A stretch of 64,000 nucleotides of DNA from Candidatus Ozemibacter sibiricus. GTDB taxonomy: Bacteria > Muiribacteriota > Ozemobacteria > Ozemobacterales > Ozemobacteraceae. The notes beneath the pieces are model-generated. The model worked only from the letters and a program-made list of their open reading frames with translations. It made no database searches and was not told the origin of the DNA. The stretch covers positions 1 through 64,000 of the forward strand of contig QOQW01000002.1 of the NCBI GenBank assembly GCA_003327425.1, written 5' to 3'. Numbering within the stretch: the first letter of the stretch is position 1; the number at the start of each line of letters is the position of its first letter. The translations under genes and the position numbers were made by a program. This document shows positions 1 to 64,000 of this stretch, piece by piece.

Positions 1-124
1 ATTTGCTCCACACTTCCTTCGGACTGCGCCTCGCGGCGAAGCCCTTGTGCTTCGCTAACCCTTCACCTCCATCAGGTTGGACAGGGGACTTTCACCCCCG
101 AGCTGTCGGACATGCTCGGCGTAC
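1..124 (-). mobile_element. 5' end of a group II intron (partial, runs off window)
   Basis: Read on the minus strand from 124 downward, the sequence starts GTACGCCGAGCATG, then has GGGGGTGAAAGTCCCC, then GAAGGGTTAGCGAAGC and GTCCGAAGGAAGTGTGGAGC. This matches my memory of the 5' end and domain I of bacterial group II introns (usual start GTGCG, then a GTGAAAGTC block). The third base is A rather than the usual G. The rest of the intron, including any reverse transcriptase ORF, would lie left of the window. The insertion point is 6 nt past a perfect GC-rich hairpin at 131-154, the kind of site used by group IIC introns. The identification rests on pattern memory; the intron class is inference. 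Confidence 0.72.
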
Positions 125-130
125 GAGTGA

Positions 131-154
131 CGGCCCCGGGCGGGCCCGGGGCCG
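131..154 (-). terminator. Terminator hairpin of the xdh operon
   Basis: Perfect 10-bp inverted repeat (131-140 with 145-154) around a 4-nt loop, 31 nt after the stop codon of the molybdenum subunit gene. No long U-tract follows; the intron 5' end begins 6 nt later on the same strand and may have displaced the original tail. Confidence 0.65.
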
Positions 155-185
155 AGGACGACGAGGGTGCTGGGCGGGTCGGCCG

Positions 186-2564
186 CTACCTGGCCCGCCG
201 CGGGGCTTTGTTCTGGAGGGCGCGCCAGACGTCCTCCTGGCGGATGGGCATGTGGGTGAGATCGGCGCCGACCGCGTTCTGGAGGGCGTTGCCGAGAGCG
301 CCGGCGATGGCGATCATCGAATGCTCGCCGACCCCGCGCGCCCCGAAGGGGCCGTCGATCTGCGGGGTCTCGACGGCGATGCACTCGATCTCTTCGGGCA
401 GGTCGAGGGCCGTGGGGATCTTGTTGTCGGTGAAGTTGGGGTTGAGCAGCCGGCCGTCGGGAGCGTAGCGATAGCCCTCGCACATGGCCGTGCCCAGGCC
501 CTGGACCATGCCGCCGATGATCTGGCCGCGCACCGACTTGACGTTGATCGCCCGACCGACGTCGAAGGCGCTGGCCACTTTGATAATATTGTACTCACCG
601 GTACGAGGATGCGCTTCGACCACCAGGCCGTGGGCCCCGTAGGTCCAGTCGAGGGCGGGGTTGCCCTGGCCGGTCTCCTTGTCGAGATTGCTCAGGCCCT
701 GGGCGACGTAGCGACCGACCCCGACCAGCGGCCCGCCGATGGCGTTGCCGTCGGGGTAGGCGTAGCCGACCGCCATCGCCTTGAAGGTCACGAACTTCGA
801 CGGATGGTGCTTGAGGAAGACCTTCTCGTCGTCATGATCGAGATCGCAGGGGTTGGCCCGCAGCACCTGGGCCGCCACGTCGTAGGCCTTGCCGAGCAGA
901 TCGTGGGCGGCCAGGATGCCGGCATTGCCGCACAGCAGCAGGCCCTTGCTCGCCACCGTCTGCCAGTCGTAGGGATCGCGATCGGTGTCGTTCTCGATCG
1001 GCAGTTTGACCTTCTCGACCGGGAAGCCGAGCGCTTCGGCGATGATCTGCACGATGGAAGTGTAGGTACCGGCCCCGATCTCGGTCAAAGACAGGTTGAC
1101 GGTCACCGTTCCATCTTCATTCATCTTCAGGATGACCACGGTGCCGGTGAACGGCGGCATGGCCGGCGCTTTATGCAGGGCGACGACCGCCTTGCCGATC
1201 TTCATGCCGGTCTTCTTCTCGCGCGCTTTCTCGGCGGGAGTCAGCTTGCCGTAGCCGATCGCCTTGGCCACTTCCTCGAGGCAGAGGCTGACGTTGCCGG
1301 TGTGTTCGGTGATGACCTCGCCGGTCAGGGTCACCGAACCAGGCTTGAGGGTGTTGAGCAGCCGGAACTTCAACGGATCCATGCCGATGGTGCGGGCGCA
1401 CAGGTCCATGTGTCGTTCCATGCCCCAGGAGAACTCGACGTGGCCGAAGCCTCGATAGGCGGTACCGAACGGCTTGTTGGTGTACACCGTGTAGGCATCG
1501 ACCCAGGCGTTGGGAATCTCGTAGGGGCCGGCCGCCGAATAGCCCGAGGCGCGGGTGACATTGACCGCGTAGTCGGCGTAGGCGCCGGCGTCCCAGTACA
1601 TGGTCATCTTCTGGGCGACGATCTTCCCGTTCTTCTTGACGCCGGTCTTGATGTGGTAGACGAGGCCGGAGCGGCATGGCAGCAGGCTGAACTCCTCTTC
1701 GCGCGTGGCCTGGAGCTTGACCGGCCGGCCGCCCGCCTGCCGCGACAGCAGGCAGCAGAGCGGTTCGAGGTGGATGCCCGCCTTGCCGCCGAACCCGCCG
1801 CCCACGTACGGAATGTAGACCCGGATGTTGCAATGCGGAATCTTGAACGAATGGGCGAACAGGTTGCGGACGGTGAAGGGCGACTGCGCGCTGGTGATGA
1901 TGCTGATGCGATCGCCCAGCTGCCATTGGCCGATCGCCACATGGGTCTCCATCGGCACATGCTGGACGCTGGGGTTGGTGTACTCGCGCTCGACGATGAC
2001 GTCGGCCTCTTTGAACCCCTTCTCGACATCGCCCTTGCGCAGCTTGGTGTGGTTGGCGATGTTGGTGCCGGGAATGGGGGTGAAGACGGCCTTGACGTAG
2101 TCGTATTTCCCCAGGTCGGGATGGACGAGCGGCGCCCCTTTCTTCACCGCGGCCTTGACATCGAGCGCCGGCTCCATCACCTCATACTCGACCTCGATCA
2201 GATCGACCGCCTGCTGGGCGATGGCCGGCGTCTCGGCGGCCACGGCGGCGACCGCCTCGCCGAAATGCCGCACGACGTCCTTGGCCAGCACGTGCTTGTC
2301 GACGAGGTAGAGGCCGACGCGATAGTCGAGATCGCGGCCGGTGAGCACGGCATGGACGCCGGGCAGCTTCTCGGCCCGGCGGGTATCGATGCGTTTGATG
2401 CGGGCCTTGGCATGCGGGCTGCGTTTGACCTTGGCATGCAGCATGCCCGGCACCACCCAATCGCCGGTGTACAAGGCGGCGCCGGTCAGCTTCTCGATGG
2501 TGTCGATGCGTTCGATGCCCTTCCCGACGATCTTCAGTTCTTCGAGGGGGATGTTCTCAAACAC
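186..2564 (-). CDS. Xanthine dehydrogenase family, molybdopterin-binding subunit
   Basis: 792 residues, the usual length for the large catalytic subunit of three-subunit xanthine dehydrogenase/CO dehydrogenase-type hydroxylases. The family binds the molybdopterin cofactor and hydroxylates purines or other N-heterocycles and aldehydes. Visible motifs: an N-terminal hammerhead region (KLTGAALYTGDW, about 26-37), GGGFGGKAG near 255, YRGFGHVEFSWGMERH near 370, and the C-terminal GARGVGEHSM block containing the conserved active-site Glu. The start overlaps the end of the 2Fe-2S subunit gene by 8 nt, so the genes are translationally coupled. Substrate cannot be fixed from sequence; the fdrA/DUF1116 genes 14 kb away suggest purine breakdown. 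No accessory (xdhC-type) maturation gene is visible. Confidence 0.9.
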   Translation of the reverse strand: MFENIPLEELKIVGKGIERIDTIEKLTGAALYTGDWVVPGMLHAKVKRSPHAKARIKRIDTRRAEKLPGVHAVLTGRDLDYRVGLYLVDKHVLAKDVVRHFGEAVAAVAAETPAIAQQAVDLIEVEYEVMEPALDVKAAVKKGAPLVHPDLGKYDYVKAVFTPIPGTNIANHTKLRKGDVEKGFKEADVIVEREYTNPSVQHVPMETHVAIGQWQLGDRISIITSAQSPFTVRNLFAHSFKIPHCNIRVYIPYVGGGFGGKAGIHLEPLCCLLSRQAGGRPVKLQATREEEFSLLPCRSGLVYHIKTGVKKNGKIVAQKMTMYWDAGAYADYAVNVTRASGYSAAGPYEIPNAWVDAYTVYTNKPFGTAYRGFGHVEFSWGMERHMDLCARTIGMDPLKFRLLNTLKPGSVTLTGEVITEHTGNVSLCLEEVAKAIGYGKLTPAEKAREKKTGMKIGKAVVALHKAPAMPPFTGTVVILKMNEDGTVTVNLSLTEIGAGTYTSIVQIIAEALGFPVEKVKLPIENDTDRDPYDWQTVASKGLLLCGNAGILAAHDLLGKAYDVAAQVLRANPCDLDHDDEKVFLKHHPSKFVTFKAMAVGYAYPDGNAIGGPLVGVGRYVAQGLSNLDKETGQGNPALDWTYGAHGLVVEAHPRTGEYNIIKVASAFDVGRAINVKSVRGQIIGGMVQGLGTAMCEGYRYAPDGRLLNPNFTDNKIPTALDLPEEIECIAVETPQIDGPFGARGVGEHSMIAIAGALGNALQNAVGADLTHMPIRQEDVWRALQNKAPRRAR

Positions 2565-3057
2565 GGCGCAGCTCCTCCTTCTTCGGCTTGAGTTGCCCGG
2601 TGGCGTCGAGCACCGATTCGATGATCTGCTGGTAGCCGGTGCAGCGGCAGAAATTGCCTTCGATGGCCTCCTTGATCTGGTCGACGGTGGGCTTGGGATG
2701 CTCCCGCAGCAGCGCCTTCACCGACATCAGCATGCCGGGGGTGCAGAACCCGCACTGCACCCCATGGTTGCGATGGAAGGCCTCCTGCAGCTTCGACAGC
2801 TTGCCGTTCCGGGCCTCGCCTTCGACCGTCTCGATGGTAGCGCCATCGACCTCGGGCGCCAGCACCAGGCAGCTGTTGACCGCCTTGCCGTTCAGGATGA
2901 CCGTGCAGGCGCCGCATTCGCCGGCCCCGCACCCTTCCTTGGTGCCGGTGAGACCGAGATCTTCGCGCAGGAACCGCAGCAGCGTGCGGTTACCCGCCAC
3001 TTCTCGCGTATATCGCTTACCGTTGACCGTGACGGTCACGGAGTGTTTCGTGCTCAT
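2557..3057 (-). CDS. Xanthine dehydrogenase family, 2Fe-2S subunit
   Basis: 166 residues, the standard size of the small iron-sulphur subunit. The plant-type ferredoxin cluster is visible as GCGAGECGACTV near residues 42-53, and the second [2Fe-2S] cluster as CGFCTPG (about 101-107) and CRCTGY (about 136-141). It carries electrons from the molybdenum site toward FAD. It lies between the FAD subunit gene (28-nt gap) and the molybdenum subunit gene (8-nt overlap), the common order for this operon type. No export signal is seen, so it is probably cytoplasmic. Confidence 0.93.
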   Translation of the reverse strand: MSTKHSVTVTVNGKRYTREVAGNRTLLRFLREDLGLTGTKEGCGAGECGACTVILNGKAVNSCLVLAPEVDGATIETVEGEARNGKLSKLQEAFHRNHGVQCGFCTPGMLMSVKALLREHPKPTVDQIKEAIEGNFCRCTGYQQIIESVLDATGQLKPKKEELRRV

Positions 3058-3085
3058 CGTCGTCTTCCTCTCCTTCCAACCAGCT

Positions 3086-3901
3086 TCAGGCCAGCCTCGC
3101 CATCAGCCTGCCGATGAACTCCTCGACCATGAAGAGCCGGAACTCCCGGGAGGCGCGCACATCGTCGATCGGAGCGATCACCCGACGGGCAGCCGCCACC
3201 ACGGTGGCGACCGTCGCCGGCGGGGCCAGATCGGCCGTCACCACCGGAGTCGGCGCGCACGAGCCGATGCCGACCCGCAGCCACTTCGCGGTGCGGGCGA
3301 TGGCCACGCTGACCACCGCCAGATCATGCCCTTTGATGCGCTTGAGCTTTTCCATGCCCCAGGCGGCGCCGGCCGCGTCGGGCGGGTACAGCACCCGCTG
3401 CACGATCTCGTCATCTTGGAGCTGCGTCTGCTTGACGCCGGTGAAGAACTCCTTCATCGGAATGACGCGTGTGCCGCGCACCGAGGCCAGCTCGACCCGG
3501 GCGCCGAGCGCCAGGGAGCTGCAACCGAGATCGGCGCAGGGCGAGGCGGTGCAGAGATTGCCGCCGATGGTGGCCCGGTTGCGCAGCTGGGCCGAGCCGA
3601 TCTGCCCCGCCGCATGGGCCAGCAGCGGAAACTTCTTCCGGATCACCGGATGCCGCATGATCTCGAGACAGGTCACGGCGGCACCGATGGACAGCCCATC
3701 GCGCTCGGACCAGGCGATGTCCTGCAGCTCGGGGATGTGCTTGACGTCGAGCAGGAAGGCGGGTTTGTCGGTGCCGAGCCGGATCTCGCACAGCAGGTCG
3801 GTGCCGCCGGCCAGCAGGCGCGCCTGGCCGGCATGTTTCTTCAGCAATTGCAGCAGATCGTTCCTCTCACGCGGCGCCAGGTAGGAAAACTCATGTAGCA
3901 T
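3086..3901 (-). CDS. Xanthine dehydrogenase family, FAD-binding subunit
   Basis: 271 residues, typical of the medium FAD subunit (CoxM/XdhB type). FAD-binding signatures are LLAGGTDLL near residue 33 and TIGGNLCTASPCADL near 112. It accepts electrons from the 2Fe-2S subunit and passes them to an external acceptor. First gene of the operon; AAGGAG lies just upstream of the ATG (reads as CTCCTTT on the plus strand near 3911), and a promoter is visible at 3952-3980. Confidence 0.92.
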   Translation of the reverse strand: MLHEFSYLAPRERNDLLQLLKKHAGQARLLAGGTDLLCEIRLGTDKPAFLLDVKHIPELQDIAWSERDGLSIGAAVTCLEIMRHPVIRKKFPLLAHAAGQIGSAQLRNRATIGGNLCTASPCADLGCSSLALGARVELASVRGTRVIPMKEFFTGVKQTQLQDDEIVQRVLYPPDAAGAAWGMEKLKRIKGHDLAVVSVAIARTAKWLRVGIGSCAPTPVVTADLAPPATVATVVAAARRVIAPIDDVRASREFRLFMVEEFIGRLMARLA

Positions 3902-3951
3902 GCGCGGGGACTCCTTTCCTCAGATTGGGACCTTGCGGTCGATCTCCGTCC

Positions 3952-3980
3952 ATATAAATGGAATTGCGGAGGGAAAGCAA
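3952..3980 (-). promoter_or_regulatory. Putative promoter of the xdh operon
   Basis: On the minus strand, TTGCTT (3980-3975), a 17-nt spacer, then TTATAT (3957-3952), about 50 nt before the ATG at 3901. It lies in the 120-bp gap between the divergent xdh operon and cyclase gene A. Confidence 0.5.
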
Positions 3981-4021
3981 GAGAAAGGATGTATCAGCTG
4001 TGCTACCTTTAGGCACGGACG

Positions 4022-7000
4022 ATGAACGACTCCGGCACAACCCTGGTCTTCGGAACGCCTGACCGTGGCCTCCGGCGGTGGGCATTGCCGCTGCTGCTGA
4101 CCCTGGCACCGCTCCTCCTGCTCGGGCATCTGGTCCGCGAGGAGCAGAGCGAGCGGCAGGCCGATCGCGAGCGGCAGTTCCTCGAACGCCTCGAAAGCCG
4201 GGTGGCCCTGGTGCGCGAGGCCAGTTCGCTGCAGTTCTGGATCGAACGAACGGCCCGTCAGTACAAAGCGGCCTGGGCCCGCCTGGCTGCCCTGGGTTCT
4301 GGGCCCCTGGCCGATCGCCTGGCCCGCGCCGCGGCCGCCGCCGCTCGCCAGCTCGCCCCCGCCACTCGCGGCTTTCCTCCCATGCGTCTCTGGGTCTTTC
4401 AGACCGGGGCCACGCCGCGCCAAGGGCAGGGGCCCCTGGCCCGACCCCGCGTTCTCCTGGCACCGAGTCCGCGGCGCTGGCCCTCTGCTGCCCGCTCCAC
4501 TGCCTTGCAGGCTCGCGCCGTGACCAGCGGCCTGGGCCGGCTGATGCTGCTCGCCACTCGCATGGCCGGCACCGACCAGCGCGGGGCGCTCCTCCAGCAA
4601 GCTCTGACCACCGCCCGCCCCCTGTTCGGCGACGCCCTCCACCGCGAGATGTTCGCGCCCGAAGCGCGGGGCCAGGCCTTCCATGTGATCTTCCAGGGAC
4701 GCTTCCACTACCTGCTCTGGGATTTCCTGATGGTCGCCGGACGCCCGGTCGGCGCCGTCATCCTGACCATGGAACTGCCGCCCGATGCCGAGGAGCGGGC
4801 GTTGCGCCTCACCCTGGTCCATTGGCGAACCCTGGGCGGGAAAACCCCCTCCTGGCCGGCCTTCGGCCGTCTGCCCGACTGCGCGACGGCCCCCGCTGCA
4901 TCCGACGACCGGCCATCCGACCGCCCCGGTTCCACGGCCGCCGCCACTCATCCAACCGCCGCCCGACCGCCCGCCCCGACCGGCGGCGCGCCGCGTCCCG
5001 CGCCGCTGCTCCTGCCGGCCGACCTGCGTGGCACCGCCGCCGCCCGCGCGCTGCGCCAGCTCCACCAGGAGGTGGTCATCCAACCGGCTTCGTTCTCCCT
5101 GGCCGAGCTGCGCGGCAAGCCGCTCTCGCCGCTCCTCACCCACGCCCTCGGCCGGCTGTCCTTCCCCACCGCGCAGTTGCAGCGAGCCTTGCCGCTCGGC
5201 TCCCACTGGGGCCGGCTGTTCGTGCTCGGCCCCGGCCGAACCCACGTCGGATTCCTGGTCGCCCCCGCGCCGCCACCGCCTGCGACTTCCCTGGGCCGGG
5301 TGTGGCAGGCGCTGGCGGTCGCCGTTCTCCTGCTCTGGACGGCGTTCCTCGGCGGCACGGCGGTGACCGGCCGACCGCCGACGCTCCCGGTGGCCGGTCA
5401 GCTCCTGGCCTGGTTCTTCTGCCTGGTGGCCATTCCTCTGCTGCTGCTCCACGCCTCCGGCGAACGCCTGGCACGGGACCTCGAACATCGCCTGCATGCC
5501 CAGGCCCGCCGGAAACTGACGGCCCTGGCCCGTCACCTGGAAGGCGAGGCCACCCGCCTCGGCCAGCGGCAAGCGCAGGTGGTGAGCGCCCATATCCACC
5601 GCCCGGCCCTGCTCGACCGGCTGCTCGGCACGCTGGCCAGCACGGCCACGTGGCCCGCCGCGCCAGCGACCGCCATCGACGAGCACCGCCCCCTTCCGCC
5701 TTCCCCGACACCGACCAGGGGGCCGACCGGAGTCTCTCCCCGCGCCGCCGCCGCCCTCGCCGACCTCTGGCAAGCCCTCGAGCGAGATGGGCTCCAGCCG
5801 CAGGTCATCCAGATCGCCGTCGGGCGTCCCACCGTGACCCAGGTCACCCGTTTCACTGATCGCTACAGTCCTGAGGAGCAAGCGCAACTGTCGAAGGTGC
5901 TGCTCGACCAGGCCCACGAGGACTTCCGCGCCGTCCCTGGCCAGATCGAGCCGGGCAACGCCTCGGCCTCTCCGGGGCCCTTCCGTCGCCACCGGAATTT
6001 CGCCAAAGGGACCGCCGGGCGCTACGGCTTCGCGACCCTGGGTAGCCGCCGGATCTGCCGGGTCAACCAGTTCATCTACCGGCAGGGTCGGCTGGTCATG
6101 ACCATCAACGTCTATTGGGACCATACTCGCCATTACCAGCAACGGATGCGTCAGCTCGTACAGCGCCTGCATGCCCGTCAGGGCCTTGAAGCCGTGGTGC
6201 TGCTCCGTCAGGGAGGCCGCTGGGAAACCATCGCCGAAGCCGGACGGACGACGACCCTGAAGCAGGCGGCCCGCCGGGTCGATGACCGCACCGTGGCCTT
6301 CCCTGAGACCCGCCGCCGCTTCCTGCGGGTGCTGCACCCCGGCACCGACCTGGCCGGATATGTGTTCGGGCTGCGCGCCTCCCTGAGCGCCATCGATCGC
6401 CGCCTCGCCGCCGAGACCAGGGCCCTGCGCCGGTTGATCGTGGCGAGCCTCCTGCTGGTGGTCATGGCCGGCCTGGCCATCGCCTGGTGGGTGGTCGGGC
6501 CGGTCCGGGCCATGACGGTCGCCCTCGAGCACGTCGGCCAGGGCGATTTCACGGTGCGCCTCCGGTCGCCACGCGCGGACGAACTCGGTCAGACCGCCCA
6601 CGCCCTCGACCGGATGATCGCCTGGCTGGCCGAGCGCGACCGGATGAGCCGGTTCGTCGCCACGCCGGTCATGGAAGCCCTCGCGGCCACCGGCGGCACG
6701 CCCGAGGCCGCCCGTCGGCGACGGATGGTGGCCATGCTCTGCGACATCCGAGCATTCACCACCATCAGCGAGACCCACCCGCCGCCGGCCGTCTTCGCCA
6801 TGCTCAATCGCCACTTCGAGGAGATGACCCCGTTCATCCGAGCGGCCGGCGGAGTCATCGAGCGTTTCATCGGCGATGCCATCCAGGCCGTCTTCTGGTC
6901 GTCCGCTGACGACCCGGCCCCGCCCCGCGCGCTGCGCGCCGCGACCGCCATGCTCGACCGCCTGGCGCAAATCAACCGGGCCCGGGTCGCCGCCGGGGAA

Positions 7001-10000
7001 TTCCCGTACCGCATCGGCATCGGTCTGGCCGAAGGGGAAGCCCTGACCGGCATCGTCGGCGATCCGGCCATCCGCCAGGACTTCAGCGTGCTCGGCCCGC
7101 TCCTGGGCGAGGCCGCCGCGCGCGAGGCCCTGACCCGACAAGCGCAGAATCTGCCCATCGCCGTCTGCGGGAAGGTCCGCGCCCAGGCCGGGCCTGGCTG
7201 GCAATTCCTCCCCCTGCCCGGCCACCCCGACACCTGGGAAGCCTGCCCCGCGCCCGCCGCCGTCCCGGCGGCCGCGCGCCCCGCCTCTGCCGACGCTCCG
7301 TCCTCTGCCGCGCCGCGCGGGAGCGGCCCCTCTGAATCCATCGCCCGATCCGCCGAGACGGCCGACCCCGCCGCGCTCGACGGGGGCGGAGCCGGGCCGG
7401 GCGCCGCCGCACCGCGGTCGCGGCGCCTGGCCGCTGGCCAGGACCTCGGCCGGGAAGGCGGCTGGGGCCCGACTGCGCTCCTGGCCGCGTTCTGGATGAT
7501 GACCATCCTGCTGCTGGGCGAGGCCGAGCAGACCTGGCGCCAGGCCTGGGCGAACCATTTCCGCGCCGGCCAACGGGACGCCCTTCGGCATGATCTGCGC
7601 CTGACCCAGGGCACGGCCGTGGCCGGGTTCCAGATCCCCCAGCGCTGGTGCACGCTGGTCGACACCACGCTCGCCGCGCCCGCACCGGCCTGGGCCGACA
7701 CCCCTCGCCAGCACGCGGAGCTGCTCGCCCGCCTGGCCCGCTGGCCGGCGAGCGGATCCTGGTTCATCGTGCGCCCCGCCCCGCCCGACCAGATCACCAC
7801 GCTCATCACCAGCGTCTTCCTGCTGGGAGAGGCCCTGTTCGGCGAGATTCCCGACCAGCACCCGTCCCTGGCCTTCCTGCTGGATCTCCGCCACTGGACG
7901 CGCCAGAGCGCGGCGCGGCTGCTGCCGCAGCACCGCCCCGCCCTGGCCTTCCTGGCCCGGCTGCTGTGGCGATCCAGCGGCCACCTGACCCGGCGGCTCT
8001 GGGAAAGCCGGATCACGGCGGCCCGCCCGGGCGCCTTCCCCCGGCCGAGCGGCGAGGTGGCCGTTCTGGCCTCGATGATCCGGATCTGGTATGACAGCGG
8101 CGTTCGCCATCCCGACGGCCGCCCTCTGGAAAAACTGTTCTTGAACCAACTCTGGAACCTCGGCAACAACGCGCTCGACGATCTGCTGCGCATGGGCTTC
8201 CGCGGACTGGGGCACTGCATCCTGGGCGGGCAGGGCTACCATGTCTTCTGGCTGCCCCTGCCGGCTGCCCGCCCCGCCCCCGTCTTCCAACATCTGTTGC
8301 CGCTGCGCGGCCCCCTCCCTCGCCTGCCGGCCGCCGCCATCCTGATCGGGTTCTTCCCGCAGGAAACCCTGACCGGGCGAAGCAGCCTCCGTCCCCTCCT
8401 GCAAGCGCTCCGGGCTGACGCCGCCCGCCGCGGCACCGCGCTGGCCTTCCAGCCGCTCGAGGACGGCCCCGCCATCAGCCATCCCTGGTTCCGCCACCCG
8501 CGGGCCCGTGCCGGGCGGACCGGCGCCCCCGCCTCGCGCGCGCCGCCTCCCGAGCTCCTCGTCGAGCAGGCCGGTCTGGAAGTCGGAGGACGCCCCTATC
8601 GGGTGACCGCTCTGCGGCGGCTGTCGCGCCAGCCGCCCCTGCCGCTGGGGCTGCGCGGTCTGGCCATCTTCCGCGTGGCCTGGCTCTGGCTCGGCCTGGG
8701 CGCCGCCGTTCTCTGGCTCATCCGGCCTGTTCCCCTGCCGCTGGGCCTGACCGGCCGCCTGACCGCCGCGTTCCTGATCGTGGTCGCCCCCGTCCTGGCG
8801 CTCAGCGCCATCGTCCTGCAGCGCCGCTTCGAGGCCAGCCGACCCGGGCTGACCGATCGCCGTCTGGCCGATCTCCAGCTCGCCGTCAATCGCTTCGAAG
8901 AATCCCATCTGGCCCGCCTGGGGTGGGCCGAACGGCTGGTGCGATCACGGCTCCATGACCCCGACGTCCTGGCGGCCTGTCGCCAGGCGGAACGGGCCAG
9001 ACGGCCCGCTCCGTCGGGAGATGCCCCCCTCATCCTCGAGCTGGCCGACTGGCTCTTCCGACACGGGGTGGGAACGACCGAACTGGCCATCACGGGAGGC
9101 CACGATCTGGTGCTGGGGCGGGAACGCGTCGCCGAAGGCACCAAGGGCGGCAGCCGCTTCCTGGGCGCCCTCTTCGCCGGTTCGCTGGCGCGCCTGGCGG
9201 CGGCCGAAACGCCGGCCCCCGCCCCCGGCCCACGGGACGACGCCCTGCTGAAAGATGCCGTTCTGGAAGACCTGCGCATCGCCATGGTCACCTTCTCCAC
9301 GCCCGACCTGGTGCAGACCTTCTTCAACAGCCCGCATGCCGCCACACGCATCCGCTGGGGCGAGAAAGCCCACAACTTCTTCCACTGCTATTTTCCCGAG
9401 CACCGACCCCGCTATGTGCTGTTCGCCCAGTGGGAAGAACTGTCCTTCCTGGGTTGGCCCCTCGCGCAATGGCGCCGATTCCTGCGCACCGACCCCGGCG
9501 GAGCGTGCGAAATCCGGTTGGCCGATCCCACCAGCCCGGCCGTTTCCTACGTCCGACCGTTCTTCACGTCCAATCATTGGAATCTCCAGTGGCCGGCTTT
9601 CGCCAGCCATGTGCTGCCCGACCGCGGCGAACTCGCCGCCTGGGTCGCCCAGGCCTCGTTGCTGGGCGAGCCGCTGGGCGGGGTGGTCGACCCGACCGGC
9701 CCGGCTCCGACCCTCATCCTCGCCCAGCGGTCTCACCGCTTCGGCCGCTATCTGCTGACCATCACCCAGGATTTCGCTCCCGCCCTGGCCGCGCTCGACC
9801 GCCAGATCCAGGTCGCCTTCCTGGTCCTGGGCCTGGTGATCCTCGCCACGTTCGCCCTGGCCCGCTCGGTGGCAGCGCGGTTCATCGCCCCTCTGCAGGC
9901 CCTCTGGCAGGCGGCGGAACAGGTGATCGGGGGCAACTTCCAGGTCATCCTGGCGTTGGCCCGCCGCGACGAGTTCGGCGATCTGGCCCTCTCGTTCAAC

Positions 10001-10669
10001 CGCATGTGCCAGGATCTGGACGCGGGATGGCGCCTGCGCCGCTTCGTCTCCGAGTCGGTGCAACGGGTCGCCGAGGATGTCAAGCTGGCCGAAGAGGCGC
10101 GCCGCGGCCAGATGCGCGAGCGGGTGGTGCTGTTCGCCGGCGTGGGCGGCTTCCTCGAGGCCGGCGACCATCTGCCACCCGAGGCGGCCGTGGCCCGTCT
10201 GAACGCCTATCTCAGCCGCCTGGCCCAGGTCGTTCGGCGTCACGATGGGGAAATCGACAAATTCATCGGCGAGAAGATCCTGGCCACCTTCGCCCCGGAA
10301 CCGCATGGCTCGCTCCCGGCGGCCGCCGGGGCCGCCGTGGCCGCGGCCCGCGAGCTGGCCGCCACCCTCGACCGCGTCGCCCCCGCCCTCCGTCATCAGC
10401 TGGGAGTCGGCATCGTCACCGGGCGGGTCCTGGCCGGCATTCTGGGCACGCCCGCGGTGCGCCTGGAATACACCGTGCTGGGCGATCCGGTCAATCTGGC
10501 CGCGCGGTTGTGCGAGCGGGCCATCCACCAGCCCGCGACCACCATCCTGCTCGATGCCGCCACCGCCCGTCTGGTCGAGACGAGCGGGCTGGCCTGCCAT
10601 TCCCTGGGCGCGGTCCGCGTCAAAGGGAAAACCCACGACGTCGAGGTGTTCAGCCTTGTCGATGTCTGA
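4022..10669 (+). CDS. Giant two-cyclase membrane protein A (class III adenylate cyclase, C1/C2-like)
   Basis: 2215 residues in two similar halves. First half: membrane helix 19-37, large extracytoplasmic region, helices near 430-450 and 461-480, second sensor region, helix 805-826, HAMP, then a cyclase domain about 890-1060. Second half repeats the plan: helices near 1153-1170, 1555-1575, 1580-1600 and 1930-1950, HAMP, cyclase domain about 2030-2215. The first domain has both metal-binding Asp (D908 in LCDIRAFTTISE, D952 in ERFIGDAIQAVF), but Arg948 replaces the base-binding Lys and Gly1029/Ala1033 occupy the Asn/Arg transition-state positions. The second has Gly2040 and Glu2084 in place of the two Asp but keeps K2080, T2151, N2158 and R2162 (EYTVLGDPVNLAARL). 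The halves therefore complement each other like C1 and C2 of animal adenylyl cyclases, and Lys/Thr point to ATP rather than GTP. A Pro/Ala-rich linker joins the halves. No good ribosome site precedes the ATG; a TGTGCTACCTT element lies 12 nt upstream. Confidence 0.85.
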   Translation: MNDSGTTLVFGTPDRGLRRWALPLLLTLAPLLLLGHLVREEQSERQADRERQFLERLESRVALVREASSLQFWIERTARQYKAAWARLAALGSGPLADRLARAAAAAARQLAPATRGFPPMRLWVFQTGATPRQGQGPLARPRVLLAPSPRRWPSAARSTALQARAVTSGLGRLMLLATRMAGTDQRGALLQQALTTARPLFGDALHREMFAPEARGQAFHVIFQGRFHYLLWDFLMVAGRPVGAVILTMELPPDAEERALRLTLVHWRTLGGKTPSWPAFGRLPDCATAPAASDDRPSDRPGSTAAATHPTAARPPAPTGGAPRPAPLLLPADLRGTAAARALRQLHQEVVIQPASFSLAELRGKPLSPLLTHALGRLSFPTAQLQRALPLGSHWGRLFVLGPGRTHVGFLVAPAPPPPATSLGRVWQALAVAVLLLWTAFLGGTAVTGRPPTLPVAGQLLAWFFCLVAIPLLLLHASGERLARDLEHRLHAQARRKLTALARHLEGEATRLGQRQAQVVSAHIHRPALLDRLLGTLASTATWPAAPATAIDEHRPLPPSPTPTRGPTGVSPRAAAALADLWQALERDGLQPQVIQIAVGRPTVTQVTRFTDRYSPEEQAQLSKVLLDQAHEDFRAVPGQIEPGNASASPGPFRRHRNFAKGTAGRYGFATLGSRRICRVNQFIYRQGRLVMTINVYWDHTRHYQQRMRQLVQRLHARQGLEAVVLLRQGGRWETIAEAGRTTTLKQAARRVDDRTVAFPETRRRFLRVLHPGTDLAGYVFGLRASLSAIDRRLAAETRALRRLIVASLLLVVMAGLAIAWWVVGPVRAMTVALEHVGQGDFTVRLRSPRADELGQTAHALDRMIAWLAERDRMSRFVATPVMEALAATGGTPEAARRRRMVAMLCDIRAFTTISETHPPPAVFAMLNRHFEEMTPFIRAAGGVIERFIGDAIQAVFWSSADDPAPPRALRAATAMLDRLAQINRARVAAGEFPYRIGIGLAEGEALTGIVGDPAIRQDFSVLGPLLGEAAAREALTRQAQNLPIAVCGKVRAQAGPGWQFLPLPGHPDTWEACPAPAAVPAAARPASADAPSSAAPRGSGPSESIARSAETADPAALDGGGAGPGAAAPRSRRLAAGQDLGREGGWGPTALLAAFWMMTILLLGEAEQTWRQAWANHFRAGQRDALRHDLRLTQGTAVAGFQIPQRWCTLVDTTLAAPAPAWADTPRQHAELLARLARWPASGSWFIVRPAPPDQITTLITSVFLLGEALFGEIPDQHPSLAFLLDLRHWTRQSAARLLPQHRPALAFLARLLWRSSGHLTRRLWESRITAARPGAFPRPSGEVAVLASMIRIWYDSGVRHPDGRPLEKLFLNQLWNLGNNALDDLLRMGFRGLGHCILGGQGYHVFWLPLPAARPAPVFQHLLPLRGPLPRLPAAAILIGFFPQETLTGRSSLRPLLQALRADAARRGTALAFQPLEDGPAISHPWFRHPRARAGRTGAPASRAPPPELLVEQAGLEVGGRPYRVTALRRLSRQPPLPLGLRGLAIFRVAWLWLGLGAAVLWLIRPVPLPLGLTGRLTAAFLIVVAPVLALSAIVLQRRFEASRPGLTDRRLADLQLAVNRFEESHLARLGWAERLVRSRLHDPDVLAACRQAERARRPAPSGDAPLILELADWLFRHGVGTTELAITGGHDLVLGRERVAEGTKGGSRFLGALFAGSLARLAAAETPAPAPGPRDDALLKDAVLEDLRIAMVTFSTPDLVQTFFNSPHAATRIRWGEKAHNFFHCYFPEHRPRYVLFAQWEELSFLGWPLAQWRRFLRTDPGGACEIRLADPTSPAVSYVRPFFTSNHWNLQWPAFASHVLPDRGELAAWVAQASLLGEPLGGVVDPTGPAPTLILAQRSHRFGRYLLTITQDFAPALAALDRQIQVAFLVLGLVILATFALARSVAARFIAPLQALWQAAEQVIGGNFQVILALARRDEFGDLALSFNRMCQDLDAGWRLRRFVSESVQRVAEDVKLAEEARRGQMRERVVLFAGVGGFLEAGDHLPPEAAVARLNAYLSRLAQVVRRHDGEIDKFIGEKILATFAPEPHGSLPAAAGAAVAAARELAATLDRVAPALRHQLGVGIVTGRVLAGILGTPAVRLEYTVLGDPVNLAARLCERAIHQPATTILLDAATARLVETSGLACHSLGAVRVKGKTHDVEVFSLVDV

Positions 10670-13600
10670 ATCCCGCGCGCGTACGCCGCCACCCCGCGAG
10701 GGCGCCACCCTGACCACCACGACCGCCGACGACGGACGGCGCGTCTTCGTGGTCCCCCCGGGAGGGATCGCCCGGTGGCTGCTGCCGATGTTCCTGACGC
10801 TGCTGCCGCTGCTGGCGCTGCTGCCCACCATTCGCGAAGAGGCGCAACAACAGGCCCGCGAGCAGGAACGGCGCCTCGTCGCCGCCTCCGACCCCGTGGT
10901 GGCCAGGTTCCGCGAGGCAGCCTCCTTGAAATTCTGGGCGGCCTGGACGGCCCGGCGTCTGGTCCGCGCGGTCGAGCGCCGATTGCCCGAGGCCGGCGTG
11001 ACCGACGCGACCGCCGCGCTGGGCCGGGCTCTGACCGATCTGGGCTGTCGCTACCGCTTCGCCGGCAGTCCGCCGGTCCGGGTCTGGGCGTTCGCCCTGC
11101 CCGTTGCCCCCGACGCCTCGGGCGCCCCGGGCGCCGCCGCGAACCCGGCTCCCGGAAAGGCCCAGGCTCTCACCGGGCCGGGCCTGGAGACGACCTACCG
11201 ACGGGTCTTCGGCCAGTTGTTCCAGGCCCTCGCCACCGCCCACCAGACCCGCGCCCCGCTGCCCCGGCGGGTGGTCAAGACGTTCCAGGAGATGTTCGGC
11301 CCGGGAGTGACGCGCGCCGCGCTGTCCCCGGCCCATCGCGGCATGCCCTTCCACGTCTTGTTCCAGGGCCGGTTCTCGCTTCTGGTCTGGGATATCTGGA
11401 CCTGGCACGACCGCCCGCTCGGCGGGTTCTTCCTCGTCATGGACCGCCCCCCCACCGCCGATCATCTGGCCATCGAGCTGGCGGTGCGGCATTGGCGCCG
11501 GCTGGCCGGCCGCCATGCCCTCTGGCCAGCCTGCTTCCTGTTTCCCGGCCCGCGCCTGCCAGGTCTGCCACGCCAATTGATCCATCCGACCCTGGTCGAA
11601 GCGGATCTGGTCCCCCGCCTCCGTCGCCTGGCTCGCGAACTGCGGGTACAACAAGCCCCGGAACGACTCGACCAGGTCGACCCCGGCCGCTGGCCCCCGG
11701 CGGTCACCGAAGAAGCCATGGCCATTCCCTGGTTCCATTCCGCCAGGCCTGGCCTGGCCGCGACGCCCACCGCCATCCTCTCCGTTCCTTCGCCGGATCC
11801 GGCCTCTCCGCCGACGGTGCTGGGCAGTCTGGTCTACCCGCTCCACCGTCTCGATCGATTCCTGCCGGTCGGTCCCTGGTTGACCCGGCTGGTGACCCTC
11901 GGCCAGGATGCCCCCTACTTCGCCTTCCTGGTGATGCCTCGCCCGGGAACTCCAGTCTCCGGGCTGACCATGGCCTGGCAAACTCTTTTCATCGGTTGGG
12001 CGGCTGGGTGGAGCCTGCTCTTCTGTCTGGCCCTGGCCCGACGGCATCTCCCGCAGCCGCGCGTCGCCCTCCAGCTCGCCGGGTGGATGTTCTGCCTGAT
12101 GGGGCTGGCCGGGGTGCTTCTGCTGGCTTCCCAGCGCCGCCTTCTCCAGGACCTCGAAGCCCGCCTGATCGACCAGGCCGCGCAACGCATGCAGGAGCAG
12201 GCGCGCACGCTCGAAGGGGAGGCGGCCCGCCTGACCTGGCGACAAGGCCTGATCTGCCATCGGATCCTGCGCGGGCCAGCCTGGCATGCCAGACTGATCG
12301 CCGACCGGCTCGCTGCCATGCCAGACCAGGAGCCGGGCCAGGGCAGCGCCGGCATCGCGTCCGCTCCGACCGCCCCGCCAGCGCGATCGCCGGCGCCCCC
12401 CACGAGCCCGGTCGGCCTGCCCCGGCGCGCCGGCCGGCCCGACCGCGCCGATCCGCTCGCCGCCGCCTGGTCCCTGCTGCAGCGCGGCGGGCTGGCCCCC
12501 CAGATCCTGGCGGTCGTCGGCTCCGGAGGGTATGTTCTGGCCACCTTCTCTTCCGACATCGCTCCTGAGGAGCAGCCACCCCTGCTGGACGCCATCCGCG
12601 CCCATGGCGAGCCGTTCATCGCCCAGGAACGAGGCTGGCTGGCCTCTGATCCGGCCCGCTTCAGCATCGGCCAATTCTTCTCGAATGACCGAGGCCACGA
12701 TCTGCGCAACCCCGGGACGGTGAGCACCGCCGTGCTCGGCGGCCGCCGGTTCTGCCGCCTCCACCAGTTCGTCCTGCACCAGGGGCGTCCGCTGCTCTAT
12801 GTCGTGGCGTTCTGGGAAAGCGACCGGGAGCTGCCCGTCCACTTGCGCCGCTTGCTGTGCCGCACCCATGGCCGCAGCGGCCTGGAAACCGCGGTCTTCC
12901 GCCGGCAGGGCATCGACCTGCACCTGATCGCGGCCGCGGGGCGGGTGACCACGCTGCGCGCGTCGGCGGCCGAGGATACCCAGAAACCGCGCCTGCGACG
13001 GGAAGCCAACGGGCAGTTCCTGCAGTATCTCTATCCCAGCCCCGTGCTGCAAGGCTACACGTTCGCCGTCCGACAGCCCCTGGACCCGGTGCTGCGACCC
13101 TTGCGCGACGAGGAGCGCTCCTTCCAAGTCCGCATCTTCCTGGGGCTCCCCCTGCTCTTGCTCCTGGGGGCCCTCGCCCTGCACGGCTGGCTAGCCTGGC
13201 CGATCCAGGATCTGACCACCGCCCTGGGACGCCTCGACGGCGGGGATTTCACCGCCCGTCTCGATCTGGTGCGGGGGGATGAACTGGGGCAGGCGGCCAC
13301 GGCCTTCGACCGCATGGCCGCCGGCCTGCAGGAACGCGACCGGATGAGCCGGTTCGTCGCCGCCCATGTCATGGCCGCCATCCGTACCGCCGAGCCCATC
13401 GACCCCGGCGCCAGCCGACAGGGCCCGGTCATCATGCTGTTCGCCGATATCCGCGGGTTCACCACCCTCTCCGAGGCGCATCCGCCTGAAGCCATCTTCG
13501 CCGCCCTCAATCGCCACTTCGAAGCGCTGTCGCCCTGCGTGCAGCGGGAGGGCGGCTGCATCGAACGCTTCATCGGCGATGCCATCCAGGCCGTGTTCGA

Positions 13601-16600
13601 GGACGGCCCCACCGCGGTCGACCGGGCTCTCCGCGCCGCCCTGGCCATGCGCCAGGCCTGGCAGGACCTGCAGGCCGAGCGGCGGGCGGCCGGCACCTTT
13701 GTCTACGGCATGGGCATCGGCCTGGCCTACGGCGACGGCATCACCGGCATCGTGGGCGATGCCCGGATCCGGCAGGATGTCGCGGTCCTGGGACCGCCGG
13801 TCGCTGAAGCCGTGGCCATGGAAGCCCTCACCAAAGAGGTGGGCGGATCGGGCATCGTCTGTTCGGCCGAGATCCGCGAGAAGGCCGGGCCGGGGTGGTA
13901 TTTCGCGCCGGTCCCCGGCCATCCCCAGGCCTGGCTTCTCCTGGAGGAACCAGCCGCCCCAACGAAGGTCAGTGCCCTCGACCGCTCTCAGGTCGACGGG
14001 GCCACCGACTCCACCTCCTCTGGCTCCACCGCCAGTTCCCCCTCTGGCGAAAGACCGAACGCCCCCCCTCCGTCCGCCTCGACGACTCCTCCCCATGACC
14101 TTCCCGCAGGGACCGACACGCCTCGGACAGACAGAAGCTCAACCGCCCCCATGCCCTCCATCCTGTCATCCCGGCCGACCACCGAGGGAGGGCCGACCAG
14201 CCGTTCGCGGTCGGCGCGGCGCCTCGACTGGACCACCTGGTTGACCGCCGGCCTGTTCTGGCTGCTGGCCCTGGCTCTTATGTCGAGCGCCACCGCGGCC
14301 TGGCGGCAGGATCTGCACGCCCATCGCGTCCGGCAGGCCGACCGGGCCCTGCAACAGGATCTGATCGAGATTCGCAAGACCAGTGGCGAACAGACCCAGG
14401 TCGCTCTTCTCCTGCGCGAGCTGTTCCACGAGGTGCACCGCCAGCCCGCCGCGCCGGCCGCCACCGGCCGCTCCCACGAAGAATCTCTCCAGAGGGGCTC
14501 CAGGGAGATCACCCCCTATCAGACCCTCCTGCAGCGCCTGCGCCGACGCTGGCCCACGTTGAGCTGGGCGATCGTCTCGGGCGAGGCGTTGCCGATCGCC
14601 AGCCTTGCCGCCCCCCCGTCTTCCCCTCGCGCCCCCCTCGCCCCCCCTGCCCCGGGCGGCTCCCCTTCCCCCGCCTCTCCGCCCGACCCGCTGTTGCTGG
14701 AGATCTGGGCGTGCCGCGAGGAGATGGGACTGGCGACCAGACCCGGCAGTCCTGACCATCCGGTGGTGGAGGAGGCCCGCGCCCAGGGCTGGACGCCCCG
14801 CCGGCTGATCCCCGATGCTGCCTACGCGACACGGATCCTGGCCACCAGCCCCACGCCGACGCCTCTACGGCCCTGGCAACTGGTGCATCTGCACGCGATC
14901 CTCACCCGGTTTCGCGAAAGCCGGACCCGCTCCAGCCGCGTGTCACCTGCGGAAATGCTCTTCCTGCCCACGTTGGGCGAACATCCTCTCCAGCTCCAGG
15001 ATCTCGCGGTCGAATCCTCCAGCGGCTTCCGAACCTTGCGCCTGGAGGGTCGAGAATGGCTGTTCTACTGGGAATACCTTCCTCGCCCGCGACGGGGCGG
15101 CATCCTGCTCTTCCTGCCTGCCGACGCCATCGACCCAGCCGCCGGGTGGCGCGCCCTGGTGGAACGGCTGGGCCGGGGCGGGACCGTGCTGGTCCTTCCC
15201 AATTCCTCGGGGCGAGCCCCGCCCCTTCGTGCGGCCCGCCCGCGGCCTGGCCGCCGGGCCACCGTCGATCACCGCCGCCGGGCCCGGCTCCAGCTGCGCC
15301 AGATGATGGCCACCGGTCGTCCGCGACCCGACTGGGTGATGCGCCGAGGAATCCTGGAGACCGACCGGCAAAGGCGGCGCGTCCTGGCCGGGCGTCGCCT
15401 GGCGCCGCCCGGCCGCCCGCCCTGGCCTCTGCAGGTCGGCGAGATGGTGTGCCTCCTGTGGCTGGGGGCCGGACTGCTGGCCAGCGCCGGACTGCTCCTG
15501 CCCCGGCCGCCGCTCAAGCTGTCCCTGCGCCCCAAGCTGGCCGCAGCCTTCCTGGCCCTGCTGCTGCCGACGCTGGTCGTCAGCTCGGCCGTGTTCGGCC
15601 GCAGCGCCCTGGCCCAGATCGCCGGAACGGAAGCCCGCCTGGGCGATGAACTGGAACAGGACCTTCGCCGCTCCGAGGACGCCTATGAGGCCATCCTCGC
15701 CTGGAACAGCCGACTCTTGCGCGGCACCCTCCACCAGCCGCGCTTCGCCACCGCCCTGCTCAGCGCCACGCCCTTGGCCCCGCCCGCGACCACGGCGGAG
15801 GCGCAGCCCCTGGATCCCGCCATCCGACGCCTGTATGATGAAATCCTGTCCTACGGCGCCGTTCCGGTCGGCCTCGGGGTCGGCGGGCCCGGCCTGCCCA
15901 CCCGTTCGGTCAACGTCATGGCCTTCCTGTGGGGGAAGGAGGACCAGGGCCGCCTGTTCGTCCCCCTGACCGCCCGATCCCTGCGCGCTCTCAACCCGGA
16001 GATCGGCCAGTTTCAGCCGGGCCCATCGGCCGCCCATCAGACGCCGAACCGTGACGACCTCTTGGCCGAGGAGGTGCTCAGCACCCTCTCCCTGATTTCC
16101 ACGGGGGAATTCCTGACCGACGTCCTGCATGCCCCCTGGGTCCTCTGCCGCATGCAGTGGGGGATCAGCACCGTCCAGGTCTTTCGCGCCTTCCTGCCAT
16201 TCCGCCACCCTCCTCGCGCCGTGCTGTGGGTGATCTGGGACTACCGCTGGGGCATCCTGCCGCTGGCCGCCGGTTGGCAGCGTACCGACCCCGAACGTCC
16301 CGACCTCGATCATCGCGTGGCGATCCAGAACTCCCCCAATGTGACCTTCGTCATGCCCTATCTGGCCTTCTGGCCCGTCGGGCCGAACCGACGCTGGGCC
16401 GGCTTCCGCGAATTCGTGTCCTATGATCCCCCCGAAGTGGGCCGGCTGCTCAGCACCGCCCGCCAAACGGGCGAGACCACCACCCGGATCCTGGGGGAAG
16501 GCGATGAAGCCAGGCTGGTCCTCGCGCGCCAGAGCGCCGCCACCCTGCGGTCCATCCTCCTGGTCTCGTCGCCCATCGGCCAGCGGTGGGCGACCCTCCG

Positions 16601-17477
16601 GCAGCAGGCCGACCTCCATCAACGGTTCCTGGCCGCCCTGCTGCTGGCCTCCCTGATCCTGGCGCGCCTGATCGCCGCCCGGTTCCTCGGCCCCCTGGAA
16701 GCCTTCTCGCAAGCCGCCGAGGCGGTGCGGGCCGGCAACTATCGGGTGGGCCTGCATCTCGACCGATCCGACGAGTTCGGCGCCATGGCCCTCGCCTTCA
16801 ACCGCCTGTGCCAGGGCCTCGAGGAGGGCCGCCTCCTGCGACGGTTCGTCTCCGAGTCGGTGCGGCAGGCGGCCCGCGACGATGGGCGGGCGGCAGAAGC
16901 CCGGCACGGCCGGCACCGCGACGCCGTCATCCTGTTCGCGGGCACCGCCCCGCTGGCGACAGGCGGCGCCGATCAGGCGCCCGCCGCGATCCTGGCCCGT
17001 CTCAATGCGTTCCTGGCCAATGGGGCCCGGATCATCCAGCGCCATGACGGCGAGATCGACAAATTCCTCGGCGAGAAGATCCTAGCCGTCTTCGAGCCCA
17101 CCCCGCCCGCGTCGCTCGAGACCGCCGCCCGCGCCGCGGTGGCCGCCGGCCGGGCCCTGACCGAAGAGCTGGGCGGGGCGACCACCGGGATCGGTCCGGT
17201 CGGGGTGGGCATCGCGACCGGCCGGGTGCTGGCGGGCATTCTTGGAACGCCCACCGTGCGGCTCGAGTACACCGTCCTGGGCGACCCGGTCAATCTGGCC
17301 GCCCGCCTGTGCGACCTGGCGCTTCAACCGGGCCGGTCCACCGTCCTGTTCGACACCACCACCGCCCGCCTGGTCGCCGCCGCGGGCCTCGCCTGCCAGC
17401 CCCTCGGCCGCACCCGGGTCAAAGGAAAATTGCGAGAAGTGAACGTCTTCCGGCTCCGCCCACCGCCTCGAGAGTAG
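10662..17477 (+). CDS. Giant two-cyclase membrane protein B (paralogue of A)
   Basis: 2271 residues. The start chosen is the ATG inside the 8-nt overlap ATGTCTGA with gene A; the frame stays open upstream, but only because of antisense-like bias. Same plan as A: helices near 37-58, 435-460, 468-490 and 823-846, HAMP, cyclase domain about 920-1090; then helices near 1191-1213, 1590-1612, 1625-1646 and 1988-2010, HAMP, cyclase domain about 2085-2271. First domain: metal Asp D929 (LFADIRGFTTLSE) and D973 (ERFIGDAIQAVF), Arg969 for Lys, and Ala1041/Ala1048/Ala1052 where Thr/Asn/Arg are expected. Second domain: Gly2094 and Glu2138 replace the two Asp, while K2134, T2204, N2211 and R2215 remain. 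The complementary loss is the same as in A, so it predates the gene duplication or is under common selection. Predicted inner-membrane receptor-cyclase; ligands unknown. Confidence 0.85.
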   Translation: MSESRARTPPPREGATLTTTTADDGRRVFVVPPGGIARWLLPMFLTLLPLLALLPTIREEAQQQAREQERRLVAASDPVVARFREAASLKFWAAWTARRLVRAVERRLPEAGVTDATAALGRALTDLGCRYRFAGSPPVRVWAFALPVAPDASGAPGAAANPAPGKAQALTGPGLETTYRRVFGQLFQALATAHQTRAPLPRRVVKTFQEMFGPGVTRAALSPAHRGMPFHVLFQGRFSLLVWDIWTWHDRPLGGFFLVMDRPPTADHLAIELAVRHWRRLAGRHALWPACFLFPGPRLPGLPRQLIHPTLVEADLVPRLRRLARELRVQQAPERLDQVDPGRWPPAVTEEAMAIPWFHSARPGLAATPTAILSVPSPDPASPPTVLGSLVYPLHRLDRFLPVGPWLTRLVTLGQDAPYFAFLVMPRPGTPVSGLTMAWQTLFIGWAAGWSLLFCLALARRHLPQPRVALQLAGWMFCLMGLAGVLLLASQRRLLQDLEARLIDQAAQRMQEQARTLEGEAARLTWRQGLICHRILRGPAWHARLIADRLAAMPDQEPGQGSAGIASAPTAPPARSPAPPTSPVGLPRRAGRPDRADPLAAAWSLLQRGGLAPQILAVVGSGGYVLATFSSDIAPEEQPPLLDAIRAHGEPFIAQERGWLASDPARFSIGQFFSNDRGHDLRNPGTVSTAVLGGRRFCRLHQFVLHQGRPLLYVVAFWESDRELPVHLRRLLCRTHGRSGLETAVFRRQGIDLHLIAAAGRVTTLRASAAEDTQKPRLRREANGQFLQYLYPSPVLQGYTFAVRQPLDPVLRPLRDEERSFQVRIFLGLPLLLLLGALALHGWLAWPIQDLTTALGRLDGGDFTARLDLVRGDELGQAATAFDRMAAGLQERDRMSRFVAAHVMAAIRTAEPIDPGASRQGPVIMLFADIRGFTTLSEAHPPEAIFAALNRHFEALSPCVQREGGCIERFIGDAIQAVFEDGPTAVDRALRAALAMRQAWQDLQAERRAAGTFVYGMGIGLAYGDGITGIVGDARIRQDVAVLGPPVAEAVAMEALTKEVGGSGIVCSAEIREKAGPGWYFAPVPGHPQAWLLLEEPAAPTKVSALDRSQVDGATDSTSSGSTASSPSGERPNAPPPSASTTPPHDLPAGTDTPRTDRSSTAPMPSILSSRPTTEGGPTSRSRSARRLDWTTWLTAGLFWLLALALMSSATAAWRQDLHAHRVRQADRALQQDLIEIRKTSGEQTQVALLLRELFHEVHRQPAAPAATGRSHEESLQRGSREITPYQTLLQRLRRRWPTLSWAIVSGEALPIASLAAPPSSPRAPLAPPAPGGSPSPASPPDPLLLEIWACREEMGLATRPGSPDHPVVEEARAQGWTPRRLIPDAAYATRILATSPTPTPLRPWQLVHLHAILTRFRESRTRSSRVSPAEMLFLPTLGEHPLQLQDLAVESSSGFRTLRLEGREWLFYWEYLPRPRRGGILLFLPADAIDPAAGWRALVERLGRGGTVLVLPNSSGRAPPLRAARPRPGRRATVDHRRRARLQLRQMMATGRPRPDWVMRRGILETDRQRRRVLAGRRLAPPGRPPWPLQVGEMVCLLWLGAGLLASAGLLLPRPPLKLSLRPKLAAAFLALLLPTLVVSSAVFGRSALAQIAGTEARLGDELEQDLRRSEDAYEAILAWNSRLLRGTLHQPRFATALLSATPLAPPATTAEAQPLDPAIRRLYDEILSYGAVPVGLGVGGPGLPTRSVNVMAFLWGKEDQGRLFVPLTARSLRALNPEIGQFQPGPSAAHQTPNRDDLLAEEVLSTLSLISTGEFLTDVLHAPWVLCRMQWGISTVQVFRAFLPFRHPPRAVLWVIWDYRWGILPLAAGWQRTDPERPDLDHRVAIQNSPNVTFVMPYLAFWPVGPNRRWAGFREFVSYDPPEVGRLLSTARQTGETTTRILGEGDEARLVLARQSAATLRSILLVSSPIGQRWATLRQQADLHQRFLAALLLASLILARLIAARFLGPLEAFSQAAEAVRAGNYRVGLHLDRSDEFGAMALAFNRLCQGLEEGRLLRRFVSESVRQAARDDGRAAEARHGRHRDAVILFAGTAPLATGGADQAPAAILARLNAFLANGARIIQRHDGEIDKFLGEKILAVFEPTPPASLETAARAAVAAGRALTEELGGATTGIGPVGVGIATGRVLAGILGTPTVRLEYTVLGDPVNLAARLCDLALQPGRSTVLFDTTTARLVAAAGLACQPLGRTRVKGKLREVNVFRLRPPPRE

Positions 17478-17488
17478 ACGCCACCGTC

Positions 17489-17558
17489 GGCCGGTCCGCC
17501 GAGCCGACCGTCCCCCAGCGGATCCCGACCGCTGAGCGAGGCGGGCGGCGGACCGGCC
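17489..17558 (+). terminator. Long inverted repeat after the cyclase genes, possible terminator
   Basis: Perfect 12-bp arms (17489-17500 and 17547-17558) enclose 46 nt that contain a second small hairpin (CAGCGG/CCGCTG). It starts 12 nt after the stop of gene B and ends just before the fdrA promoter. No U-tract follows, so termination is uncertain; it could also be an operator. Confidence 0.4.
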
Positions 17559-17565
17559 GGGCTGG

Positions 17566-17594
17566 TTTACATCAGCGGACGTCGGGGGTATCAT
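17566..17594 (+). promoter_or_regulatory. Putative promoter of the fdrA operon
   Basis: TTTACA (17566-17571), 17-nt spacer, TATCAT (17589-17594); the fdrA ATG is at 17652. Both boxes stand out against the surrounding GC-rich sequence. Confidence 0.6.
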
Positions 17595-17651
17595 GACCGG
17601 GACGGCCGGGCGTCCCCGCCCTGGACCGCAATCTGGCGAGGAGGGGAAGGA

Positions 17652-19181
17652 ATGATCGTCTGTCACCGGATCAAACCCCAGACCTACTTCGACTCGGTCA
17701 CGCTGATGCTGGTCGGCACCGAGCTGAAGAAGCTGCCTGGGGTGACCAACGCGGTGGTCGGCATGGGAACCGACTACAACCTCGACAGCCTGAAACGGCT
17801 GGGCATGTACAGCGACGCCTTCGCGGGCGTGACCCCGGCCGACCTGGTGCTGGCCGTCCAGGCCGCCGATCAGCCCGCCGGCGAAGCCGCCCTGGCGGCC
17901 GCCGAAGACCTGTTGCAGCGGCGGCCGGCCCCCGCCAGCCGCGGCGCCGCCTACGCCCCCACCACGCAGGATGGCGGCGCCCGCCTGCTGCCCGACGCCA
18001 ATCTGGTGCTGATCAGCGTGCCCGGTCCGTTCGCCGCGCGCGAGACCGAGATCGCCCTCGCGGCCGGCCGGCATGTCATGCTGTTTTCCGACAATGTCCC
18101 GCTCGAGGACGAGGTCCGCCTGAAGGAGATGGCGGTCCGGAAGGGGCTGCTGGTCATGGGCCCCGACTGCGGCACCGCCATCATCAACCAGGTGCCCCTC
18201 GCCTTCGCCAACGTGGTGCGCCCCGGCGACATCGGCCTGGTGGCCGCCTCCGGCACCGGCCTGCAGGAAGTCACCGCCCTGATCACCCGCCTGGGGTTCG
18301 GCATCAGCCAGGCCATCGGCGTGGGCGGCCGCGACCTGTCCGAGAAGGTCGGCGGCCGCATGACCCTGCTGGCCGCCCAGGCCCTCGCCGACGACCCCAG
18401 GACGAAGGTCATCGTCCTGATCTCCAAGCCCCCCGCTCCCGCCGTGGTCGAGGCCCTCTTCGCCAGGCTCCAGCAGATCCGCAAGCCGGTGGTCGTCTAT
18501 TTCATCGGCGCCGATCCGCAGATGATCACCCGGGCCGGCTTCCGCGCCGCCGCCCATCTCGAGGACGCCGCCCTCCAGGCCTGCGCCCTGGCGGGGGGGC
18601 GGCCGGTGTCGCCGCTGCTGTCGCTCGACGAGATCCGGCGCCGAGCGGCCGGCCAGACCCTGCCCGGCCGCTTCGTCCGGGGCCTGTACTCGGGCGGCAC
18701 CCTGTGCGACGAGGCCCAGCGTCTGCTGCAAGGGTCCCTCGGCGAGATCTGGTCGAACACCCCGGTGCCGGGCTGCCGCGCGTTGCCCGACCCCTTCCAG
18801 AGTCGCGGCCACTGCATCGTCGACCTGGGCGACGACACCTTCACCCGCGGCCGCGCCCATCCGATGATCGACCCCGCCTACCGCCAGGAGCGCCTGCAGG
18901 CCGAGGCCGCCGACCCCGACGTCGGCCTGATCTTCTTCGATGTCGTGCTCGGCTTCGGATCGCATCCCGACATGGCGGGAGCGATGGCCGAGGCGGTACG
19001 CCAGGTGCGAGCCCGCGGTGGCCACCAGCCGCGCTTCGCCGCGACCATCCTGGGCACCGAGGGCGATCCCCAGAACCTCCGCCGGCAGGAGGCCACCCTG
19101 GCCGACGCCGGCATCGACACCTTCCCGTCCAATGTCGCGCTGGTCACCTACGTCCAGCATTTGATCGCTTCGAAGGGATGA
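17652..19181 (+). CDS. fdrA: FdrA-family protein (acyl-CoA synthetase fold; oxamate carbamoyltransferase-type subunit)
   Basis: 509 residues. The CoA-binding/ligase-like fold of FdrA is recognised from VVGMGTDYNLDSL near 36, LLVMGPDCGTAIINQVPLAF near 170-190, AASGTGLQEV near 200 and IGVGGRDLSE near 222. In E. coli, FdrA with the YlbE and YlbF proteins has been assigned to oxamate carbamoyltransferase (AllFGH), which splits oxalurate into oxamate and carbamoyl phosphate in allantoin breakdown. This copy stops before the C-terminal segment of E. coli-type FdrA (about 555 residues); that segment follows as a separate gene. GAGGAGGGGAAGG precedes the ATG. A DUF1116 gene follows, but no DUF2877 (AllH) or carbamate kinase gene is in the window. 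Confidence 0.85.
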   Translation: MIVCHRIKPQTYFDSVTLMLVGTELKKLPGVTNAVVGMGTDYNLDSLKRLGMYSDAFAGVTPADLVLAVQAADQPAGEAALAAAEDLLQRRPAPASRGAAYAPTTQDGGARLLPDANLVLISVPGPFAARETEIALAAGRHVMLFSDNVPLEDEVRLKEMAVRKGLLVMGPDCGTAIINQVPLAFANVVRPGDIGLVAASGTGLQEVTALITRLGFGISQAIGVGGRDLSEKVGGRMTLLAAQALADDPRTKVIVLISKPPAPAVVEALFARLQQIRKPVVVYFIGADPQMITRAGFRAAAHLEDAALQACALAGGRPVSPLLSLDEIRRRAAGQTLPGRFVRGLYSGGTLCDEAQRLLQGSLGEIWSNTPVPGCRALPDPFQSRGHCIVDLGDDTFTRGRAHPMIDPAYRQERLQAEAADPDVGLIFFDVVLGFGSHPDMAGAMAEAVRQVRARGGHQPRFAATILGTEGDPQNLRRQEATLADAGIDTFPSNVALVTYVQHLIASKG

Positions 19182-19185
19182 GAGC

Positions 19186-19389
19186 ATGTCCGCCATCCAT
19201 GACCTGTTCACCAGTCCGATCAAAGTCATCAACGTCGGCCTGCCCAGTTTCGCGGCCGACCTCCAGCGCCAGAACGTGCCCGTCGTCCACGTCGACTGGA
19301 AGCCCCCGGCGGGCGGCAATCCCCGGATCGCCGCCCTGCTGGATCGCATCCGCCGCTGGCAGGCCCAGGTGCGGGCCGGGAAGGAGTGA
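19186..19389 (+). CDS. Detached FdrA C-terminal domain, 67 residues
   Basis: Small protein with IKVINVGLPSFAADL, VPVVHVDW and PAGGNPRIAALLDRI. As I recall it, the last part of E. coli FdrA reads very similarly (VINIGL, SFALEL, VAGGNKKLA). It begins 4 nt after the fdrA stop, in a different reading frame, with GAAGGGATGAGAG upstream as a possible ribosome site, and is followed 3 nt later by the DUF1116 gene. Likely a natural gene split giving a separate subunit; a frameshift in FdrA cannot be excluded from one sequence. Confidence 0.75.
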   Translation: MSAIHDLFTSPIKVINVGLPSFAADLQRQNVPVVHVDWKPPAGGNPRIAALLDRIRRWQAQVRAGKE

Positions 19390-19392
19390 GCG

Positions 19393-20646
19393 ATGAAACC
19401 GCTCGATATCGCCGCCATCAACCGCGAGGCCGTGCAGGCCATCCAGAAGGTGCAACCCGAACTGGTCGGCATCGGGATCGCCGGCGAGGTGGTGCCGCGC
19501 CTGCGCCGGAACCTGGTGCTGCACGCCGGCCCCCCCATCACCTGGGACCGCATGTGCGGCCCCCTGCGCGGGGCGGTCATGGGCGCCCTGGTCTACGAAG
19601 GGCTGGCCCGCAGCATTCCCGAAGCCGAGCGCCTGGCCGCGTCCGGCGAGATCGCCTTCGAACCCTGGCACGAACACGACGGGGTCGGCCCCATGGCCGG
19701 CGTGGCCACCGCCTCCATGCCCGTCTGGATCGTCGAAGACCGCGCCAGCGGCCGCCGCACCTTCTGTACGCTCAACGAAGGGCTGGGCAAGGTGCTGCGC
19801 TACGGCGCCTACTCGGAGGAGGTGCTGACCCGCCTGCGCTGGATGCGCGACGTGCTCGGCCCCGTGCTGCAGGAGGCCCTGACCAGGCGCCCTCCGATCA
19901 ACCTCAAAGCGCTCATCGCCCAGGCCCTCCAGATGGGCGACGAAGTCCACAACCGCCATCGCGCCGCCACCTCGCTGCTCTTCCGCGAGCTGGCGCCGGC
20001 CATCCTCAGGACCCGCGCCCCGACCGACGACCAGGTCAAGGTGCTCGAGTTCCTGCACGCCAACGATCACACCTTCCTCAACCTGTCGATGCCCGCCGCC
20101 AAGCTCATGCTGCAGGCCGCCGAGTGGCGGGAAGGCTGCACCCTCGTCACCACCATGGCCCGCAACGGCACCGACTTCGGCATCCGGGTGGCGGGCCTGC
20201 CGCACCGCTGGTTCACCGGTCCGGCCGGGCAGGTCAAGGGCCTGCTCTTCCCGGGGTTCATCGAAGCCGACTGCAATCCTGACATCGGCGACTCGGCCAT
20301 CACCGAAACCGTCGGTCTGGGCGGCTTCTCGATGGCGGCCGCCCCGGCCATCGTCAAGTTCGTCGGCGGCACCGTGGCCGATGCCATGCGCTACACCCAG
20401 ACCATGTACGAGATCACCGTCGGCGAGTCCGAGGCCTTCCAGATCCCCTCCCTCGATTTCCGGGGGGCGCCCCTCGGCATCGATCTGCTGAAGGTCTGCG
20501 AAACCGGCATCCTGCCCCAGATCAACACCGGCATCGCCCACCGCGAGGCGGGCGTCGGCCAGGTGGGAGCGGGCCTGGTCAACCCGCCCCGCCAGTGCTT
20601 CGAGGCCGCCCTCGCCGCGTTCGTCGAGATCTATTGTCCAGAATGA
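19393..20646 (+). CDS. DUF1116 protein, YlbE/AllG-like
   Basis: 417 residues, full family length. Closely follows the E. coli YlbE pattern: LHAGPPITW near 41, GPLRGAVMGALVYEGLA near 53, CTLNEGLGKVLRYGAYSEEVLTR near 117-140, MARNGTDFGIRVAGL near 252, SAITETVGLGGF near 298 and the C-terminal TGIAHREAGVGQVGAG. In E. coli this protein is one of three components of oxamate carbamoyltransferase. It follows the FdrA C-terminal gene with a 3-nt gap and is clearly in the same operon. With FdrA it is expected to handle oxalurate/oxamate or a related carbamoylated substrate in the cytoplasm. Confidence 0.88.
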   Translation: MKPLDIAAINREAVQAIQKVQPELVGIGIAGEVVPRLRRNLVLHAGPPITWDRMCGPLRGAVMGALVYEGLARSIPEAERLAASGEIAFEPWHEHDGVGPMAGVATASMPVWIVEDRASGRRTFCTLNEGLGKVLRYGAYSEEVLTRLRWMRDVLGPVLQEALTRRPPINLKALIAQALQMGDEVHNRHRAATSLLFRELAPAILRTRAPTDDQVKVLEFLHANDHTFLNLSMPAAKLMLQAAEWREGCTLVTTMARNGTDFGIRVAGLPHRWFTGPAGQVKGLLFPGFIEADCNPDIGDSAITETVGLGGFSMAAAPAIVKFVGGTVADAMRYTQTMYEITVGESEAFQIPSLDFRGAPLGIDLLKVCETGILPQINTGIAHREAGVGQVGAGLVNPPRQCFEAALAAFVEIYCPE

Positions 20647-20695
20647 CATTCATGTACTGATGAGTCCAAAATTATCAGCGCAAAGGAGAGCTTCC

Positions 20696-21484
20696 GTGAA
20701 CGTCAAGATGTACGACCTGACTCAGCGTCTCAGCATCCACACCCCGCCCTGGCCGAGCTACATGCCCCTCCAGGTGCAGTATTTCAAACGCATCGCCGGC
20801 GCCCACATGGGCCAGGGCGCCAACGGCCAGATCATCAAGACCAGCAACCACGTCGGCACCCATATCGACGGCGAGATCCATTTCGTGGCCAACGGGCGCA
20901 CCATCGGCGACACTCCCCTCGAGGAATTCTGCGGCGAAGGCGTCGTCGTCGACATCTCCCAGGACGTCGAGGACTACAGCCTCTATTCGCCCGAGATGCT
21001 GACCAAACGCGCCGATATCCGCAAAGGCGACATCCTGATCATCAACACCGGCTACCATCGCTACGGCTGGGACCAGCCCGAAGCCGACGAAGTGCGCTAC
21101 ATGGTCAAGCACCCCGGGCCCAGCCCCGAATTCCATGAATGGGCCCTGTCGATGCAATTCAAATGGATCGGCGTCGACTGCGGCTCGGCCGACCATCCGA
21201 TGAACACCATCCTGCGCCAGTGGCATCCCAAGCTGTTCGCCGAGGCCGAAGCGAAGCTGCGCAAAAAGTACAAGAAAAGCTGGGACGAACTCTTCCCCTA
21301 TGAAGACTACTACCAGGTCATGCACCTCAAGCTGTTCCCCAAGGGCCTCATCCATGCCGAGAATCTGGGCGGCGACATCGACCAGCTCAACAACAAGCGC
21401 ACCTGGATCGGCCTCTTCCCCTGGCGGGCCATCGAACTCGAATCCTGCATCTGCCGCATCGTCGCCTTCGAGTTCAAGAAGTAG
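20696..21484 (+). CDS. Cyclase-family metal-dependent hydrolase (kynurenine formamidase/isatin hydrolase-like)
   Basis: 262 residues from a GTG chosen because AAAGGAG lies 7 nt upstream; an ATG 36 nt earlier has no such site. The family signature HVGTHIDGEIHF (about 57-68) supplies metal-binding His and Asp residues; the protein also has DILIINTGYHRYGW and GVDCGSADHP motifs. Relatives hydrolyse cyclic or open amides such as N-formylkynurenine and isatin. Last gene of the fdrA operon, ended by the hairpin at 21497. Its neighbours suggest ring opening or amide hydrolysis in heterocycle breakdown; the exact substrate is unknown. Confidence 0.82.
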   Translation: MNVKMYDLTQRLSIHTPPWPSYMPLQVQYFKRIAGAHMGQGANGQIIKTSNHVGTHIDGEIHFVANGRTIGDTPLEEFCGEGVVVDISQDVEDYSLYSPEMLTKRADIRKGDILIINTGYHRYGWDQPEADEVRYMVKHPGPSPEFHEWALSMQFKWIGVDCGSADHPMNTILRQWHPKLFAEAEAKLRKKYKKSWDELFPYEDYYQVMHLKLFPKGLIHAENLGGDIDQLNNKRTWIGLFPWRAIELESCICRIVAFEFKK

Positions 21485-21496
21485 ATTCCGATCGGG

Positions 21497-21529
21497 AAGG
21501 GGGCCGCGGGGCGAGCCGGCGGCCCCCTT
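21497..21529 (+). terminator. Terminator of the fdrA operon
   Basis: Perfect 11-bp stem (21497-21507 AAGGGGGCCGC with 21519-21529 GCGGCCCCCTT) and an 11-nt loop, 12 nt after the stop codon. Only a TT tail. Confidence 0.65.
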
Positions 21530-21555
21530 GCCCCGCCCGTCCCCAGGAGGGAGCC

Positions 21556-23547
21556 ATGGACTTCCGGACCCTGCTCGGCCTGCTGGTGCTGACTCTCACG
21601 CTCGGCCTCCTTGCGCCCGCCGCCGCCCGCGACCTCGAGCGAGAAACGGCGTCCCTTCTCTACGAACCAGACGAAGTGGTCACCGCCATGCGGACCCCCG
21701 AGCCCGCCCTCGAGTCGCCCGCCATCATGACGGTGCTGACCCGGGAACAGATTCGCGCCCTGGGCGTCCGGACCCTGCCCGAACTGCTCGAGTTCGTGCC
21801 CGGCTTCGTTCCCCAGCGGTCGGTCGCCGGCGACTGGTGGCCAGGACCGCGCGGCCTCCTCGACTCAAACCGGAACTTCATGGTGATGGTCGATGGCCTC
21901 AGCATCAACAACCAGTTCCTCAGCTCCCCCTACTGGACCTACGACCTCCTCGATCTGAGCCGCTTCTCCCGCATCGAGATCATGCGGGGGCCGGGCTCGG
22001 CCCTGTACGGGGCCACGGCCTTCCTCGCGGTCATCAACTGCCTCACCGATCCCCACCCAGCCGTCGACGGCACCCTGCGCACCACCATCGGCACCTTCAA
22101 TACCCGCGGCATCGGCCTGGACCGGGTGTTTCAGGCCGGGCGCACCCGGTTCGACCTGCGCCTGTCGGGCAGCAGCAGCGACGGCCAGAGCCGGTTCGTC
22201 CCCCGCGACCTCTACGGCAACGCCGGTCTGACCCACGATGGGTTCACCAAGCGCGATCTGCTGCTGAAGGTCAGCGATCCCCGAGGCTGGACGTTCCTGG
22301 CCCATCACGTGGAGGGGCATCGCGAAGGCTATCTGGGCTACAGCGACAACCTGAACGATCAGACCTTCTTCCGACGGTCCAACGACCTGTTCTCGTTGCG
22401 CTATCAGCGTAACCTCGCGGACGGAGGGGAATTGAGCGCCACCGTGTTCCACAACCGGTTCAGCGACAGCGAAGAGGCCCAGATCTTCCCGCCAGGGTAC
22501 ACCGACCCCGCCGGCGTCCTCTTTCCCAGCGGGGCTCGCGGCCTGAGCCTGTCCCGCGATGCCGCGACCAGCGTTTCCCTCCACTGGCAGGCGCCGCGGT
22601 CTCGTCGCCACCGGTGGAGCGCCGGCGCCGAGGTGACCGCCATCGACCTCGCCGAGTCGGCGGTCCATGCTTCGCTCGCCTTCCCGACCGATCCAAGCCG
22701 TCTGGCCTTCCTGCCCGGGGCCTATCCCCCTCCCGAACGCGCCTCGAACCGATCGTTCACCCTCCAGGACGACATCGACCTCGGCCAGACCACGCGCCTG
22801 GTCATAGGCGCTCGCCAGGATCACCATTCGCAATATGGCCATGCCTTCAGCCCGCGGGTGGGCTTGATCCACCGGTGGTCCGCGCGCTGGACCGGCAAAC
22901 TGTTGTACGGCTGCGCGTTCCGCAATCCCAGCTTCTTCGAGCGCAATTCCAACCCGACCCTCGCCCCCGAACACATCAATACCTGGGAGACGCAGCTGGT
23001 AGGCGAACTCGCCAACGGTTGGCTCACCAAGGTCAATCTATTTTCCAACCGCTTGACGGATCGCATCGAAAGCACCGTCACCACCGAAGCCTGCGTGAAC
23101 GTCGATCAGACGCGGTTCGACGGCCTCGAGCTGGAAGTCCGGAAGCGATTCCGGGCATCTCAGGAACTGTTCGCCAATGTCTCGACCGTCCGCCGCCGGC
23201 AGATCACCCGCCCGGAAGCCATCTTCCCCCTGCTGCCCCACAACAAGCTCAACTTCGGCTATAGCTGCCGGGTGGCCGGCTTCGATACCACCATCTGGGG
23301 CAACTTCACGTCGAAATGGAACCGCAACGTCGCCGACCCCCGCCCCCCCCTGCCGGGGTTCCGCCAGATCCATCTGACCGTCCAGAAAACGGGCTTCCCC
23401 GGCCTTGGCGACCGGGTCCTGCTGCGGGTCCGCAACCTGTTGAACCGCTCGTTCGCCTACCCGCCTGGCGTCCCGGGCACCCTCAGCCTTGATGACTATC
23501 CGCAACCCGGACGGGAAATGTCCCTCGAATTCTCCTGGGATCTCTGA
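21556..23547 (+). CDS. TonB-dependent outer-membrane receptor
   Basis: 663 residues. Signal peptide about 1-24; a TonB-box-like DEVVTAM at 39-45; plug domain with PALESPAIMTVLTREQIRALG, LPELLEFVPG, MVMVDGLSINN, IEIMRGPGSALYGATAFLAVIN; then a beta-barrel to the end (MSLEFSWDL, with aromatic/hydrophobic alternation typical of the last strand, though ending in Leu). Imports an unknown ligand across the outer membrane using TonB energy; no TonB/ExbBD genes are here. AGGAGGG precedes the ATG. The next genes (binding protein, sensor kinases) start 14 nt or less apart or overlap, which suggests uptake or sensing of the same ligand. Confidence 0.92.
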   Translation: MDFRTLLGLLVLTLTLGLLAPAAARDLERETASLLYEPDEVVTAMRTPEPALESPAIMTVLTREQIRALGVRTLPELLEFVPGFVPQRSVAGDWWPGPRGLLDSNRNFMVMVDGLSINNQFLSSPYWTYDLLDLSRFSRIEIMRGPGSALYGATAFLAVINCLTDPHPAVDGTLRTTIGTFNTRGIGLDRVFQAGRTRFDLRLSGSSSDGQSRFVPRDLYGNAGLTHDGFTKRDLLLKVSDPRGWTFLAHHVEGHREGYLGYSDNLNDQTFFRRSNDLFSLRYQRNLADGGELSATVFHNRFSDSEEAQIFPPGYTDPAGVLFPSGARGLSLSRDAATSVSLHWQAPRSRRHRWSAGAEVTAIDLAESAVHASLAFPTDPSRLAFLPGAYPPPERASNRSFTLQDDIDLGQTTRLVIGARQDHHSQYGHAFSPRVGLIHRWSARWTGKLLYGCAFRNPSFFERNSNPTLAPEHINTWETQLVGELANGWLTKVNLFSNRLTDRIESTVTTEACVNVDQTRFDGLELEVRKRFRASQELFANVSTVRRRQITRPEAIFPLLPHNKLNFGYSCRVAGFDTTIWGNFTSKWNRNVADPRPPLPGFRQIHLTVQKTGFPGLGDRVLLRVRNLLNRSFAYPPGVPGTLSLDDYPQPGREMSLEFSWDL

Positions 23548-23560
23548 GCCCTCCCGACCG

Positions 23561-24487
23561 ATGAACCCCTGTCCCCGCCCCATCTGCCATCTGGGCTGCC
23601 CGCCCGGCACTCGGCCTCGAGCCATGCTGGTTCTGCTGGCCATCTGGCTGGTGGCGAGCCTCGGGGCGAGCCAGGCCGCCGAAGAGGAGATCTGGGTGTT
23701 CTATCGCCCTGACATCCCCCTCTATGCCGACACGCTCAAGGAACTGATCGCCCGCCACGGCCCCCGGCTGGTGCCCTGCCCGGTGGGCCGGGTCTCGGCC
23801 AGCTTCCTCGAGAGCCGGTCGCCCCGGTGGGCGATCGCGCTGGGCGACACCGCCTTGCAACGGGCGCTGGCCATGCCCTGGCAGGTCCCCATCCTGGGGG
23901 TTTTCATCGACCAGACCACGGTCGATCCCCGCGTCATGCTGCTGGAAGTCAAGCAACCGCATGAACTGCAGTTCGCCACGCTCCTCCGCCTGCAGCCCGC
24001 CATCTCCCGGATCTGGTACCCCTATACCACGGAGCGGTTCGCCCCTGGTCCATCGCTGCAGCGCGCCGCCGCCAATGCCAGATTGCAGGTGGTGGCCGAA
24101 CAGGTGAGCGATCCCCGCCGCCTGCCCGAGGCCCTCCGCCAGTTCGCCGATCCCGCCATGGCCGTCCTCCTGCCCCCCGATCCTGGCCTCATGAACAGCG
24201 CCTTCCTCGACGCCCTCTTCCTGGCGGCCTTCCGTTCCCACACGCTGGTCATCGGCTTTTCCGAATCCCTCGTCCGGCAGGGGGCGGCCTTCGCCTTCGT
24301 CATGACCCCCGCCAACCTGGCCACCGCCCTCTCCGAAATTCTCCAGGACCCACCCTCCGAGGAGAGCTGGCCCGGACCGACCCGCCTCTTCCACCGGTGG
24401 AACCTGGCCATCAACCGAACCGTCCTGGGGAAGCTCGGCCTCGAAGTGCCCGCCGATCTCCTGGCCTCGGCCAGCCGCCTGTTCTGA
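23561..24487 (+). CDS. Periplasmic binding protein, ABC substrate-binding PF04392-like
   Basis: 308 residues from the ATG at 23561, 13 nt after the receptor stop; an ATG at 23624 directly before the signal peptide (MLVLLAIWLVASLGASQAA) is equally possible. The mature part has the two-lobed TrpX/PF04392-like pattern: VFYRPDIPLYADTLKEL, LGDTALQRAL, VPILGVFIDQ, AVLLPPDPGLMNSAFLDALF, LVIGFSESLVRQGAAFAFV. No ABC permease or ATPase is adjacent; the next gene is a sensor kinase. Such proteins next to TonB receptors and kinases probably act as ligand receptors for signalling, which is inference here. Confidence 0.72.
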   Translation: MNPCPRPICHLGCPPGTRPRAMLVLLAIWLVASLGASQAAEEEIWVFYRPDIPLYADTLKELIARHGPRLVPCPVGRVSASFLESRSPRWAIALGDTALQRALAMPWQVPILGVFIDQTTVDPRVMLLEVKQPHELQFATLLRLQPAISRIWYPYTTERFAPGPSLQRAAANARLQVVAEQVSDPRRLPEALRQFADPAMAVLLPPDPGLMNSAFLDALFLAAFRSHTLVIGFSESLVRQGAAFAFVMTPANLATALSEILQDPPSEESWPGPTRLFHRWNLAINRTVLGKLGLEVPADLLASASRLF

Positions 24488-24492
24488 CCGCC

Positions 24493-26472
24493 ATGCCATC
24501 GCTCCGCTTCCGCATCCTGCTGGCATTCATCGGCACCATCACCTTGCTGTCGACCGCTCTGGGGTTCTGGCACTACCGCCACCTCCGCGACCTGGTCACG
24601 CGCAGTTTCACCGCCGACTCCCAGGTCTTCGCCCATCTGATCGCCCGGCAGGCCGTCGCTCCCCTCTTCGCCGAGGATGCCGCCGCCCTGGAACGCCTGG
24701 CTTCCCAAGCCCTGGCTCTGCCCTCCCTGCACGGCATCGCCTTCTGGACGGCGGAGGGCCGCCTGCTCCAAGCCTTTCCTGCCGGCGACCTCCCTTTCTC
24801 ACCGTTCGCCAGCACCGCCATCGCCCTGGACGACCTGCCGGCCGCGGCCGCTACCGGCCGCGGCGTCCTGGTTCGCGCCCCCGTCATGCTCGCCACCTTG
24901 TCGCCGGAAGGAGTGCCGACCGGCCCCCTCCGGCGCATCGGCGAGGTCAGCCTCTGGTTCACCCTGGACGACCTGACCCGCGAGCTGGCCAGCATTCGCA
25001 ACACGGTGGTGATGGCCGAGGCCCTCTTCGCCCTGGTGGCCGGCCTGCTCGTCTTCACCCTCGAGCGGTGGGCCACTCGTCCGCTCATCGCTCTGATCGA
25101 GAAGATCCGGGGCATCGCCGAAGGCGATCTCTCCATCCGGGTGGAGGTGCCGACCCGCGGCGGCGAGATCACCACCCTCTGCCAGAGCGTGAATCAGATG
25201 GCCGATGCCCTCCAACGGCACACGGCCAGCCTCGAACGGAGCCTGGCCGAGCGGACCGCCGCCCTGGACAAGCTGCAGGCCCTGATGGACAACATGAGCA
25301 ATGGCGTGATGGTCTGTCGGCCCCTGCCCGGCGAGGAGGACTTCCTCATCGAAGAACTCAACCGGGCCGCCGCGGGGCTCGGCCACCTCGCCCGCGACCA
25401 GGCGATCGGCCAGCCCGTGACGCACCTCCTGCCCGGTCTCCGCCCCATGGGCCTCCTGGAGGCGATGCGACGCGTGGCCCGAGAGGGCCGGCCCGAGCAT
25501 ATCGCGGAAGCGCGCTACGGCGATGACCGGACGCAGGGGTGGTGGGAGATCTTCCTGTATCGCCTGCCTTCGGGCGAAGTGGTGACCGTCGTCGCCGATA
25601 TCACCGAACGGAAATCGGCCGAAGAGGCCTGGCGCCGCTTCAACGCCGAACTCGACCAGCGCGTCCGGGATCGCACCGCCCAGCTGGAAGCGGCGAACCG
25701 CGAACTGGAAGCCTTCTCCTATTCCGTCTCCCATGACCTGCGCGCCCCGTTGCGCGGCATCGACGGCTGGAGCGTGGCCTTGCTGGAGGACTGCGCCGCG
25801 GGGCTGGATGAGCGGGGCCGGCAGTACCTCGGCCGGGTACGGGCCGAAGCCCAGCGCATGGGCCTGCTGATCGACGAACTGCTGCAATTGTCACGCGTCA
25901 CCCGTTCCAAGCTGGAACCGACCACGGTCGATCTGAGCGCCCTCGCCCAGAAGGTGGCCGACCGCCTGCGCGAGGCTCATCCCGACCGCCAGCTCGAATT
26001 CCTCATCGCTCCCGGCCTGCAGGCCCGTGGCGATCCCCTGCTGCTCGAGATCGTCCTGACCAATCTCCTCGACAACGCCTGCAAGTTCACCCGGCCCCGC
26101 TCGCCGGCCCGGATCGAATTCCGCCGCCTCGATCCGGCCATCGACACCGACCTGGCGGCCGGCCCGACCACCCGCTCGGACAGCGAATGGCCCGGCCACC
26201 CCGGCGGGCCGATCGGCCGGCCCGACCCCGCCACCCTGGCCAGGGTGCCCGTCTTCCTCGTCCGGGACAATGGCGTGGGCTTCGACATGGCCTACGCCGG
26301 CAAGCTGTTCGGCGCCTTCCAGCGGCTGCATCGCAGCTCGGAATTTCCCGGCACGGGCATCGGCCTGGCTACGGTAGCCCGCATCATCCATCGCCACGGC
26401 GGCCGCGTCTGGGGGGAATCCCGCCCCGATGCCGGCGCGACCTTCTATTTCACTCTGGGAGAACCGTCATGA
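24493..26472 (+). CDS. Membrane sensor histidine kinase (HAMP-PAS-HisKA-HATPase)
   Basis: 659 residues from the ATG at 24493, 5 nt after the previous stop. Helix 7-25, periplasmic domain to about 170, helix about 175-195, HAMP (IEKIRGIAEGDLSIRVEV), coiled coil, PAS domain about 265-375, second coiled coil, HisKA with phospho-acceptor H414 in SYSVSHDLRAPLRGI, then HATPase_c with N-box DNACKF and GTGIGLATVARII. The HisKA resembles that of phytochrome-type kinases, which usually pair with a single-domain receiver, as found directly downstream. Predicted to sense ligand at the periplasmic face, possibly through the binding protein encoded upstream. Overlaps the next gene by 4 nt (ATGA). Confidence 0.9.
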   Translation: MPSLRFRILLAFIGTITLLSTALGFWHYRHLRDLVTRSFTADSQVFAHLIARQAVAPLFAEDAAALERLASQALALPSLHGIAFWTAEGRLLQAFPAGDLPFSPFASTAIALDDLPAAAATGRGVLVRAPVMLATLSPEGVPTGPLRRIGEVSLWFTLDDLTRELASIRNTVVMAEALFALVAGLLVFTLERWATRPLIALIEKIRGIAEGDLSIRVEVPTRGGEITTLCQSVNQMADALQRHTASLERSLAERTAALDKLQALMDNMSNGVMVCRPLPGEEDFLIEELNRAAAGLGHLARDQAIGQPVTHLLPGLRPMGLLEAMRRVAREGRPEHIAEARYGDDRTQGWWEIFLYRLPSGEVVTVVADITERKSAEEAWRRFNAELDQRVRDRTAQLEAANRELEAFSYSVSHDLRAPLRGIDGWSVALLEDCAAGLDERGRQYLGRVRAEAQRMGLLIDELLQLSRVTRSKLEPTTVDLSALAQKVADRLREAHPDRQLEFLIAPGLQARGDPLLLEIVLTNLLDNACKFTRPRSPARIEFRRLDPAIDTDLAAGPTTRSDSEWPGHPGGPIGRPDPATLARVPVFLVRDNGVGFDMAYAGKLFGAFQRLHRSSEFPGTGIGLATVARIIHRHGGRVWGESRPDAGATFYFTLGEPS

Positions 26473-26918
26473 CCCCCAAAATGATCCTGTTGGTCGAAGA
26501 CAATGCCAGCGATGTCGAATTGACCCGGCGCGCCCTCGGCAAAAGCCGCATCACCAATGAACTGGTGGTGGCCGAGGACGGTCAGCAGGCCCTCGACCTG
26601 CTGTTCGGCACGGCGACCCAACCAGGACTGGCTCCTGATCGGCTGCCCGCCCTGATCCTGCTCGACCTCAAGCTGCCACGCCTCGACGGCCTGGAAGTCC
26701 TGCGCCGGATCCGCGCCGACCACCGGACCCACCGGCTGCCCGTCGTCATCCTCACCACCTCGCGGGAAGAGCAGGACATCGCCGCCGGCTACGATCTCGG
26801 CGTCAACAGCTACATTCGCAAGCCGGTCGATTTCCATCAATTCGCCGAGGCCATTCAGAACCTGGGCTTGTACTGGCTGGTCCTGAACGAGGCCCCTCCA
26901 AAAGTCGACGAACCATGA
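26469..26918 (+). CDS. Single-domain response regulator (Rcp1-like)
   Basis: 149 residues, receiver domain only. Acidic pair in VEDNASD, phospho-acceptor D66 in LILLDLKLPRLDG, conserved Thr in VILTTSREEQD and Lys in YIRKPVDF. The longer loop and the C-terminal FAEAIQNLGLYWLVLNE match the receivers that partner phytochrome-like kinases. The start is fixed by ATGA overlap with the kinase stop; its stop in turn overlaps the next ATG by 4 nt. No output domain, so it probably acts by protein contact or phosphorelay, perhaps with the hybrid kinase that follows. Confidence 0.92.
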   Translation: MTPKMILLVEDNASDVELTRRALGKSRITNELVVAEDGQQALDLLFGTATQPGLAPDRLPALILLDLKLPRLDGLEVLRRIRADHRTHRLPVVILTTSREEQDIAAGYDLGVNSYIRKPVDFHQFAEAIQNLGLYWLVLNEAPPKVDEP

Positions 26919-28849
26919 CGGCGCCTGTGCTACGGGTCTTGCAGGTCGAAGACTCGGAAAGCGACGCCGCGCTGATCAGCCGACTTCTCGCCAAGGCGGG
27001 CTTCGAGGTGCAGGCCGAGCGGGTCGAGACGGCCGCGGAGATGGCGGAGGCGCTCCGTCGCCAGACCTGGGACCTGATCATCGCCGACTACCAATTGCCC
27101 TCCTTCGACGCCCCGGCGGCTCTCAAACTTCTGCAGGAAACCGGCCTGGACATCCCGTTCATCGTCGTTTCCGGCCAGATGGGAGAGGAGATCGCCGTCA
27201 GCATGATGAAAGCCGGCGCGGCTGACTATCTGATGAAAGATCGCCTGTCGCGGCTGGCACCGGCTGTCGAGCGCGAACTGCGGGAGGCCGAGACCCGTCG
27301 GGAACGGCGCCGGATGGCGGAGGCCCTGGCGGCCGAGAAGGAGCGGCTGCTGGTCACCCTGCGCAGCATCGGCGACGGCGTCATCACCACCGACCCCGAG
27401 GGGCGGGTCACGTTGCTCAACCGGGTGGCCGAGGAGCTGACCGGCTGGCCCCTGGCCGAAGCCGTCGGTCGTCCGCTCCGCGAGGTGTTCCCCATCTTCC
27501 ATGAACAGACGCGCCAACTCCTGCCCGACCCGGTCAAGCGGGTACTGGCCGCCGGTTCCATGGTGGCCTTGGCCGATCAAGCGCTGCTGGTCAATCGCCG
27601 CGGCCAGGAGCTGGTGGTGTCGGACAGCGGGGCTCCCATCCGGGATGCCTCCGGGGCCGTCATCGGCGTCGTTCTCGTCTTCCGCGACGATTCCGAAAAG
27701 CGGCGGGCCGAAGAGAGTCTGCGCCAGGCCGATAAATTGCGGTCGCTCGGCGTCCTGGCCGGCGGCATCGCCCACGATTTCAACAATCTGTTGAGCGGCC
27801 TGTTCGGCTACATCGAAATGGCCCGGCACCGCTGCGAGACCCGGGAGATCGACAAGGCGATCGCCCATCTGTCCTCGGCCCTGGCCGTCTTCGCCCGAGC
27901 CAAAGACCTGACCCGCCAGCTGCTGACCTTCGCCAAAGGCGGGCAGCCCATCCGCCACCCGCGTCACCTGCCTCCCCTGGTCAGGAAATCGGCGCAGTTC
28001 GTCCTCAGCGGCTCGAACGTCGCCCTCGACTGGCAGGTGCCCGACGACCTGTGGCCGGCCGAAGTCGATGAGAACCAGTTCGGCCAGGTGGTGGACAACC
28101 TGGTGCTCAACGCCCGCCAGGCCATGCCCAACGGCGGCACGATCACCATCGCGGGCCGCAACCTGCCGCGGGGAGCGCCGCTGCCGACCATCCTCCCCCC
28201 CCGGGATTACGTCCAGATCGCCATCACCGACCACGGCTCCGGGATCGCTCCCGAGCATCTGTCGCGCATCTTCGACCCCTTCTTCTCCACCAAGCGGCTG
28301 GGCAGCGGCCTGGGCCTGGCCACCGCCTACTCGATCATGAAACGGCATGACGGTCTGATCACCGTCGAGTCGGAGCCGGGCCGGCGCACCACCTTCACCC
28401 TGCTGCTGCCTCGCGCCACCGCGATGCCCGCGGCGGCGGCTCCGGGATCGCCGCGCCTGCTTCCCCACGGCGAATCTCGCATCCTGGTCATGGATGACGA
28501 GCCGTCGGTCCGCGAGATCTGCCTGGCCATCCTGCAGACGGATGGCTATCGGGTCGACGGCGCGGCCCACGGGGAGGAAGCGATCGCCCTCTTCCGGGAA
28601 GCCTGGCAATCGGGGCATCCCTACCGCCTGGTCATCCTCGACCTGACGGTACCCGGCGGCATGAGCGGCCGCGAAACGCTCAGCGAGCTGCGCAAGATCG
28701 ATCCGGATCTGGTGGCCCTGGCCTCGAGCGGCTACGCCGAAGACCCGATCATGGCCAACCCGACGCAGTTCGGCTTCGCCGGCCGCCTCGCCAAACCATA
28801 TCTCCGCGACGACCTGCTGGCCGTCGTCCGCCAGGTCCTGCCCGACTGA
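26915..28849 (+). CDS. Hybrid histidine kinase (receiver-PAS-HisKA-HATPase-receiver)
   Basis: 644 residues, soluble. N-terminal receiver with D58 in IIADYQLPS; coiled-coil linker; PAS domain about 140-265; HisKA with H287 in GGIAHDFNNLLSGLFG; HATPase_c with NLVLNARQAM, DHGSGIAPEHL and GSGLGLATAYSIM; C-terminal receiver with D576 in VILDLTVPGG. The IAHDFNNLL type of H-box is common in complex hybrid kinases. It is coupled by 4-nt overlap to the single receiver upstream, so the three proteins likely form a phosphorelay. No DNA-binding output domain is present in the cluster. Confidence 0.92.
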   Translation: MTAPVLRVLQVEDSESDAALISRLLAKAGFEVQAERVETAAEMAEALRRQTWDLIIADYQLPSFDAPAALKLLQETGLDIPFIVVSGQMGEEIAVSMMKAGAADYLMKDRLSRLAPAVERELREAETRRERRRMAEALAAEKERLLVTLRSIGDGVITTDPEGRVTLLNRVAEELTGWPLAEAVGRPLREVFPIFHEQTRQLLPDPVKRVLAAGSMVALADQALLVNRRGQELVVSDSGAPIRDASGAVIGVVLVFRDDSEKRRAEESLRQADKLRSLGVLAGGIAHDFNNLLSGLFGYIEMARHRCETREIDKAIAHLSSALAVFARAKDLTRQLLTFAKGGQPIRHPRHLPPLVRKSAQFVLSGSNVALDWQVPDDLWPAEVDENQFGQVVDNLVLNARQAMPNGGTITIAGRNLPRGAPLPTILPPRDYVQIAITDHGSGIAPEHLSRIFDPFFSTKRLGSGLGLATAYSIMKRHDGLITVESEPGRRTTFTLLLPRATAMPAAAAPGSPRLLPHGESRILVMDDEPSVREICLAILQTDGYRVDGAAHGEEAIALFREAWQSGHPYRLVILDLTVPGGMSGRETLSELRKIDPDLVALASSGYAEDPIMANPTQFGFAGRLAKPYLRDDLLAVVRQVLPD

Positions 28850-28978
28850 TCAGCGCTGGCGGGCGGCCTTGCACCGCAAGATGCGCAGCAGCACCAGCGC
28901 CGATTCCCGACGAGGCAGGTTCCAGTCCACCGGCCGGGTCAGGCAGAATGGCCGGTCGGGGCATTTCTTGCAATCCAT
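28850..28978 (-). CDS. Small Cys-rich protein, 42 residues
   Basis: Short ORF starting MDCKKCPDRPFC, giving a CxxCxxxxxC arrangement that could bind a metal, followed by a basic C-terminus. An AGGAGA ribosome site lies 7 nt upstream on the minus strand. The stop directly abuts the stop of the convergent hybrid kinase gene. I recognise no family. The ribosome site and Cys spacing are the only support. Confidence 0.45.
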   Translation of the reverse strand: MDCKKCPDRPFCLTRPVDWNLPRRESALVLLRILRCKAARQR

Positions 28979-29167
28979 CGCAGGTCTCCTGGGAGGTATC
29001 ATCCCTCTATTCATCGGCAGTTCGAAGCCGCCGCCCCAGCTCTCGCCGGACCAACGCCAGAAGGCTCCCCCCGCCGATGGAACCCGCGGCAGGGGAATCA
29101 GACAGGCCCGCCCTCGCCGATCCGACGTGTCGGCCGGGGGGTGAGGCATCGCGACGACCGACGCGCC

Positions 29168-29245
29168 GGTCAACGGAGCGAACGATCACCGTCGCCACGA
29201 CCATTTGCTCGTGCCAGGCCGACGCCCGGGTCAACGGAGCGAACG
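29168..29245. repeat. 17-bp direct repeat at the 3' end of the 29231 gene
   Basis: GGTCAACGGAGCGAACG occurs at 29168-29184 and 29229-29245. The second copy holds the last codons and stop of the minus-strand gene. It looks like a small local duplication of a gene end. Confidence 0.6.
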
Positions 29246-30028
29246 GGGCGCTGTGCCGGCGAGGGGTACCTCCAGCAGCAAGGGGGCAGGCAGGGTCCGG
29301 CGCAGGTGTTCGAGCACCTTCCGGGTCTGCGCAAGCAGAGGGGGCAACTCGGTGACCAGCGCTTTTCCCCCTTCGGCCAGCCACCGACTGATGGCGAAGA
29401 AGATGGTGCGGAAGCGGTCGGTCAGAGCCCGCGCCTGCGCCACCCATTCCCCGGCGCGGTCCCAGGTCATGGCCTCGCAGGCGCGCAGGTCTTCCAGGGC
29501 CTGCAAGGCTTCGGTCCGCAGGAAGTACACCCGCGTGTCGGTGGGTGACACCCCGCGCGCCAAGAGCCAGAGTTTTTCGCCGCGGTCCTGCAGGCGCCCC
29601 AATTCGTCCAGCCAACGGGAGGCGGTCGCCCAGGCCGGTTCGGTCGCCAGCGCGGTTTCGGGCGGGGGCTCCTGCAGGCGGAGATCCGCTCCCAGGTTCG
29701 CCGGCGCCGGCGCGGGCGCGGGCTCGTCGGGAATCGCCTCCAGCCTGGGCGATGCTGCGGAAGGGCGCGACACGCGATCCGGCGCCCTGGCCCCCGCGGC
29801 GGCGAACGGGCGGACCACTCCTTCCCGCACCCGATCGCGATATTGGGGCGGCACCTTTTCGAGCGCATCGACCACGATGAGCCGCCCCCGCTCATCGGTG
29901 TAGGAATACAAGGACAACCCGGGGACGGCCGTCAGCCAGAGCCCCAGCAGCAGGCCGACCCCGACCATGACGAGGCCCCGGCCCCGAGCGCGGTCCTCCC
30001 CGCCGTGGTTCCTTTCCGACCTTGGCAT
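29231..30028 (-). CDS. Membrane-anchored protein with DUF4124-like N-terminus
   Basis: 265 residues from the ATG at 30028; upstream extension of the frame runs antisense into folE2 and is rejected. A basic start, then a helix about 16-36 (signal anchor or uncleaved signal), then LYSYTDERGRLIVVDALEKVP, which resembles the DUF4124 pattern (Y-x-D-x-x-G-x-x-x-x-x-D) of periplasmic proteins. A Pro/Ala-rich linker follows, then a helical C-terminal domain rich in Leu, Glu and Arg. Function unknown. The final 17 nt of the gene are repeated 61 bp downstream. Confidence 0.6.
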   Translation of the reverse strand: MPRSERNHGGEDRARGRGLVMVGVGLLLGLWLTAVPGLSLYSYTDERGRLIVVDALEKVPPQYRDRVREGVVRPFAAAGARAPDRVSRPSAASPRLEAIPDEPAPAPAPANLGADLRLQEPPPETALATEPAWATASRWLDELGRLQDRGEKLWLLARGVSPTDTRVYFLRTEALQALEDLRACEAMTWDRAGEWVAQARALTDRFRTIFFAISRWLAEGGKALVTELPPLLAQTRKVLEHLRRTLPAPLLLEVPLAGTAPRSLR

Positions 30029-30157
30029 GCCCCACCCTACCGCAGAGCGGCCCACCCTCGCAAGCCGCGCCGACCCGCTCGTGATCACGGGGTCACGCCG
30101 CTCCCCGACAGGGCGGAGGCGGAGGCGGGGGCCCCGGCCCACCGCCGAGCGACCGGG

Positions 30158-30186
30158 TTGCGACAGACGGCGCGGCGTGGTATGGT
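30158..30186 (+). promoter_or_regulatory. Putative promoter of folE2, leaderless arrangement
   Basis: TTGCGA (30158-30163), 17-nt spacer, TATGGT (30181-30186). The folE2 ATG is at 30195, 8 nt after the -10 box, so the transcript would start at or next to the initiation codon; no ribosome site is present. Confidence 0.55.
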
Positions 30187-30194
30187 CGGGCCGC

Positions 30195-31037
30195 ATGGAC
30201 GACATCCAGAACCAGCGGGACGACCGGAACATCCCCATCGACGAGGTGGGCGTCAAACGGCTCTCCTACCCGATCACCGTCCTCGATAAGCACCACGGAC
30301 GCCAGGAGACGGTGGCCGAGATCGAAATGACGGTGGGACTGCCGCACGAGTTCCGCGGCACGCATATGAGCCGGTTCCTCGAGGTGCTCGAAAAGCACCG
30401 CGGCGAGATGACGCTGTTCACGATCGGCCGGATCCTGCGCGAGATCAAGCGTCGCCTGCACGCCGAGCGCGCCGCCATGTCGGTGGCCTTCCCCTACTTC
30501 ATCGAAAAAACCGCGCCGGTCTCGGGGGCGCGCAGCCTGCTGCGCTACGACTGCCGCTTCTACGGCACGCTCGAGCGGGTTGCCGATTTCGTTCTGACGG
30601 TGGTCGTCCCGGTCACCACCCTCTGCCCATGCAGCAAAGCGATCAGCGCCCGTTCTGCGCACAACCAGCGCAGCCTGGTCACCGTCAGCGCCCGGTTCAC
30701 CGATTTCCTCTGGATCGAAGACCTGGTCGAGCTGGTCGAAGCCTCGGCCAGCGCCGAGGTCTTCACGCTGCTGAAACGCCCTGACGAGAAATGGCTGACC
30801 GAACAGGCCTACGACCGCCCGCGGTTCGCGGAAGATCTGGTCCGGGAAGTGGCCCAGCGCCTCGACGCCCTCTCGCAGGTGTCATGGTATGCGGTGAGCA
30901 CGGAGAACCTCGAAAGCATCCATGCGCATAGCGCTTTCGCCTTCCTGAAACGCGAGAAACCCCGCCCCGAGCGTCAGGCCGAAGAAGCCGAATCGCGGAC
31001 GCGCCGAGGGCGGCGCGCGGCCGCCGCGCGGTCCTGA
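30195..31037 (+). CDS. folE2: GTP cyclohydrolase FolE2 (type IB)
   Basis: 280 residues. Converts GTP to 7,8-dihydroneopterin triphosphate, the first step to folate and to queuosine-type deazapurines; the type IB enzyme can work with metals other than zinc. Family marks include VGVKRLSYPITV near 18, GTHMSRFLEVL near 57, PYFIEKTAPVSG, the metal-ligand region TTLCPCSKAIS (C144, C146), SAHNQRS and the C-terminal NLESIHAHSAFA. The basic tail after about 255 is an extension. The start is set by the promoter at 30158-30186, which leaves almost no leader. Stands alone, divergent from the 29231 gene. Confidence 0.93.
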   Translation: MDDIQNQRDDRNIPIDEVGVKRLSYPITVLDKHHGRQETVAEIEMTVGLPHEFRGTHMSRFLEVLEKHRGEMTLFTIGRILREIKRRLHAERAAMSVAFPYFIEKTAPVSGARSLLRYDCRFYGTLERVADFVLTVVVPVTTLCPCSKAISARSAHNQRSLVTVSARFTDFLWIEDLVELVEASASAEVFTLLKRPDEKWLTEQAYDRPRFAEDLVREVAQRLDALSQVSWYAVSTENLESIHAHSAFAFLKREKPRPERQAEEAESRTRRGRRAAAARS

Positions 31038-31050
31038 GCGGGACCGCCGC

Positions 31051-32133
31051 TCACCAGACGATCGAACCGCCAAACAGGAAATTGCGCAGGCGCTTGGCCG
31101 CGATGGCCCCGGGCAGCCGCTCGTAGTCGCCGTCCGAGACATAGGCGGCGTCGAGATGGAGCACGCGCTGGTAGTTGAAGCGGAAGCCGAGGCTGAACCG
31201 GTCGCCGTTGAAATCGTACAGGAAGTGCAGGCTGTTGCTCACCGGAATGGCACCACCGATCAGGAAGAAGATCGGATCGGCATATCCCTCGGCTCGATCG
31301 TATTTGTAGTTGTAGCCGCCGAACTTGGCCCGCTTCAGCTTCTGGGCGCCACTGTAGAAGAAGTGGTAGGTGCCGGCCCCGAAGTTGGTGCCCACCGCGG
31401 CCCAGGCGACCGGCACGCCGGCGCCGACCCAGACCGAGTGGTACCCCGATTGGGAATCGGTGCAGAACGACCCGCCGAAGGTGATGTTTCCGGGCACCTG
31501 GTATTTGGCGTTGAGGTACACCGGCTCGGCGATGTCATACCGGTCTTGATTGGCGAAGGTCTTGTCGACGCCGATCTCGAACCCTTCGAAAGCGCCATAG
31601 CTCAGCTTGAAAGAGGTGTCGAAGTAATCCTGGTCAGTGTAGCGCACGTCATTGACGTTGTACAGATCGAACGGCAGGACATGGACGGCGACCGCGCTCT
31701 TGCCCGGTTCGAGGACGCCGGGCGAGGGCACCAGCATCGCCCCGCTGGTGCCGGACAAGGAAATGCCCTGTCGCGGATATTTCCGATCGTTGAGGAGCGG
31801 ACGCAACCCCTCGGGGATCCGCGTATCCTGGGGCAGGGAAAACGCCCCCCGCCCGGTGTTGGCGTCGTAGAGGGTCATCACCCGGCCGCCCCGATAGGAG
31901 GCGTCGGCATCGTCGACCAGGGGCCGGCTCGGAGGCAGGCGCTCGGGCCCCGGCAAGGGGGCGACCGGCGCCACCGACGGGGGGGCCGATGGCGGCGAGG
32001 GAGAGGCCGGGGACCGGTTCCTCCCAGCTCCCTTCATGAACCCCTGGTAGGCCGACAGATCGAGGGCCTGCCCCGGCAGGGCCACCCACCAGCCGACCAG
32101 GACAACGAACAGGAGGCGATGCATGCGGTTCAT
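31051..32133 (-). CDS. Predicted outer-membrane beta-barrel protein
   Basis: 360 residues. Signal peptide about 1-24 (cleavage near GQALD), a Pro/Ser-rich spacer about 42-70, then from about 95 alternating aromatic/polar strands such as FDTSFKLSYGAFEGFEIGVDKTF, WVGAGVPVAWAAVGTNFGAG, LHFLYDFNGDRFSLGFRFNY, ending FLFGGSIVW with a terminal aromatic residue, as in outer-membrane proteins. It contains the YDANTGRGAFSLPQDTRIP segment. Some similarity in feel to YjbH-type exopolysaccharide proteins, but I cannot confirm a family. Convergent with folE2, 13 nt apart. Confidence 0.6.
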   Translation of the reverse strand: MNRMHRLLFVVLVGWWVALPGQALDLSAYQGFMKGAGRNRSPASPSPPSAPPSVAPVAPLPGPERLPPSRPLVDDADASYRGGRVMTLYDANTGRGAFSLPQDTRIPEGLRPLLNDRKYPRQGISLSGTSGAMLVPSPGVLEPGKSAVAVHVLPFDLYNVNDVRYTDQDYFDTSFKLSYGAFEGFEIGVDKTFANQDRYDIAEPVYLNAKYQVPGNITFGGSFCTDSQSGYHSVWVGAGVPVAWAAVGTNFGAGTYHFFYSGAQKLKRAKFGGYNYKYDRAEGYADPIFFLIGGAIPVSNSLHFLYDFNGDRFSLGFRFNYQRVLHLDAAYVSDGDYERLPGAIAAKRLRNFLFGGSIVW

Positions 32134-32208
32134 GGCGACGCTATCGGCAGAGGTCGGAGGTTTCCGAAGAGGAAGCGAGGCCAGCCCCTGTTCCCCTCGG
32201 CGATCTGG

Positions 32209-32238
32209 TTGACTTTGGGAATCTTCGGCAACTATAAT
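32209..32238 (+). promoter_or_regulatory. Promoter of the hutP-like/PTS operon
   Basis: TTGACT (32209-32214), 18-nt spacer, consensus TATAAT (32233-32238); the best sigma-70-type match in the window. The leader to the first ATG (32280) is about 35 nt and contains a minute ATG-TCA-ACC-TAA frame. Confidence 0.75.
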
Positions 32239-32279
32239 GCCATGTCAACCTAACAAAGACGGGGATTTGCGGCAGCCCA

Positions 32280-32741
32280 ATGCAGCCACAGGTGTTCTTC
32301 GAGAGTCTCCTCGTCCAGGATGGCCAGCTATCGCTGGCCAAGGCGGCCATGGTCTGCGCCATGATCGCCAACGACCTGGACGAAGCCCTGGTCGCGTACC
32401 TCGCCCAGCGAGGGGTGCGCGCCGTCATCACCCGGGCGGGCGGGTCCGGCGACAATTTGAAGAACAAGCTGCTGCGCAACGCCTTCGGAGCGGCCGAGAA
32501 GAGCGGCCTGCTGGCCGTCTCGCCGCGCAACCGGCACGCCATCACCCGACTGGTCGAAGATGTCATGCGGTCGTTCGACAGCCCGCTGCTGACCGTGGCG
32601 GGCGGCGGCGTCAAGATCGGCCTGGCCGTCCACCGCACCGATCTGGCCATGGCCGTCTTCGGCACCCTGGGCATCCCCGGCATGGACGTCGACTACGAGG
32701 TCAGCGTCGCCCGCACCCTGCACCACTACCTGGAGGAATGA
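32280..32741 (+). CDS. HutP-family protein
   Basis: 153 residues. The layout matches HutP-family proteins: LAKAAMVCAMIAND near the start, GVRAVITRAGGSGDNLKNKLLRNAF, a KSGLL turn, then a C-terminal AVFGTLGIPGMDVDYEVSVARTL resembling the GTIGAPIKGLEHE end of Bacillus HutP. Bacillus HutP binds L-histidine and Mg2+ and acts as an RNA antiterminator for the hut operon. Here it is the first gene of a ten-gene PTS operon with no histidine genes, so an RNA-binding regulatory role on sugar transport is plausible but unproven. The next gene follows after 1 nt. Confidence 0.62.
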   Translation: MQPQVFFESLLVQDGQLSLAKAAMVCAMIANDLDEALVAYLAQRGVRAVITRAGGSGDNLKNKLLRNAFGAAEKSGLLAVSPRNRHAITRLVEDVMRSFDSPLLTVAGGGVKIGLAVHRTDLAMAVFGTLGIPGMDVDYEVSVARTLHHYLEE

Positions 32742-32742
32742 C

Positions 32743-33156
32743 GTGATCGGGATCGTCATCATCACGCACGGCCGCTTGTCCGAGGTCCTGGCCGAGACCG
32801 CCACCTTGATCATGGGCGAGCAGCCTGGGCTGACGGCCGTCACCTTCTCGGCCCGCGAATCGCTCGATCATCTCCGACAGAAGGTCCATGACGCCACCGC
32901 CCCCTTCCGGGAATCCGGCTGCCTGATCCTGACCGACGTCCTCGGCGGCAGCGCCACCAACATCTGCGCCGAACTGCTGACCCACGATTGGATCCGCATC
33001 CTGACCGGGGTCAATCTGCCCATGGTGATGGAAGCCGTCAGTCAGCGCAGCCATCTCGACCTGGTGAGCCTCGCCCGCAAGGTCCACGGCGGCGGAATCA
33101 AAGGCATCATCGACCTCAAGGATTTCTTCGCAGAACGCGCGCGGCGCCCGAAGTGA
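32743..33156 (+). CDS. PTS mannose-family EIIA
   Basis: 137 residues from a GTG start. Pattern GIVIITHGRLSEVL gives phospho-acceptor H9, as in ManX-type IIA domains; LTDVLGGSATNICAEL and TGVNLPMVMEA follow. It takes phosphate from HPr and gives it to the EIIB encoded next. The stop overlaps an alternative GTG of EIIB. Cytoplasmic. Confidence 0.9.
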   Translation: MIGIVIITHGRLSEVLAETATLIMGEQPGLTAVTFSARESLDHLRQKVHDATAPFRESGCLILTDVLGGSATNICAELLTHDWIRILTGVNLPMVMEAVSQRSHLDLVSLARKVHGGGIKGIIDLKDFFAERARRPK

Positions 33157-33179
33157 GCGCCGGCAGAAAGGCCGACCAC

Positions 33180-33647
33180 GTGGGAACTCCGATCAGATTC
33201 CTCCGGATCGATGACCGCCTTGTCCATGGCCAGGTCATCGTCGGATGGCTGCCTCACCTGGGCACCCAGTCCATCATCGTGGCCAACGACCGGGTGGCGG
33301 GCGACCCCATGCGCCAGGAGATGATGCGCCTGGCCGTCCCCAGCGACGTCGAGATCGATTTCCGTACCCCGGCCGCCCTCGGCAGCGATCAGGCCCTGCC
33401 CCACGACAGTCTCGTGCTGGTCGCCTCGCCGAAAGACGCCTGGGCCTGCCTGCAAGGCGGCCTGGCCCCCGAGATCCTGAATGTGGGCGGGCTGCATGCC
33501 CGCCCTGGCAAGGCCGAGATCTTCGAGGCCCTCCACCTCGACGACGAAGATCGCCGGCATTTCCAGAGCATCATCGCGGCGGGCCACCGGCCCGTCTTCC
33601 AACCCACCCCCCAGAACGAGCCCATCCCATTGGAAGAGATTCTATAG
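33180..33647 (+). CDS. PTS mannose/sorbose-family EIIB
   Basis: 155 residues from GTG 33180; GTG 33153, overlapping the EIIA stop as GTGA, is an alternative start. The family motif [15 protein letters not shown] contains the phospho-acceptor His (H16), and [12 protein letters not shown] is typical of the C-terminal half. Passes phosphate from EIIA to the sugar carried by EIIC/EIID, whose genes lie 4.5 kb downstream, after an ABC ATPase, a binding protein and a glucan enzyme. Confidence 0.88.
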
Positions 33648-33660
33648 AACGAGGGAGACC

Positions 33661-34782
<1,122 letters not shown>

Positions 34783-34819
34783 TGGAACGCCTGTCCATCG
34801 CCATCGGGAGACTCGCCCT

Positions 34820-36178
34820 ATGAGCCAGGTCCGCGGGAACGCGCCATCCGCCACCCCCGCGACCCCTTCCCCCCCAGCCTGGGATCGGGCCCTCCCCTTC
34901 GCCCCCGTTGATGGCGGGCGGGCGGCCCCGCTTTCCCCCCTGGGATTGCTGGCTCTGGCGCTCGCGCTGGCCATCATCGCCACCGGTTGCTCGAAGAAGG
35001 CGGCCCCCGCCACCGAAGGCGGGCGGGCCAAGCTCACGTTCTGGAACACCATGGGCACCCTCGAATCCGAGGTGCTGCCTCCCCTGATCAAGGAATTCAC
35101 CGACCAGAACCCCGATATTCAGGTTCTCGTCGAGAAAGTGCCCTTCTATGAAGCCCGCAGCAAGTTCGAGCAGGGCATGAAGGCCGGGGTGGCGCCCGAC
35201 ATCTTCCGCTGCGATCGCTTCTGGGTGGCCGATTTTGTCAAGGCCGGCCTGGTCGAGGAACTCGACCCCGGGCTCCTCAGCGAGGATCTCGACGACCTGG
35301 TGCCGCTGGCTCGCCAGGTGGTGACGATCGACGGCAAGGTCTGGGGTCTCCCGCAGTCGGTGGATTGCCTGGCGCTGTTCTACAACAAGGCCCATCTGAA
35401 AGAAGCCGGCCTCGAGCCGCCGACCGATTATGACAGCTTCCGAGCCGCCGCCCGTCAGTTGACCGACCCCGGAAAAGGGCGCTACGGCTTTTTTTTGAAC
35501 CCCGATGCCTGGTGGTTCGAACCCTTCCTGTTCGCCTTCGGCGGTCGGTATTTCACCGGTGACGGGGTCCTGCATCTGTCGACCGATCAGACCCTGAAGG
35601 CGATCCAGTTCCTGCTCGATCTCAAGGAGACCGAAAAGGCCGTTCCGCCGGTCAATCTGCGCTCGAATGCCTACGAGCTGATGATGCAGAGTTTCCGCAG
35701 CGGCCAGGTCAGCATGATCCTCAACGGCCCGTGGTCGATCCGGGTGGCCCTGGCCGGGCCCGCCTTCAAAGACCGCTCGGACCTGCTGGGCGTGATCGAG
35801 CTGCCGCAGGGCCCGGCCGGACGGCACACCCCCGTCGGCGTCCAGAGTCTGATCGTTCCGAAGGGGTGCCGCCATAAAGAGGCCGCCGTCCGCTTCATCC
35901 GGTTCCTCTGCTCGAAGCCGGTCGAAGCCACCTTGTCCAAGATCAATTACGGCATTCCCGCCCGCAAATCGTTGTTCTCCGACCCGGAACTGCGGAACGA
36001 TCCCTTCCTGCGCCCCTTCATCCTCCAACTGCAGGCGGGCAACGCCATGGACAGCCACCAGCAATGCAGCCAGCTGTACCAGGCCCTGACCGATACCCTG
36101 ATGCGGATCCTCAATGGCGACGTCTCGCCCCGCGATGCCCTGAAGGATCTCGATTCCTCGTGGAAAGCCAAGCCGTGA
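34820..36178 (+). CDS. Sugar-binding lipoprotein (extracellular solute-binding family 1)
   Basis: 452 residues. Unusually long N-terminus before a lipobox IIATGC (Cys57), so a start closer to the hydrophobic stretch at 41-56 is possible. The mature part is maltose-binding-like: LTFWNTMGTLESEVLPPLIKEF, APDIFRCDRFWVADFVKAGLV, VWGLPQSVDCLALFYNK, GQVSMILNGPWSI, RHKEAAVRFIRFLCSK. Lipid-anchored outside the inner membrane; binds a carbohydrate, probably a glucan fragment given the GH57 gene next. The following gene starts in a GTGA overlap with its stop. No permease partner is nearby. Confidence 0.9.
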   Translation: MSQVRGNAPSATPATPSPPAWDRALPFAPVDGGRAAPLSPLGLLALALALAIIATGCSKKAAPATEGGRAKLTFWNTMGTLESEVLPPLIKEFTDQNPDIQVLVEKVPFYEARSKFEQGMKAGVAPDIFRCDRFWVADFVKAGLVEELDPGLLSEDLDDLVPLARQVVTIDGKVWGLPQSVDCLALFYNKAHLKEAGLEPPTDYDSFRAAARQLTDPGKGRYGFFLNPDAWWFEPFLFAFGGRYFTGDGVLHLSTDQTLKAIQFLLDLKETEKAVPPVNLRSNAYELMMQSFRSGQVSMILNGPWSIRVALAGPAFKDRSDLLGVIELPQGPAGRHTPVGVQSLIVPKGCRHKEAAVRFIRFLCSKPVEATLSKINYGIPARKSLFSDPELRNDPFLRPFILQLQAGNAMDSHQQCSQLYQALTDTLMRILNGDVSPRDALKDLDSSWKAKP

Positions 36179-38190
36179 GCCGCCCGCTGCACTTCGCCTT
36201 CGTCCTGCATGCGCACCAGCCCGTCGCCAATCCCGACGCGGTGGTCCGCCAGGTGATCCTGACCGCCTACCGGCCCGTCCTCACCGAGCTGGCGGCGCGT
36301 CCCGCCCTGCGGTTCACCCTCCATCTGAGCGGCAGTCTCCTCGACCGCCTCGAGCGTCTCGACCCCGAGCTGGTCGAGCTGATCGGCACCATGGTCGAGC
36401 GCGGGCAGGTCGAACTGCTGGGCGGCGCCTACCATGAAGCCCTGCTGCCGCTGATTCCCGCCGTCGACCGGCACGGTCAGCTGACCGCCCTCCGTACCCG
36501 GCTGCACAAGGCGTTCGGCGTGTCGCCGCGCGGCGCCTGGCTGGCCGAACGATTCTGGGAACCCGCGCTGGCCCACGATTTGGCCGAAGCCGGCTACCAG
36601 TATACCCTGCTCGATGAGCACGGGTTCCTCCAGGTCGGGTTCTCGGAAGACCGGCTCGACCGCCCCTGGCTCACCGAAGATCAGGGCTCGCCCCTCGGCA
36701 TCTTCCCCATCTCCAAGGGATTGCGCTACCTGCTGCCGTATGCCGAACCCGAGCAGGCTCTCCAGATTCTGCACAACCGGGCCGTCACCCATCCGGGCTC
36801 GGTGTGGGTGTTCGCCGACGACCTCGAGAAGTTCGGGGCCTGGCCCGGTACCTGGCCGCGCGTGCATGAGCAGGGCTGGCTGCGGGGCTTCCTCGACCAG
36901 GCCAGCGAAGCCGCCACCGGACCGTTGCCGTGGGTCACGCTCGCCGAAGCCTGGGAGGCCGTCTCCCCCGGGGGGCTGGCCTACCTGCCGACCACCAGCT
37001 ACCCCGAGATCATGCGCTGGTCCTTGCCGCCGGCCCTCCGCCGCGATCAGACCCGGGCCGGTTTCCCACGACATTTCCTGGTGCGGTACCCGGAGGTGAA
37101 TCTCATCCACAAGCGGATGCTGGCGGCCAGCCAGGCCGTCCATGACCTTCCCCACCCCCCACCCGACCTCCTGCACCAGCTCTGGATCTCCCAGACCGCC
37201 TGCCCCTACTGGTACGGCTGGTTCGGTGGCGCCTACCTGCCCGGCCTCCGCCTCCACGCCAAGGCCGCAGCCACCCGGGCCGAAACGCTCGCGTTGAAGA
37301 AAGCCCGTCGCCCCTTGCGGTCGATCACCCACACCGACTTCGACCTGGACGGCCAGGAGGAGGTGGTGGTGTCGACCCTCACCCAGTGGGTGCTGGCCAG
37401 ACCGGTGGGCGCCACGCTCTCCGCCTGGGAGGACCGCCAGACCGGGTTCGATCCGTTGGCGATCATGAACCCCTGGCCCGAGGAAGGCGCTCCCGGCGAC
37501 GCCCCCGCCGAGACCGTCCTGCCGTTCGAAGACCTGATCCTGGCCCCCGGCGCGACCCTCGACCACCTGCTGCACCGGCAGATGCCCGTGCTGGCCACGC
37601 TGCGACACCGGCGGTTCGCCACCGAGACGTTCGAGGACCCGCACGCGCTGGGTGTGCGGTTCGCCCTGCGGGCGCCCCTGCCGCTCCCCGACGGCGACCG
37701 CCACCTCGAGCTGACCAAGACCTTCCGACTCGACGATCAACAATGCCGGTTGACCCTCGACCTCGAACTGGTCAACCCGGAACCCCGCCCGCTCGAGCTG
37801 TCCTACGGCCTGCGCCTGCCCCTCGCCAGCCTGGCCTCGCCCAACGGTCATCCCTTCGCCCTGACCGTTCCCGAGGTCGGCCTGACCGACCTGGACGGCC
37901 TGAGCGTCGGCGAGGTCTGCGGTATCAGCACCTTGCGCTGGGGCCCCCGCCCCGGCGGCCCGCCCCCGGAACGCGGAGCCCTGGCCCTGGCCGGCACCCG
38001 CCTCACCATCGATCGTCCGGTCACGGTGTGGTATTCCCCGCTGCTCACCGAGATCATGCTGGAAGGCAAGGCGACCCCCATCTTCCAGGCCCTGGTCCTG
38101 GTCTTCCTGGTCCAGCTCCGGATCGACCGCGAAGGACGGGCCGGCCTGCGGTTCACCTTCACGCTCGGCGAGGACCCGGACCATGGGTGA
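36175..38190 (+). CDS. GH57-family glucan enzyme (4-alpha-glucanotransferase/alpha-amylase type)
   Basis: 671 residues from a GTG overlapping the previous stop. GH57 fold: HFAFVLHAHQPV at the start, nucleophile E125 in GAWLAERFWEPAL, acid Asp at 215/216 in VFADDLEKFGAWP; the spacing matches Thermococcus 4-alpha-glucanotransferase (E123, D214). A C-terminal beta-rich region from about 390 corresponds to the DUF1925/1926-type domains. No signal peptide, so it acts on alpha-glucan in the cytoplasm. Its place between the sugar-binding protein and EIIC suggests remodelling of glycogen or imported maltodextrin. Confidence 0.85.
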   Translation: MSRPLHFAFVLHAHQPVANPDAVVRQVILTAYRPVLTELAARPALRFTLHLSGSLLDRLERLDPELVELIGTMVERGQVELLGGAYHEALLPLIPAVDRHGQLTALRTRLHKAFGVSPRGAWLAERFWEPALAHDLAEAGYQYTLLDEHGFLQVGFSEDRLDRPWLTEDQGSPLGIFPISKGLRYLLPYAEPEQALQILHNRAVTHPGSVWVFADDLEKFGAWPGTWPRVHEQGWLRGFLDQASEAATGPLPWVTLAEAWEAVSPGGLAYLPTTSYPEIMRWSLPPALRRDQTRAGFPRHFLVRYPEVNLIHKRMLAASQAVHDLPHPPPDLLHQLWISQTACPYWYGWFGGAYLPGLRLHAKAAATRAETLALKKARRPLRSITHTDFDLDGQEEVVVSTLTQWVLARPVGATLSAWEDRQTGFDPLAIMNPWPEEGAPGDAPAETVLPFEDLILAPGATLDHLLHRQMPVLATLRHRRFATETFEDPHALGVRFALRAPLPLPDGDRHLELTKTFRLDDQQCRLTLDLELVNPEPRPLELSYGLRLPLASLASPNGHPFALTVPEVGLTDLDGLSVGEVCGISTLRWGPRPGGPPPERGALALAGTRLTIDRPVTVWYSPLLTEIMLEGKATPIFQALVLVFLVQLRIDREGRAGLRFTFTLGEDPDHG

Positions 38191-38980
38191 AGGACTGTGG
38201 ACCGCGTTCATCGTCGCCCTGATCGGCGGGGTGGTCGACCTCGACTCGACCGCGACCTGGCAGTTCATGGTCTCGCAACCGATCGTCGCCGCCCCCCTGA
38301 CCGGGCTGTTCCTGGGGCTGGCCGTCAATCAGACGGCAGCCGGACTGAAATTGGGGCTGGTCGTCGGCGCCATCCTGCAACTGGTCTGGATCGAACAACT
38401 GCCGCTGGGCATGAACGTGCCCCCCGATGCGGCCCTGGCGTCGGTGCTGTCGGTGGCCCTCGGCTTCCTGGCCGGCCACCGCTACGACAGCTACGTCGAA
38501 CGGGAGGTCTGCTCGACGGTCGCTCTGCTGCTGTCGGTGGCCCTGGGCCTGCTCGGCCGCTCGCTCGATATGTTCGTGCGCCGGGTCAATACCTCGATCA
38601 ACCACTGGGTCGAACGACAGCTGGAGGACGGCAAGGCCTGGGCCCCGGCCTTCGGCCACACGCTGGGGGGTGTAGCCACCTTCACCAAGGCCTTCCTGTT
38701 CTGCTTCTTCGTGACCTGGCTGGGAGTCGAACCCCTGCGCTACTTCACCAAATCGCTGAATTTCGCCCAGAACACCGGCTTCATCGTCATCCAGGGATTG
38801 CTGCCGGCGGTGGGGTTCGCCGTGCTGGCCAGCATGTGCGTGCTGAGCCAGCGCGAGTTCCGCGCCTTCCTCGCCGGCCTCGCCCTCTTCACTGTTCTGC
38901 CGGCGTCGATCTGGCTGGCTCTGCCGCTCGCCCTCGCGGCGGGCTGGTACTTCACCCGCACCGCCGATGGGGCAGCTTGA
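38183..38980 (+). CDS. PTS mannose/sorbose-family EIIC
   Basis: 265 residues with many hydrophobic helices: MGEGLWTAFIVALIGGVVDLD at the start, ATWQFMVSQPIVAAPLTGLFLG, QTAAGLKLGLVVGAILQLVWIEQLPLG, characteristic of mannose-family IIC channel subunits. Forms the membrane channel with EIID. Overlaps the end of the GH57 gene by 8 nt and the EIID start by 14 nt. Confidence 0.9.
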   Translation: MGEGLWTAFIVALIGGVVDLDSTATWQFMVSQPIVAAPLTGLFLGLAVNQTAAGLKLGLVVGAILQLVWIEQLPLGMNVPPDAALASVLSVALGFLAGHRYDSYVEREVCSTVALLLSVALGLLGRSLDMFVRRVNTSINHWVERQLEDGKAWAPAFGHTLGGVATFTKAFLFCFFVTWLGVEPLRYFTKSLNFAQNTGFIVIQGLLPAVGFAVLASMCVLSQREFRAFLAGLALFTVLPASIWLALPLALAAGWYFTRTADGAA

Positions 38981-39758
38981 CCGATGGCTCCTCCTGCAGG
39001 TGGCCTTCAGGAGCTTCTTCCTGCAGGCCTCATGGAACTACAAGGGCATGATGAACATGGGGTTCCTCTACGCCATCCAGCCGGGCCTGGACCGCATCCA
39101 TCCCGAAGGTCCCGCCCGCGAGGCCGCCTACGCCCGGCACATGGAGTATTTCAACACCAACCCCTACTTCGCCTCGATCGTCATGGGCGTGACCCTGGAG
39201 CTGGAAGAGCGGCTGGCCCGCGGCGAGATCACCGAAGACATCATCCACGACACCAAGGAGGGATTGATGACGGCCTGCGCCGCCATCGGCGACGGCTTCT
39301 TCTGGGGGGCCTGGCGGCCGTTCGTGGCGGCCGTCGCTCTGGCCCTGGCCTTCCACAACTACCTGGCCACACCGATCATCTTCCTGGCTTTGTACAACAT
39401 ACCACATTTGTACTTTCGCTTTCAGGGAGTGTTCTGGGGCTACCGGTTGGGCACCGATGTCATCCGGCTGCTGCGGCGGTTCCAGATCCAGCGAGCGCGG
39501 CTCGCCCTGCGCTACGCCACCGTGGCCCTGCTATGCTACCTCATTCCCAACCACGTCAATCTCCACACACCCTTCCTCATCACCTATCTGCCGATGGAAT
39601 GGTTCTTCCTCGGGGAGAAGCTCGTCCAGGGGGTCGGCGCGGCCGTGCTGGTCGGGCTGGCCGCCCTCGCCTACCGCGCCAAGATCGACGTGCTGATGAT
39701 CTCCTTCCTGCTGATGTTGAGCGCCCTGGTCCTCTACCACTGGGGTATTCTGATCTGA
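38967..39758 (+). CDS. PTS mannose/sorbose-family EIID
   Basis: 263 residues. FRSFFLQASWNYKGMMNMGFLYAIQP near residue 14, HMEYFNTNPYFASIVMGVTLELEE near 58 and GDGFFWGAWRP near 109 are hallmarks of mannose-family IID; C-terminal hydrophobic helices finish the protein. Membrane partner of EIIC. Overlaps EIIC by 14 nt and precedes the HPr gene by 10 nt. Confidence 0.92.
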   Translation: MGQLDRWLLLQVAFRSFFLQASWNYKGMMNMGFLYAIQPGLDRIHPEGPAREAAYARHMEYFNTNPYFASIVMGVTLELEERLARGEITEDIIHDTKEGLMTACAAIGDGFFWGAWRPFVAAVALALAFHNYLATPIIFLALYNIPHLYFRFQGVFWGYRLGTDVIRLLRRFQIQRARLALRYATVALLCYLIPNHVNLHTPFLITYLPMEWFFLGEKLVQGVGAAVLVGLAALAYRAKIDVLMISFLLMLSALVLYHWGILI

Positions 39759-39768
39759 GGGTTTCCGC

Positions 39769-40041
39769 ATGAAACGCAAAGAAGTCCCCATCACCAACAA
39801 GTTCGGCCTGCATGCCCGGCCCGCCGCCCTTCTCGTCAAGCTGGCCAGCACCTTCGAATCCGACGTGCAGCTGGCGAAGGAGGACACCGAGGTCAACGCC
39901 AAGAGCATCCTGGGCGTCATGATGCTGGCGGCCGGACCGGGCAACGTCGTGACCATCATCGCCGAAGGGAAGGATGAAGAAGCCGCCGTGCAGGCCATTT
40001 CCAACCTGATCGAGAGCCGCTTCGGCGAGGAGGAGGCCTAG
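39769..40041 (+). CDS. ptsH: PTS phosphocarrier protein HPr
   Basis: 90 residues. H15 in KFGLHARPAA accepts phosphate from EI, and S46 in VNAKSILGVMML is the regulatory Ser that HPr kinase modifies in Gram-positive and some other bacteria. No HPr kinase gene is in the window. Lies between EIID and EI, so all general and sugar-specific PTS parts are together here. Confidence 0.95.
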   Translation: MKRKEVPITNKFGLHARPAALLVKLASTFESDVQLAKEDTEVNAKSILGVMMLAAGPGNVVTIIAEGKDEEAAVQAISNLIESRFGEEEA

Positions 40042-40064
40042 GCTCTCCCGGGCCGGCACCACGC

Positions 40065-41792
40065 GTGGACAGACCAGAGCATTCCCCAACCCGCCTGACC
40101 GGCATCGTCGGCTCCAAAGGCGTCTGCACGGGCCGGGCCTACGTCTTCAAGCGACGGATCGAGGTGAAGAAGGTCTTCGTGCCGCCCGAGCAGATCGATC
40201 GCGAGCTGGAGCGGCTCGAACACGCCATCGAACTGACCCGCCGGGACATCCTGGCCGCCCAGAAGGAAGCCCTCGACAAGCACGGCGCCAAGTATGCGGC
40301 CATTTTCGAGTCGCATCTGCTGATGCTGACCGATCCCCAGTTCAAACCCCAGATGGTCCGCAAGCTGAAGGCCGAGAAGGTCAACGTCGAGAGCATCGTG
40401 CGCGAGACCGTCGATGCCCTGCACGCCGCCTTCGCCCTCATCCCCGACCCCTACCTGCGGGAGCGCGCCATCGACATCAAGGATGTCGGCGATCGCATCC
40501 TGCGGCACCTCATGGGGCTGGAAGGCCCCCTCAAGGAGATCGGCAACGAGCCCTTCATCCTGATCGCCGCCGAGATCACCCCCTCCGAACTGCTCGAGTT
40601 CGCCAAGGGGCGTCTCGAAGGCATCTGCCTCGATTCCGGCGGCGCCACCTCGCATGTGGCCATCCTGGCCAACGCCCTCGGCATCCCCTCGGTGTTCGGC
40701 CTGGGCGATCTGTCCCGGGTGGCGCGCACCGGCGATCTGATCCACCTCGACACCCGCCAGGAGGGCCTGGTCATTCTGCACCCCGACCTCACCGTGACGG
40801 CGGGCGCGACGACGAGCCCCACCGCCCCGGCCGGCGGCCCCGACCTGCCGCAATCGCATGTCACCGCCGACGGCGTGCCCCTCCGGCTCGGCGTCAACAT
40901 CGCCCGCGTCGAGGAACTGCCTTGCCTCGAACGGCTGCAGATCGACCGCATCGGCCTGTTCCGCAGCGAATTCCTGTTCATGGAGAGCATCGACCTGCCC
41001 TCCGAGGCCTTCCAGGAGAACATCTACCGGCAGGTGACCGCCGCCGGCCGCGCGATGACCGTCCTGCGCACCATCGACATCGGCTCGGACAAACCGGTCA
41101 AATACATCCCCTTTCCCCATGAAGCCAATCCGGCCATGGGGTTCCGGTCGATCCGGTTCGCCCTGTCCCGCCCCGATCTCCTGCTGCCCCATGTCCGGGC
41201 CATGGTGCGCGCCGGCGCGCATTCCCCGACGCGCATCATCTTCCCCATGGTGTCGACGCCCGCCGAACTCGACGGCATCGACGCCCTCTTCCAGCGTGCC
41301 CTCGATGAAGTGCAGCCGGCGCAGGCCCCCGAATGGGGCATCATGGTCGAAGTCCCTTCCGCCATCTTCATGATGGAACAGATCGCCCGCCGCACCCGCT
41401 ATATCAGCCTGGGCACCAACGATCTGCTGCAGTTCTTCTACGCCATGGACCGCACGAACGAGCGGCTCAACGCCCACGCCCATCCGCTCTGCCTGCCCTT
41501 CCTGCGCCTGTTGTTCTACGGCGTTTCGGTGGCCAAGGGGGAAGGGATCACCGTCGGCATCTGCGGCGAGATGGCCAGCGATCCCGCCGGGTTCCTGACC
41601 CTGCTCGGCATCGGCCTGGAAGAATTCAGCCTGCGCCCCGGCGCGGTGGTGCCCATCCGACGGCTGATTCCCCGGCTCGAGCGGCGCGCCGTCGTTTCCT
41701 TCGTCCAGCAGCATCTCGCCGACGGCGATCTGACCGACCTGCGCCCGGCCATTCTCGAGGCCTTCCCCGCCGTGCGCGAGAGCAACGGATGA
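40065..41792 (+). CDS. ptsI: PTS enzyme I (phosphoenolpyruvate-protein phosphotransferase)
   Basis: 575 residues, normal length, from a GTG start. N-terminal HPr-binding helices, active H197 in GGATSHVAIL, and a PEP-binding TIM barrel with GLFRSEFLFM, DIGSDKP, FPMVSTPAEL, GIMVEVPSAIFM, FSLGTNDL-type YISLGTNDLLQ and the CGEMASDP block. Starts the PTS phosphate chain PEP to EI to HPr to EIIA to EIIB. Last gene of the operon, followed by the palindromic terminator at 41849. Confidence 0.95.
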   Translation: MDRPEHSPTRLTGIVGSKGVCTGRAYVFKRRIEVKKVFVPPEQIDRELERLEHAIELTRRDILAAQKEALDKHGAKYAAIFESHLLMLTDPQFKPQMVRKLKAEKVNVESIVRETVDALHAAFALIPDPYLRERAIDIKDVGDRILRHLMGLEGPLKEIGNEPFILIAAEITPSELLEFAKGRLEGICLDSGGATSHVAILANALGIPSVFGLGDLSRVARTGDLIHLDTRQEGLVILHPDLTVTAGATTSPTAPAGGPDLPQSHVTADGVPLRLGVNIARVEELPCLERLQIDRIGLFRSEFLFMESIDLPSEAFQENIYRQVTAAGRAMTVLRTIDIGSDKPVKYIPFPHEANPAMGFRSIRFALSRPDLLLPHVRAMVRAGAHSPTRIIFPMVSTPAELDGIDALFQRALDEVQPAQAPEWGIMVEVPSAIFMMEQIARRTRYISLGTNDLLQFFYAMDRTNERLNAHAHPLCLPFLRLLFYGVSVAKGEGITVGICGEMASDPAGFLTLLGIGLEEFSLRPGAVVPIRRLIPRLERRAVVSFVQQHLADGDLTDLRPAILEAFPAVRESNG

Positions 41793-41848
41793 ATCCCTCC
41801 CCCTCCCCCCTGGACAAACCGACCGGAACGACCGACGGATAGAGAGCG

Positions 41849-41866
41849 CCCTTTCCCGGGAAAGGG
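41849..41866 (+). terminator. Palindromic terminator after ptsI
   Basis: Perfect 18-bp palindrome CCCTTTCCCGGGAAAGGG, followed by AGGTTCTGTCTTGT. It lies 57 nt after the ptsI stop and before the HEAT-repeat gene. Confidence 0.6.
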
Positions 41867-41984
41867 AGGTTCTGTCTTGTCGCGGGGTGGTCGCCTGATG
41901 TTGAAGACCCAAGACAAATCGTTCATCTTCTGCTATCTTGAGCCATAATTTCGCGGCCCGGAACGGGTGCAGTCGGAGGTCCGT

Positions 41985-44900
41985 ATGCAGTGTCCCGGAT
42001 GTGGATTCGAAAACGAGAGCGACAACAAATTCTGCAATATGTGCGGCATGTCCCTGCCCACGCAGGGAGATGGGCTGCAGAGCCCTCTCGAGCGGGCCCC
42101 GCTCGAACTCGACCTCTCGCTCGACCTGTCCGACACCGGCTCTGGCAGCAAGGGCGCCCCTCCTGGGACTCTGGACCTCGACCTCAACCTCGACGCGGGA
42201 ACCGCCAGCGGCGGCGCGGCGGCTCCTGATTTCGGCTCCTTCGATCTGGGTCAGCCATCTCCGAGCCAGACCCCGGGTGGATTCGATCTCGACCTCGGCC
42301 TGGACACCGCCAAACCCGAAGCCGGCGGGATCGGCCTGAACCTCGATCCAGGCACTCCCGCCTCCTCTGGTCCCGCTCCCCTTTCCCTCGATCTGGGCGA
42401 ATCCACCCCCGGCGGCACGCTCGATCTCGATCTCGGCGGACCGGCCCCGAATCTCGATCTGGGCGCCACCGCCCCGTCCATCGACCTCGACCTCGACGCC
42501 TCCTCTCCCACCGCGCCGGCATCGCCGGCCAGGCCCGCGGCCGCCTCCCCTGCGGCGCCACCGCCGCCGGCCAGACCGACGACGGCCACCCCTGCCGAGC
42601 CTCCCTCGCCAGCGTTCGATCTCGGGGATCTCACCTCGGAACCCGCCGCCGAACCGCCGGCCGCTCCCCCGCCGGCGCCCCCCCCAGCCGCCGCGGCCGG
42701 TCCGGTCAAGCCAGCCGCCGCCCCGACCAGGCCAGCCGCCCCCGAATCGGCCCCGCCGCCAGCGGCGGCCATGGTGACCGAAGAAATCACCTTCGACCTC
42801 GGAAGCACCTCGACGGAAAGCTCGACCTTCGAGTTCGGGGAACTGGATGCCTCGCTGGCCGAATCGCCCACCCCCGCTCCCACGACCAGCAGCCAGGATG
42901 ACGACGTCCTGGCCCAGTTCATGCTGAAACCCGGAGCGACCAGCCCCTCGACCGCTTCTACGACCAAAGCGGCGCCCACCCGACCGACCAGAGCGGCGCC
43001 CCAACCCCCGACCCCCGATCTGGAACCCATCGTGATCGAGGAAACCCCTGCCGCGCCTGCCGCCAGCGCCCCCGCCTCCCCGAGCAGCGAGGAGGCGGTC
43101 GAGGTCGATGAAGAACTGGCCGGCCTGATCATGGGCATCGAAGGCAAGGCCCCGGCCCCCAAGGCACCTCCCGCTGCCGCCACCGAGCGCCGCGGCCCCG
43201 CCGTCTCTCGCCTCGAGGAAGACCAGGAAACCACCGTTTCCTTCGATCTCGAAGGAACGACCACCTCAGAGCCCAGCGGCGAACCCGCCCCCGACACCGG
43301 TGAGCCCGCCACCTACCAGGAGTTCGTCGCCACCTCCCAGGCCGCTCCCCTCGAGGAAGAGCCGCCGCCCCTCACTCCCCAGCAGCAACTGGCCGACCTG
43401 CGGCAACGTCTGGCCGAATCGAAAGACCCCGACGAACGCTATTCCCTCGTCCTCGCCATCAAAGACCTCAACCTGCCCGAGACGGTGCCTGACTTCATCC
43501 GCTTCCTGTCCGACGAGGTCAAAGATATCCGGGAAGTAGCCGCCGAGCACCTCGGCGAGCGAGGGGCCCCCGAGGCGGTCCAGCCGTTGATCCAGTGCCT
43601 GTCTTCGCCGGATGCCTCTTTGAAGTTCATCGCCGCCCGCTCTTTGGGCTGCCTCAAATCGGAAGAGGCGGTGGCCCCGCTGATCAAGCTCCTCGAAGAG
43701 GACAATGACGATCTGCGGTACGTCGCCCTGGAAGCCCTGGGCAAGATCGGCGCCGTCTCCGCCTTGCGGGCCGTCTCCGCCTTCCTCAAGAGCCGCAACC
43801 ACGACCTCCGCTACATTGCCTGCGAGGCCATCGGCAATATCCGCGATCCGCAATCGGTCGGCCTCGTGCTGCCCATGCTGAAGGACATGGACTTCGAGGT
43901 CCGCTTGAAGGCCATCGAAGCCCTGGGCAAGATCGGCTCGACCACCGCCTGCGATCAGCTGCTCGTGGTGCTCGGCGAGGACAACGAACGCATCCGCCTC
44001 GCCACCATCCAGGCCCTCGGCCAGATCAAGAACAGCAACGCCGTCGACAGCCTGATCGACATCTTCCAGGTCAGCAATCCGCAGATCAAGGAGAAGATCA
44101 TCTGGGCCCTCGGCGAGATCGGCAGCGAAAAAGCGGTCGAGCCCCTGCTCAATCTCAGCCAGACCTTCAACGCCCGGCTCACCCAGCTCACCCTCGAGGC
44201 GTTCGCCAAGATCCGCTCGCCCAAGGCCAGCAAATGGGTCCTGGCCATCCTCGACCGCAATGATCCGGTCTTGCGCCACAAGGCCATCGAAGCCCTCGGC
44301 GAGATCGGCGAGAAGTCGACCGCCGGCAACCTGATCCCCTTCCTCGATGCCCCCGAACCCGAGGTCAAGATCTCGGCGGCCAAAGCCATCGGCAAGATCG
44401 GCAATCCTTTGGCCATCGACCCGCTCGTCCATAAGCTCACCGACTCCGAACGGGATGTCCGCCTCCATGCCATCGAAGCCCTCGGCCTGATCAAAGGCGC
44501 CAAAGCCATCACGCCCTTGATCAAGTCCCTCGCCGAACAGGACGAACAGATCGTGGCCAAGGCCGAATGGGCCCTCTGCGAGCTGCAGGAAACCGCGGTG
44601 GAGCCCTTGACCCGGGCCCTGACCACCGAACCGCCGGCCGTCGTCGCCTCCCTCGTGCGGGTCCTCGGCCGCATCGGCAGCATCCGCGCCATCTTCCCGC
44701 TCCTGCGCGTGCTCGAAACCGCCGATGCCCAGCTGCGGCGCGGCGTGGCCGACAGCCTGCTGGCCATCGACAAGCACCTGACCGAGGAGAACCCGATCTC
44801 CGTCGTGCTGAAGGAAGGCTACGCCTGGGCGCAGTTCTCCATCGCCCAGGCCCTGGCCCAGATGGATGACGAACGGGCGTTCTCGCTGCTGATCAAGATC

Positions 44901-46262
44901 GCCCGCGATACCCTGACCGACAAAGACCTGAAGAAGCTGGCCGGCATTCCCGACAAGCGGATCATCGAATGCAGCACCCAGATCCTGCAGTTGATCAAGC
45001 TCAACGTGGCCCGCCTGTTCGCCAAGGTGGGCAACGACAAGGCCATTCCGGTCATCATGGGCTTCTTCGCCGAGGGCGACCCCGCCGCCCGGCAGTGGTG
45101 CGTCGAGGCCCTGGGCGGCATCCAGACCGATGGCGCCCTGGACGCTTTGATCGACATCCTCAAGAAACCCGAGTACCAGATCCCGGTCGACCTGCTCTCG
45201 AAGCAGCTCATCTCCAGCAAGAGCCGCAAACTGGTAGAAAAGCTGATCCTCTCGGCGTCGCACCCGGCCGAATCGGTTCGGGTGGCCATCGCCACCGTTC
45301 TGGGCGAGACCCGCGATCCCCGGGCCATCCGCACCCTGTCGCAACTGGTCAAGGACGCCTCGGACAAAGTGCGCTCCGCCGCCATCCAGGCCATCGGCAA
45401 GATCGGCACCACCGCCGCCGTGCAGCCCGCCATCGAAGCCCTCAAAGATGCCCAGGAAGCGGTCCGCGCCAAGGCGGCTGAGGTGCTCGGCGAACTCAAA
45501 GACACCGCTGCCGTCGAGTTCCTCGAGAAGACCACTCACGACAACTCCGAGCTGGTGCGGCAGATCGCCGTCAAGGCCCTGGCGGCGATGGCCGACGCCC
45601 GGGTGCCCGATATCCTCATCCGCTGCCTGTCCGACAAGGCGCAGACCGTGCGCAGCACCGCCGCCGAGATGCTCGGCCAGCGCAAGGACCGCGTCGCCCT
45701 GCCGCATCTGATCAAAGCCCTCGAGGACGCCTCGGAAGTGGTGCGGGAACGCGCCGCCAGCGCCCTGGCCCACATCGGCGATCCCCAGGCGATCATGCCG
45801 TTGCTGGCGCGCTTCGACGATCCATCGCCGCTGGTGCCCCTGGCCTGCAGCGAAGCCATCGTCAGCTTCCAGAGCCGCGCCTACCCGGTCCTCATCGAGG
45901 CTCTCAAACATTCGGAGGAACGGATCCGCCGCCATGCCTGCGACCTGCTGATCCGGATTGGCGATGAAGCCCTGATCCAGCGCCTGCTGCGCCTGCTGAC
46001 CGACCGGCACAATCACCTGCGCGAGAACATCGCCCGCATCCTCGGCCGCATCGGCTCGGACAAGGTGGTCGATGCCCTCATCCAGCTGCTCGGCGACCGG
46101 GCCAGCTCGGTGCGCCGCACCGCGGCCGAATCGCTGGGCCTGCTCCGCGACATCCGGGCCATCGTCGCCCTCAAGAAAGCCGAGCGCGATCAGAGCCGCG
46201 AGGTTCGCCAGGCCGCCACGACCGCCCTGCAGGAGATCTTCAAAGCCCACAAGCTGGGCTGA
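41985..46262 (+). CDS. Giant HEAT-repeat protein with N-terminal zinc ribbon and acidic LDLDL repeats
   Basis: 1425 residues from the ATG at 41985, chosen over a GTG 18 nt earlier because CGGAGG lies 5 nt upstream of it. Residues 3-21 form a zinc ribbon (C3, C6, C17, C20). From about 36 to 185 there are repeated acidic stretches of the LDLDLG type, then Pro/Ala-rich low complexity to about 460. From about 465 to the end runs a long series of roughly 30-residue HEAT/PBS-lyase repeats with the recurring xxAIEALGKIG core. No signal peptide or catalytic domain is seen. Likely a cytoplasmic scaffold or adaptor; partners unknown. Confidence 0.85.
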   Translation: MQCPGCGFENESDNKFCNMCGMSLPTQGDGLQSPLERAPLELDLSLDLSDTGSGSKGAPPGTLDLDLNLDAGTASGGAAAPDFGSFDLGQPSPSQTPGGFDLDLGLDTAKPEAGGIGLNLDPGTPASSGPAPLSLDLGESTPGGTLDLDLGGPAPNLDLGATAPSIDLDLDASSPTAPASPARPAAASPAAPPPPARPTTATPAEPPSPAFDLGDLTSEPAAEPPAAPPPAPPPAAAAGPVKPAAAPTRPAAPESAPPPAAAMVTEEITFDLGSTSTESSTFEFGELDASLAESPTPAPTTSSQDDDVLAQFMLKPGATSPSTASTTKAAPTRPTRAAPQPPTPDLEPIVIEETPAAPAASAPASPSSEEAVEVDEELAGLIMGIEGKAPAPKAPPAAATERRGPAVSRLEEDQETTVSFDLEGTTTSEPSGEPAPDTGEPATYQEFVATSQAAPLEEEPPPLTPQQQLADLRQRLAESKDPDERYSLVLAIKDLNLPETVPDFIRFLSDEVKDIREVAAEHLGERGAPEAVQPLIQCLSSPDASLKFIAARSLGCLKSEEAVAPLIKLLEEDNDDLRYVALEALGKIGAVSALRAVSAFLKSRNHDLRYIACEAIGNIRDPQSVGLVLPMLKDMDFEVRLKAIEALGKIGSTTACDQLLVVLGEDNERIRLATIQALGQIKNSNAVDSLIDIFQVSNPQIKEKIIWALGEIGSEKAVEPLLNLSQTFNARLTQLTLEAFAKIRSPKASKWVLAILDRNDPVLRHKAIEALGEIGEKSTAGNLIPFLDAPEPEVKISAAKAIGKIGNPLAIDPLVHKLTDSERDVRLHAIEALGLIKGAKAITPLIKSLAEQDEQIVAKAEWALCELQETAVEPLTRALTTEPPAVVASLVRVLGRIGSIRAIFPLLRVLETADAQLRRGVADSLLAIDKHLTEENPISVVLKEGYAWAQFSIAQALAQMDDERAFSLLIKIARDTLTDKDLKKLAGIPDKRIIECSTQILQLIKLNVARLFAKVGNDKAIPVIMGFFAEGDPAARQWCVEALGGIQTDGALDALIDILKKPEYQIPVDLLSKQLISSKSRKLVEKLILSASHPAESVRVAIATVLGETRDPRAIRTLSQLVKDASDKVRSAAIQAIGKIGTTAAVQPAIEALKDAQEAVRAKAAEVLGELKDTAAVEFLEKTTHDNSELVRQIAVKALAAMADARVPDILIRCLSDKAQTVRSTAAEMLGQRKDRVALPHLIKALEDASEVVRERAASALAHIGDPQAIMPLLARFDDPSPLVPLACSEAIVSFQSRAYPVLIEALKHSEERIRRHACDLLIRIGDEALIQRLLRLLTDRHNHLRENIARILGRIGSDKVVDALIQLLGDRASSVRRTAAESLGLLRDIRAIVALKKAERDQSREVRQAATTALQEIFKAHKLG

Positions 46263-46329
46263 GCCTTCCGGCCCCAGCCGCCCCGCCACGGCCCTCCCCG
46301 AGGCCGGCCAGTCCGACCTCGGAAGGGCT
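46262..46329 (+). terminator. Possible terminator after the HEAT-repeat gene
   Basis: An outer imperfect stem (AGCCTTCCG at 46262-46270 with CGGAAGGGCT at 46320-46329, one bulge) encloses an inner CCGAGG/CCTCGG stem. No U-tract. Lies between convergent genes. Confidence 0.35.
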
Positions 46330-46415
46330 GGTGGTACCCTGTCATTCCCGACGGGGGCACCCGCAAGATCAGGGGCAGAGCCCGCTGGCTTGCTGCTCCT
46401 ACCGTGTCAGGCAAC

Positions 46416-46445
46416 AGGAGCGGGGCGTGGGCTCGTCCCGCTCCT
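46416..46445 (-). terminator. Terminator of the minus-strand operon
   Basis: 9-bp stem AGGAGCGGG/CCCGCTCCT (46416-46424 with 46437-46445), 10 nt after the stop of the YfhO-like gene on the minus strand. Confidence 0.5.
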
Positions 46446-46455
46446 CTCCCCGAAC

Positions 46456-49062
46456 TCAGATGGGCTTGCCTTGGCCATCGGTTGGCGACGACGCCACGAG
46501 AGTGGTTGGTGCGCGGGCGACCTCGACGGTTCGCCCTCGCCCCGCCTGCCACAGCAGGATTCCCCCGACCACGGCTCCGACCACCAACCAGGCCAGACCT
46601 GGGGGAAGGTAGACCAGCTCTGCCTGCGATCGATCTTCCAGGGGAATCCACCAGCCGAACCGCTCTCCCCGCACTGGCCGCGGGTCATTCGCGGCGGTCG
46701 GTTCCCATCCTGGAAGGGGCAGAATCGGCCAGAACACCCCCCACCCTTTCCCCAGAGGCGCCGGCACCCGGATCTGCACCCAGCCCGGCCTCAACACCAC
46801 TTCGCTGGTGATCTGTTCGGCGGCAAAAGGCGAGCCGGCCGCCACGGCAACTTCCTTCTGGAGCCGCTGGAACGCCTGACGGCTCATGATCGTGCCAGCC
46901 GGCGCCGGCCCGAGATCGTAGAGATGGACCTGCCAGACCTTCTGGAAGGCCAGCGTTGTCAAGGGGGGCACCCCCGCCACCTGGCGGTGAGTGACCAGAT
47001 ACCGCACCCCCAGCCGCGACGCCCGCTCCTTGATCTGATCGATCGAGAGCGGCAACCGATCGCTGCCTGGGACAACCGGGCCCCCGAACAACCAGTCCAG
47101 GAACGCGCGCCGCCCGGGATGAGCGAAAGGCGGATTGTAGTCGCCCAGGTAGTCGAACCCGTTCGGCACCTCGATGGCCGGCAGGGCGACCCGGGCCAGA
47201 AATCCGTAGGCCGCCGCCAGCTCCTCGGATGAACCCCAGGCCGGCGGCCGCCGGACCAGCTCTTCCAGCCGTGGATCGACCGCCAGACGCCCCGGCTCGA
47301 GACTGGCCAGCAAACGGGGCGGCAATGCCGAGGTCGGCAGGCTGCGCGGCACGCTGGGCCGGCTGTGCCAGCCGGCATCGCAGATGACCAGGCCCAGCAG
47401 GAGACCGGACCACAGCAGGCTCACTCCCAGATCCCCCGCGGTGTCCAGCCAAAACCAGGGCTGGCCAGCCGAAGATGGCGGTTGGCCTCCCGCCTTGCTC
47501 CCCGTTCTCCGCTGCCACGACCGGTGAGCCCAGCCGAAGATCCCGACCAGGGCCAGGCTGCCCAGCAGCCAGGCCACCCATCCCACCTGCCAGGCGAAAT
47601 TCCACAAGGGGTGGAAATTCCCATCCAGGGCCGCATTGGCCGCTTCCCGATGGAGGGCCGCCCCCACGAGGGGAAGCAGGCTGTACAGCGCGGCCCGGCT
47701 CCAGGGAAGCGGCCGCCGTCGGCCGCGGCTGACCACCTGGAAGCCCGACGCCGCCAGCAGCAGCAGGCCCCAACTCGTCAATTGGATGAAGCTGGCCGGA
47801 TGATGCACATGGCGACCGAGCGCCGGCCAGCGCACCGCTGCCCATGACAGGCCCAGGCTGAGCAGCAGCCCGCCGCCGACCAGGCACCCGACCGCCCGCC
47901 GCCACTTGCCGCGATGCCAGAGCCCCCAGATGGCCAGTCCCAGCGGCAGGATCCCGACATAGGCCTGCCGGGCCCAGCCGAAATCGCCCCATTGCCGGAA
48001 GGTCTGCCTCACGCCGTCGGTCCCGATGAATTGGAAGTCGCGCAAGGCGCGCGGCATGACGAACCCCAGCAGGTGCTGGGGTTCGAAGGCCGTGATGGGC
48101 GCGGCTTCGCTCTCGCTGAACCCATGCGGGGCGAATTGACCGGCCACCTGCAGGTAGCCCGCCCAGACCGGCAACGTCACCAGCGGCACGGCCAGCACGC
48201 TCTGCAGCCCGGCCCACCGTGCGGCGCGCGGGAGAAGCATCATTCCGGCCAGCGCCACGACAGGCGCCATCACCCACAGGTAGGCGTGACCGCTGGCGAT
48301 CATCAGCACCAGACAGATCGCCTGGAGCCGGGGATAGCCGCGCTCGGCAGCCAGCAGCGACCAGGGGACCCAGGCCACCCCGGCGGTGATATGCAGCCAC
48401 TCCAGGCCATGCAGATGGGGCGTGGCCGCCATGGCGATCAGACCGGCCAGCAGCCCCGAGAAGGGCGATCCCCCGCGGCGCCGCCCCAGCAGACCGAAGC
48501 CGAGGCCCAACCAGACCAGATGCATCCATTGATGCAGGCGGAACCCGAGATCGGGCCCGGCCAGAGCCGCCAGCCAGCTGCCGGGATACCAGCCAGCGGT
48601 CTGCGGATCCCCGAGGAAGGGCATGCCCGGGCCCCGCCCCATGTGGATGAAAGGCCCGGTCACGCCGCGCCAGACCTGCCCCTGGAAGGCCAGATTGGGC
48701 ACCACCATCTGCGGCACATCCCGCCAGATGAGGGTGCCGTCGGGGGCCCACAAGGGCCAGCCCAGCCAGAGCCCGAACCCGCCCAACCCCACCAGCCAGA
48801 TCCCCCAGGACCAGACGTTCCACGCCGTCCCTGCCGCGTAAGCGCCCGTCCCACGACCAGGCCGTCCAGAGCCGATCGCCGCCCCGGCGGTACCGCCTAT
48901 CTCGGCCCCGAGAGCATCGTCCTTCATCGAGGCGGCAGGGGGAGGCGCGCTTCCCTCCGATCCGCACCAATTCGCCGCTCTTTCGTCCGTCTCCGCCCCG
49001 GTGGCGAGTCGGGCCGATTCGCCGGGAATACCTTCTCTGGAACGGGGCTGACCGTCGGTCAA
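46456..49062 (-). CDS. YfhO-like multi-pass membrane protein (GT-C glycosyltransferase type)
   Basis: 868 residues if translated from a TTG whose TTGA overlaps the stop of comFB; the next in-frame ATG is at 48927 (823 residues). The first 80 residues look disordered, which makes the shorter form attractive. About a dozen helices follow. The loop after the first helix, WRDVPQMVVPN..GRGPGMPFLGDPQTAGWYPGSW, resembles the substrate-loop pattern of YfhO/GT-C proteins, which move sugars from lipid carriers onto envelope polymers. A periplasmic C-terminal region and a final helix near 840-860 end it. Exact role unknown. Confidence 0.7.
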   Translation of the reverse strand: MTDGQPRSREGIPGESARLATGAETDERAANWCGSEGSAPPPAASMKDDALGAEIGGTAGAAIGSGRPGRGTGAYAAGTAWNVWSWGIWLVGLGGFGLWLGWPLWAPDGTLIWRDVPQMVVPNLAFQGQVWRGVTGPFIHMGRGPGMPFLGDPQTAGWYPGSWLAALAGPDLGFRLHQWMHLVWLGLGFGLLGRRRGGSPFSGLLAGLIAMAATPHLHGLEWLHITAGVAWVPWSLLAAERGYPRLQAICLVLMIASGHAYLWVMAPVVALAGMMLLPRAARWAGLQSVLAVPLVTLPVWAGYLQVAGQFAPHGFSESEAAPITAFEPQHLLGFVMPRALRDFQFIGTDGVRQTFRQWGDFGWARQAYVGILPLGLAIWGLWHRGKWRRAVGCLVGGGLLLSLGLSWAAVRWPALGRHVHHPASFIQLTSWGLLLLAASGFQVVSRGRRRPLPWSRAALYSLLPLVGAALHREAANAALDGNFHPLWNFAWQVGWVAWLLGSLALVGIFGWAHRSWQRRTGSKAGGQPPSSAGQPWFWLDTAGDLGVSLLWSGLLLGLVICDAGWHSRPSVPRSLPTSALPPRLLASLEPGRLAVDPRLEELVRRPPAWGSSEELAAAYGFLARVALPAIEVPNGFDYLGDYNPPFAHPGRRAFLDWLFGGPVVPGSDRLPLSIDQIKERASRLGVRYLVTHRQVAGVPPLTTLAFQKVWQVHLYDLGPAPAGTIMSRQAFQRLQKEVAVAAGSPFAAEQITSEVVLRPGWVQIRVPAPLGKGWGVFWPILPLPGWEPTAANDPRPVRGERFGWWIPLEDRSQAELVYLPPGLAWLVVGAVVGGILLWQAGRGRTVEVARAPTTLVASSPTDGQGKPI

Positions 49063-49367
49063 TGGTGCGGGTTCTTCTCAACGAGGCGCAGCGCGCGCAG
49101 CACCGATTCCTCGGCGAGGCGCTTGTTATTCGCGTCCGTCAGGAAGGAGTCGGGGGTGGTCAAGACATCGTATTTATCGAGCACCCAGTATTTCGCCGGC
49201 AGGCTGCTGAGCGCCAGCGCCGTCACATCGAGCACGCAATCCTGGCAGTCGCACATCTCCCAGCGCTGGATCAGGCCAGCCACCACCTCGAGCACGAGCG
49301 GCTCCCACATGTTGCGCACGCGGCTGAAATCGTAGCGGGTCAGGGCGGGCAGGTTGACTGGATCCAT
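49059..49367 (-). CDS. ComFB-family protein
   Basis: 102 residues. Family pattern: RNMWEPLVLEVVAGLI near 18, then CDCQDCVLDVTALALSSLPAKYWV near 39-62 with the Cys-containing motif of ComFB. ComFB-family proteins have recently been described as cyclic di-nucleotide receptors in cyanobacteria and others. Here it follows recJ and an HD-GYP gene in the same operon, the latter family being c-di-GMP phosphodiesterases. Short, soluble, no other domain. Confidence 0.8.
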   Translation of the reverse strand: MDPVNLPALTRYDFSRVRNMWEPLVLEVVAGLIQRWEMCDCQDCVLDVTALALSSLPAKYWVLDKYDVLTTPDSFLTDANNKRLAEESVLRALRLVEKNPHH

Positions 49368-49427
49368 CGCTGGTTCTCCCAGATACGGTTCGGGCCCCCG
49401 GCCGGGGCCGCGGTCATTGTAGCATGC

Positions 49428-51497
49428 TCATCCCCCCTGCGGGGGGAACAGGGCATCGCTCACGACGATCTGCGCCGTGCGCACCCCATTGTATTCGTTG
49501 GGTTCGACCGTGAAGACGAGATCGCAGGTGCCGTCGGTCACGACATCCTGCTCGAGGAGTCCCCCGAGGTTGAAGCCGATGCCATAGATCGCCTTCCCCG
49601 ACGACTTGCGGAACTTGAACCGCAGATGGGCCTTGGTCTCGCCCACCTTGCGCACTTCATAGAACGGCACGCCGCGGGCCAGGAAGAGGGGCTGGGGGTT
49701 GTCGATGCCGAAGGGCGCGAATCGCAGGAGGTCGTCCATGAAGGTCTCGTCGACCAGGTCGATGGACAACGGCGCATCGATCAACCACTCCTTCTGCAGC
49801 TCGGCGTCGGTGATGGCGGTTTCCGCATACGCGGCCAGGCACCGGCGGAATTCGTCGATGCGGTCCATGGGCAGCGTCAGGCCGGCCGCGCCGACATGCC
49901 CGCCGTATTTTTCCAGCAGGTGGCCGCAGGTGTGCAGGGCGTTCATGATGTTGATCGATCGATAGCTGCGGGCCGAACCGAGGTATTTGCCGTGGTCTTC
50001 GAGCAGGACGATGACCGGCCGGCAAAAATCGAGCATGAGCCGGGTGGCGACGATGCCGGTCACGCCCTGGTTGGGCATGGGCGCGTTGACCACAAGGATG
50101 CGGGCCTGGTTGACATCGTTCTGGGCCAGCAGATGCTCCTTGACCGCGCGGTAGCACTCCTCGCCCAGCCGTTTGCGCTCGAGATTGAGGTTGAACAGCT
50201 CCTGCGCCAGCTCCTGCGCCCGCGTCGGCGAATCGGTGGTCAGCAGCTGGATGGCCAGTTCCGCCGACCGCAGGCGCCCACTCGAGTTGAGAATGGGAGC
50301 GATGTTGAAACTGATGTCGCGCTCGGTGAGCCGCTTCTTCTTCCAGCCGAGCAGGGCGTACAACTGCTGCAAGCCGCCGCGCCGGGTGTTGCTGGCGAAT
50401 TTCAACCCCATCTGGGCCAGCGTGCGGTTCTCGCCCCGCAGGGGAACCATGTCGGCGATGGTGCCGACGGTCAGGATGTCGAGCGAGCGCTGCCAGAGGG
50501 CTTTGACCTGGGGATCGACCGCTTCGAGGAACTTGAGGTAGAGGATGATCAAGCGCCGGGCCCCCTGACAATCGGGGGGAATCAGCATCTCGCGGGCGAT
50601 GGTGGCCTTGTCGGGCACGCCATGCTCGGGGGTGCAGGTGCGCGCCAGCTTGCTGATGAACAGCGGGGTGCCGCCCCGCGCCCCCGGAATCACTTCGGCC
50701 AGGGCTTGCCGCTCTTCAGGGCTGAAAAAGAGGAGGTTGGCATGGGCCAGCGTCTGCGGATGCAGGTTGCGGACCTGGGTGAAGCCCTCGCGGGGTGTGA
50801 AGCGCACGACGTCGACTTCGGCGCCATCGTAATCGAAGGCGATGAGCGGCCGAGACAGCTCGCGGGTCTGGGCCAGCACCAGGGCCAGCGCCAGTTTCTG
50901 CGCGACCCCGACCCCCGCGATGTCCCGCTGGGCAGCGGGGGACCCCGGCAACTTGGGATCGATGATGGCCACCGCCTTGGGCAGGACGGGCGGCGGCTCG
51001 TGATGGTCGGTGACGATGACATCGATGCCCAGAGAGCGGGCGTACTCGATCTCCTCGAGATTGCTGATGCCGCAATCGACCGTGATGATCAAGCTCACCC
51101 CATCGCGCCGGGCGACGTCGAGGTAGTCCCGGTTCAACCCGTAGCCATCTTCGATGACGGGAACGGTGAAATCGACCTTGCGGCTGAACTCGCGCAGGGT
51201 TTCGACCATCAGGACGGTCGAGGTGATCCCGTCGACGTCGCGGTCGCCATAGACGCGAATGCTCTCCTCCCGTTCGATGGCCCGGCGGATCCGGTCGACG
51301 GCGGCGGGAATGCCGTCGAGCAGGTAGGGCGACGTCAGGCAGCGCGCTCGCGGCTCGAAGAACCGCTCGATGGCCTCGGGGTCGCGCAGCCCGCGGTTCC
51401 ACATGATCCTGAGCAGGACGGGCGGAATGGCCGTGGCCGCATGCAAGGCCTCGATCTCCTGCTCGGGGACCTCGAGCACTTTCCAGACGCGGTTCAT
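49428..51497 (-). CDS. recJ: Single-stranded-DNA-specific exonuclease RecJ
   Basis: 689 residues from ATG 51497, whose ATGA overlaps the stop of the HD-GYP gene. Degrades ssDNA 5'-3' in recombination and mismatch repair. DHH-phosphoesterase motifs: VYGDRDVDGITST (motif I, with Arg where Tyr is common in D-Y-D-x-D-G), IIDPKLPG, VTDHHEPP (motif III DHH), then the DHHA1 domain with GGHVGAAGLTLPM and a C-terminal OB-like domain. All metal-binding Asp/His positions appear intact. Cytoplasmic. Confidence 0.9.
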   Translation of the reverse strand: MNRVWKVLEVPEQEIEALHAATAIPPVLLRIMWNRGLRDPEAIERFFEPRARCLTSPYLLDGIPAAVDRIRRAIEREESIRVYGDRDVDGITSTVLMVETLREFSRKVDFTVPVIEDGYGLNRDYLDVARRDGVSLIITVDCGISNLEEIEYARSLGIDVIVTDHHEPPPVLPKAVAIIDPKLPGSPAAQRDIAGVGVAQKLALALVLAQTRELSRPLIAFDYDGAEVDVVRFTPREGFTQVRNLHPQTLAHANLLFFSPEERQALAEVIPGARGGTPLFISKLARTCTPEHGVPDKATIAREMLIPPDCQGARRLIILYLKFLEAVDPQVKALWQRSLDILTVGTIADMVPLRGENRTLAQMGLKFASNTRRGGLQQLYALLGWKKKRLTERDISFNIAPILNSSGRLRSAELAIQLLTTDSPTRAQELAQELFNLNLERKRLGEECYRAVKEHLLAQNDVNQARILVVNAPMPNQGVTGIVATRLMLDFCRPVIVLLEDHGKYLGSARSYRSINIMNALHTCGHLLEKYGGHVGAAGLTLPMDRIDEFRRCLAAYAETAITDAELQKEWLIDAPLSIDLVDETFMDDLLRFAPFGIDNPQPLFLARGVPFYEVRKVGETKAHLRFKFRKSSGKAIYGIGFNLGGLLEQDVVTDGTCDLVFTVEPNEYNGVRTAQIVVSDALFPPQGG

Positions 51498-53803
51498 GCT
51501 GAGCGGTACCGTTCGATGGCCTGCATTTTCTTCTCGTCGGCCAGCACTTCGAGGAAGGCGGCCACCACCTTGGGATCGAACTGGGTCCCCGAGCATCGCA
51601 GCAATTCCTGGGCGGCGGCCTTGGGGTCGAGCGTATCGCGATAGGCCCGTTTGCTGGTCATGGCATCATAGGAATCGGCCACGCAGATGATGCGGGCCAT
51701 CAGGGGGATCGCCTCGCCTTTGAGCCCCTCGGGGTAGCCTTTCCCATCGTACCGTTCGTGGTGGTACTTGATGAGCGGCACCTTTTCCTTGAGGAATTTG
51801 GCGGGCTCGATGATCGCGGCCCCTCGCACCGGATGGGTCTTGATGAGCTGGTACTCTTCTTCGGTGAGGCGCGTCGCTTTCTGGATGATGGTTTCGGAGA
51901 TGCCGATCTTGCCGATGTCGTGAAGCAGGGCGCCGATCTGCAGGGTTTTCAGATGTTCGGCATCCAGGTTCATCACCCGTCCGATTTCCAGGGAGTAGAG
52001 CGCCACTCGCTCGCTGTGACCGCGGGTGTAGGCATCTTTGGCGTCGAGGGAATTGGCCAGCGCCCGCACCGCCGACAGGTAGCTGGCCTCGAGGTCTTCA
52101 TAGAGCTGGGCGTTGTTGACCGTGATGGCGATCTGGGAAGCGAGCGTCATCAGCATCGACAGGTCGTTCTCATCGAAACTCTCGCCCGACAGCTTGTCGG
52201 AGACCGAGAGGACGCCGACCGGATGGTCCTTGACCTTGAGGGGAACGCAGAGCGAACTGCGGGGCCCCCCATCCCCCGCCGCCGCTTCGCCGACGGGATT
52301 GTTGATCATCATCGGTTCGCCGCGCTGGAAGACCTTCCCGGCGATGCCTTCGCCGATGGCGACCCCTTTGAGCGGCGTGCCCGGCTGGATGCCGCGATGG
52401 ACCTTGACCTGCAGCAGGCCGGAGTCCTCATCGAACAGCATCAGGGAACTCGAGCGCACCCCGCCCAGCACCCGCGACGTCATGTCGATGATCATCTCCA
52501 AAAGCTTCTCGAGATCGAGCACCATGTTGAGGCTCTTGCCGACCTCATGCAGCGTGTTCAGCTCAAGGATCTTGCGGTTGAGATCCTGATAGAGGCGGGC
52601 ATTCTTGATGGCGATGCTGGCCTGCATGGCCAGGGTCTCCATCAAGCTGAGATCACGAGCGGTGAAGGGCTCGCCATTGATCTTGTTGCTGGCGGAGATG
52701 ACCCCGATGACCTCCTCGTTGTTCTTGATGGGGTAGCAGAGCGAACTGCGCACCACCGGCGCGGCCGCCAATGTCCGCGCATCGTCGTCCTGGGCCAGGT
52801 CGTTGACGATCTTCGGTTCGCCGGTGGCGTAGACCTTGCCAGCCACCCCGTTGACGATGGGCACCCGCCGCGAGGGAGGCAGCTGGCCGACGTCGAGGCC
52901 CTTGGCGATCTTGACGATGAACTCGTCGGTCCGGCGATCGACCAGCATCAGCGAGCAGCGCTTCACTCCGCCCAGCACCGAGATGGTGGTATCGACGATG
53001 CATTCGTACAACTGGTCGGGATTGAGCACCGAGTTGATGGCCCGCCCGGCTTGATGGAGCGTCGACAGCTCATAGACCCGGCGATCGAGTTCGGCATTCT
53101 TGCGCCGCAGCTCGTCGAGGTGCAGATTGACCGCCTGGGTCATGCGATTGAAGGCGGCGACGAGCACGGCGATCTCGTCCTGCCCGGCGACCTCGGGGGC
53201 GGGTCGCAGCTGTTCGGGCGAGGCCGCCTCGACCGCGGTGGCCAGCACCTGCAGAGGCCTGGTCACCAGGAAGGCCAGTCCCCAGGACCAGAGGAAGGCC
53301 AACCCGCTGGCGACCAGCGCCAGGGCGAGGTTGCCCGCGATGATGGCCGATCGGCGCGCCCGGGCTTCGGCCGTGGAGAAGGTCAAATGCAGGAAGCCCA
53401 CGGCTTCGGTGCCGCCAGGGGGGCAGATCCGGAGCGCGGGCGGGGTCTCCCCGTCCTGGAGGGGCCCGCCGCCCGGGGTCTGGCGGGAATAGGCCATCTC
53501 GTCGGCCCGCGCATCGGTGATGCGGGCGCCGATGATGTCATTGCCCGGGATGTCAGGCGAGGTGAGCCGCCGGACCACCGCTTCAAGCTGGGGGATGTCC
53601 CGTTGCAGGATGAGGGGAATGACCACCGCCTCCAGGGTTTTGAGCAGGGTCTGGGTCTTGACCTCCCGTTGCCGCTGATCTTCTGCCCGATCGCGGGACA
53701 GCTCGACCGCGGTCATTCCTGCCATGACCACGAACACCAGGAGCAGATGGAACAGGAAGATCTTGAATCGCAGATCGAGGCGGCCGGGGCTGGCACCGGT
53801 CAT
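51494..53803 (-). CDS. Membrane HD-GYP protein with HAMP and two GAF domains
   Basis: 769 residues. Helix about 14-34, periplasmic region to about 150, helix about 158-180, HAMP about 182-235, coiled coil, GAF 1 about 255-400, GAF 2 about 425-570, HD-GYP about 580-769. Catalytic pair H628-D629 in LLHDIGKIGI, and HHERYDGKGYPEG is the GYP block; the HD-GYP family hydrolyses c-di-GMP (some members act on other cyclic dinucleotides). The two GAFs may bind ligands. Sits between the membrane-protein gene (4-nt overlap) and recJ (4-nt overlap). Confidence 0.92.
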   Translation of the reverse strand: MTGASPGRLDLRFKIFLFHLLLVFVVMAGMTAVELSRDRAEDQRQREVKTQTLLKTLEAVVIPLILQRDIPQLEAVVRRLTSPDIPGNDIIGARITDARADEMAYSRQTPGGGPLQDGETPPALRICPPGGTEAVGFLHLTFSTAEARARRSAIIAGNLALALVASGLAFLWSWGLAFLVTRPLQVLATAVEAASPEQLRPAPEVAGQDEIAVLVAAFNRMTQAVNLHLDELRRKNAELDRRVYELSTLHQAGRAINSVLNPDQLYECIVDTTISVLGGVKRCSLMLVDRRTDEFIVKIAKGLDVGQLPPSRRVPIVNGVAGKVYATGEPKIVNDLAQDDDARTLAAAPVVRSSLCYPIKNNEEVIGVISASNKINGEPFTARDLSLMETLAMQASIAIKNARLYQDLNRKILELNTLHEVGKSLNMVLDLEKLLEMIIDMTSRVLGGVRSSSLMLFDEDSGLLQVKVHRGIQPGTPLKGVAIGEGIAGKVFQRGEPMMINNPVGEAAAGDGGPRSSLCVPLKVKDHPVGVLSVSDKLSGESFDENDLSMLMTLASQIAITVNNAQLYEDLEASYLSAVRALANSLDAKDAYTRGHSERVALYSLEIGRVMNLDAEHLKTLQIGALLHDIGKIGISETIIQKATRLTEEEYQLIKTHPVRGAAIIEPAKFLKEKVPLIKYHHERYDGKGYPEGLKGEAIPLMARIICVADSYDAMTSKRAYRDTLDPKAAAQELLRCSGTQFDPKVVAAFLEVLADEKKMQAIERYRSA

Positions 53804-55011
53804 GAAGAGCCTCCTGCCGAGCCATCGGTCGAGGTGTCATCTGTCGGCGCGCGGTCAGGGCGACGGCGGGCCAGGAACTGCAGGACCAGCATGGTCATGG
53901 CTTCCAGCCACGCCCACGGCGGATCCTCCACCTGCCCGCGCTGGGCACTGCGCTGCAGGTGCCGCGCCAGGAAAGCGGCCGGCGGTTCATCGCCAGGCCG
54001 GGTCTCATAGACGATCTCGTCAGGGAAGCGCGCCTCGGGCGCTCCGAAATCGGTGGTGACGTAGACGCGATCGCCGACCGGGGAATAGAGGGCCCGATGG
54101 ACTCGCGGTTTGACTTCGGAAATCAGCAGCAACAGCAGAGACGAGCGGTCAGGCGAGAGCAGCGCTTCGCCGGTAGCTTGGAAAAGCGGCAATTCGAGGA
54201 GCGGGAGCCGCAGACAGCCCAACGACACATAGCCCCCTTCCCCTTTCCACCAGGCGCCAGCCTGCTGGATGGCCAGCCGCTCGGCGGGGTTGTCCAGGCC
54301 CTCCGGCAGGAGGGTCACTCCCAGGTCGGGCGCGCACTGGGCGGGGCGGAGGATGGAATATCTGGAGGGGAGCGGCTGCAGCCAGGCGCAGAGCAGGAAG
54401 TAGATGATACCATGGCCGAGCAGTTCGAGACCGGTCACGGGGCCGGTCCGTTGGCTCAGCCAGGTCAACCAGCCGCCGAACAACACCGCCAGCGAAGCGG
54501 CCCGCCAGGCCAGCGCCCGACCGCCGAAGGCCGGCAATACCGGGGCCACATAGGCCTGCAAGGTGTGAAGGCAGCGCACCGCATGCACCAGGAACAGCAC
54601 CGGAAACAGGAGGAACAACCCCCGGCCGATGGCGGGATCGGGGGCCAGCGTGGTCAGCAGGGCGCCGGCCAAGGTGGCGGCCGTCAGATAGGAGAGGGTG
54701 CGCCAGAGCCGGAACCAGCCGACCAGGGCCAGACGGCCTTCCGGCGTGATCTGGACGTCGTCCCAGCCGCGTTCCCCTTCCAACCGGATGCGACCGAGCA
54801 CGTAGGCGTTGATCGCATCGCCCATGAACAGGGGGGCCAGGCACAGCGCATACCAGGCTTGCGTCCAGAAGCCTTCCACCCATTCGGTCTTGCCCAGGAC
54901 GATCAATCCGAGCACCGACCCGCTCAAGGTGAAGACATTCGCGGCCATGCCGAGCATGAAAATGGCCTTGAGCTTGTCACCAGGTTGAGCGACTGGCACC
55001 AGCGCGTTCAT
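53800..55011 (-). CDS. Multi-pass membrane protein of unknown function
   Basis: 403 residues with about six hydrophobic segments in the first 230 (FMLGMAANVFTLSGSVLGLIVLG, TQAWYALCLAPLFMG, TAATLAGALLTTLA, LFLLFPVLFLVHAV, AASLAVLFGGWLTWL, GIIYFLLCAWL), then a soluble C-terminal domain with RALYSPVGDRVYVTTDFG. I recognise no family. First gene of the recJ/comFB operon; a TAGAAT box ends 9 nt before the ATG, with no ribosome site, suggesting a leaderless message. Confidence 0.7.
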   Translation of the reverse strand: MNALVPVAQPGDKLKAIFMLGMAANVFTLSGSVLGLIVLGKTEWVEGFWTQAWYALCLAPLFMGDAINAYVLGRIRLEGERGWDDVQITPEGRLALVGWFRLWRTLSYLTAATLAGALLTTLAPDPAIGRGLFLLFPVLFLVHAVRCLHTLQAYVAPVLPAFGGRALAWRAASLAVLFGGWLTWLSQRTGPVTGLELLGHGIIYFLLCAWLQPLPSRYSILRPAQCAPDLGVTLLPEGLDNPAERLAIQQAGAWWKGEGGYVSLGCLRLPLLELPLFQATGEALLSPDRSSLLLLLISEVKPRVHRALYSPVGDRVYVTTDFGAPEARFPDEIVYETRPGDEPPAAFLARHLQRSAQRGQVEDPPWAWLEAMTMLVLQFLARRRPDRAPTDDTSTDGSAGGSS

Positions 55012-55020
55012 AGACTTTTC

Positions 55021-55026
55021 ATTCTA
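55021..55026 (-). promoter_or_regulatory. Putative -10 box of the 53800-55011 gene
   Basis: TAGAAT on the minus strand, 9 nt upstream of the ATG at 55011. No good -35 is visible (CGTGCA/GTGCAA at 17-18 nt). Confidence 0.4.
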
Positions 55027-55111
55027 CCATTCCAGAGTGGTTTTTGCACGAAGGACGAACCGCGAAGACTGGGCTCCACAGGCTTCGCGCCGGGGGCGAG
55101 AAAATTGCTGC

Positions 55112-55140
55112 TTGCTGGAAGTCGCCCGGTGTGCTAGAAT
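55112..55140 (+). promoter_or_regulatory. Promoter of tRNA-Pro
   Basis: TTGCTG (55112-55117), 17-nt spacer, extended -10 TGTGC-TAGAAT (TAGAAT at 55135-55140). The tRNA begins 13 nt after the -10. Confidence 0.7.
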
Positions 55141-55152
55141 ATTCACCACCTG

Positions 55153-55225
55153 CGGGGCGTAGCGCAGTTGGTAGCGCGTGTGGTTCGGGACCACAAGGTC
55201 GCTGGTTCGAGTCCAGTCGCCCCGA
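55153..55225 (+). tRNA. tRNA-Pro (anticodon CGG)
   Basis: 73 nt. Acceptor stem CGGGGCG/CGCCCCG with discriminator A; anticodon stem TGTGG/CCACA enclosing loop TTCGGGA, anticodon CGG; T-arm CTGGTTCGAGTCCAG. The CCA end is not encoded. A clear promoter lies upstream and a strong terminator downstream. Confidence 0.95.
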
Positions 55226-55236
55226 TGGTTGCTCAA

Positions 55237-55275
55237 AACAGCCGTTCGATCAGCACCTCGAACGGCTGTTTTTTT
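55237..55275 (+). terminator. Rho-independent terminator after tRNA-Pro
   Basis: 13-bp perfect stem (55237-55249 with 55258-55270), 8-nt loop, followed by a run of T to 55275. The clearest intrinsic terminator in the window. Confidence 0.92.
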
Positions 55276-55351
55276 GCCCCATCTGAAACCCAACCCCTGA
55301 TCCACTCGAGGAAAGCCCTGTTCCCACCGAATTTCTCTGATGATCTTGTGC

Positions 55352-55382
55352 CTCGCCCGCCCCCTGGCATCCGGCGGGCGAG
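55352..55382 (+). promoter_or_regulatory. Inverted repeat next to an extended -10 box
   Basis: 10-bp arms CTCGCCCGCC (55352-55361) and GGCGGGCGAG (55373-55382) directly before TGTGCTAAAAAT (55383-55394). Could be an operator over the -35 region of the 55434 gene. Confidence 0.35.
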
Positions 55383-55433
55383 TGTGCTAAAAATCGAGAG
55401 CACATTCACCTACCTCGCCGCAAGGAGACCGCC

Positions 55434-56159
55434 ATGATCGCACCCTGTCCTGGTTCCCGCCACCCTCTGATCCTGGGCCTGATCCTGTTCGCCCTGCTCG
55501 CCATGGTGGCTGCCGCCCATGCCGAGGAAGTGAAAGCCATCGGCCAGGTGGAATCTCTCTATCGCGGGCGCGTGTCGATGCGGGTCCTCGAGGTCGTCTC
55601 CCCGGCTTCGGCCACCGCTCCGCTCAAAGTCGGCGATCGGGTCAGTTTCAATCTCCCGAAGGCCAGCACCCGACGCGATAAATCCAGCATCCAGTATGGC
55701 AATGTCATCGAGGTCGATCTGCTGGGCAACGTCGCCACGGAATACGATGCGACCGACCCCAACGCGCCTCCCGAGAAAGGCGTCCTGCTCTGGACCGCCC
55801 GCCGCGCCGAGCGGGTCAAGAACCCCCGCAAGTACCTCGAGCCCGACCACGACGACGGGACCGGCAAAGGCCGACGCAAAGGGAAGCGCAAGAAGGACAA
55901 AGAGAAGGAACCTCCCCAGATCTGGACGCAAGAAGAAGTCGTGGTCGGCAAGGTGCTCTTGCACAACCAGCGGCTGTATCTCAAAGAAGACCGCCTGCGC
56001 CCGCGCGACCGCGGCCTCGACGTCCTCTCCGACGAATGGTACGAAAAGCTCAAACCCTACGTCGGACAGAAGGTCGTCGCCTACGGTACCACCCACCGGG
56101 TGTCCATCTCTTCGGGCACCATGGAAATCAAGAACGTCATGAAGATCTATCCGAAGTAG
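55434..56159 (+). CDS. Exported protein of unknown function
   Basis: 241 residues with a clear signal peptide (about 1-30, cleavage after AAHAEE). AAGGAGA lies 7 nt before the ATG. The mature part starts with a beta-rich domain (VKAIGQVESLYRGRVSMRVLEVV, KVGDRVSFNLPKAS), then a highly charged Lys/Asp-rich segment about 140-165, then a second beta domain (VVVGKVLLHNQRLYL, VGQKVVAYGTT). The two halves may be OB-like. No family recognised; periplasmic location expected. Confidence 0.75.
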   Translation: MIAPCPGSRHPLILGLILFALLAMVAAAHAEEVKAIGQVESLYRGRVSMRVLEVVSPASATAPLKVGDRVSFNLPKASTRRDKSSIQYGNVIEVDLLGNVATEYDATDPNAPPEKGVLLWTARRAERVKNPRKYLEPDHDDGTGKGRRKGKRKKDKEKEPPQIWTQEEVVVGKVLLHNQRLYLKEDRLRPRDRGLDVLSDEWYEKLKPYVGQKVVAYGTTHRVSISSGTMEIKNVMKIYPK

Positions 56160-56189
56160 ACGGCAACGCGACGTTTCTGACGGCCACGG

Positions 56190-56215
56190 CAGGGCGGGGG
56201 ATCATCCCCGCCCTG
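56190..56215. terminator. Bidirectional terminator hairpin
   Basis: 10-bp stem CAGGGCGGGG/CCCCGCCCTG with a 6-nt loop between convergent genes (stops at 56159 and 56234), usable in either direction. Confidence 0.65.
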
Positions 56216-56233
56216 TCGCTTTCTCACCGGGGT

Positions 56234-56716
56234 CTATCCCTTGGCGAACCCCAGGTAAAACCCGACCGCGAAAGCGCCGGCGAAGGGGAAATTGTAGGTC
56301 ACGATCGACATCAGGCCGATCCAGACGTTCTGCAGTTCTTCGGGCGGCACCGCCGCCTGGATCTGCTCCCAATGGATGGTGACGAAGTGGTGATACGCCA
56401 GGATCTGCAGGGCGATGATCACCGTGCCCAACAGAAGGGCGGCCGCTTTGGCGAATTTCTTCAAGGTATAGCCGACGGCCCACCCGGCGATGCCTCCAAA
56501 ACCGAGGGTTTTCAAGGCGAAACTCACCTGCGGTGGCATCTGGGCGAGGAGAGCCGCCGCCCCGCTGGCGAGAGAGCCGGTCTCTGCAGCCCGAGTGGCG
56601 CTGACCGGAGCGGACGAGGGAGGCCCGGCCAGAGCCGTGGCCACATCAGCACTGAGCAGGGCTCCGCCAGCCACCACCCAGGCGGCTGACCAGGGAAGGC
56701 GCAACCAGATATTCAT
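56234..56716 (-). CDS. FUN14-family membrane protein
   Basis: 160 residues. After a hydrophobic start and an Ala/Ser-rich stretch, residues about 70-160 match the FUN14 pattern: LGFGGIAGWAVGYTLKKFAKAAALLLG, a second helix VIIALQILAYHHFVTIHW, and a final helix NFPFAGAFAVGFYLGFAKG. Family members occur in bacteria, archaea and mitochondria (mitophagy receptor FUNDC1); the bacterial role is unknown. About 100 nt upstream is the end of the propeller lipoprotein gene. Confidence 0.75.
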   Translation of the reverse strand: MNIWLRLPWSAAWVVAGGALLSADVATALAGPPSSAPVSATRAAETGSLASGAAALLAQMPPQVSFALKTLGFGGIAGWAVGYTLKKFAKAAALLLGTVIIALQILAYHHFVTIHWEQIQAAVPPEELQNVWIGLMSIVTYNFPFAGAFAVGFYLGFAKG

Positions 56717-56818
56717 GCTTCTTCCATCGGCCTGAGCAGGGAATTCCCTGAGTCGGCCCCGGCGCCCCGCGGCCTTCTCCCTGCTTCGGCCGTCGCGAGG
56801 GGTCGAAAGGACTGCCCC

Positions 56819-57910
56819 TCAGGAGGCCGAAAGCAAGGAGGCGAGATTGATGATCCGGAACAGACCGCTCTGCGTGCCGACCCACAGATCTTTCTCGTGC
56901 ATCACCAGGGCGGTGATGGCCCCAGAGGGCACGGTGGCCAACCGATTCTCGAATTCCAGCCATTTGCCATCCTGCAGAATGGCCAGGCCCTTGTTGGTGC
57001 CGACGAACAAGGCCGCATCGTTGGGAGCGACCGCCAGGGCCGTGATCGATGGCCCCGGCAACGGGCTGTTGCCCGGCGCCTGCTCTTCGAAGATCTTGCC
57101 GGCCCGTTGCACCCACTTCTTGTGGGTACTGGTGTAGGAGGTCCACTGGTTGGCCATGTCGGTGATGGTGAGCCCGGACGTGGTGGCAATGGCCAGCTTG
57201 CCTTTGTAGGGCACGATCGCATTGATGTTGTTGCCCACCAGCTGGCAATTGGGCGGATTGGGGGGGATCTCGATCAGCGACGTGCCCATCGGTTGCTGGG
57301 CCGGACCGGTGAAGTTCTGGAAGACCTGGCCGTTGAGCTGGGCCATGCCGGCCCGGGTGCCGACCCAGAGCTTGCCGTTGGCATCGTAGCAAAGGGCCTG
57401 GACTTCATCGTAGACGAGCCCGGCCGTCTCCTTCGAAAGGGAAATGAAGGACCCGCCCGTGGTGTAGTCGACCCCATGCGCGGTCGCGACGGCGATCTCG
57501 CTGCCCCGAGCGGTGGCCGCCCGCGCTCGGGAGCCGGTGAAGATGCTGGCCCAGTTGGTGCCGTCGGTGCGGGTGACGCCATTGTCGGTCGAGATCCAGA
57601 CGGCCCCGTCGGCCACGGTCAGGTTTTCGATGATGTTCGAGCCGAGCGCATTGGTATTCTTGGTGACGTGCACCTGCCAGTTGACGCCGTCGAAGCGGGC
57701 CAGCCCATTTCTGGTGCCGGCCCAGACCTGGGTTCCGAAGCTGACCAGGGCCGTGATGTGGTCGTGGGGAAGGCCCTGCTGCGTGGTGAAGCGATCGACC
57801 TTGAGCTTCTCGGGTGGGGGCGGGGTCTTGGGCCCCCCGCAGCCGACCAGCAGGGCGAGTCCGCAGGCGATCGACAGGAGCAGCCCCAGGCGGATGGTGG
57901 CAGACTTCAT
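56819..57910 (-). CDS. Beta-propeller lipoprotein (two-component-regulator propeller type)
   Basis: 363 residues from ATG 57910, picked because GAGGAGGAAA lies just upstream and a lipoprotein signal follows directly (LALLVGC). Repeats such as VWAGTRNGLARFDGVNW, VWISTDNGVTRTDGTNW, LWVGTRAGMAQLNGQ, LFVGTNKGLAILQDGKW and LWVGTQSGLFRI are Reg_prop-type propeller blades, at least six or seven. In hybrid two-component systems these form ligand-sensing domains; here the propeller stands alone as a lipid-anchored protein. Ligand unknown. Confidence 0.85.
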   Translation of the reverse strand: MKSATIRLGLLLSIACGLALLVGCGGPKTPPPPEKLKVDRFTTQQGLPHDHITALVSFGTQVWAGTRNGLARFDGVNWQVHVTKNTNALGSNIIENLTVADGAVWISTDNGVTRTDGTNWASIFTGSRARAATARGSEIAVATAHGVDYTTGGSFISLSKETAGLVYDEVQALCYDANGKLWVGTRAGMAQLNGQVFQNFTGPAQQPMGTSLIEIPPNPPNCQLVGNNINAIVPYKGKLAIATTSGLTITDMANQWTSYTSTHKKWVQRAGKIFEEQAPGNSPLPGPSITALAVAPNDAALFVGTNKGLAILQDGKWLEFENRLATVPSGAITALVMHEKDLWVGTQSGLFRIINLASLLSAS

Positions 57911-57978
57911 GCAGTTTCCTCCTCGAGGGGAACGCGCCTCCCGACCCGGGTCGGAGGGCGATCCAGGCAAGTGGCCCC

Positions 57979-58007
57979 ACTATAACAGAGCCCCTCATCC
58001 CGGTCAA
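57979..58007 (-). promoter_or_regulatory. Promoter of the propeller lipoprotein gene
   Basis: On the minus strand, TTGACC (58007-58002), 17-nt spacer, TATAGT (57984-57979), 69 nt before the ATG at 57910. Confidence 0.72.
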
Positions 58008-58028
58008 CGAATGAGCGAGCCGGACGCA

Positions 58029-58057
58029 TTGACTCCCTGCATGGGAGGTGATAGAGT
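58029..58057 (+). promoter_or_regulatory. Promoter of the heptose/KDO operon
   Basis: TTGACT (58029-58034), 17-nt spacer, TAGAGT (58052-58057). Divergent from the lipoprotein promoter, the -35 boxes 21 nt apart. Transcription would begin near 58064, which excludes a GTG at 58048 as start. Confidence 0.68.
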
Positions 58058-58074
58058 GCGGCGTCATCCGCCGT

Positions 58075-59025
58075 ATGGGCATGAAGCGACGTCTCAGCAC
58101 CTACCCCATGGCCCAGCGCCAGAACCTGGTCAAGCTGGCCGACTTCGGCCGTCTGCCGGCGGCGGGCTACTCGGTCAAACCCCTCATCGACGGTCTGCCC
58201 CGCATCCATTGCGGGAATACCTTCCGCCAGATCGTGGCGGCCATGGTCGAGGCCCGCCGCGCCAGCCGACCGGTCTTGCTGGGCATGGGCGCCCACGTCA
58301 TCAAATGCGGACTGGCCCCCTACCTGATCGCCCTGCTCGAGCGGGGCGGGCTGACCGGTCTGGCCTTGAACGGCGCCGGGGCCATCCATGATTTCGAGCT
58401 GGCCGCCTTCGGCGAGACGTCCGAGGATGTCGCCAAAGAGCTGAAGGCAGGCCGGTTCGGCTGCGTCGAAGAGACCGGCGCCTGGATGAGCGAGGCGATC
58501 CGGGCCGGCGCGGTGGCCGGCCAGGGCCTGGGGGAAGCCCTCTACCACTATATCAATGCCCATGCCGAACGGTTCCCCCACCGCGACCTCAGCCTGCTGT
58601 GGCAATGCGGTCGACGCCGAGTGCCGTGCACCGTGCACGTGGCGATCGGCACCGACTTCATCCATCTGCATCCTGAGTGCGACGGAGCCACCCTGGGCGC
58701 CACCACCTTCCGCGATTTCGAGATCTTCTGCGAAGAAGTGGAGCAGCTCGAGCAGGGCGTCTACTGGAACCTCGGCTCGGCGGTGCTGCTGCCCGAGGTC
58801 TTCCTGAAAGCCGTCTCGCGAGCCCATAACCTGGGCCGGACCCTGGCCGGCATGACCACCATCAACACCGATCAGATCGTCCATTACCGCGCCATGACCA
58901 ACGTGGTCAAACGGCCCAGCCTGGGCGTCGGTCAAGGCTACCACCTGACCGGCCACCACGAACTGCTCGTGCCCCTCATCACCCTCGCCCTCCTGGAGGA
59001 CCTCCCCCCATGCTCCCCCCCTTGA
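58075..59025 (+). CDS. Deoxyhypusine-synthase-like protein
   Basis: 316 residues from ATG 58075 (ATG 58081 also possible). Resembles the deoxyhypusine/homospermidine synthase fold: GNTFRQIVAAMVEA, PVLLGMGAHVIKCGLAPYLIALLERG, LALNGAGAIHDFELAAFGETSEDVA, and later HVAIGTDFIHLHPECDGA. Classical members use NAD and spermidine to modify eIF5A, which bacteria lack, so the substrate here is probably different. It heads an operon for heptose and KDO synthesis; its end overlaps the kinase gene by 16 nt, hinting at a role linked to envelope sugars or polyamines. Short leader without a ribosome site. Confidence 0.62.
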   Translation: MGMKRRLSTYPMAQRQNLVKLADFGRLPAAGYSVKPLIDGLPRIHCGNTFRQIVAAMVEARRASRPVLLGMGAHVIKCGLAPYLIALLERGGLTGLALNGAGAIHDFELAAFGETSEDVAKELKAGRFGCVEETGAWMSEAIRAGAVAGQGLGEALYHYINAHAERFPHRDLSLLWQCGRRRVPCTVHVAIGTDFIHLHPECDGATLGATTFRDFEIFCEEVEQLEQGVYWNLGSAVLLPEVFLKAVSRAHNLGRTLAGMTTINTDQIVHYRAMTNVVKRPSLGVGQGYHLTGHHELLVPLITLALLEDLPPCSPP

Positions 59026-60032
59026 ACCGCGCGCGTCTGAAGAACCTTCTCGCCAGATTCCCCGGGCACCGGCTGGCCGTGGTCGGCGACGTCATGCTCG
59101 ACGAATACCTGTGGGGCAAGGTCGACCGCATCTCGCCGGAGGCCCCGGTGCCCGTCGTGCAGATCAAGCGAGAGACCTGGCGGGCCGGCGGCGCCGCCAA
59201 CGTGGCATCGAACCTGCGTTCGTTCGGAGCCCAGGCCCACATCTTCGGCGTGGTCGGCGATGACGCCCCGGGCCGGCGGCTCGTGGAGACGCTGCAGGCC
59301 GAAGGCATCGACACCGGCGGCCTGATCGTCGACTCGGGGCGCGGCACCACCGTCAAGACCCGCATTCTGGGCTCCAACCAGCAGATGATCCGGATCGACC
59401 GCGAATCGACCGAGGCGATCGACCACCAGCGCCAGAAAGGCATCCTCGACCATCTGTTCCGATTGCTGCCCGAGCTGGACGGCGTGATCGTCTCGGACTA
59501 CGCCAAGGGCGTCGTCGTCGGCGATCTGCTCGGTCCGATCATCGAGCGGGTCAAGAAGGCCGGCAAGTTCGTGGCGATCGACCCCAAGCTCAAGAATTTT
59601 CCCTTGTACAAGAAGGCCTCGCTCATCACTCCCAACACCCGGGAAGCGGAAGCCGCTCTGGGCCGCGTCTTCGAGACCGAGGACGACGTGCTGCGCGGCG
59701 GGGCCGACCTGCTCGAGCAGTTCAAGACCGACGCCGTGCTGATCACGCGCGGCGAGCACGGCATGAGCCTGTTCGAGAAGGGGCGGCCGCCGGTGACCAT
59801 CCCGACCCAGGCCCTGGAAGTCTTCGACGTCACGGGCGCCGGCGACACCGTCATCGCCACCTTCGGCCTGGCCCTGGCCGGCGGCTGCGCCATGCCCGAG
59901 GCGGCCCAGATCGCCAACCTCGCCGCCGGCGTGGTGGTCGGCATCGTGGGCACCGCCACCGCCACCGCCGACCGCGTGCTCGCGCACTTCGATCGCATTT
60001 CCCTGCCGCGCGACGCCAACGGCCAGACCTGA
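59010..60032 (+). CDS. hldA: D-glycero-beta-D-manno-heptose-7-phosphate kinase (RfaE domain I)
   Basis: 340 residues, PfkB family. [13 protein letters not shown] near 24, [11 protein letters not shown] near 39, [10 protein letters not shown] near 57 and the catalytic [12 protein letters not shown] near 270-281 are typical of the HldE N-terminal domain. Phosphorylates heptose-7-phosphate at C1 in ADP-heptose synthesis for LPS inner core. Unlike E. coli HldE, no nucleotidyltransferase domain follows in the same protein; that domain is fused to GmhA in the next gene. Confidence 0.92.
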
Positions 60033-60049
60033 TCCCTCGGAGGAACCCC

Positions 60050-61152
60050 ATGCCGCCCTGTCGCTTCCTCGAGGACGCCGCGGCCCTCCGCCGCGTGCTG
60101 GGCAACGACCTGGACGAGCTGGCCAGGGCGTTCGAGCAGGCCCTGGCCAGACTGACGGCCGCCCTGCGGGCCGGGCGCAAGGTGCTGGCCCTGGGCAACG
60201 GCGGTTCGGCCGCCGATGCCGAGCACCTCGTCGGCGAGCTGGTCGGCCGGTTCGGCTACGACCGGGCCTCGCTGCCGGCCATCGCCCTGACCACCCCGAC
60301 CGCCACCTTCACCGCGATCGCCAATGACTACGGATTCGAGCAGGTCTTCTCCCGGCAGGTGCGGGGGCTGGGCCAGGCCGGCGACGTCGTCGTGGCCATC
60401 TCCACCTCCGGAAAATCGCCCAACGTCCTGCGGGCCCTCGAGGCGGCCCGCGAGCTGGGTCTGGGCACCATCGCCCTGACGGGGGCGGCCGATTCCCCGG
60501 CCGGCGCCTTGGCCGAGGTGACCCTGCGCGCGCCATCCCGGGAGACCCCGCGCATTCAGGAGATGCACGCGCTGCTGATCCATAGCCTCTGTCGCGGCAT
60601 CGAAGAGGAGCTGTTCCCACGCCCGCCCGCCCGCCCCGACCAGACCGATGAACCGGCCTCGTCGCCGGCGATGGTGAAGGCCCGGCCCGGTCTGCCCGCC
60701 GGCAAGCTCATTTCCTCGTCCGAGCTCGCCACCTTCGCGCTGGCCCTCACCCCCTACCGCAGCGTGTTCACCAACGGCTGCTTCGACGTGCTGCACCCCG
60801 GACATGTCGCCCTGCTGCGCGCCGCCCGGAATCTGGGCGATCTGCTGGTGGTCGGGCTCAATTCCGATGCTTCGGTGCGACGCCTGAAAGGGCCGACCCG
60901 CCCCTACCACACCTTCGCCGATCGGGCCGCCGTGCTGGCCGCCCTCGAGGCCGTCGACTTCGTCATCGGCTTCGACGAAGACACCCCGCTCGAGCTGATC
61001 CGGCGGTTGACGCCGAAGGTGCTGGTCAAAGGCGGCGATTACACCCGCGCCACGATCGTCGGCGCCGACTGGGTCGAGTCGCACGGCGGCACCGTGCAGG
61101 TCTTTCCGCTCGTCGGCCACCATTCCACCACGGCCATTCTGCAGAAATCGTC

Positions 61153-61156
<4 letters not shown>
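60050..61156 (+). CDS. Fused sedoheptulose-7-phosphate isomerase (GmhA) and heptose nucleotidyltransferase (RfaE domain II)
   Basis: 368 residues. About 1-195 is a SIS domain of GmhA type: [55 protein letters not shown]. After a Pro-rich linker, about 235-368 is a cytidylyltransferase-fold domain: [17 protein letters not shown] with the HxGH motif, [39 protein letters not shown]. The protein thus supplies the first and last steps around the HldA kinase in ADP-heptose formation. No GmhB phosphatase gene is present here. The end overlaps kdsB by 4 nt. Confidence 0.92.
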
Positions 61157-63530
<2,374 letters not shown>

Positions 63531-63553
63531 TACCTACGATAAGAGACCCAGCC

Positions 63554-63841
63554 ATGCTATTTCGTTTCCATCAAACCGCTCCTCGGCAGCCCCTGACCAT
63601 GTCGGCCGCGGCTGGACCAACCCATGCCGGCCCCGTTGGCAGCCCTTCGGCCAACGCCAGCCAAGGAGCCGGCTCAACTTGTGCCAGCCGGTCGGAGCCC
63701 GCGCCGGCACCGGCGGCGACCGACCTCCTCGGCCGTCTTCCTGCCTCGCCTGAGGCGGCCCCCGGGCCGCTGACGGCCGCCTCGCTCAGCCCCACCGATC
63801 CCGGCGGTGCCGCGCTGGCCGCCGATCGGAGGCCGCAATGA
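63554..63841 (+). CDS. Possible small Pro/Ala-rich ORF between pyrG and kdsA
   Basis: 95 codons filling the 307-nt gap. Composition is Pro/Ala/Ser/Gly-rich without a recognisable domain, and the ribosome site is weak. In favour: the stop overlaps the kdsA ATG as ATGA, the coupling used by true neighbours here, and the gap is otherwise empty. Against: such composition arises easily in GC-rich noncoding DNA. Confidence 0.3.
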   Translation: MLFRFHQTAPRQPLTMSAAAGPTHAGPVGSPSANASQGAGSTCASRSEPAPAPAATDLLGRLPASPEAAPGPLTAASLSPTDPGGAALAADRRPQ

Positions 63842-64000
63842 CGCTGGCGCTGACCGACCTGACCGGGCGTGGCCCGTTCTTCGTGATCGCCGGCCCCTGC
63901 GTCATCCAGGATCGGGCCGAAACCCTGGCCATCGCGGCCACGGTCAAGGAGATCACGAGCCGCCTGGGCCTGCCCGTCGTCTTCAAAGCCAGCTTCGACA
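63838..64000 (+). CDS. kdsA: KDO-8-phosphate synthase, N-terminal part (cut by window end)
   Basis: First 54 residues only. FFVIAGPCVIQDRAETLAIA and GLPVVFKASFD are the start of the DAHP-synthase-type barrel of KdsA, which condenses PEP with arabinose-5-phosphate. CGGAGG lies 5 nt before the ATG. Completes the KDO set with kdsB in the same operon. Confidence 0.9.
   Translation, partial: MTLALTDLTGRGPFFVIAGPCVIQDRAETLAIAATVKEITSRLGLPVVFKASFD

Follow-up and report, generated by a model that had tools for sequence, protein, structure and literature searches.

A predicted bacterial adenylyl cyclase of Candidatus Ozemibacter sibiricus with complementary C1-type and C2-type domains in one membrane-bound chain

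The mammalian membrane adenylyl cyclases (class IIIa, AC1-AC9; e.g., AC5, 8sl3/8sl4, and AC9, 7pde) carry two membrane modules and two cyclase domains, C1 and C2, in one chain. Their metal-binding Asp pair is present in C1 only, while the Lys and the Asn/Arg are located on C2, resulting in one catalytic and one degenerate site. The mammalian soluble adenylyl cyclase (AC10/sAC) is likewise a C1-C2 tandem in one chain; only one of its sites is active, and the second is regulatory. In the human soluble enzyme, bicarbonate is bound by Lys95 and Arg176 (PMC4506562). The bacterial homodimeric class III cyclases, such as bPAC, OaPAC, P. aeruginosa CyaB and CyaC, have one domain per chain with a full residue set; each homodimer has two identical sites. 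In the heterodimeric soluble guanylyl cyclase and in the fungal RGC/NeoR pairs, all of them eukaryotic guanylyl cyclases, the catalytic dimer is made of two unlike subunits; in the latter pairs, RGC1 and RGC2 retain all catalytic residues (PMC8815786). According to Schultz (2022), bacterial class III adenylyl cyclases homodimerise and fused dimeric species are unknown in bacteria (PMC9552081). A literature search with partial coverage retrieved no relevant papers on cyclases of Riflebacteria or this phylum. Priority for bacterial fused C1-C2 cyclases is likely but, as the coverage was partial, not proven.

The window, i.e. the whole stretch of DNA analysed here, comprises 64,000 nucleotides of Candidatus Ozemibacter sibiricus (contig QOQW01000002.1, positions 1 to 64,000). 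The product of one of its genes, gene A, is very likely a membrane-bound class III adenylyl cyclase organised as a pseudoheterodimer, with one ATP site across C1 and C2, a dead mirror site and two sensors acting on one site, which would have evolved by duplication, reciprocal loss, coupled gene pairs and fusion; no activity data exist. As in the mammalian membrane enzymes, two membrane modules, C1 and C2 are found in one chain with the same division of residues, and as in sAC a single active site is predicted for a tandem chain, although sAC is soluble and the gene A product membrane-bound. It differs from the mammalian membrane enzymes in having twice four predicted transmembrane (TM) segments with extracytoplasmic sensors and HAMP domains instead of twice six TM segments, in a Thr as base residue of C2 (Asp in mammals), in the replacement of the C1 Lys by Arg, in its separate position in the tree, in being bacterial and in the coexistence of two-gene forms. 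To our knowledge, a G-alpha partner is not to be expected in a bacterium. The nearest solved relatives of each gene A domain are the bacterial homodimeric enzymes, which have the Lys/Thr adenine recognition in common with it, while the two-gene pairs of Riflebacteria are comparable to the two-subunit guanylyl cyclases.

Domain layout and catalytic residues of gene A

The features of gene A are as follows.

4022..10669, + strand: gene A, fused C1-C2 class III cyclase, 2215 aa (open reading frame and translation)
4022..6478, + strand: membrane sensor region of the N-half, aa 1-819, four TM segments and two extracytoplasmic segments, the second possibly PAS/dCache-like (AF2 model and weak Foldseek matches)
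6479..6619, + strand: HAMP domain of the first half, aa 820-866 (PF00672, E 3.6e-10)
6698..7252, + strand: C1-type cyclase domain; D908 and D952 kept, Lys replaced by R948, Thr by S1022, Asn by G1029 and Arg by A1033 (alignment, Pfam)
6743..6745, + strand: codon of D908, metal site 1 (aligned to the metal Asp of bPAC, OaPAC and AC5)
6875..6877, + strand: codon of D952, metal site 2 (alignment)
7460..9862, + strand: membrane sensor region of the C-half, aa ~1147-1947, homologous to the N-half sensor (hhalign)
10094..10663, + strand: C2-type cyclase domain; G2040 and E2084 in place of the metal Asp, K2080, T2151, N2158 and R2162 kept (alignment, Pfam, profile)
10259..10261, + strand: codon of K2080, adenine-recognising Lys (alignment)
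10493..10507, + strand: codons of N2158 to R2162, transition-state Asn/Arg (alignment)

Based on Pfam and hydropathy, the layout is TM-ecto-TM-TM-ecto-TM-HAMP-C1 followed by TM-ecto-TM-TM-ecto-TM-HAMP-C2. Pfam identified HAMP (PF00672) twice, once in each half and positioned between the last TM segment and the output domain, and Guanylate_cyc (PF00211) twice. Hydropathy peaks are located around residues 20-38, 430-448, 457-475 and 806-824 in the first half and around residues 1147-1165, 1549-1570, 1580-1598 and 1929-1947 in the second. With four peaks per half, spaced by loops of ~330-390 residues, the chain does not contain two hexahelical membrane domains. Outside HAMP, Pfam gave no match in the sensor region. 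An AF2 model of residues 1-881 (pLDDT 78.5, pTM 0.73) retrieved chemoreceptors and dCache ligand-binding domains as best Foldseek matches, at E 1e-8 to 1e-3 (about 1e-3 for dCache) and with low TM scores. When the profiles of the N-half and the C-half were compared with hhalign, 937 columns aligned with a probability of 100 and an E value of 2e-78; homology over this length indicates that the whole receptor, sensor included, was duplicated and not the cyclase domain alone.

The class III cyclase homology fold of both domains is supported by the two PF00211 matches, by PDB sequence matches and by the Foldseek matches of a homolog model (see below). Catalytic positions were assigned by alignment to bPAC, OaPAC, P. 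aeruginosa CyaB, AC5-C1 and AC2-C2, with the AC5 and AC2 sequences checked against the PDB. Around the gene A motifs, the registers are gap-free relative to the solved structures and AC5-C1/AC2-C2. In the order metal 1, Lys, metal 2, base 2, Asn and Arg, the canonical enzymes read D-K-D-T-N-R, while C1 of gene A reads D-R-D-S-G-A and C2 reads G-K-E-T-N-R; the same columns are D-K-D-D-T-H in AC5-C1 and S-K-S-D-N-R in AC2-C2. The complete residue set (two metal Asp, two base residues, Asn and Arg) is only obtained jointly, from D908 and D952 of C1 and K2080, T2151, N2158 and R2162 of C2. Judged from these alignments, the chain is composed of two homologous receptor halves, with only the metal half-site in C1 and only the base and transition-state half-site in C2.

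An earlier sequence-only reading had assigned D908, D952, R948, G1029 and A1033 in the first domain and G2040, E2084, K2080, T2151, N2158 and R2162 in the second to the same roles. All these numbers are correct in the translation, and the alignment places the residues in the same registers. That animal transmembrane cyclases divide the duties between C1 and C2 in this way was borne out by AC5-C1 and AC2-C2, with the differences that the bacterial C1 Lys is replaced as well and that metal position 2 of C2 is a Glu. An Asn/Arg elsewhere in C1 or an Asp in C2 would have refuted the assignment; neither appeared in the alignment with bacterial class III and mammalian C1/C2 domains. The residue R1034, one past the expected Arg position, does not rescue the C1 site; it aligns with the following Leu and is a Met in the paralogue. 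Metal position 2 of C2 is Glu in gene A and Asp in about half of the relatives, so the invariant loss is that of metal position 1, or of the pair as a whole.

Gene B, the other sets in the genome and the relatives

Directly downstream, a second gene with the same division is found, and the two genes together lie between a molybdenum hydroxylase operon and an FdrA gene.

10662..17477, + strand: gene B, a tandem paralogue divided between C1 and C2 in the same way (37% identical to residues 8-2212 of gene A)
13401..13946, + strand: C1-type cyclase domain of gene B (alignment)
16896..17462, + strand: C2-type cyclase domain of gene B (alignment, profile)
186-3901, - strand: molybdenum hydroxylase operon (xanthine dehydrogenase/4-hydroxybenzoyl-CoA reductase-like), divergent from gene A
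17652-19181, + strand: FdrA-family gene, following gene B

If gene B starts at its candidate ATG at 10662, it shares 8 bases with the end of gene A, stop codon included. At the six positions, gene B reads D-R-D-A-A-A in C1 and G-K-E-T-N-R in C2. The neighbourhood hints at purine or allantoin metabolism; that the signal is related to either is no more than a guess.

The genome of Ca. Ozemibacter sibiricus (5.68 Mb, 58 contigs) contains 53 Guanylate_cyc matches. Among these are 17 C1-type and 17 C2-type domains, organised in 7 fused chains (gene A, gene B and those on contigs C2, C5 (two), C28 and C43) and 10 adjacent gene pairs (contigs C13, C15, C17, C18, C29 (two), C36, C47 (two) and C55), while the rest are nearly all canonical. 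Each of the 17 C2-type domains is fused with or adjoins a C1-type domain. A search of the genome with a C2 profile, itself built from these 17 domains, retrieved them at E<=6e-55, followed by a gap, with the canonical cyclases starting from 5e-43. The genome also contains 14 matches to cNMP-binding domains, plausible receivers of cAMP.

In a scan of contig collections, for which a six-row subset of the alignment was used, the closest relatives were found in MAGs named Candidatus Riflebacteria or Candidatus Ozemobacteraceae. C1 and C2 occur in one frame in 26 chains, gene A included, and as adjacent pairs in many more loci. In the phylum of the window (40 genomes), a strong C1-profile match (E 3e-51 or better) is present in all 24 genomes of its own family, and the best such match has C1-type residues in 18 of the 18 family genomes read, its own included. 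The complementary split proposed for gene A thus recurs in gene B and dozens of relatives, and the expectation that it would be met in other genomes was fulfilled within the Riflebacteria/Ozemobacteraceae MAGs. Together, the neighbouring gene with the same split, the 17 sets and the family-wide pattern rule out chance.

No paired cyclases of this kind (~1000 aa) were found in one genome each from six other families of the phylum, nor any adjacent or same-frame cyclase pair among the 44 cyclase domains of 5 unrelated genomes; the search of bacteria beyond these genomes was not exhaustive. That the split is absent outside the Ozemobacteraceae, based on a canonical best C1-profile match, was rejected, being wrong for one family (f3) with more diverged C1 domains. 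Four genomes assigned to Cloacimonadota or UBP17 by NCBI (G030-G033) contain gene arrays in C2-then-C1 order, whose C2 domains lack the Asp at metal position 2 as well and have K, T or S there. Spread between phyla was dismissed for these genomes, since a phylum search centred on G030 returns them alongside genomes with match coordinates equal to those of Ozemobacteraceae; in the genome search they fall into the same phylum as the relatives of the window. It was likewise dismissed for the ‘Methylomirabilis’ locus L113, which has the same position and motif as G009. The NCBI labels of L113, L115, L112, L116, L117 and L120-L122 (Methylomirabilis, Erysipelotrichia, Cloacimonadota, UBP17) conflict with their Riflebacteria kinship, tentatively so for L115 (‘Erysipelotrichia’). 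Three of these loci (L112, L116 and L117), labelled Cloacimonadota and belonging to the GTDB phylum of the window, have tandem alternating C2-C1 genes with a K at metal position 2 of C2.

Aligned rows were sorted into C1 and C2 by metal position 1, Asn and Arg, without the use of Lys, Thr and metal position 2. Within the C1 clade of the phylum, both metal Asp are present in 72/72 rows and Asn and Arg together in none (0/72), with 13 different residues at the Asn position and 13 at the Arg position. The C2-type domains have Lys, Thr, Asn and Arg each in 53/53 and both Asp together in 0/53. Because of the sorting, the counts for metal position 1 and Asn/Arg are in part circular, which does not apply to the invariance of Lys, Thr and metal position 2 of C1. 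As far as can be concluded from sequences alone, the complementary split is under strong selection.

Proposed pairing of the domains and nature of the active site

In the proposed mechanism, C1 and C2 would pair head-to-tail, normally within one chain. In the single complete ATP site, D908 and D952 would bind two Mg2+, K2080 and T2151 would read the adenine, and N2158 and R2162 would stabilise the transition state, with cAMP as the product. The mirror site, consisting of G2040, E2084, R948, S1022, G1029 and A1033, is inferred to have no catalysis. Two different sensor modules might act through the two HAMP domains on the relative orientation of C1 and C2, such that one catalytic site would integrate two inputs. 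The bicarbonate-binding Lys and Arg of sAC, by our own placement at the C1 Lys and Arg positions, appear to correspond to R948 and A1033, so bicarbonate is not supported as a ligand of the dead site.

A structure was modelled for a fused homolog (L109), ~19% identical to the gene A protein over the span, using its C1-to-C2 stretch of 1200 aa with 26 fused homologs. The resulting AF2 model has a mean pLDDT of 77.8 and a pTM of only 0.54. Among its Foldseek matches, human AC5 (8sl4, E 9e-12) ranks first and AC9 (7pde) third, with more than 1200 columns aligned. Against AC9, a TMq of 0.28 over 1200 residues equals ~336 residue-equivalents, twice the ~160 of single-domain matches (0.13-0.14), which indicates that both domains superpose together. 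C1 and C2 therefore probably pair as in AC9, insofar as a homolog model without residue distances can tell. The paired-domain model asked for in the sequence-only reading is favourable to the same extent: L109 aligns to the whole AC5 and AC9 chains, which allows the Asp pair of C1 to lie opposite the Lys, Thr, Asn and Arg of C2 across one site. The class III dimer is known to AF2 from its training and may be reproduced from there, so the model is supportive but no independent proof.

A complementary site could also be formed between two chains, from C1 of one and C2 of another, possibly a paralogue, in a larger oligomer or by mixing. There is room for this, as one genome has 17 similar C1/C2 sets, unfused pairs necessarily pair across chains and HAMP receptors usually dimerise in parallel. 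It is nevertheless unlikely, as the C1 and C2 domains from one locus diverge together (r=0.82 between C1 and C2 distances over 53 pairs; 0.24 at the highest in 2000 permutations), the gene pairs are start-stop coupled and the single-chain model of L109 pairs its own C1 with its own C2. The coupling was observed in 10 of the 11 C1-then-C2 gene pairs examined (L042, L040, L043, L044, L035, L103, L105, L107, L111, L118 and L115), where the stop of the first gene and the start of the second share a 4-base overlap (ATGA/GTGA). This overlap would mean coupled translation and equal amounts of the C1 and C2 proteins. The exception is L042, with an ATG at or next to the stop.

It is quite improbable that both domains are degenerate and that gene A encodes a dead receptor or a scaffold without cyclase activity. 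Essential residues are indeed missing from each domain alone and most fused members have Arg for Lys in C1, but the losses are exactly complementary, and the kept half-sites do not vary among dozens of diverged sequences, a constancy not expected under relaxed selection. Real decay looks like the paralogue at G000:C29:88420-88833 (L050:4406-4891; 786 aa), reading G-K-E-T-R-H, in which both metal Asp and the Asn/Arg are lost and which, from its motif, is probably a catalytically dead cyclase domain.

Guanylyl cyclases have Glu/Cys at the base-recognition positions. Two residues cannot prove the choice of substrate, so use of GTP, alone or by a promiscuous enzyme, remains conceivable; yet it is hard to reconcile with the Lys/Thr pair, as in the adenylyl cyclases bPAC and OaPAC, in 53/53 C2 domains instead of Glu/Cys.

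Origin of the split

A tree of 181 rows was computed with the six trait columns taken out. The C1 rows form one clade (SH-aLRT 99), as does a 54-row group with all C2 rows (84). A quick tree of a 68-row subset gave a support of 72 for C1, 43 for C2 and 88 for the split between canonical and C1+C2 domains. In both trees, AC5-C1 clusters with AC2-C2 (93 and 99) and neither joins the bacterial C1 or C2 clade, which makes the split look convergent. The most economical reading of these sequences is that the pseudoheterodimer arose convergently from bacterial homodimers. Descent from, or a direct common origin with, the eukaryotic pseudoheterodimeric cyclases via gene transfer would explain the identical division of residues between C1 and C2, but has next to no credibility given these trees, the PDB matches of C1 (bacterial and a few non-animal cyclases, with mammalian enzymes missing E 0.01) and a membrane part of HAMP and a possibly dCache-like sensor that is not hexahelical.

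The convergent origin would have begun with a membrane cyclase duplicated in tandem, whose copies then lost catalytic residues reciprocally; start-stop-coupled pairs, which are still in the genome, would have come next, and then fusion, probably more than once. Fused chains are found in the main clade of the window and, separately, as L036, L106 and L109 among gene-pair sequences, pointing to at least two fusions or some fissions. A small indel at the start-stop overlap could fuse such a gene pair. On the whole, we consider it probable that the Riflebacteria/Ozemobacteraceae lineage has pseudoheterodimeric adenylyl cyclases independent of those of eukaryotes, with the stages in one genome (canonical single-domain cyclases, start-stop-coupled pairs and fused chains, with at least two fusions), and that the fused enzyme connects two sensors to one active site, with the dead site available to a regulatory ligand. 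Bacteria would then have reached the same outcome as the split-site adenylyl cyclases of animals, apparently by an independent route, and still retain the gene-pair intermediates, along with ~17 replicate sets in one genome. Both the route (duplication, complementary loss, coupling and fusion) and the benefit (two sensors with one output, and a free second site) are testable on small bacterial domains.

Three gene pairs of the own genome (L039, L045 and L038) are arranged the other way round, with C2 ahead of C1, and the Asn is still kept in two of their C1 domains; they may represent earlier stages of the split. At L104:636-10515, three adjoining cyclase genes encode two C1-type domains and one C2-type domain, possibly alternative partners. 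At L086:3-5051, the fused C1-C2 frame is broken by a single in-frame stop between the halves (4478/4482).
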